Source of the DNA: a virus
Length of the DNA: 23,188 bases
IMG/VR virus record: IMGVR_UViG_3300020172_003865
Coordinates: 1 to 23,188 of that record
Reading direction: 5' to 3' (one strand)
Under the pieces are notes generated by a model. The model made no database searches. It was given only the letters and a program-made list of their open reading frames with translations, and was not told where the DNA came from. This document shows, piece after piece, positions 1 through 23,188 of this stretch. Position numbers and translations under genes: made by a program. The first letter of the stretch is position 1, and every line of letters begins with the position of its first letter.

Positions 1-60
1 GAAGATGAAGATGGAGATGAAGGAAACTATAATGACTACGAAGATGGAACAGACACCTGA
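1..60 (+). CDS. C-terminal end of an unidentified protein with an acidic tail (partial)
   Basis: Frame 1 is open from the window edge to a TGA at 58-60. It encodes 19 residues, EDEDGDEGNYNDYEDGTDT, of which 10 are Asp or Glu and none is basic. Such tails occur on phage single-stranded DNA-binding proteins and some other replication proteins, which would suit the neighbourhood. However, the end lacks the hydrophobic tip typical of bacterial SSB, so the identity is only a guess. The frame overlaps the start of the thymidylate synthase gene by 29 nt if that gene starts at 32, a spacing common elsewhere in this window. The rest of the gene lies outside the window. Confidence 0.5.
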   Translation, partial: EDEDGDEGNYNDYEDGTDT

Positions 61-751
61 ATCGATAGATGTAATAAAAGTTTTAGAAAATGGTTATGTT
101 AGATTAGTTGATTATATGGGTTCAGATCTTTCTGTAGCAAACGCAGCAAGAGCTTCTTTTGCCAAAGAATCTACAGAAATGACAACTGCCGACGCTAGAT
201 TAATCGAATTTTTAGCTAGAGAAAATCATATGTCACCTTTTCGGCACGCTTTTCTTACATTTGAATTTAAAGCCCCACTTATGGTAGCTAGACAGCATTG
301 GAAGTATGTAGTCGGATCAGATCATACAATGGACTCATGGAATGAATCTAGTCGTAGATATATTACTATGGATCCTGAATTTTACATTCCAGACAAAGAC
401 AGTTGGAGACTTGCTCCCGATAATCGGAAGCAGGGCTCTGGTGGTCCAATAGATCCATGGACAGGTTCACTGCTAACTCAAGAACTTGTAGATTATATTA
501 AGCAGGGCGAGGCACTTTATGCAATGGCCATGGAAACTGGAGTAGCACCAGAGCAAGCTAGATTGTTCTTGCCAGCTTACGGCATGCATGTGATCTATAG
601 GTGGTCTTGCAGTCTTCAGTCATTAGCCCTGTTCTTACAACAAAGACTAGAAGAAGACGCGCAAAAAGAAATACAACTATATGCCAAAGCAGTAATGGAT
701 TTATCTATTGATAAATTTCCAGTATCGCTAACTCTACTATTGAAGAAGTAA
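32..751 (+). CDS. thyX: Flavin-dependent thymidylate synthase ThyX
   Basis: ThyX makes dTMP from dUMP using FAD, NADPH and methylene-tetrahydrofolate, here feeding phage DNA synthesis. The 239-residue protein fits the family length. Visible family features are VARQ near residue 85-88, NESSRRY at 104-110 and a C-terminal PEQARLFLP segment whose Arg177 matches the conserved substrate-binding arginine. It ends with a FLQQRLEEDAQKEI helix. The usual RHRxxS stretch is replaced by a longer HWKYVVGSDHTMDSW segment, so the fold call is firm but the active site is divergent. ATG at 5 is also open, but AAGGA at 20-24 sits 7 nt before ATG 32, and starting there reduces overlap with the upstream acidic-tail frame. 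dCMP deaminase, which supplies dUMP, lies just downstream. Confidence 0.92.
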   Translation: MTTKMEQTPESIDVIKVLENGYVRLVDYMGSDLSVANAARASFAKESTEMTTADARLIEFLARENHMSPFRHAFLTFEFKAPLMVARQHWKYVVGSDHTMDSWNESSRRYITMDPEFYIPDKDSWRLAPDNRKQGSGGPIDPWTGSLLTQELVDYIKQGEALYAMAMETGVAPEQARLFLPAYGMHVIYRWSCSLQSLALFLQQRLEEDAQKEIQLYAKAVMDLSIDKFPVSLTLLLKK

Positions 752-752
752 T

Positions 753-914
753 ATGGAAATTTTAAAGTTATTTACTTTTTCACTATTATTAAATTGGTGC
801 ATTTCAATTCAAATTTTAAATCAAACACTACCAAAAGGTAGACAAAAATACGCTGCCATTTTGTTATCGGTAATTTTTGGTTTATGTTCTGGATTAGTAA
901 TATTATGGATCTAA
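753..914 (+). CDS. Small membrane protein, two predicted transmembrane segments
   Basis: A 53-codon frame starts 1 nt after the thyX stop and ends at TAA 912-914, overlapping the dCMP deaminase start by 10 nt. It has two hydrophobic stretches, roughly residues 5-22 (LFTFSLLLNWCISIQIL) and 36-53 (ILLSVIFGLCSGLVILWI). They are joined by a short polar link with KGRQKY, suggesting a hairpin in the inner membrane with a positively charged cytoplasmic loop. No family was recognised. Size and topology would fit a holin-like or superinfection-exclusion protein, but nothing specific supports either, and no lysin is nearby. The tight packing between two certain genes is the main evidence that it is real. 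Confidence 0.65.
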   Translation: MEILKLFTFSLLLNWCISIQILNQTLPKGRQKYAAILLSVIFGLCSGLVILWI

Positions 915-1372
915 AGAAAAAAGATATTCAGTATATACAAATGTGTATATCTATGTCAGAAATTTTCTCAACCTGCTCTAAAAGAAAATACGCCGCGATA
1001 CTTGTCGATGAATATGGCCATATTGTTGGAGTAGGATATAACGGTGGGCCAAAAAATATGGTACACTGTAGTGATGGAGGATGTCCAAGAGTTACTGATA
1101 ATTCACCAAATGGATCTATATATGACAATTGTATAGCAATCCACGCAGAAGCGAATGCATTCCTACATTCGGATTATTCAGCTAGACCAAAAAAAATATA
1201 TATAAATGGCCCCCCGTGCTTTTCTTGCGCTAAGCTAATAGCTAATTCAACAGTAGAAAAAATCTATTATATTAAAGATAATAATTATTTAGATTGGGAA
1301 AAAGTAAAAAGTTTTCTAGTTGAAAACTCAAAACAAGTGATAGAAGTGACAAATGCCAGCATCAAAGCTTAA
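905..1372 (+). CDS. Deoxycytidylate (dCMP) deaminase
   Basis: This zinc enzyme turns dCMP into dUMP, the substrate of the ThyX encoded just upstream. In the 155-residue product the zinc and catalytic site is complete: HAE at residues 80-82 and PPCFSC at 103-108, with Cys105 and Cys108 as ligands. The N-terminal half carries the typical SxCxKRKYAAILVD strand and GYNGGP loop. The Cys/His-rich stretch around 54-60 (HCSDGGC) matches the extra loop of phage and eukaryotic dCMP deaminases. An upstream in-frame ATG at 884 would add seven residues inside the small membrane gene. ATG 905 is preferred because it gives the family's usual N-terminus, although no strong ribosome-binding site precedes either. 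Confidence 0.92.
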   Translation: MDLKKKDIQYIQMCISMSEIFSTCSKRKYAAILVDEYGHIVGVGYNGGPKNMVHCSDGGCPRVTDNSPNGSIYDNCIAIHAEANAFLHSDYSARPKKIYINGPPCFSCAKLIANSTVEKIYYIKDNNYLDWEKVKSFLVENSKQVIEVTNASIKA

Positions 1373-1556
1373 TTATATTGTAGTCTACGAAGATCACAGC
1401 CAAGTATATGGTTGCTCTTCTAAGAAAATAGCAGATGAAAGTCCACCGCCAGAAGGTATAGATATTTCTAAAAAGAATATATTTTTTATAACTTTTGAGC
1501 CAGATACTAACAATATCTGTTTGCATAAAATAAATAAGGAAAAGGAAAATGAGTAA
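1353..1556 (+). CDS. Hypothetical protein, 67 aa
   Basis: Not recognised. The 67-residue product overlaps the end of the dCMP deaminase gene by 20 nt and the next gene by 8 nt, the same tight coupling seen across this operon. It has a short beta-strand-like start (LNYIVVYED), a proline-rich middle (ESPPPEG) and a second strand-like stretch (KNIFFITFEP) before a charged end. There is no signal peptide or membrane segment. The frame fills the only space between two supported genes, which favours its being real. Confidence 0.65.
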   Translation: MPASKLNYIVVYEDHSQVYGCSSKKIADESPPPEGIDISKKNIFFITFEPDTNNICLHKINKEKENE

Positions 1557-1779
1557 AGGTATTAAGAAAAAGCATATAGCAAAACTACTTCCAGGCCAAG
1601 TGTGCCTTGTTTTTGATAGCGATATTGCCCTACATATAGCAGAAACATATGACTTTGTTTCTATGGATGCCGAGGAAGAGTATATTCAATACTATAAAGA
1701 CGTAGCTGACTCAATTAGATTACAGGTTCAGGAAACTTATTATGATGGCGGAGAGGAAGAGTACGACGAATGGCAGTAA
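1549..1779 (+). CDS. Hypothetical acidic protein, 76 aa
   Basis: Not recognised. An AAGGAAAAGGA purine run just upstream of ATG 1549 is a good ribosome-binding site. The N-terminus is basic (SKGIKKKHIAK), followed by a hydrophobic strand LLPGQVCLVFDSD, then a long acidic region ending EEEYDEWQ. It is soluble by appearance. The gene overlaps both neighbours (8 nt upstream, 10 nt downstream), so it is probably translated by coupling. Confidence 0.7.
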   Translation: MSKGIKKKHIAKLLPGQVCLVFDSDIALHIAETYDFVSMDAEEEYIQYYKDVADSIRLQVQETYYDGGEEEYDEWQ

Positions 1780-2024
1780 ATAATACTATTAAAAAAGTAA
1801 TTATTACTTCTTTAGTTATAGGTTTTGTATCTATTAAATTTATGTCTAATAAATCTATTAAAGAAAAAATTACTGGACCATCATTAGCCCAATATTTAAA
1901 TAGGCTTAAAGAATTTTATGATCATGAAATAATGGATTTAGTAGAAGATAAGTTTTTAACATTTGTTGATTTTGGAATTAGTCCAGAAGCAGCTTTCGAA
2001 ATCCTAATAGAAGAGGGTGTTTAA
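1770..2024 (+). CDS. Hypothetical membrane-anchored protein, 84 aa
   Basis: Not recognised. After a short basic start (NNTIKK) there is one hydrophobic stretch, about residues 10-25 (VIITSLVIGFVSIKF). A charged helical domain follows and ends in an acidic segment with the UBA-like pattern FGISPEAAFEIL. The layout suggests an N-terminal membrane anchor with the C-terminal domain in the cytoplasm. The start overlaps the preceding gene by 10 nt, and a GAGAGGAAGAG purine run at about 1751-1761 can serve as ribosome-binding site. Confidence 0.7.
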   Translation: MAVNNTIKKVIITSLVIGFVSIKFMSNKSIKEKITGPSLAQYLNRLKEFYDHEIMDLVEDKFLTFVDFGISPEAAFEILIEEGV

Positions 2025-2025
2025 T

Positions 2026-2817
2026 TTGATTGATATATGTATAATTAACTACAATACAAGACCACTGCTTAATAGATTATTAGATTGTCTACACAATGAC
2101 CTGCACACATCTCCTAAAAAATGGAGACTTTATATAGCAGATAATGGATCAATAGATGATAGTGTGGACTGGTTGAGATTTAATCAATCTAGATATCATA
2201 TAGATAAATTAAAATTAAATGATAACATTGGATACTCTGCAGCATGTAATCAATTGGCCGCACTTGGGGACTCGGATACTATTGCGCTTGTTAACGCTGA
2301 TATATGGGCTGATAGTAGATCTATATATGAGATAGATAAAATCTTTCAAGAGGATAAAAAAGTTCATATCCTTGGCCCAAAGCAAAGAGATGAAAATGGT
2401 TATATAACACACGCTGGAATAATTGGAACAAATACTCAGCCAAAGCACCGCGGCTGGAGAGAGCATGATCCTGAAGATCATCTATATAGAGATAGGGTTG
2501 ATTGCGTTACAGTATCTGGTTCAGCTTATTTTGTGCGCAGAGATGTTTGGAATGCACTATCAAATGACTTGGAATATAAGGAAATGTTTCCAGATTCTAC
2601 GGGAGCCTTCCTACCTACACCTCACTATTATGAGGAAACATGGTGCTCTTATTTTGCTAGACATAGAGGCTATAATGTTGCTTACGATGGCACTGTATCA
2701 ATAGGACATAGTTGGCATAAGTCTTCTCCAGTTGGAGGGGAAGCTGATAAAAAGTTTGCAATAAGTAGAGAAATATTTAGAAAAGCATGTGACACTATAG
2801 GAATAGAAAGAGATTGA
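2026..2817 (+). CDS. GT2-family glycosyltransferase
   Basis: This is a cytoplasmic GT-A fold transferase that moves a sugar from a nucleotide-sugar donor; donor and acceptor are unknown. The 263-residue product opens with IDICIINYNTRPLL, the usual first strand. It has the donor-binding ADNGSIDDS (residues 38-46), NDNIGYSAACNQ (65-76) and a metal-site stretch VNADIW (89-94) with NAD in place of a classic DxD. A later SGSAYFVRRDVW segment is also typical of rhamnosyl-transferase-like members. GTG 2017 is open in frame, but GAGGG at 2013-2017 is spaced 8 nt from TTG 2026, and that start gives the family's normal N-terminus. Phage enzymes of this type may decorate DNA, capsid or host surface. Confidence 0.85.
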   Translation: MIDICIINYNTRPLLNRLLDCLHNDLHTSPKKWRLYIADNGSIDDSVDWLRFNQSRYHIDKLKLNDNIGYSAACNQLAALGDSDTIALVNADIWADSRSIYEIDKIFQEDKKVHILGPKQRDENGYITHAGIIGTNTQPKHRGWREHDPEDHLYRDRVDCVTVSGSAYFVRRDVWNALSNDLEYKEMFPDSTGAFLPTPHYYEETWCSYFARHRGYNVAYDGTVSIGHSWHKSSPVGGEADKKFAISREIFRKACDTIGIERD

Positions 2818-2818
2818 T

Positions 2819-3217
2819 ATGACAGATAAACTAAACCCTTGGATCTATAACGCAGAGGTTAAGAAAACAATTGATGGCGATACTTTTGATATTGTTATTG
2901 ATTTAGGTTTTGATACCCTAAAGAGAGGCAGAGTTCGTCTTTATGGTGTAAATACTCCTGAGAGTCGCACAACTAATCTTGAAGAAAAGAAAATGGGATT
3001 GGCAGCAAAAGAGTTTACTGACCAGTGGCTCACAGCCGCTAACCATAAAGTTAAGATAGAAACAATTATTGATAAGAACGAAAAGTACGGAAGAGTTCTA
3101 GCAAGAGTGTGGAATGAGGCTGGAGAGTGTCTAAATGATGCTATAATAGCGTCTGGTCTTGCCAGAGAATACTTTGGCGTAGGCGACAAAACATTCACCG
3201 AATTTAAAAAGGATTGA
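2819..3217 (+). CDS. Staphylococcal-nuclease-like (SNase) nuclease
   Basis: This is an OB-fold, calcium-dependent nuclease family that cuts DNA or RNA. The 132-residue protein is a single SNase domain with catalytic elements in order: TIDGDTF (residues 17-23), RVRLYGVNTPES (38-49, with the conserved Arg40 and Glu48) and YGRVLARV (90-97, the second catalytic Arg92). The metal-ligand Asp of the usual GIDTPE is Asn45, a substitution worth noting. There is no signal peptide, so it should act inside the cell, for example on host nucleic acid or in recombination. It starts 1 nt after the glycosyltransferase stop and is the last gene before a transcription break. Confidence 0.88.
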   Translation: MTDKLNPWIYNAEVKKTIDGDTFDIVIDLGFDTLKRGRVRLYGVNTPESRTTNLEEKKMGLAAKEFTDQWLTAANHKVKIETIIDKNEKYGRVLARVWNEAGECLNDAIIASGLAREYFGVGDKTFTEFKKD

Positions 3218-3233
3218 ATTTTCTAGTCTAGTG

Positions 3234-3262
3234 TTGCAATTCTTAAAGTATTGTGATACTAT
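3234..3262 (+). promoter_or_regulatory. Candidate promoter for the AIPR-like gene
   Basis: TTGCAA at 3234-3239 and TACTAT at 3257-3262 are separated by 17 nt. An overlapping extended -10 reading, TGTGATACT at 3252-3260, is also possible. The site lies in the first real gap of the window (3218-3340), after a gene end and before a leader with two hairpins. Both elements deviate from consensus, so the exact site is uncertain. Confidence 0.45.
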
Positions 3263-3270
3263 TATAACCA

Positions 3271-3318
3271 TGAGTTTTTCAACAGAAAATCTCATTTAAA
3301 TCGGCTACAAAAGTAGCC
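3271..3318 (+). promoter_or_regulatory. Two tandem hairpins in the AIPR-gene leader
   Basis: Hairpin 1 pairs TGAGTTTTTC (3271-3280) with GAAAATCTCA (3285-3294), with one mismatch and loop AACA. Hairpin 2 pairs GGCTAC (3303-3308) with GTAGCC (3313-3318) perfectly, with loop AAAA. The ribosome-binding site AAGGAG (3327-3332) follows 8 nt later and the ATG is at 3341. Hairpin 1 also lies inside a 9-codon frame (MSFSTENLI, ATG 3270 to TAA 3299) that could be a leader peptide. Neither hairpin has a following T-tract, so they look like RNA regulatory or stability elements rather than terminators. Confidence 0.5.
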
Positions 3319-3340
3319 CTAACATTAAGGAGACATAAAC

Positions 3341-4606
3341 ATGTCAGAAAATAATAATATCCATGCAATTAAATTTTATAGACACAATTCTATATCAAAT
3401 CCTATTCATGATGAAGAAATAGGTCAAGATATTAAAATTCACAGACTAACGGTAGAGATTAGAAATATCCCGTTAGGAATGTCTAATCACAACAATGCGC
3501 GTGAAGCAAAATTAAATAAAACTTTTCATAAAGAAATAAAAAATTCTTTAGTTAATTCTGAGTATTCTGATTTTACTCCTGGACTTTTTAATTTAAGAAA
3601 CAGTGGAATTGTAATAGTCGCAGAGACAGCTCACGTATCAGAAAATAATATTTTAGTTGTTGATTTTGGAACAAAGGGTTCAATCATAGATGGTGGTCAT
3701 ACCTATAAAATTATATCTTCTATTATAGAAGACTACAATGCCAACGCGATAGATTCTCATATGCCAGATGAGTATGTGCAAATAGAAATAATTACTGGAT
3801 TGAATAAAAAATTTTATTCAGAAATTACTGAAGCTAGAAATACATCACAAAAACACTTAGAAATGTCTTTTGAGTCTCAAAAGGGAAATTTTGAGTGGCT
3901 TAAAAAGGCATTAGATGGAAAACCAGGTCTTCCTGATTTCTCAGAAAAAATTGCATGGTACCAAAATGCCGGCACTGAAGATGGAACATCTTATCCTGTA
4001 GACGCAGCTTATATACTTAAGGTTTTAACTACTTGCGATATTATTGAGTGGCCCAACGGTGGATCTCATCCTATTGTTGCGTATAACAGTAAAGAAAAAG
4101 CAGTAATAAGACATAAGGATAACAAGCAAAACTTTGTCGCAATGCAAGATGTTGTTTTAGATATTTGCAGATTACACGATATCTTAATTGCAAGATCACT
4201 AAAATGGTATAATAAAGGAACTATCTATAAAATATGGGATTCTAAAAAAACAAACGCAGACAAATTAATTTTTTTAAGTGGAACCGATAAACAATCAGTT
4301 GTACTATCTACTAAAATTTTAGCAGAGGCTTTTGCTTATCCAATGTTAGCTGCAATGAGACAATTTTTTGAAGTAATTGATACTAATGAAGGACAAAAAA
4401 TTGTTTGGAGAAACGGTTACTCTTTTTCAAAAGTAGAAATAATGCTTGAAGAAGGTTTAGGAGAGGCATTGGCTACTGTTGCATATGAAGAAATGGAAGG
4501 TCTCGCTGGAGACAAAACGTCTATTAATCAATTATGTAAAGACAAGTCAATTTGGGGATCGATGTATGCTAGAACTGCTGATTTCATAAGAGACTATAAA
4601 AAATAG
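3341..4606 (+). CDS. AIPR-like (abortive infection phage resistance family) protein
   Basis: The 421-residue product resembles AIPR-family proteins, known from bacterial abortive-infection loci and also present in phages; their biochemical activity is not established. The supporting region is residues 80-125. PGLFNLRNSGIVIVAET corresponds to the family's LFxxNNGI strand, and GSIIDGGHTYKII corresponds to its IVNGGQT-like motif, here with D-G-G-H-T. The rest is mixed alpha/beta without a membrane segment or signal peptide. AAGGAG lies 8 nt before the ATG. The gene is isolated between its own promoter region and leader and a downstream terminator, unlike its operon-packed neighbours. That is the layout of a moron or independently timed early gene. 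A role against host defences or rival phages is inference. A DndB-like assignment is possible because its DGQHR motif is similar. Confidence 0.65.
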   Translation: MSENNNIHAIKFYRHNSISNPIHDEEIGQDIKIHRLTVEIRNIPLGMSNHNNAREAKLNKTFHKEIKNSLVNSEYSDFTPGLFNLRNSGIVIVAETAHVSENNILVVDFGTKGSIIDGGHTYKIISSIIEDYNANAIDSHMPDEYVQIEIITGLNKKFYSEITEARNTSQKHLEMSFESQKGNFEWLKKALDGKPGLPDFSEKIAWYQNAGTEDGTSYPVDAAYILKVLTTCDIIEWPNGGSHPIVAYNSKEKAVIRHKDNKQNFVAMQDVVLDICRLHDILIARSLKWYNKGTIYKIWDSKKTNADKLIFLSGTDKQSVVLSTKILAEAFAYPMLAAMRQFFEVIDTNEGQKIVWRNGYSFSKVEIMLEEGLGEALATVAYEEMEGLAGDKTSINQLCKDKSIWGSMYARTADFIRDYKK

Positions 4607-4612
4607 CATTAC

Positions 4613-4655
4613 AAAAACAGCACCCTTGCACAACTGTGTAGGGGTACTGTTTTTT
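4613..4655. terminator. Intrinsic terminator after the AIPR-like gene
   Basis: AAAAACAG (4613-4620) pairs with CTGTTTTT (4647-4654), and inside it ACCC pairs with GGGT after one mismatch; CACA/TGTG can close the loop. The stem runs directly into a T-tract on the + strand, and its A-rich 5' side could also terminate minus-strand transcripts. It begins 6 nt after the AIPR stop codon, and the next gene starts 31 nt or less downstream. Confidence 0.8.
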
Positions 4656-4686
4656 AACTTTGAAATGGAAGATAAATACAACTAAA

Positions 4687-5076
4687 ATGGAATTTGAAAT
4701 ACTACCAGCAGAATATATTGGCGAAGCAGCTCACGATGAAAGTGGTTTTTTGACCATAGGTTGTGGAGAAAAAATAGTTAAGATACATTTAACTAAAAAC
4801 ACATTACCGGGGTGGTCTAATCGTGGGTCTGTATCCGTCTATGTTAGACGTTTCTCTACGGATTTATCTGTAGCAGAAATACACATTGCCCAGCATGATG
4901 GATTAAGTCAAGAAGAGCTAGACTACGAGAATGAACAAGCTGGAATATATACACTTGGTCCTAAAGAATATTGGAGAGCTAAAATGGTGGGCAAGTATAC
5001 TTACGGCCTTGATTCACACTTAATGACTGATGAGGAATTCGAAAAAGATTGGAATGAAATAGAGGAGGATCTTTAG
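4687..5076 (+). CDS. Hypothetical protein, 129 aa
   Basis: Not recognised. The product has a beta-rich first half (FLTIGCGEKIVKIHL, GSVSVYVRRFS, VAEIHIAQHD) and an acidic, tyrosine- and tryptophan-containing second half ending DWNEIEEDL. It appears soluble. TTG 4660 is open in frame and would add nine residues, but it lies 5 nt after the terminator and has no ribosome-binding site. ATG 4687 is the working start, with GGAAGA about 14 nt upstream. The gene ends 1 nt into the next one, with which it is clearly co-translated. Confidence 0.65.
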   Translation: MEFEILPAEYIGEAAHDESGFLTIGCGEKIVKIHLTKNTLPGWSNRGSVSVYVRRFSTDLSVAEIHIAQHDGLSQEELDYENEQAGIYTLGPKEYWRAKMVGKYTYGLDSHLMTDEEFEKDWNEIEEDL

Positions 5077-5495
5077 TGCAAACATTTCTACCGTATGCAG
5101 ATTTTCAAAAATCTGTAGAAGTATTAGACTATCGTAGATTAGGAAAACAACGTGTTGAAACATTTCAAGTTTTAAACATCTTACTTGATCGCACTCCAAC
5201 GAAAGGTTGGCGAAACCATCCAGTCACGCTAATGTGGACTGGGTATGAATCAGCTTTGAAGTTGTATCAAAATATGACTATCCGTGAATGGGTTCGTAGA
5301 GGATATAATAATAATATGCAATACGAAGAAATAGAACCTGGAACTACTATAATGCCAGCTTGGTTTGGCAATGAAGAATTCCATAGATCACATAGATCAA
5401 ATCTTCTTCGTAAAGACTTTGGATATTATTCACAGTTTTTTGATGAACCAAATGACCTAGAATACTATTGGCCAGGAGTAGCATATGCCGCTTAA
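5076..5495 (+). CDS. MSMEG_6728-type protein, putative pyrimidine-dimer DNA glycosylase-like
   Basis: The protein begins MQTFLPYADFQKSVEVLDYR and then has RRLGKQRVE and WRNHPVTLMW. It continues with EWVRRGY, PAWFG and a FHRSHRSNLLRKD block. This order matches the actinobacterial MSMEG_6728 family, which is grouped with pyrimidine-dimer excision enzymes; the family assignment is from memory. The role would be repair of UV damage, but the reaction is unproven for this subfamily. GTG 5076 overlaps the preceding TAG by one base and is preceded by a strong AGAGGAGGA site (5061-5069), which fixes the start. The end overlaps the next gene by 11 nt. Confidence 0.75.
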   Translation: MQTFLPYADFQKSVEVLDYRRLGKQRVETFQVLNILLDRTPTKGWRNHPVTLMWTGYESALKLYQNMTIREWVRRGYNNNMQYEEIEPGTTIMPAWFGNEEFHRSHRSNLLRKDFGYYSQFFDEPNDLEYYWPGVAYAA

Positions 5496-5889
5496 AGTAT
5501 TTCTTTCAGGAGCAATTGAGGGTGTTGAAGACTACGGTCGTTTTTGGCGTAAGTCTGCTACCAAGGCACTGCATCTTGCAGGTTATGATGTATTAGATCC
5601 AATGACTATTACTGGTAGGGATTATGAAACTCCTGAAGAAATAGTTGAAAAAAATCTATTCATGCAACGCAGAGCGGATATCATTCTGGTAGAATACATG
5701 TTACAAGATCGCGCATATATAGGTACTGATTTTGAACTAGCTTGGGCAAAGTTCAATGATCAGCCAGCAATTGTTTTTTGCTGTGACTCTAATAAGAACA
5801 GAGTTTATCTAAAATATATGGCAACAAAGCTTGCACCAACAATGCAAGATGCGATAGAATATATCGCAATTAATTATCCATCAATATAA
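5485..5889 (+). CDS. Nucleoside 2-deoxyribosyltransferase-like protein
   Basis: The 134-residue protein has the Rossmann-like pattern of the nucleoside 2-deoxyribosyltransferase family. VFLSGAIEG (residues 5-13) is at the N-terminus, ADIILVEYM at 64-72, and GTDFELAWA at 80-88 contains Glu84, the equivalent of the catalytic glutamate. Members swap bases on deoxynucleosides or cleave nucleoside phosphates. In phages they are thought to salvage nucleotides or take part in base modification, and in some defence systems the fold acts on NAD or nucleotides. Here the nucleotide-metabolism context favours salvage. The gene overlaps its upstream neighbour by 11 nt. Confidence 0.78.
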   Translation: MPLKVFLSGAIEGVEDYGRFWRKSATKALHLAGYDVLDPMTITGRDYETPEEIVEKNLFMQRRADIILVEYMLQDRAYIGTDFELAWAKFNDQPAIVFCCDSNKNRVYLKYMATKLAPTMQDAIEYIAINYPSI

Positions 5890-5903
5890 CGAAAGGCAAT
5901 ACA

Positions 5904-6095
5904 ATGTCAGATAACAAGTTCAAGTATTTCACCGTAACAACAACTGCAGTTGTTAAGGCAAATAATAAGACAGACGCGGAGAAGATTGCAATGAGCAATC
6001 GTCGCCCAGTTGGCACTCTTGGTGAGTTGATCATTAAAGATGTTGAGATTGAGCGAATCTCGGCTGCAGAGGCTCATGAGCAGCTCGTAGGCTGA
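5904..6095 (+). CDS. Hypothetical small protein, 63 aa
   Basis: Not recognised. GAAAGG lies about 9 nt before ATG 5904. The predicted fold is a small alpha/beta unit: strand KYFTVTTTAVVKA, helix NKTDAEKIAMSN, strand LIIKDVEIERIS, then an acidic helical end. The pattern of a strand carrying repeated T/V followed by a DAEKIA helix is common in small phage proteins of unknown role. Its base composition is less AT-rich than the neighbours, which may reflect high expression or separate origin. It is the last gene before a hairpin. Confidence 0.75.
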   Translation: MSDNKFKYFTVTTTAVVKANNKTDAEKIAMSNRRPVGTLGELIIKDVEIERISAAEAHEQLVG

Positions 6096-6130
6096 ACAAC
6101 TCATTAAAGTCTAGTACTTGTTGGTTAGGG

Positions 6131-6156
6131 AGAAGGGGGGAGTAATCCCCCTTTCT
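6131..6156 (+). terminator. G-rich hairpin, probable terminator or attenuator
   Basis: AGAAGGGGGG (6131-6140) pairs with CCCCCTTTCT (6147-6156) around the loop AGTAAT, a 10-bp stem including one G-T pair. It is followed by TGCCTTT rather than a clean T-run, so termination may be partial. It sits between the small gene ending at 6095 and the glycosyltransferase starting at 6181. Confidence 0.55.
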
Positions 6157-6180
6157 GCCTTTAAAAAAGATTGGAATTAT

Positions 6181-6873
6181 ATGATATTCGCACAAATGAT
6201 TGGGCGCAATGAATCTTCTAGATTTTTAGAAGAAGTTTTAGAAAGATTATCTACTCAAGTAGATAAAATTATTTTTACCGATGACTGTTCTACCGATAAT
6301 ACTCCAGAGATAGCTGCAAAATATGCAGAAGTTTTTCAGACACCGGAGCAGTTGTTTACTCAAAATGAAGGTCAACTAAGAGCATTTGCCTGGAGTAATT
6401 TAGAAAAATATGCCAGCGTAGGTGACTGGGTTATTGCAATTGATTGTGATGAAAAGTTATTTCATACTAATGACTTACCAATACGTGATGTTCTAGCAAC
6501 TTCACCTTTTGATGTAGTCAATGTTCGCTTTTATCACATGTGGAATGAAACTCAATATAGAGTTGATAAACTTTGGACACCAAATAATAGTAGTAGAATT
6601 TTTAGATTTCTTGACAACGGCGCGTTTGTAAATAGAAAATTAGCATGTGGCTCAGAACCTTCTTATGTTAGGGAATGGATCAACAAAAGAAACTATTGGT
6701 TAAACAGCAGTCTAATCATGCAACATCTTGGCTATATTAATGATCTTGATAAAAAGATAAAGCACGCTAGATATTCAGAGTTAGATGGTGGAGAGTTTCA
6801 TCAAATCGAGCACATAAATTCTATTGTCGACGAAAATCCAGTCTTAATTGACTGGGGTAATTTTGGAATCTGA
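6181..6873 (+). CDS. GT2-family glycosyltransferase, second copy type
   Basis: The 230-residue protein opens MIFAQMIGRNESSRFLEEVL, the typical first strand of GT2 enzymes of the SPBc2-type subgroup. It has a donor-binding FTDDCSTDNT (residues 32-41), a QNEGQLRAFAW segment and a classic metal-binding DCD at 88-90 (AIDCDEKL). Donor and acceptor are unknown; it acts in the cytoplasm. TTG 6118 is open in frame but would place the N-terminus across the hairpin at 6131-6156, so ATG 6181 is preferred. It is not a close copy of the transferase at 2026: the first 40 residues differ throughout and its DxD motif is canonical. The next gene may also be a glycosyltransferase. Confidence 0.83.
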   Translation: MIFAQMIGRNESSRFLEEVLERLSTQVDKIIFTDDCSTDNTPEIAAKYAEVFQTPEQLFTQNEGQLRAFAWSNLEKYASVGDWVIAIDCDEKLFHTNDLPIRDVLATSPFDVVNVRFYHMWNETQYRVDKLWTPNNSSRIFRFLDNGAFVNRKLACGSEPSYVREWINKRNYWLNSSLIMQHLGYINDLDKKIKHARYSELDGGEFHQIEHINSIVDENPVLIDWGNFGI

Positions 6874-6884
6874 TTGGAAATAAA

Positions 6885-7520
6885 ATGACTATACTAAATG
6901 TAACTGAATCAACTACTAAATTAAGTTTAGCAATGAATAAAAGAGAAAAGTTTGCCTATGTTAATATTCCAAAGTCATCAATCGTTGCTTTAAATAAAAA
7001 CAGTGAAAATCCTTTTCCTCCACACTTTGCTAAAGGTGTTCTTAATTCATTAAAAAATACTGATAAAAATGTAATGAAAGCCATTTCAAACTCCCTTATC
7101 CCATATATTGAATCTGGCAAACACTTTAAAATAGGCTTAAATAAAAATTCAGAATATGTTTATTCTAATATATTTGAATATTATTTACTGAACAATAAAG
7201 AAATTTATGATACTCTTATAAATTACTTTATAAGAAATACACCAAAATTAGTTGTGTCTTTTCATGATAAAAAAATAGTTCAAAGAGTTTTTGGATTCAA
7301 CTGTCATGTTATCAATGTACCATTTCATAACTACTACGACAAACTAGATAATGTATACGCTCAGATATCTGAATTTAATGAAGGTGTAGATTACTGCCTG
7401 TTTGATTGTGGAGTATTAGGTCTGGCTTTGGCGTCCAAAATTTGGGAGAATTTAGATATGTCCATAATAGATACAGGTAAAGTCGTTAGTTTAACAAAGG
7501 CAATGGCGCAACAAAACTAA
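6885..7520 (+). CDS. Uncharacterised protein, possible GT-D-fold glycosyltransferase
   Basis: The 211-residue protein has a lysine/asparagine-rich helical first half, then a Rossmann-like second half. The C-terminal stretch at residues 168-200 reads EGVDYCLFDCGVLGLALASK and then IDTGKV. It resembles the end of GT-D-fold glycosyltransferases (DUF1792/SP_1767-like), where a DxG loop, a hydrophobic helix and an IDxG strand close the sugar-nucleotide site. The N-terminal DxE-type site of that family could not be identified, so the call is tentative. Location 11 nt after a GT2 glycosyltransferase supports a shared glycosylation role. GGAAAT upstream of ATG 6885 is the likely ribosome-binding site. 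Confidence 0.45.
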   Translation: MTILNVTESTTKLSLAMNKREKFAYVNIPKSSIVALNKNSENPFPPHFAKGVLNSLKNTDKNVMKAISNSLIPYIESGKHFKIGLNKNSEYVYSNIFEYYLLNNKEIYDTLINYFIRNTPKLVVSFHDKKIVQRVFGFNCHVINVPFHNYYDKLDNVYAQISEFNEGVDYCLFDCGVLGLALASKIWENLDMSIIDTGKVVSLTKAMAQQN

Positions 7521-7522
7521 AT

Positions 7523-8170
7523 ATGTCTAAAAGTAAAAAGGACATCAGTGATGATGATATTGAGTTTCTAGTAGATCTTCTACTAGAAACATCAATGTCT
7601 ATCAGTCAAATAGCGAATGAACTAGGCGTATCTATTTCAGATGTTAATTCTAGAATAAATCAACTTGGCCTGTCTTGGTTGAAGCAATCTAGAAAAAAAA
7701 TGTCTAGAGGGCAAACTGCACTTACTGCTGTAATGCAAAAACTTCTTCCTAGTGAAGAAATTATTAATGAATTTCATATTGGCGACAAAATGAGATTAGA
7801 TGTGTATTGCCCTAGCTACGCCATAGCTGCAGAATATCACGGTCGTCAACATTTTTATTATACTTCTAGATTTTTTCCTTCTCGCTACGAGTTTGAAGAA
7901 GCTCAAAAAAGAGATATTAAAAAAGCTGAATGGTGTAAAGAAAATGGAATAGCACTTATTGTATTTCGCTACAATGATTCATTAACTGAAACAAGCGTGT
8001 ATAATAGAATGCTTGAAGCAATTAGATCTACGCCGATGCTAGAAAAAAATAGCGTTAAAAAATCTATTACATCTTCAAAGTATTATCAGGAAATGAAAAA
8101 GAAAAATTCTCAATATAAAAAAGATCTTTATAGAAAAATAAAAGGCAAAAAAATTGATGACACTAGATGA
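7523..8170 (+). CDS. VSR/DUF559-like endonuclease with N-terminal helix-turn-helix
   Basis: Residues 10-50 form a DNA-binding helix-turn-helix (MSISQIANELGVSISDVNSR). Residues 62-155 form a nuclease core of the very-short-patch-repair/DUF559 branch of the PD-(D/E)XK fold. MRLDVYCP supplies Asp93, AAEYHGRQHF supplies Glu104 and a His/Gln site, and KRDIKKAEWCKENGIALIVF is the closing helix and strand. The C-terminus is lysine-rich and likely binds DNA. The architecture is that of free-standing phage endonucleases of the homing (EDxHD-like) kind, or of a nicking enzyme for replication or recombination. It overlaps the helicase gene by 14 nt, so a role in replication is also plausible. Confidence 0.7.
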   Translation: MSKSKKDISDDDIEFLVDLLLETSMSISQIANELGVSISDVNSRINQLGLSWLKQSRKKMSRGQTALTAVMQKLLPSEEIINEFHIGDKMRLDVYCPSYAIAAEYHGRQHFYYTSRFFPSRYEFEEAQKRDIKKAEWCKENGIALIVFRYNDSLTETSVYNRMLEAIRSTPMLEKNSVKKSITSSKYYQEMKKKNSQYKKDLYRKIKGKKIDDTR

Positions 8171-9617
8171 AGTAGAGCAGTTCCAGGAAACACCACTTGA
8201 ATATCAAGCTTTCTCACTATGCCTAAAGCAGGATGGGGCAATTGAATACTTTAGTGAAAATCTCCCACAAGAAATTGTTGGCTTGATACATGGAGAAAAA
8301 GGTGTATATGAATTGTATCAAGCTTTTTTAGCTTTTTATAAATCTACTAATCTACAAAAGGTAGATCCAATTGCCTTTAGATCATGGTTATCAGAAGAAA
8401 CAGATATATATGATGCACTAGGCGGTGCCGCTGGAGTATCTGTTATGTTGGATTATATATTAAGTGTTAACTCAACAGATAAAGAATCAATTGTAGAACT
8501 TCTTAAACATAAAGCTAATAAAAGAAAGCAAATTAATTATCTACAAGAATTACAAATTCTAATTAACAAAAAAGGTAATAAATCTCCAGAAGATATAGAT
8601 CGTATAAGTCTTTTAACATTATCAATAAAAGATTTAGAAAGTTCAATTAAATATAATCCGTTCGAGAAACTGACAACAGCAGATGACATTATAGGGAGAG
8701 CCGATAGTCTCTTAAATGTACCTGACTTTATGCCAACGCAATTTAAATCGCTCAATAGAGCAATGGGCTATACTGATGACGGTGGATTCTTTAAAGGCGC
8801 TGTACATGCAATAATTGCACCCTCAGGTAAAGGTAAAAGTACGTTTGCTAAATGTCTAGCTAATCATTGGTTAGATACTGGCTATAGAGTCTTGTACGTA
8901 AACTTTGAAGAAGCATTGGGTCACTGGGAAAGAGTATTGATGACTCAAATAATAGGTAAAAACGTATACGCAGAAGTCGATAAATGGACTCAGGATCAAA
9001 AAAAAGAATATATCAAAATATTTACTAATAAATTAAAGCAGTGGGGAGATCGTCTCATGGTTAGACACGATCCAGAAACTCCGTATTTTGAAGACTTAGA
9101 AATTTGGTTAAGAGATTTAATTGGCCATAATGACAAACTTCCAGATGTAGTTATTATAGACACTATTCAATCAATGTTCACTAGGGGTAGCGGCAAAGGA
9201 AAGCCACGCTGGGGTGAATTTGAAGAAATGATGGTTAGGTTAGAAAAGCTAGCTAGAGATATGAATTGTGTTTTAATAATTACAGCACAAGAAAATTCAA
9301 ATAGAATGAAGGAAAAGCGTGAAGTTGTTCAACAATCTGATACTGGTGGTTCACTAGCTATTCAGCAAAAGTGTGCAGTCACAATATTTATAACAGAAAA
9401 AAGACTAGCAACAAATGACGACACCGAAGATGAAAATGTTATGCAGCTTCAAATACCTAAAAATAGAATTACTGGTTCAGCATTTTTGTATGATCCTCCT
9501 TTGGTTAGGTACAATGATGAAAAGAAAATATATGAACAATATGAAATAGCTGATGATTCAATGTATGAAAAAGATTCTGATCTTCAGCAATTATTAAATG
9601 GAGAGGGTTTTGATTGA
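8157..9617 (+). CDS. dnaB: Replicative DNA helicase, DnaB family
   Basis: This hexameric 5'-3' helicase unwinds the phage replication fork. In the 486-residue product the first about 160 residues match the DnaB N-terminal helical domain and linker. The RecA-like motor follows: Walker A APSGKGKST (residues 221-229), a NFEE motif at 249-252, Walker B VVIIDTIQS (331-339, Asp335), an IITAQEN sensor and a KNRITG segment near the end corresponding to the arginine-finger region. The C-terminus is acidic. TTG 8154 and ATG 8157 are adjacent; ATG 8157 is chosen, with AAAGG upstream. It lies in one operon with primase and polymerase, with 1-nt overlap to the next gene. Confidence 0.93.
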   Translation: MTLDEVEQFQETPLEYQAFSLCLKQDGAIEYFSENLPQEIVGLIHGEKGVYELYQAFLAFYKSTNLQKVDPIAFRSWLSEETDIYDALGGAAGVSVMLDYILSVNSTDKESIVELLKHKANKRKQINYLQELQILINKKGNKSPEDIDRISLLTLSIKDLESSIKYNPFEKLTTADDIIGRADSLLNVPDFMPTQFKSLNRAMGYTDDGGFFKGAVHAIIAPSGKGKSTFAKCLANHWLDTGYRVLYVNFEEALGHWERVLMTQIIGKNVYAEVDKWTQDQKKEYIKIFTNKLKQWGDRLMVRHDPETPYFEDLEIWLRDLIGHNDKLPDVVIIDTIQSMFTRGSGKGKPRWGEFEEMMVRLEKLARDMNCVLIITAQENSNRMKEKREVVQQSDTGGSLAIQQKCAVTIFITEKRLATNDDTEDENVMQLQIPKNRITGSAFLYDPPLVRYNDEKKIYEQYEIADDSMYEKDSDLQQLLNGEGFD

Positions 9618-10393
9618 TGTTAAAACTAACGGTAGCTGCAATAAAAGATTTTCAAACATGTGAAAGATTATATGACTATAGATATAAACAAGAGCTTTCT
9701 GAAAAAATTTATTCTAGAGATATATACACTAATAAATTTGAAATAACAATTAAAAATATTCTGTATTATTTTTGGTTTAAAAAACAAGCTGGTATTACCC
9801 CCTCGTATGCATCCTTATTAAATAGGTGGGAAAAATTATGGTTTCCAAAAAATACAGACCATTACGATATAATAACTGAACAGCATGAAAGTATGTATGG
9901 CAATGTAGCTAACTTAACCTCTAAAGCCGCAGCACTGCTTTTAAAATTTTATGAAACATACTCTGATACCAAATTTATACCAATATCAATTAGCGACGAC
10001 TACTTTGCTTTTTCGGGTTCAGATTCAAAAATTGAAGATAAATTTGATTTAATTTATTCTAATGGAGAAAATAATTTTGTTATTAAATTTTTATTTAATT
10101 ATAAAACAAATCATAGACATATGTATCAAGTTGATTTTACTTCAATGTATCTTGGTTTTAAAAATAAACACCCAGGTAGATTAAGTAAAACAAAATTTGG
10201 GTATATCGATCTAGTATCTAATAGCCATCAATTTATTGAATATGAAATAACACAAGAAGACGTTGACGCTTTTGAGTACTGGTGTGATACAATATCTTCT
10301 AAAGAACTGTTTGTTCCAAGAAGAGGTTTAATTTCCTATTGCAAGAAATGCCCCTTTGACGAACCATGCTCAAAATGGACAGGATGGAAATGA
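9617..10393 (+). CDS. RecB/Cas4-like protein with apparently degenerate nuclease site
   Basis: The 258-residue protein has the outline of the PD-(D/E)XK family of Cas4, AddB and RecB. It opens LTVAAIKDFQTCERLYDYRY, with Cys15. A C-terminal cysteine triplet at Cys242, Cys245 and Cys251 completes a possible iron-sulphur cluster. In the core, Asp144 (DKFDLIY) is present, but the DYK triad is NYK at 161-163, and the usual upstream His of the GxxxH motif is absent. It is therefore probably a non-catalytic partner, or binds DNA only. An intact relative lies at 16691-17485. ATG 9617 overlaps the helicase stop by one base, with GAGAGGG 9 nt upstream. Confidence 0.7.
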   Translation: MLKLTVAAIKDFQTCERLYDYRYKQELSEKIYSRDIYTNKFEITIKNILYYFWFKKQAGITPSYASLLNRWEKLWFPKNTDHYDIITEQHESMYGNVANLTSKAAALLLKFYETYSDTKFIPISISDDYFAFSGSDSKIEDKFDLIYSNGENNFVIKFLFNYKTNHRHMYQVDFTSMYLGFKNKHPGRLSKTKFGYIDLVSNSHQFIEYEITQEDVDAFEYWCDTISSKELFVPRRGLISYCKKCPFDEPCSKWTGWK

Positions 10394-11058
10394 ATAAGAA
10401 AAGTATATTAGATGATATCCTCGAAGAGGATAAAAGTGTATACACACAACAGGAAGACGATTATCTAGAAACTCTCTTAGATGAAATAAATCTTATTTCA
10501 GATGAAGTAATTAAGTCTTTTGTTAGATCGGTATTACTGCAGGCATCTGATTTTTGGATAGTTCCATCAAGTTTTTCTGGAAAATATCACCCACCGGATG
10601 AGCACGGGCACGGCGGTAATGTATTACATACAAAAAGAGTTACAAGAATAGCTGATACTATGTGCGATTCATACAGCGTCTCTCAAGAGGAGCGAGACGT
10701 TATATTAGCAGCATGTCTTTTGCACGATATAACTAAAGGGGTAAATCACTCTGATGACACCTTCCAATATGACCCGATGCATCCGTATACGGTAAATAAA
10801 TTTGTATCCAATGTAATAAGCCATGATAAAAAATATGCAAACGATGCGCACTCATCGTCTTTGTTTATGCAAGAAGAAACAATACAATCTATTCTGAGAC
10901 TAGTGAGATGCCATCTTGGACCGTGGTCCCCTATTCCAGAAACTTATCCAATTACTTACATGGATTATATAGTTCATGTAGCGGATAATATAGCCTCTAA
11001 GTTACATACATACATAGATGATAGCGGACTTATAAATGATAAATGGACAAGACAATAA
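10390..11058 (+). CDS. HD-domain phosphohydrolase
   Basis: The 222-residue protein is a metal-dependent HD hydrolase. The metal ligands visible are His80 (GHGGNVLHTKRV), His112-Asp113 (LLHDITKG), His131 and His175 (RCHLGPW) and Asp199 (VHVADNIAS). The preceding HGHGGNVLHT segment is typical of HD enzymes acting on nucleotides or small phosphoesters. Substrate is unknown: dNTPs, host alarmones or cyclic nucleotides are all possible, and the setting among replication genes favours a nucleotide. The first about 45 residues are acidic and helical. ATG 10384 is also open, but ATG 10390 overlaps the upstream TGA by 4 nt in the operon's usual style. Confidence 0.83.
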   Translation: MNKKSILDDILEEDKSVYTQQEDDYLETLLDEINLISDEVIKSFVRSVLLQASDFWIVPSSFSGKYHPPDEHGHGGNVLHTKRVTRIADTMCDSYSVSQEERDVILAACLLHDITKGVNHSDDTFQYDPMHPYTVNKFVSNVISHDKKYANDAHSSSLFMQEETIQSILRLVRCHLGPWSPIPETYPITYMDYIVHVADNIASKLHTYIDDSGLINDKWTRQ

Positions 11059-11218
11059 CATAGAAGAAAGAATATCTAAAAGAATATATCTTTTTTCCAA
11101 TCTAGAAGATATAATAGAAGAGTCAGTCTATTATAGGACTCACTCAGATAATTTTTGTTATCCAAAAATATCTATCCTAAATATAAAACATGATGATTGT
11201 AGGGTCAAAATTATATGA
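11036..11218 (+). CDS. Hypothetical small protein, 60 aa
   Basis: Not recognised. The frame begins inside the last 23 nt of the HD gene and ends in an ATGA overlap with the primase start. It thus exactly bridges the two certain genes, which is the main support. The product is mixed charged with a helical centre (SNLEDIIEESVYYRT) and one Cys near each of residues 41 and 55. No membrane segment is seen. Confidence 0.55.
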   Translation: MINGQDNNIEERISKRIYLFSNLEDIIEESVYYRTHSDNFCYPKISILNIKHDDCRVKII

Positions 11219-12417
11219 AAATTTGTGAAAGATCAAATAAGTTTTTATCTTCTTGGAAATATGTAGAAATAGCTAAATATGTTCCCTCCCTTAATAGAGT
11301 TATTAGAATTAAATCTGGAGATAAAACTACATTTATAACTGATGAAGATATTCCTTCTTTTAGAGAAGACAATGATAATACTGGATTATATACATCTATA
11401 TGGAAATATAATTATCCAGATATTGAAAAATCAACAAGATTAAGTTCATTATATTTTGATCTAGATAATACTAATGGTGATATATCATTAGAGGAAACCA
11501 TTAGATTAAAAGAATATTTATTGGAATACATTCCTGAAGAATCTATTATTGTTTATTTTACTGGCAAAAAAGGTTTTCATATCGAGTGCGAAGCTGTCGC
11601 CCTGGGGATTAATCCATCTAATAAACTGCCAGAAATTTTTAGGCACATTGCAAATAAAGTAAATGATAAATTAAATCTTACATCTTTAGATTTTAGTGTT
11701 TACGATCCAAGAAGAATGTGGCGCCTTGAGGGTACAATGCATCAAGATACATCGCTTTATAAGAATAAAATTAATGCGGATCTACTATATACAAATATGG
11801 ATACCATTAAGCAATATTGCATAAATAGATTTAGTAATATTGTAATTGATCAATCATTCAGCTCTAAAGCAAATGAGTGGTTTAGAGATTTTACATATGA
11901 TTTAGAAATTGAAAAAGAAAAATCAAAAGATTTTATGTCTTACTTCAATAAATATGGTTCATCTGCGTTTAAAAAGTTAGATGAATCAGAAAGAGAATTT
12001 ACAAAAGAAAAACTACTAACAGGTTGCACCGCCGTACAAAGATTATATGATCAAGCAAAAGAGAAAAAATTTCTTGAACATGAAGCTAGATTATTCCTAT
12101 GTTCCATACTTACTTACAGTGAAGATTCAATAAAATTTCTTCATGAAATACTTAGTAATTGCGACGATTATAATTGGGAAAAATCTAATAGCCACATAAG
12201 AGATTGGGTCAAAAGAAGAGAACTCGGAATTGGCGGTAGACCATATACATGCGAGAGAGCAAATGCCGTTGGCGTTGGTTGTGGCGAGTGTTCTTTGGAG
12301 CAAAAAAAGAAATGGATTAAAGTTGGAGATAAATATATAGAAACAGAAGAAAAGTCTTCGCCATCTCCAGTTAGATTTGCATATAAGCTAAAAAATAAAG
12401 GAGGTGAAAATGTCTAA
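11215..12417 (+). CDS. DNA primase, archaeo-eukaryotic type with PriL-like Cys domain
   Basis: This enzyme makes the primers for the phage polymerase. The 400-residue protein carries the AEP catalytic motifs: FDLD (81-84, metal site), TGKKGFH (116-122, nucleotide site) and the DPRRMWRLEGTMH stretch (164-176) with the third acidic site and basic residues. After a linker, residues 265-365 form a helical domain with Cys271, Cys346, Cys356 and Cys359. The spacing (GC...YTC...CGEC) recalls the iron-sulphur domain of large primase subunits. Both primase functions may therefore sit in one chain. It does not resemble bacterial DnaG, although the helicase and polymerase around it are bacterial-type. 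The start overlaps the previous stop (ATGA). Confidence 0.85.
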   Translation: MKICERSNKFLSSWKYVEIAKYVPSLNRVIRIKSGDKTTFITDEDIPSFREDNDNTGLYTSIWKYNYPDIEKSTRLSSLYFDLDNTNGDISLEETIRLKEYLLEYIPEESIIVYFTGKKGFHIECEAVALGINPSNKLPEIFRHIANKVNDKLNLTSLDFSVYDPRRMWRLEGTMHQDTSLYKNKINADLLYTNMDTIKQYCINRFSNIVIDQSFSSKANEWFRDFTYDLEIEKEKSKDFMSYFNKYGSSAFKKLDESEREFTKEKLLTGCTAVQRLYDQAKEKKFLEHEARLFLCSILTYSEDSIKFLHEILSNCDDYNWEKSNSHIRDWVKRRELGIGGRPYTCERANAVGVGCGECSLEQKKKWIKVGDKYIETEEKSSPSPVRFAYKLKNKGGENV

Positions 12418-12616
12418 TATACAAAATCCAGATGATGTTATTGGAGTGTGCTCTGAGTGTAAGTCAGATCAGCCAGATCAATACATGGAAAGAAGTCCTT
12501 TTGCTCAGGAAGGTAAGCCTGTTCCTTGTAAGTATTGTGGCGGAGTTGTAATTATTACATATAGAGAAACAAGAGATAGTGCTCTTGATGGCTCAGATAG
12601 AAGTAGAGGAATTTAG
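12410..12616 (+). CDS. Small zinc-ribbon protein
   Basis: The 68-residue product has two CxxC pairs, CSEC (about residues 14-17) and CKYC (about 40-43), separated by a polar loop: a single zinc ribbon. Such proteins bind nucleic acid or partner proteins. AAAGGAGGTG at 12397-12406, almost a perfect ribosome-binding site, stands 3 nt from ATG 12410 and suggests strong translation. GTG 12404 in the same frame lies inside that site and is rejected. It sits between primase and polymerase and ends 1 nt into the polymerase gene, so a replisome-accessory role is possible but unproven. Confidence 0.75.
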   Translation: MSNIQNPDDVIGVCSECKSDQPDQYMERSPFAQEGKPVPCKYCGGVVIITYRETRDSALDGSDRSRGI

Positions 12617-15600
12617 TGAAAAATTGGACAAATCTCCACAACCATACAGTCTATTCTATGCTCGATGGACATGGAAGAATTGAGGAGTATTTAGACAGAG
12701 CTAGATCTCTTGGAATGAAAGGTCTAGCTACAACTGATCATGGCAATATACACTCGTGGCTTGATTTCTATGATGCAGGTCAAGCTACGGGTGTAAAGCC
12801 AATTCTTGGTTCTGAATTTTATCAAGCTAGAAAAACCAGATTTGATAAAGACGAGGAAGAAAGATCTGGTCCGGCCAAAAATGAATGGGAACAAAGAGGG
12901 CCATACCATATAACAATTCTAGCTAAAAATAATGTTGGCTATAAAAATATTATTAAAATGTCATCAAGATCATTTCTTGAAGGATATTACGTTAAGCCTA
13001 GAATCGATCACGATCTTATATCTCAACACTCTGATGGAATCATTGTGCTATCTGGCTGCCTAAATAGTGAAGTGTCTCAGGCTTTACTAAGAAATGATTT
13101 TGACTACGCCCTTAACTCAGCTAAGAAAATGCAGGATATTGTTGGTAGAGAAAATTATTTCATAGAAGTTCAAGACCATGGTCTTTCTGAACAACGCAAA
13201 GTATTTAACCAATTAGTTGAAATAGCTTCCATTATTGGAGCCAAAGTAGTCCCAAGTGGAGACTGCCACTACGTACATCAGAATGACGCTCGCGCCCATG
13301 ATATCATGCTATGTGTTGCTACAAACTGTAATATTCATACTCCAAATAGATTTTCTTTTAGTGGTGATGAATTCTATCTTCAGTCATATGATGAGATGGA
13401 AAGAAAATTTAATCCTGATTGGCTAAAGAATACCATGGACGTATGTGATATGGTTGATATTAATTTAAATTTTGGAAACATATATTTTCCAGATTTTCCA
13501 ATTCCAACAAAAGAAACATCTAATGATTACTTCGAAAGATTAGCTTGGAGTGGCTTAAAGGAAAGATATGGCGATCCACTTCCGCAGCATATTATAGATA
13601 GAGCTAATCATGAAATACGTGTAGTAAAAGATATGGGATTTCCAGAATATTTCCTAGTTGTTTCAGATCTAGTCAATTGGGCTAAAAATAATAATGTTAG
13701 AGTTGGGTGGGGAAGAGGTTCTGCTGCTGGCAGTATATTATCTTACGCATTTAAAATCACTAACCTAGATCCAATTAAGTTTGGTTTAATGTTTGAAAGA
13801 TTCCTTGTCGAGGGAAGAAAGTCAATGCCAGATATAGATCTAGACTTTGACGATAGACATAGAGATGAAGTTATTAACTACGCTAGAAGTAAATATGGCG
13901 TAGATCATGTTGCACATATATGTACGTTTAATAAGACAGGAGCTCGTCAATCTATACGAGATGCTGCCAGAGCATTAGGTCATGATTTTGCAGCAGGGGA
14001 TACCGTAGCTAAACTTGTACCTCCGCCTATTTTGGGTATATCTAAAAATCTTTCTGAGTGCATGGAAGTTGCTGACTTCTCAGAATTATACAAAAAAGAT
14101 AATACAGCTAAAGAAATTGTAGACACTGCATTTGGGTTAGAAGGCCTTGTTCGGCAAACAGGAATTCATGCCGCTGGTGTAGTTATATCAAAAGGCCCAT
14201 TAACTGATTACTTACCAATTATGCAAAAGGGTGTAGATAATCCAATTGTAACTCAGTGGGATATGGGTCGAGTTGAACAATGTGGTCTACTAAAAATAGA
14301 CTTTCTTGGTTTAAGAAACCTAGGTGTCATTGATTCTTGTGTCAAGCTAATAGAGAAACATAAGGGAATATTAATTGATATTGATTTAATACCATTGGAT
14401 GATACTAAAACTTATGACGAATTATGTAGAGGTAATTGCGCTGGAGTATTCCAGCTTGAGTCATCATCTATGAGAGAAATGATGATCTCTTTGCAGCCAA
14501 GAAGTATAGAAGACATAATGGCTCTTATATCACTGCATAGACCTGGACCAATGGGTTCGGGAATGGATAAAGAGTATATAGATAGAAAACATGGTCGTAG
14601 TAGAATCAAATATGATGATCCTAAATTGGAATCTGTTTTAGCGCCATCTCTGGGTATTATGCTATATCAGGAAGATGTTCTTGGCGTAGCTAGAGAATTA
14701 GCTGGCTTTTCTTCAGCAGAAGCCGATGATTTACGTAAAGTTATAGGTAAAAAGTTAATGGATAAAATTGCTAAAATGCGCAGTAAATTTGTTGAAGGTT
14801 GTGTTGAATCTTCTCAGATATCTGAACAGTTAGCTAATAAAATTTTCTCAGACATTGAATACTTTGGCGGATACGGTTTTAACAGAGCGCATGCCGCCAG
14901 TTACGCAATGATCAGTTACGTAACAGCATATTTGAAGGCTAACTATACTGTTGAATATATGGCTGCACTTATGTCTTCTGTTGTTGGAAATAAAGATAAA
15001 CAATCATTTTATCTATCCGACTGTAGGAAGCTAGGCATATCAGTGCTACCACCTTCAGTAAATTATTCTGGATTTGACTTTGAGGTTATAGATGATTCTT
15101 CTATTGTTTTTGGACTATCAGCTGTTAACGGAATTGGGTCATCAATAGCAGACGCTATTGTTTCATCTAGAGATGAATTAAATCCGTATAAAAATTTGTC
15201 AGACTTTTTTAGGAGATGCGATCCTACAATTCTTAAGAAATCAACATTAGAACACCTAGCTATGGCTGGTGCACTAGACGAATTAATTGATGAATATAAA
15301 GTTGGATATAATAGATTAGAAGAATTATCTATTTTAGAAAAAGAAAAAGATGAACTTGGAATTTATGTTACCACTCATCCAGTCCTTGGTATTTGGGATA
15401 TTCTTTCTAAAAAAATAACATGTGAAATTATTGATTTGATTAATTACACTGTTGGATCTTCTGTAAAAATCGGTGGAATAATAACTGCAGTAAAGAAAAT
15501 CATGACCAAAAAAGGTCAGAAAATGTTTAAGATTACGATTGAGGATATATCTTCTGATATTGAAATAATAATCTTCCCTAACGCAGCCAAGTCTATTTCG

Positions 15601-15948
15601 GATGACTATTTTAATAAAGGTGATGTTTTAATTATATCTGGCAATCTTTCAAAAGAAGGGGATGAAGAAAACCCAGTTGCAAAGATATATTATTCGTCTT
15701 GCGAAAAAATAGACTCACATTTATTTTTAACAGGAAAAGCTTTAGTTTTTGATGTTGATAAAGATATATCACCCGTCTTACTTAACAAAATATATGATAT
15801 AATTAATTCCTCAAAAGGGGATAGACCTGTATTCTTACAGGTTAATTCTGAAAAACATAAATTTATTTATAAATATAAGATAGAAGCTTCACCTAACGTA
15901 GAGTCTTCTATTAAAAAGCTAATTGAATTGGAGAGTAATAATGTCTAG
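12616..15948 (+). CDS. dnaE: DNA polymerase III alpha subunit (C-family, DnaE type)
   Basis: This 1110-residue protein is a full-length replicative polymerase. The N-terminal PHP domain (1-260) retains all nine metal ligands of active PHP domains: His8, His10, Asp17, His42, Glu67, His98, Cys147, Asp215 and His217. The palm has GWGRGSAAGS near 368-377, the catalytic PDIDLDFDD with Asp406 and Asp408, and Asp562 in KIDFLGLRNLG. Fingers and the helix-hairpin-helix region follow (GYGFNRAHAASYA; NGIGSSIADAI), then a C-terminal OB fold (VKIGGIITAVKK). No separate epsilon-type exonuclease is seen nearby, so the PHP domain may proofread. GTG 12616 overlaps the previous TAG and is preceded by AGAGGAA. 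This is the largest gene in the window. Confidence 0.95.
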   Translation: MKNWTNLHNHTVYSMLDGHGRIEEYLDRARSLGMKGLATTDHGNIHSWLDFYDAGQATGVKPILGSEFYQARKTRFDKDEEERSGPAKNEWEQRGPYHITILAKNNVGYKNIIKMSSRSFLEGYYVKPRIDHDLISQHSDGIIVLSGCLNSEVSQALLRNDFDYALNSAKKMQDIVGRENYFIEVQDHGLSEQRKVFNQLVEIASIIGAKVVPSGDCHYVHQNDARAHDIMLCVATNCNIHTPNRFSFSGDEFYLQSYDEMERKFNPDWLKNTMDVCDMVDINLNFGNIYFPDFPIPTKETSNDYFERLAWSGLKERYGDPLPQHIIDRANHEIRVVKDMGFPEYFLVVSDLVNWAKNNNVRVGWGRGSAAGSILSYAFKITNLDPIKFGLMFERFLVEGRKSMPDIDLDFDDRHRDEVINYARSKYGVDHVAHICTFNKTGARQSIRDAARALGHDFAAGDTVAKLVPPPILGISKNLSECMEVADFSELYKKDNTAKEIVDTAFGLEGLVRQTGIHAAGVVISKGPLTDYLPIMQKGVDNPIVTQWDMGRVEQCGLLKIDFLGLRNLGVIDSCVKLIEKHKGILIDIDLIPLDDTKTYDELCRGNCAGVFQLESSSMREMMISLQPRSIEDIMALISLHRPGPMGSGMDKEYIDRKHGRSRIKYDDPKLESVLAPSLGIMLYQEDVLGVARELAGFSSAEADDLRKVIGKKLMDKIAKMRSKFVEGCVESSQISEQLANKIFSDIEYFGGYGFNRAHAASYAMISYVTAYLKANYTVEYMAALMSSVVGNKDKQSFYLSDCRKLGISVLPPSVNYSGFDFEVIDDSSIVFGLSAVNGIGSSIADAIVSSRDELNPYKNLSDFFRRCDPTILKKSTLEHLAMAGALDELIDEYKVGYNRLEELSILEKEKDELGIYVTTHPVLGIWDILSKKITCEIIDLINYTVGSSVKIGGIITAVKKIMTKKGQKMFKITIEDISSDIEIIIFPNAAKSISDDYFNKGDVLIISGNLSKEGDEENPVAKIYYSSCEKIDSHLFLTGKALVFDVDKDISPVLLNKIYDIINSSKGDRPVFLQVNSEKHKFIYKYKIEASPNVESSIKKLIELESNNV

Positions 15949-16306
15949 TGTTGGTCCTACTATTAACCCTGTAGAAAAATGGTGTTGGGTATTCTGCTCA
16001 TCATGCAATAGATGTCAAGACAAGGGTAGATATACCAAATGTAACGGTTGCTCTGGAAGATATGATCCAGAATTAAAAATTAAAGTTGATAATGAAGATT
16101 TTTGTGATTGCAAAAATGGAATCCTTAGATGGAAGACACAGCAAGGTCGTTTAGTTATGACTAAGTTTAATTCAAATCCATTCAAGGGCAGCGTTAGATA
16201 TCAGAAAAAAACAGAAGACGAAAGAGACTGGGACTCTTACGTAAAAGATATGAGAGAAAAAATGGATGATCCAAATTGGAATCCAATAACAATTTATGAG
16301 GAGTAA
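15941..16306 (+). CDS. Cysteine-rich zinc-binding protein, 121 aa
   Basis: The first 60 residues hold a dense cysteine set: CWVFCSSCNRC, then CNGC, then FCDC. This could bind one or two zinc ions. The second half is charged and soluble. No family was recognised; a zinc-finger DNA- or RNA-binding accessory of the replisome would suit its place directly after the polymerase. ATG 15941, preceded by GGAGAG, overlaps the polymerase end by 8 nt; the longer frame from 15923 lies wholly within polymerase coding sequence and is not favoured. Confidence 0.75.
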   Translation: MSSVGPTINPVEKWCWVFCSSCNRCQDKGRYTKCNGCSGRYDPELKIKVDNEDFCDCKNGILRWKTQQGRLVMTKFNSNPFKGSVRYQKKTEDERDWDSYVKDMREKMDDPNWNPITIYEE

Positions 16307-16308
16307 AG

Positions 16309-16533
16309 ATGTCAATTCCCGCAGTTGTACAAAAAGGAAATATTAAATTAACTGAATATACAGATTCAACATATAATTATGAAGATAAATTATTTTTACA
16401 ATGTACTTGTGTTGGTTTTTATTTAACACCTAAAGATCTAAAAGATCTATACACAGTAATTCATTACTACCTTAATGCAGATGAGATAACAGATGTTGAG
16501 GTTATGATTGGTGGCGAAAATGTGGCCATCTGA
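16309..16533 (+). CDS. Hypothetical protein, 74 aa
   Basis: Not recognised. GAGGAG stands 7 nt before ATG 16309. The product alternates strand-like segments (GNIKLTEYTD, LFLQCTCVGFYL, DVEVMIGGENVAI) with a helix (PKDLKDLYTVIHYYLN), suggesting a small alpha/beta fold. The end overlaps the next small gene by 14 nt. Confidence 0.7.
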   Translation: MSIPAVVQKGNIKLTEYTDSTYNYEDKLFLQCTCVGFYLTPKDLKDLYTVIHYYLNADEITDVEVMIGGENVAI

Positions 16534-16681
16534 TGATTATATGGAGATAGGTGAAACTGGTTGGATTCCAACAAAGAATGGTTGTTATGTAAATAAGCAT
16601 AATGGTCACACAATAGACGAGATGGGAAAAGAATATGATGAGGAAGGAAATCTAATTTTTGACCCAAATGAATATGAATAG
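16520..16681 (+). CDS. Hypothetical acidic protein, 53 aa
   Basis: Not recognised. A 53-codon frame starts at ATG 16520 (MWPSDDYMEIGETGWIPTKN), overlapping the previous gene by 14 nt, and ends at TAG 16679-16681, 9 nt before the next start. GGTGGCG lies just upstream as a possible ribosome-binding site. The product is acidic and polar, with the look of a short beta-hairpin (GWIPTKNGCYVNKHNGHTI) followed by an acidic tail. It fills the only space between two supported genes. Confidence 0.6.
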   Translation: MWPSDDYMEIGETGWIPTKNGCYVNKHNGHTIDEMGKEYDEEGNLIFDPNEYE

Positions 16682-16690
16682 GAGTATTTT

Positions 16691-17485
16691 TTGTTATCAA
16701 TACCAATTAAAAGTTATGAATCACTTAGCTATTTAGAGCGGCTTAGTCTAGTAGATTTTTCCTACTCTAGAATAGATACATACACACAATGTCCAGCTAA
16801 GTATTTTTATTCTTATATACAAAAAGAGCCAAGACAGTTTAATGCAGCTGCTACCCTTGGTAATATTGTTCACTCTGTATTAGAGAATAAATTAGAAAAT
16901 AATAAACAGATAGATTTAGAAGAACTTAAATCAGAATATGAAAAAAATATCCCAATTTGGGATCCAGATAATAAAATATCTAATGAACTAATATCTGTTG
17001 GATCTCAAATAATAGATGACTTTTACGATACCAATAGTGATGTAAATTTTCACATCTTTGATAAAGAGTTGGCATTCAGTTTAATTATTGGCAGCTACAA
17101 GATAATAGGTTTTATAGATAGAGTAGATGTATATGAGGATAGAGTCCATATAACTGATTATAAAACAGGCAAATGGGAAGTAACTCTTAAGGAGGTTCCT
17201 AATAATTTGCAGTTAGGAATATATGCACTAGCTATGGATCACATATTCCCAGATAAAGAAGTATATGCAGAGCTATACTATCTTAGATCTGGAAAGAAAA
17301 AAGGTCATCTATTTTCTAAGCAAGATATTGAAAATGTAAAAGTAAAATTGATTCAATCTATAAATAATATTATTTCAGATAGAAATTTCAATCCAACATC
17401 AAACGGAAGAATATGTAGCTATTGCGACCACGCAGCTTCTGGAGCTTGTGGTACTGGTGTTTTTAGAAATAAGAAAAGAAGTTAG
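16691..17485 (+). CDS. RecB/Cas4-like PD-(D/E)XK exonuclease with iron-sulphur cysteines
   Basis: The 264-residue protein is a single-domain nuclease of the Cas4/RecB family, probably a DNA exonuclease for recombination or end processing. All core residues are visible: His61 (GNIVHSVLE), Asp143 (GFIDRVD), Asp156-Tyr-Lys158 (ITDYKTGK) and Gln174xxxTyr178 (QLGIY). Cys34 (QCPAKY), Cys242, Cys245 and Cys253 are placed as the four iron-sulphur ligands of Cas4 and AddB. The start is TTG 16691, supported by AGGAG at 16680-16684 six nt upstream. It is the last gene of the long operon and ends just before the terminator at 17492. The protein at 9617 is a degenerate relative. Confidence 0.87.
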   Translation: MLSIPIKSYESLSYLERLSLVDFSYSRIDTYTQCPAKYFYSYIQKEPRQFNAAATLGNIVHSVLENKLENNKQIDLEELKSEYEKNIPIWDPDNKISNELISVGSQIIDDFYDTNSDVNFHIFDKELAFSLIIGSYKIIGFIDRVDVYEDRVHITDYKTGKWEVTLKEVPNNLQLGIYALAMDHIFPDKEVYAELYYLRSGKKKGHLFSKQDIENVKVKLIQSINNIISDRNFNPTSNGRICSYCDHAASGACGTGVFRNKKRS

Positions 17486-17491
17486 ACAAAT

Positions 17492-17523
17492 AAAAATGGG
17501 GCCGGTTTCCCAGCCCCATTTTT
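17492..17523. terminator. Bidirectional intrinsic terminator between convergent genes
   Basis: AAAAATGGGGC (17492-17502) pairs perfectly with GCCCCATTTTT (17513-17523) around a 10-nt loop. T-rich sequence follows on the + strand (TTTTTATTTTATTTTAT) and also on the minus strand (ATTTTTATTTG). It closes the + strand replication operon and, from the other side, the lone minus-strand gene ending at 17543. Confidence 0.9.
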
Positions 17524-17542
17524 ATTTTATTTTATATAAGAA

Positions 17543-17716
17543 TCAGAAGTCTGATTCGGAAGAGTCAGCGATGTCAAACTCGGTAAACTCAGTTACCAAC
17601 TTAATTGCCGAATCAAAGTCATAACCATAGTTTACAACTAGGTCTTCAGCAATTTCGCTGTTCATTTGGTCAATTGTTTCCTTGATGATTTCGTTTAGTG
17701 TATTAATGGTGGACAT
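17543..17716 (-). CDS. Minus-strand small acidic protein, 57 aa
   Basis: This is the only gene seen on the minus strand. It reads from ATG (17716-17714) to TGA (17545-17543) and encodes MSTINTLNEIIKETIDQMNS, a middle with LVVNYGYDFDSAIKLV, and an end DIADSSESDF. It has 14 Asp/Glu against 2 Lys and no Arg, a net charge near -12. The first half is a likely amphipathic helix; the middle recalls a small helical UBA-like fold. The base composition is less AT-rich than the neighbouring genes. AAAGAAAG precedes the start by about 7 nt. It has its own leader hairpin (17737-17756) and terminator. The function is unknown; small acidic phage proteins often inhibit host DNA-binding or RNA polymerase partners, but that is inference. 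Confidence 0.78.
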   Translation of the reverse strand: MSTINTLNEIIKETIDQMNSEIAEDLVVNYGYDFDSAIKLVTEFTEFDIADSSESDF

Positions 17717-17736
17717 TATATTTTCTTTCTTTTTAG

Positions 17737-17756
17737 GCTACAACTTGCGTTGTAGC
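17737..17756 (-). promoter_or_regulatory. Leader hairpin of the minus-strand gene, GNRA-type loop
   Basis: GCTACAAC pairs perfectly with GTTGTAGC over 8 bp. Read on the minus strand, the 4-nt loop is GCAA, a GNRA tetraloop favoured in structured RNA. On the + strand it would be the unremarkable TTGC. It ends about 20 nt before the minus-strand ATG, so it is most likely a leader-RNA element of that gene. The base of the stem matches the GGCTAC/GTAGCC hairpin before the AIPR-like gene. Confidence 0.6.
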
Positions 17757-17763
17757 GTTTGGT

Positions 17764-17792
17764 TTGTTTTTTTTTACTTTTTATTGTATAAT
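17764..17792 (+). promoter_or_regulatory. Sigma-70-type promoter for the nuclease/sigma-factor operon
   Basis: TTGTTT (17764-17769) and a consensus TATAAT (17787-17792) are separated by exactly 17 nt, the spacer being T-rich. Transcription would start near 17799, leaving a leader of about 25 nt with AGGATACAGG just before ATG 17825. This is the best host-type promoter in the window, and it lies at the divergent boundary between the minus-strand gene and the right-hand operon. Confidence 0.8.
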
Positions 17793-17824
17793 ATAGATAC
17801 GCTTATAGACATAAAGGATACAGG

Positions 17825-18388
17825 ATGCAGACAAGGATTGCAACGCCAAACGATTTTTTTCTGGAAAAATCTTCGTTCAAAAAACAACCTAATTTGAATA
17901 ATATCAGAAACAAGCAGGTTGATCAAGCAATTATGAATGATGAACTTCCAAAAAGAAAAAAAGGAAACGCATATCAATATACTAAAACTGGTTACAGGAA
18001 AGATATTGACATGAATGTTAGATCAAGTTGGGAAGCAAATTTTGTCAGGATTTTAAAATTATATAAAATTGATTTTGAATTTGAGCCAACAGTATTCCCA
18101 TTCCCAATTAAAAGGGGAACAAGAGCTTACACTCCAGATTTTCTGTTGACAAGGAATAATGAATGGATCGAAGTCAAAGGCTATCTAGATGATAAAAGTA
18201 AACTAAAATTGAAAAGGTTTAAAAGATATTATCCAGATGAGTTTGCAAAGCTAACTTGTGTCATTAGCAAATACTCCACCGACGCTAAAAATTTTATGAA
18301 CGAACTAGAGGTTCCGGTAATAATTTATTATGAAGATATAAGAGATATATATAGTGATTATTTTATAAATTGGGAAGGCAAGAAATGA
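17825..18388 (+). CDS. PD-(D/E)XK endonuclease, TnsA/T7 endonuclease I-like
   Basis: The 187-residue protein has a basic, disordered first 60 residues and then a compact nuclease core. Glu70 lies in RSSWEANFVRIL, FEFEP follows, Asp105 is in YTPDFLL and Glu116-Val-Lys118 in WIEVKGYLD, with a basic helix KLKLKRFKRYY after it. This order (E...PD...ExK) matches the head-completion/TnsA-like branch used by phage nucleases and resolvases. It probably cuts DNA during recombination, packaging or host-DNA breakdown. It is the first gene after the promoter at 17764 and overlaps the sigma-like gene by 4 nt (ATGA). Confidence 0.8.
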   Translation: MQTRIATPNDFFLEKSSFKKQPNLNNIRNKQVDQAIMNDELPKRKKGNAYQYTKTGYRKDIDMNVRSSWEANFVRILKLYKIDFEFEPTVFPFPIKRGTRAYTPDFLLTRNNEWIEVKGYLDDKSKLKLKRFKRYYPDEFAKLTCVISKYSTDAKNFMNELEVPVIIYYEDIRDIYSDYFINWEGKK

Positions 18389-19248
18389 GTAGTTATAAAG
18401 AGCAGTATTATTCACTGCAAGAAAATGAAATGCAAGATCTTATAGACAAGGCAAAAAAGGGTTCAGGTCATCATCAGGAAGAGTTGCTGAAAGTGTTTAG
18501 TAACTTCTTAACTAAATATACGTCACTGCTGTATTATTCCAAGTTTAATCTAAATGATTATGATATTCGAAGGTTTATTTCTTTGTTTATCAAAGATCCC
18601 GGTACACGTTTTGCGTTAATGAAAAACAAACTTAATCAAAATAACATGAGAGTGATCAATGAGTGTATGAGGGGTATTAACTATATGGCAAGAAGGTATG
18701 GTGACGAGGAAGATATTCGCCAAACAATAAACCTAACATTTTTTCAGTGTATTAACAGATATGAGAGAAAAGATTCAGCAAAAGGTCCAATACCATTTAG
18801 TGGATTTTTATATAGTTATTTTTTTTATCTACTAAAAAAGAATGTTGATACATTTTTAATTGATCAGCTTGGTAGAAAAACTTTCCCACTACTCAGTGAC
18901 GATGCAACAACAGATGAAAGTGATGAAAACTATGTTGTAGGATTTAAGGCAGATCCAGTAGAATACTCCTTAGAGCAGATGCTTTCTACCGATAAAATTG
19001 ATGAATTTTGGGTTCTTGGAGAGAAAAATGTATCACCGTTTGATAGACTATCTGTTCAGGAAAGACAGCTTTTAAAATGGAGATATGTAGATGGTGAAAG
19101 ATCCAGTGAGATATCTCTAAAAATAAATGAGCACCCTAACACAATTAGAGAGCATTTAACTAAAATTAAAAATAAAGTTAGAGATTTAATAATTGAATTA
19201 GAAATTGATGAATACGCAATTCTTTTATCAGCGGAGAAGGTAAAGTGA
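18385..19248 (+). CDS. Sigma-70-family RNA polymerase sigma factor, phage type
   Basis: The 287-residue protein likely redirects host RNA polymerase to phage promoters. Region 2-like sequence lies about residues 105-160: YGDEEDIRQTINLTFFQCIN, RYERKDSAKGPIPFSGFLYS and then the helix FYLLKKN. Region 4 lies about 222-270: LSVQERQLLKWRYVDGERSS, EISLKINEHPNTIREHLTKI and KNKVRDLI, with a clear helix-turn-helix. Between an N-terminal helix (LIDKAKKGSG) and region 2 there are about 50 extra residues not usual in short sigma factors. ATG 18385 follows GGAAGG; TTG 18370 is in frame but less likely. It sits directly behind a nuclease and ahead of nucleotide-metabolism genes. Confidence 0.78.
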   Translation: MSSYKEQYYSLQENEMQDLIDKAKKGSGHHQEELLKVFSNFLTKYTSLLYYSKFNLNDYDIRRFISLFIKDPGTRFALMKNKLNQNNMRVINECMRGINYMARRYGDEEDIRQTINLTFFQCINRYERKDSAKGPIPFSGFLYSYFFYLLKKNVDTFLIDQLGRKTFPLLSDDATTDESDENYVVGFKADPVEYSLEQMLSTDKIDEFWVLGEKNVSPFDRLSVQERQLLKWRYVDGERSSEISLKINEHPNTIREHLTKIKNKVRDLIIELEIDEYAILLSAEKVK

Positions 19249-19751
19249 CAATTCAAAAACTTCAGCAATTGCTAACAGATTTTTTAGCGCCTCAGTTAAC
19301 AGAGGTAATAGACGCATACAGTTCTGCTGAAAAAATAAATAAATATTTTGTAGAAATTCCAGAAGTTGATATAGTTGATTTAGGCATAGACAACATCGCT
19401 TCGCTAGTTGCTAGAACGTCTAATGTTTATGGACGCGCTGCTAGATTTGCTGGAATGGCTCGGGCACATTTTAAAATTGTAGAAGGTAACTATAAAAGAG
19501 TATACAAATCTAACCGAGTTGGAAAAAATGAAGCCGAAAGAGAAGCTTCTGCTATGACTGCTGCAGAAGAGCAGTACTCTGAAATGGTTACAGCTGAGGC
19601 AATGGTTAGCTTAGCTGAATCAATGGAAAACTCAGCTCGCATCGCTTCCGAATCAGCCAGAAAATTAATGGATAAGATCCAATCTATGCAGGTAGCAGCC
19701 TATAGGGAAGAAAAAGGTTCATATTTAGAATCTGACTTTAGTACTTACTAA
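19245..19751 (+). CDS. Helical coiled-coil protein of unknown function, 168 aa
   Basis: Not recognised. Nearly the whole chain is predicted helix: an amphipathic start (QKLQQLLTDFLAPQLTEVID), a basic central helix (ARAHFKIVEGNYKRVYKSNR) and a long alanine/glutamate/methionine-rich helix from about residue 90 to 155. The last has few helix breakers, as in coiled-coil or oligomerising proteins. No membrane segment is seen. GTG 19245 overlaps the sigma-gene stop, with GGAGAAGG upstream, so the start is well supported. Similar helical proteins near phage recombination genes are known, but no specific match is claimed. Confidence 0.75.
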   Translation: MTIQKLQQLLTDFLAPQLTEVIDAYSSAEKINKYFVEIPEVDIVDLGIDNIASLVARTSNVYGRAARFAGMARAHFKIVEGNYKRVYKSNRVGKNEAEREASAMTAAEEQYSEMVTAEAMVSLAESMENSARIASESARKLMDKIQSMQVAAYREEKGSYLESDFSTY

Positions 19752-19770
19752 TTAAGAAAAAGGATATTAT

Positions 19771-19995
19771 ATGTTTATAGGTTACTATAAAAGTGTTACG
19801 TCATCCAAAGAGTTTTATTCAGAAAAAAGAAAAGATTTAAATTTCCCTATACAGGTTGAGTATAAGGGTGATAGATATCTTTTAAATAAAACGATTCAAG
19901 TATCTAGTAATTCTCATGAAAATAATATAATTAACACCGCCAAAAAATATGGAATAGAATATGACATTAGAATTGACTCAGGAGCAAGTAGCTGA
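19771..19995 (+). CDS. Hypothetical protein, 74 aa
   Basis: Not recognised. AAAGGA stands about 9 nt before ATG 19771. The product is mainly strand-like and basic in the first half (MFIGYYKSVT, IQVEYKGDRYLLNKTIQV) with a polar end. It overlaps the next small gene by 35 nt, a longer overlap than usual here, so one of the two starts could be further downstream. Confidence 0.6.
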   Translation: MFIGYYKSVTSSKEFYSEKRKDLNFPIQVEYKGDRYLLNKTIQVSSNSHENNIINTAKKYGIEYDIRIDSGASS

Positions 19996-20116
19996 CGTAA
20001 AATCAGAAATTGAAAACTTTTTACATGAAATATATTCTCAAGACAGAGAGCTATACTCAAGACAAGAAGTTGAAAACATGCTGCTAGATATATATTCTTT
20101 ACTCAAAATAAACTGA
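19961..20116 (+). CDS. Hypothetical small acidic helical protein, 51 aa
   Basis: A 51-codon frame runs from ATG 19961 to TGA 20114-20116, with GGA 7 nt upstream. The product begins MTLELTQEQVADVKSEIENF and is almost entirely helical and acidic, with YSRQEVENMLLDIYSLL at the end. No family was recognised. It fills the gap before RNase H and overlaps the preceding gene by 35 nt. Confidence 0.6.
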   Translation: MTLELTQEQVADVKSEIENFLHEIYSQDRELYSRQEVENMLLDIYSLLKIN

Positions 20117-20127
20117 AACGGTGTTAA

Positions 20128-20562
20128 ATGAACATAGAAGTTTTCTGCGATGGAGCATCGCGTGGTCAAGGTCAAAAAAAATTTGGAGAGGCAGCGTGTT
20201 CTGCTGTTGTTTATAAAAATAGAAAAAAAATAGCACAATTTGCCAGAGGTCTTGGTCCTAGAACTAACAACGAAGCAGAGTATGAGGCTGTAATAGCTGG
20301 CTTATTAATATGTTCTATGGCTGATTTATCAGATCCAATTATATATACTGATTCTGCCGTTGTGGCAAATCAGATCAATGGTAAGTGGAAGTGTAAAAAT
20401 GCTTCCCTTATTCCATTACTAATGACAGTTGAAGAAATAAGGGAAGAATTTAATTTTCGAGTAGTTCAAGTAAATAGGTCTTTTGTTTGGGAGCCAGACG
20501 CCCTAGCTAATGCATTTCTTAATGAATTAGAAATCAGAAAAGAGTACGTATCCAAGATTTAA
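20128..20562 (+). CDS. rnhA: Ribonuclease HI
   Basis: RNase H removes RNA from RNA-DNA hybrids, here probably the primers laid down by the phage primase. The 144-residue protein has the full acidic site: Asp8 (FCDGASRGQG), Glu49 (TNNEAEYEAVIAGL), Asp75 (YTDSAVVANQING) and Asp124 (WEPDALANAF). The basic substrate-handle region of the E. coli enzyme is short, as in bacterial and archaeal type-1 members of the YpdQ/Rv2228c kind. ATG 20128 follows the previous stop by 11 nt. The gene ends 17 nt before the next start, and a promoter fills that space. Confidence 0.9.
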   Translation: MNIEVFCDGASRGQGQKKFGEAACSAVVYKNRKKIAQFARGLGPRTNNEAEYEAVIAGLLICSMADLSDPIIYTDSAVVANQINGKWKCKNASLIPLLMTVEEIREEFNFRVVQVNRSFVWEPDALANAFLNELEIRKEYVSKI

Positions 20563-20563
20563 G

Positions 20564-20572
20564 TGCTATAAT
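20564..20572 (+). promoter_or_regulatory. Extended -10 promoter, probably giving a leaderless mRNA
   Basis: TGC followed by a perfect TATAAT (20567-20572) forms an extended -10 element. No -35 hexamer is visible at 16-18 nt. The expected start point, 7-8 nt further, coincides with ATG 20580. No ribosome-binding site precedes that ATG. Together these suggest transcription starting at the A of the start codon. Confidence 0.6.
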
Positions 20573-20579
20573 AGACACT

Positions 20580-21371
20580 ATGAATGTACAAAAAAAATAT
20601 CATCCCGAATATCCAATAATTATTGGGCTATCTGGAAAGGCTGCCAGTGGTAAGACTTCTGTAGCTGAACAGATAGTTCCAAAAGCTAGAATAAATAACT
20701 CAGATGGACATATCATCTGGGATCATATCTTCTTTACTTTATCGCTCTATGAAATAGCTACAATTAAAAAGACTACGCTTGGCTTTAGGCAAAAAGATAG
20801 GCAGCTATTTTCTATACATGAAGTACTGTTTGATCTTTTTGGGGGCAATGCCCTAGGTAATATTCCTGACTATAAACATTTTATCGACATTGTTGAGCAG
20901 CTACATAATTTAGCTATAGAACCAGAAGGCATTAAGCCAAGATCTTTTCTGCAAAAGGCAGGAGATCTATGTAGGCTATACGATCCTGAAATTTTTGCCA
21001 AGTGGGTAATATATAAATCAACAAAAATGCACAGAAGTATTATTTCTTCAGAAGGTTTTCAAGAAAATCCTAAACATGTTGGGATTATTATTTCAGATGT
21101 CAGATTTAAAAATGAGGCTGATAAAATTTTAAGTCAACCAAATGGAATGATTATATACTTTGATGCCTCAGATGAAGTCAGAAATCAAAGAATGATGAAA
21201 AGAGATGGTCATCTAATGACAGCAGAACAATCTTCTCATAAATCAGAAAAAGAATGTGACTTGGTGAAAGAAATTTCATCTGCTATAATAGTCACCGATA
21301 ACTTATCAATTGATGAGCAAACTAATAAGACACTAGAAATAATTAACGAGTTCATAAACGTATATGCCTAA
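20580..21371 (+). CDS. Deoxynucleoside monophosphate kinase
   Basis: The 263-residue P-loop kinase resembles T4 gp1-type dNMP kinases, which phosphorylate dTMP, dGMP and modified dCMP to diphosphates. Residues 13-30 hold strand IIIGLSG and Walker A GKAASGKT (19-26). FLQKAGDLCR and the signature ISDVRFKNEAD (about 171-181) follow, then a RMMKRDGH lid segment. It would carry dTMP from ThyX toward dTTP. The start lacks a ribosome-binding site and is preceded immediately by an extended -10 promoter. The last 8 nt overlap the next gene, and a second promoter-like element lies within its 3' part at 21261-21289. Confidence 0.87.
   Translation: MNVQKKYHPEYPIIIGLSGKAASGKTSVAEQIVPKARINNSDGHIIWDHIFFTLSLYEIATIKKTTLGFRQKDRQLFSIHEVLFDLFGGNALGNIPDYKHFIDIVEQLHNLAIEPEGIKPRSFLQKAGDLCRLYDPEIFAKWVIYKSTKMHRSIISSEGFQENPKHVGIIISDVRFKNEADKILSQPNGMIIYFDASDEVRNQRMMKRDGHLMTAEQSSHKSEKECDLVKEISSAIIVTDNLSIDEQTNKTLEIINEFINVYA
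21261..21289 (+). promoter_or_regulatory. Promoter-like element inside the dNMP kinase gene
   Basis: TTGGTG (21261-21266), a 17-nt spacer and an extended -10 TGC-TATAAT (21281-21289) lie 75 nt before ATG 21364. The TGCTATAATAG core equals that before the kinase gene. It lies in coding sequence, so chance cannot be excluded. Confidence 0.35.
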
Positions 21372-21687
21372 GATAACAAAAACAGCAATGGAGCAGTCTA
21401 TGGACTCTCCCCTAGACCAGGTGGTTAATCTCTTGAGTAATGAAATTTCTTTAACGAGTTCTCCCGTAGTAATATGTGGGGTAAATAGAAAAATCAATAT
21501 TGGCAATTTTGAAAATATTGATGTTTATGCAGGGGTTACCATACCTTTGCATGGTGTTTCCTTTGAAGACAAACAAGCTCTGACGGCAGCGGTTGAAGAA
21601 GCAGTTGCCTATGGGTTTTCTTTAGCTTCAAAAGAAACTGGTGAGCGTTATATGCTCATTAAAGAATCACAGCAAGGTACAAAGTAA
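21364..21687 (+). CDS. Hypothetical conserved-type protein, 107 aa
   Basis: No named family was recognised. After a polar N-terminus the sequence forms a compact beta/alpha unit: SSPVVICGVNRKINIGNFEN, IDVYAGVTIPL and then a helix DKQALTAAVEEAVAYGFSLA. The INxGNFExxDVxxGxxxPL pattern is one I associate with phage and plasmid proteins of unknown function; this is memory, not a search. There is no membrane segment. ATG 21364 overlaps the kinase end by 8 nt and has no clear ribosome-binding site. Confidence 0.7.
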   Translation: MPKITKTAMEQSMDSPLDQVVNLLSNEISLTSSPVVICGVNRKINIGNFENIDVYAGVTIPLHGVSFEDKQALTAAVEEAVAYGFSLASKETGERYMLIKESQQGTK

Positions 21688-21698
21688 CAGGAGAAAAA

Positions 21699-21983
21699 AT
21701 GAAACTAATCAAAAAGCTTGCAAGAAAGTTATTATTTACAAAAAAGAAAAAATTACCAAGTCCCACTTTTCAGACTGAACCTACTACATCAGTAAATTCT
21801 GTAGTAGAGCCAGTAATTACTTTTCAGCAACCAAAACTTGGTGGTTATGACCTAGATGATAATAAAACTTCTGAACCTAAGAAGAAAAAGCCTGGTAGAC
21901 CTAAAAATATTAACGGAGCAAACACACAAAAAACTCCTGCTAAAAAGGTAACAAATACCCCAAAGACAGCAAAAAAAGCATAG
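21699..21983 (+). CDS. Basic, disordered protein with AT-hook-like motif, 94 aa
   Basis: AGGAGAA stands just upstream of ATG 21699. The product is lysine-, proline- and threonine-rich and likely disordered. It has a basic N-terminal patch (LIKKLARKLLFTKKKK), and KKKKPGRPKN at residues 61-70 matches the AT-hook core (PGRPK) that binds the minor groove of AT-rich DNA. A KKVTNTPKTAKKA tail follows. It may bind the AT-rich phage DNA, as a histone-like or packaging-associated protein. It is the last gene before the large hairpin at 22007. Confidence 0.72.
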   Translation: MKLIKKLARKLLFTKKKKLPSPTFQTEPTTSVNSVVEPVITFQQPKLGGYDLDDNKTSEPKKKKPGRPKNINGANTQKTPAKKVTNTPKTAKKA

Positions 21984-22006
21984 GCATTCATTAATATTTC
22001 AAATTT

Positions 22007-22057
22007 GAAGACTGGTTATATAGTGCAGAAATGTTACTATATAACCAGTCTTCTTTT
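22007..22057 (+). terminator. 18-bp perfect hairpin with T-tract, terminator or RNA-processing site
   Basis: GAAGACTGGTTATATAGT (22007-22024) pairs without mismatch with ACTATATAACCAGTCTTC (22036-22053) around an 11-nt loop, followed by TTTT. It separates the replication/nucleotide genes from the basic-protein cassette. The stem is longer than most intrinsic terminators, and the ribosome-binding site of the next gene starts only 2 nt after the T-tract, so RNase III cleavage or read-through is also possible. Confidence 0.8.
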
Positions 22058-22071
22058 ATAAGGTGGTAAAT

Positions 22072-22227
22072 ATGGCCGACAAAGGTTGGGGAAGTAAAAC
22101 ATCCTCGGAAAAAAATTATTATAAGTTACTTAAAGATTCTGTAATGAATGTTATTGACACGAAGAGAACTGGTGGTCATTACTCTAGTCAGTGGACAAAA
22201 AACAATAACAGTAAAAATGGTAAATAA
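22072..22227 (+). CDS. Hypothetical small basic protein, 51 aa
   Basis: A 51-codon frame follows the strong site AAGGTGG (22060-22066) by 5 nt. It encodes MADKGWGSKTSSEKNYYKLL, a middle VMNVIDTKRTGGHYSSQW and an asparagine/lysine-rich end. It is basic and polar with one short helix, and no family was recognised. It is the first of five consecutive very small, mostly lysine-rich genes. It overlaps the next by 11 nt. Confidence 0.68.
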   Translation: MADKGWGSKTSSEKNYYKLLKDSVMNVIDTKRTGGHYSSQWTKNNNSKNGK

Positions 22228-22393
22228 AAAAAAGAAAACAACTTATCAAAAAAAAATTACATCTGTAATGGATGAATTTGGTAAAGGTGCGTTGCACTCT
22301 GGTAAGGGTGGTCCTGTTGTGAAATCGCGTAAACAGGCAATAGCTATTGCAATATCATCAGCAAATAGATTAAAAAAGAAACGTAAAAAATAA
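22217..22393 (+). CDS. DUF6496-like small basic protein
   Basis: The 58-residue product has the pattern TSVMDEFGKGALHSGKGGPV followed by KSRKQAIAIAISSANR. This matches the DUF6496 family (VMxEFKxGxLHSG...RKQAIAIALSEA), small proteins widespread in phages and of unknown function. Both termini are lysine-rich (MVNKKKKTTYQKK; RLKKKRKK). TTG 22148 is open in frame, but the family N-terminus and overlap pattern favour ATG 22217. The TAATG overlap with the next gene indicates coupled translation. Confidence 0.75.
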   Translation: MVNKKKKTTYQKKITSVMDEFGKGALHSGKGGPVVKSRKQAIAIAISSANRLKKKRKK

Positions 22394-22500
22394 TGGCTTT
22401 TAAAAAATCTATTTACATAAGTGGACCAAGAATGGGTACAAATAACCAGAAGTCTAATGGTCCTATTTTAAAAAATAAAAAGCGTAGAAAGAAAAAGTAA
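22393..22500 (+). CDS. Very small lysine-rich protein, 35 aa
   Basis: A 35-codon frame begins in the TAATG stop-start overlap at 22393 and ends in another TAATG at 22500. It encodes MAFKKSIYISGPRMGTNNQK and ends LKNKKRRKKK. It is strongly basic at the C-terminus, and no family was recognised. The two perfect 1-nt stop-start overlaps flanking it are good evidence that it is translated. Confidence 0.65.
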   Translation: MAFKKSIYISGPRMGTNNQKSNGPILKNKKRRKKK

Positions 22501-22811
22501 TGGCAACTAAAAAAGATTCACGCTTAGCGAGAGCTGGAGTAAGTGGTTTTAATAAACCAAAAAGAACTCCTAGTCATCCAAGTAAATCTCATATTGTTGT
22601 AGCTAAATCTGGCGATAAAGTTAAAACAATTCGTTTTGGCCAGCAGGGGGTAAAGACTAACCAAACTGTTGGTCAGAGGAAGGCTTTCGCCTCACGCCAC
22701 GCTAAGAATATATCTAAAGGACCTATGTCTGCAGCATACTGGGCCAATAAAGTTAAATGGAGTCCCAGTAAAACTCAGTCCCCTTCCAAAAAATGGGTCA
22801 AGGGATCCTGA
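22500..22811 (+). CDS. Conserved small basic phage protein (DUF5872-like), 103 aa
   Basis: The 103-residue protein reads SRLARAGVSGFNKPKRTPSH, then IVVAKSGDKVKTIRFGQQGV and RKAFASRHAKNISKGPMSAA. This ordered set of motifs recurs in many environmental phage genomes, from memory in the DUF5872 group; the name is uncertain. It is highly basic (many Lys/Arg, few acids), and a small beta unit (HIVVAK, KTIRFG) precedes a helical AFASRHAKN part that recalls nucleic-acid-binding proteins. The function is unknown, possibly in or near virion assembly. Confidence 0.75.
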   Translation: MATKKDSRLARAGVSGFNKPKRTPSHPSKSHIVVAKSGDKVKTIRFGQQGVKTNQTVGQRKAFASRHAKNISKGPMSAAYWANKVKWSPSKTQSPSKKWVKGS

Positions 22812-22812
22812 G

Positions 22813-23076
22813 ATGGAAGCTGCCATTGTTGCAATAATAACCGCTATTGGCGGAATACTTGTAGCCCTAGTCCAAAAGGGCCGTAAAGAAAATAAAAGTG
22901 ATCACAATATTGTCGCGACAATGCTCGTAGATGTTAAAGATGAAATACTTAATTTACATCACAAAATAGATCACGTTGACCAACAAGTTGATAAAGTCGA
23001 TGATCAAATGCAAGATCACATGATGTGGCACTATAAGAAGTCAAGTGAAAACAAAAGAAAAGCAAGGGAGGTGTAA
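22813..23076 (+). CDS. Membrane-anchored coiled-coil protein, DUF2746-like
   Basis: The 87-residue protein begins MEAAIVAIITAIGGILVALV, a single transmembrane helix (about residues 3-21), then a basic stop (QKGRKENK). A heptad-like helix follows, with DEILNLHHKIDHVDQQVDKV and DDQMQDHMMW. N-terminal TM plus C-terminal coiled coil is the architecture of DUF2746-type phage proteins, which are often found near lysis genes and suspected of being holin-like. The start ATG 22813 is 1 nt after the preceding stop; the longer upstream frame lies inside that gene and is out of character. Confidence 0.75.
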   Translation: MEAAIVAIITAIGGILVALVQKGRKENKSDHNIVATMLVDVKDEILNLHHKIDHVDQQVDKVDDQMQDHMMWHYKKSSENKRKAREV

Positions 23077-23078
23077 TA

Positions 23079-23188
23079 ATGGCTATGATGAAAAAGAAGA
23101 GCATGGGTGGTTCCAAGAAAATGGGTGGTTCCAAAAAAATGGGCGGTTCCAAGAAAATGGGCGGTTCCAAGAAAATGGGTGGCAAGAA
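23079..23188 (+). CDS. KMGGSK-repeat basic protein (3' end outside window)
   Basis: GGGAGGTG at 23066-23073 precedes ATG 23079 by 5 nt, a very strong ribosome-binding site. The product starts MAMMKKKS and then consists of copies of a six-residue unit, KMGGSK. It is lysine/glycine-rich, disordered and cut by the window end. No function was recognised. It continues the run of small basic genes. Confidence 0.7.
   Translation, partial: MAMMKKKSMGGSKKMGGSKKMGGSKKMGGSKKMGGK
23100..23188 (+). repeat. 18-bp in-frame tandem repeat
   Basis: Units of 18 bp start at 23100, 23118, 23136 and 23154, with a partial fifth at 23172. The unit is AAAATGGGTGGTTCCAAG with third-position changes (GGT/GGC, AAG/AAA); the first copy has AGC instead of AAA. 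Synonymous changes between copies show selection for the peptide unit. The window stops inside the array. Confidence 0.9.

Follow-up and report, generated by a model that had tools for sequence, protein, structure and literature searches.

Why does a phage whose genes abut or overlap set one gene apart behind a leader and a terminator of its own, and what might that gene do? The window, a 23,188-bp virus record with a GC content of 33.5%, carries a replication and nucleotide-metabolism gene block, in which a reading frame for a protein of 421 residues is preceded by a 123-nt leader (positions 3218 to 3340). The original prediction read it as a stand-alone AIPR-like gene, a moron acting against host defense or rival phages, and was accurate as to the size of the gene, its leader, and the overlapping or abutting genes around it. 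The lineage is known only from environmental contigs, the records are fragments, and the nearest named phages were too remote to name a host.

Features of the AIPR locus in the window
Feature	Position	Strand	Evidence or remark
SNase (staphylococcal-nuclease-like gene), left flank	2819..3217	+	PF00565
Inserted block, absent from L002 and L005	3216..5074	+	blastn junction
Predicted AIPR promoter	3234..3262	+	TTG-N17-TAC[TA]AT kept in window, L070, L075, and L089
Leader hairpin I	3270..3295	+	begins ∼1 to 3 nt after predicted transcript start
Leader hairpin II, GGCTAC-AAAA-GTAGCC	3303..3318	+	fold prediction
Shine-Dalgarno AAGGAG	3327..3332	+	unpaired in predicted fold
AIPR-family protein, 421 aa, ATG start	3341..4606	+	PF10592
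D117-G-G-H-T-Y122 codons, clade core motif	3689..3706	+	19-homologue alignment
Predicted AIPR intrinsic terminator	4613..4654	+	starts 6 nt past stop
g9, 129-aa protein, second gene of insert	4687..5076	+	adjoins AIPR-like genes in relatives
PyrEx (pyrimidine-dimer DNA glycosylase), right flank	5076..5495	+	PF03013

Judged by profile and motif, the gene product is a genuine AIPR of the ∼400-aa "DGGHTY" clade. The predicted family assignment was borne out by Pfam (PF10592, E value of 9e-17, 62.1 bits against a cutoff of 25; residues 51 to 345 on profile positions 3 to 272) and by hhalign, which gave a whole-length profile match to cellular AIPRs of ∼400 aa (E value of 6e-43). With this family of AbiU1-type abortive-infection proteins, the window protein shares the DGGHTY and RN motifs. 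Across 8 phage and 11 cellular homologues, the core motif was well conserved (G118 in 19/19; G119 and H120 in 18/19; D117 in 17/19; Y122 in 16/19; T121 in 15/19), and R54, N87, G89-I90, N167, P334, R340, and W356 were also kept. The RxxxxH motif is a mark of HEPN domains, and no such pair was found among the columns conserved in 75% of the 19 homologues; an N-terminal HEPN domain has been claimed for AIPR (PMC3506569). PHROGs, PADLOC, and NCBIfam gave no match for the protein, and neither phmmer nor profile searching found a relative in the PDB. The AF2 model was poor (pLDDT of 65) and had no meaningful Foldseek match in the PDB; in a viral structure library, its first named match was an AIPR, followed by GmrSD-N and DndB at low TM scores.

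Published work places the N terminus of DndB in the AIPR family (PMC3506569) and assigns DndB to the ParB superfamily (PMC10853773). In the suggested profile check against DndB, hhalign set DGGHT of the AIPR on DGQHR of DndB, with the same motif order and register (an N-containing motif follows) and an E value of 0.002 versus 0.43 to 0.67 for controls, but the probability was 14%. The window AIPR reads DGGHT and contains no DGQHR pentapeptide, the Arg being replaced by Thr; in DndI, the Arg of DGQHR/DGQQR is essential for ATPase activity (PMC11662687). No dnd genes were recognized beside the window AIPR. On this profile evidence, which falls short of significance, kinship with DndB is suggestive.

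A search of genome contigs with an initial AIPR profile came back empty, and a broader profile found five relatives. In cells, DGGHTY AIPRs lie on plasmids and in defense or restriction-modification (RM) loci. On plasmids of Gram-positive bacteria, they stand beside a divergent HTH gene or a Z1-domain gene; others adjoin MT-A70, an N6/N4 methylase with a SMODS/OAS-type synthase and an AAA ATPase, or an Eco57I-type methylase with a BsuBI endonuclease. AbiU1/AIPR has been associated with RM (PMC3506569), and AIPR is included in mza-like systems (PMC9523054). In contrast, the window gene sits in a phage replication block beside g9 rather than in an RM operon, lacks an HTH or Z1 partner, and has its own predicted promoter with a hairpin leader.

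The candidate promoter combines a −35 element (TTGCAA, 3234 to 3239), a 17-nt spacer, and a −10 element (TACTAT, 3257 to 3262) preceded by TGA at 3254 to 3256, which makes an extended −10 (TG-A-TACTAT, 3254 to 3262). It scores under the default scanner's threshold, but it is probably more than chance, since three relatives (L070, L075, and L089) show TTG-N17-TAC[TA]AT at the corresponding position. The two leader hairpins fold at −17.3 kcal/mol (z −5.4), and none of 200 shuffles was equally stable. Compared with L070, the paired region of hairpin I is the same but for one A-U to G-U change, and hairpin II has two compensated base pairs, a count above slid controls and reached in 126 of 500 shuffles (two sequences only). 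All four loci have two leader hairpins; those of L075 and L089 lie at the same position and are unrelated in sequence to the window's. The terminator (−24.1 kcal/mol, z −5.3) ranks first in a terminator scan of bases 1 to 20000, and the three relatives each have a terminator of their own sequence after the AIPR gene. Thus, as read from these four loci, the promoter-hairpins-terminator layout is kept while its sequence diverges. The predicted promoter, hairpins, and terminator all held up. A further promoter candidate, TTGAAA-N17-TAAAAT at 4660 to 4688, was dropped because promoter-like 9-of-12 sites were no commoner than in shuffles.

Of the suggested RNA-level control, the hairpin form kept in four loci speaks weakly in favor, and the unpaired Shine-Dalgarno sequence speaks against it. 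An Rfam scan of the window matched no known RNA family and therefore no known riboswitch or thermometer. As the ribosome-binding site is not sequestered, we infer that the hairpins protect the 5' end or insulate the transcript rather than act as a switch; regulation has no better odds than 5'-end stability or insulation. The leader bears on one alternative role for the protein, as an autoregulator resembling DndB or a regulator of host takeover: a DNA-binding NTPase that would act on transcription, beginning with its own promoter and hairpin leader. The DGGHT/DGQHR register, the weak matches to DndB and GmrSD-N among viral models, and the conserved leader layout are consistent with it. The low hhalign probability, the variation of leader sequence among carriers (with hairpins less clear for the A88 and A92 AIPR types), and the absence of a recognized HTH from the AIPR make this role quite improbable.

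We then compared the locus with relatives, 80 of which were fetched with the helicase. Against L002, window positions 1 to 3215 (96.3% identity) and 5075 to 11356 (98.3%) aligned with sequence that is contiguous there (6919/6922), with nothing between. In both L002 and L005, the SNase gene runs directly into the PyrEx gene at the same junction; the 96 to 98% identity to the window was computed for L002, and L005 was judged by the junction. The predicted block, 3218 to 4655, is correct in holding the leader, AIPR gene, and terminator, and the suggested comparison found a whole block absent from related phages, but the missing and conserved unit extends over 3216 to 5074 and includes g9. The inserted unit is therefore two genes rather than one stand-alone gene, and within the phage lineage the AIPR gene always travels with g9. 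The order SNase-AIPR-g9-PyrEx also occurs in L070 and L075. The alignments show that the insert was gained or lost recently, with the AIPR gene between its own predicted promoter and terminator. Because of the clean empty sites (L002, L005, and L140, empty versus L141, in otherwise collinear phages) and the sequence-level promoter and terminator conserved in four loci, moron status, as proposed, is well supported. The insert resembles phage morons in promoter, terminator, and clean empty site; it differs from them in having a second gene after the terminator, in a phage not known to be temperate, and in the exchange of AIPR alleles ahead of a constant terminator-g9 segment.

The second gene, g9, may alternatively start at TTG 4660. 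It had no Pfam match, and its AF2 model (pLDDT of 65) gave weak matches, including OB-fold proteins (RPA and RuvA), none of them significant. It is present in 7/7 AIPR-carrying relatives, at two different junctions, and makes a concrete candidate partner of AIPR. A toxin-antitoxin test of the pair did not find obligate pairing: g9 also occurs without AIPR in unrelated phages (L084, L085, L093, and L094; in L085 and L093, PF10592 had no match anywhere in the record), and its role as an obligate AIPR antitoxin was rejected. In L093, a weak DUF6551-like DGQHR protein (E value of 0.014), Mom, and g9 stand in a row (4431 to 6324), the Mom DNA-modification gene matching PF25680 at 2e-31; this neighborhood may tie g9 to DNA modification. 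By inspection, L070 (6888 to 6920), L075 (6893 to 6925), L088, and L089 have a TGATATAAT-like extended −10 where g9 ends, immediately ahead of the following phage gene; it may serve as a promoter that restarts transcription past the terminator, and it has no counterpart in the window.

By gene order, the AIPR site is a hotspot. Besides the window, seven phage records carry an AIPR-like gene with g9, representing four AIPR types at two junctions, with identities to the window protein of 89/67%, 43%, ∼25%, and ∼21%. Among 50 whole records searched with PF10592, only L070, L075, and L089 matched; the L088 and L092 types score too low for this profile and were assigned by tblastn (9e-21 and 1e-8) and motif alignment. 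Of the first-set loci that include both site ends, 22 were empty, 9 held a C5-cytosine methylase in the gap from GT2a to SNase, 4 read GT2a-AIPRlike-g9-SNase, and 2 read SNase-AIPR-g9-PyrEx; in 6, SNase or PyrEx was missing. Another set, drawn from the sister group and with some contigs overlapping the first, was mostly empty, with six glycosyltransferase-like genes, two methylase matches, and the same AIPR carriers. Sister phages with the C5-cytosine methylase in this gap are L031, L034, L042, L061, and L185. A 301-aa glycosyltransferase-like gene lies in the GT2a-SNase gap of L189 to L194; the window itself has two glycosyltransferase-like genes within its replication block (2017 to 2817 and 6118 to 6873). 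Defense hotspots of P2/P4 phages and satellites, where AIPR is among the domains listed, likewise have conserved phage genes with variable conflict genes in the gaps (PMC9122126); the window phage is of a different lineage.

L141 is 96 to 97% identical to both L140 and L144 on both sides of the site; L140 has no AIPR, L141 has the 25% type, and L144 has the 43% type, the last two sharing 24% identity. Common sequence resumes at the AIPR stop in these phages, so the terminator and g9 are constant in this set, and GT2a was exchanged along with AIPR between L141 and L144. Between the window and L070, DNA identity is 90% in the AIPR gene and 65 to 78% in GT2a, SNase, leader, g9, PyrEx, and DnaB, which points to recent transfer. 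The alignments demonstrate that phages exchange AIPR alleles, with breakpoints close to the leader and to the AIPR stop/terminator. Such near-identical phages with one type, another, or none offer natural comparisons for AIPR. They also bear on the idea of a neutral or selfish passenger that spreads by being insulated and harmless, as its patchy presence and terminator would allow; motifs intact across 19 to 43% identity among the phage homologues, the repeated retention of the AIPR-g9 pair, and alleles swapped rather than decayed make this very improbable.

We consider it moderately probable that AIPR and g9 form a moron-type two-gene cassette, inserted in the replication/nucleotide-metabolism block, with AIPR a conflict effector blocking superinfecting phages or plasmids and g9 an accessory. 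The effector would have a ParB/Srx-like, NTP-handling core and would recognize DNA that is foreign or carries different modifications, or else some component of a phage. Owing to the terminator, AIPR could be expressed from its own promoter with no increase in the replication transcript; g9 would depend on read-through or a weak promoter and may modulate or neutralize AIPR on the carrier's behalf. Action against rivals or host defense, as originally proposed, is plausible from the kinship of the protein, the C5 methylases that share its hotspot, and the swapping of alleles, and is the likeliest reading. The Thr in place of the Arg essential in DndI, the occurrence of g9 without AIPR, the lack of any PADLOC, PHROGs, or NCBIfam match, and the poor AF2 model with no PDB match count against the cassette explanation as a whole.

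As C5 methylases occupy the same site, the main rival is counterdefense: AIPR would shield carrier DNA against restriction by the host or against nucleases that sense modification, a part that the methylase presumably plays in sister phages. Some ∼11 sister phages have the methylase there and none has both genes, AIPR-carrying records showed neither a C5 nor an N6/N4 methylase, and L093 has g9 beside Mom and the DUF6551-like protein. This mutual exclusion is, however, not significant at these numbers among fragmentary records, most sister phages have neither gene, and the cellular AIPR relatives are on the defense side. We regard counterdefense as rather unlikely, and action against superinfecting phages or plasmids as more likely than protection of the phage's own DNA. 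Returning to the cassette, a bolder version, which we hold to be unlikely, is an undescribed two-component system by which phages exclude other phages and in which the swapped AIPR would set specificity and the constant g9 and terminator would be the immunity or activation part.

Elsewhere in the window, at 17486 to 17820, a short minus-strand ORF (∼57 aa) is flanked by two hairpins, of which GCTACAACTTGCGTTGTAGC (17737 to 17756), in its leader, is similar to AIPR leader hairpin II. The window ends in a tandem repeat (22949 to 23188), where a minus-strand ORF reads PPIFLEPPIFLEPP.
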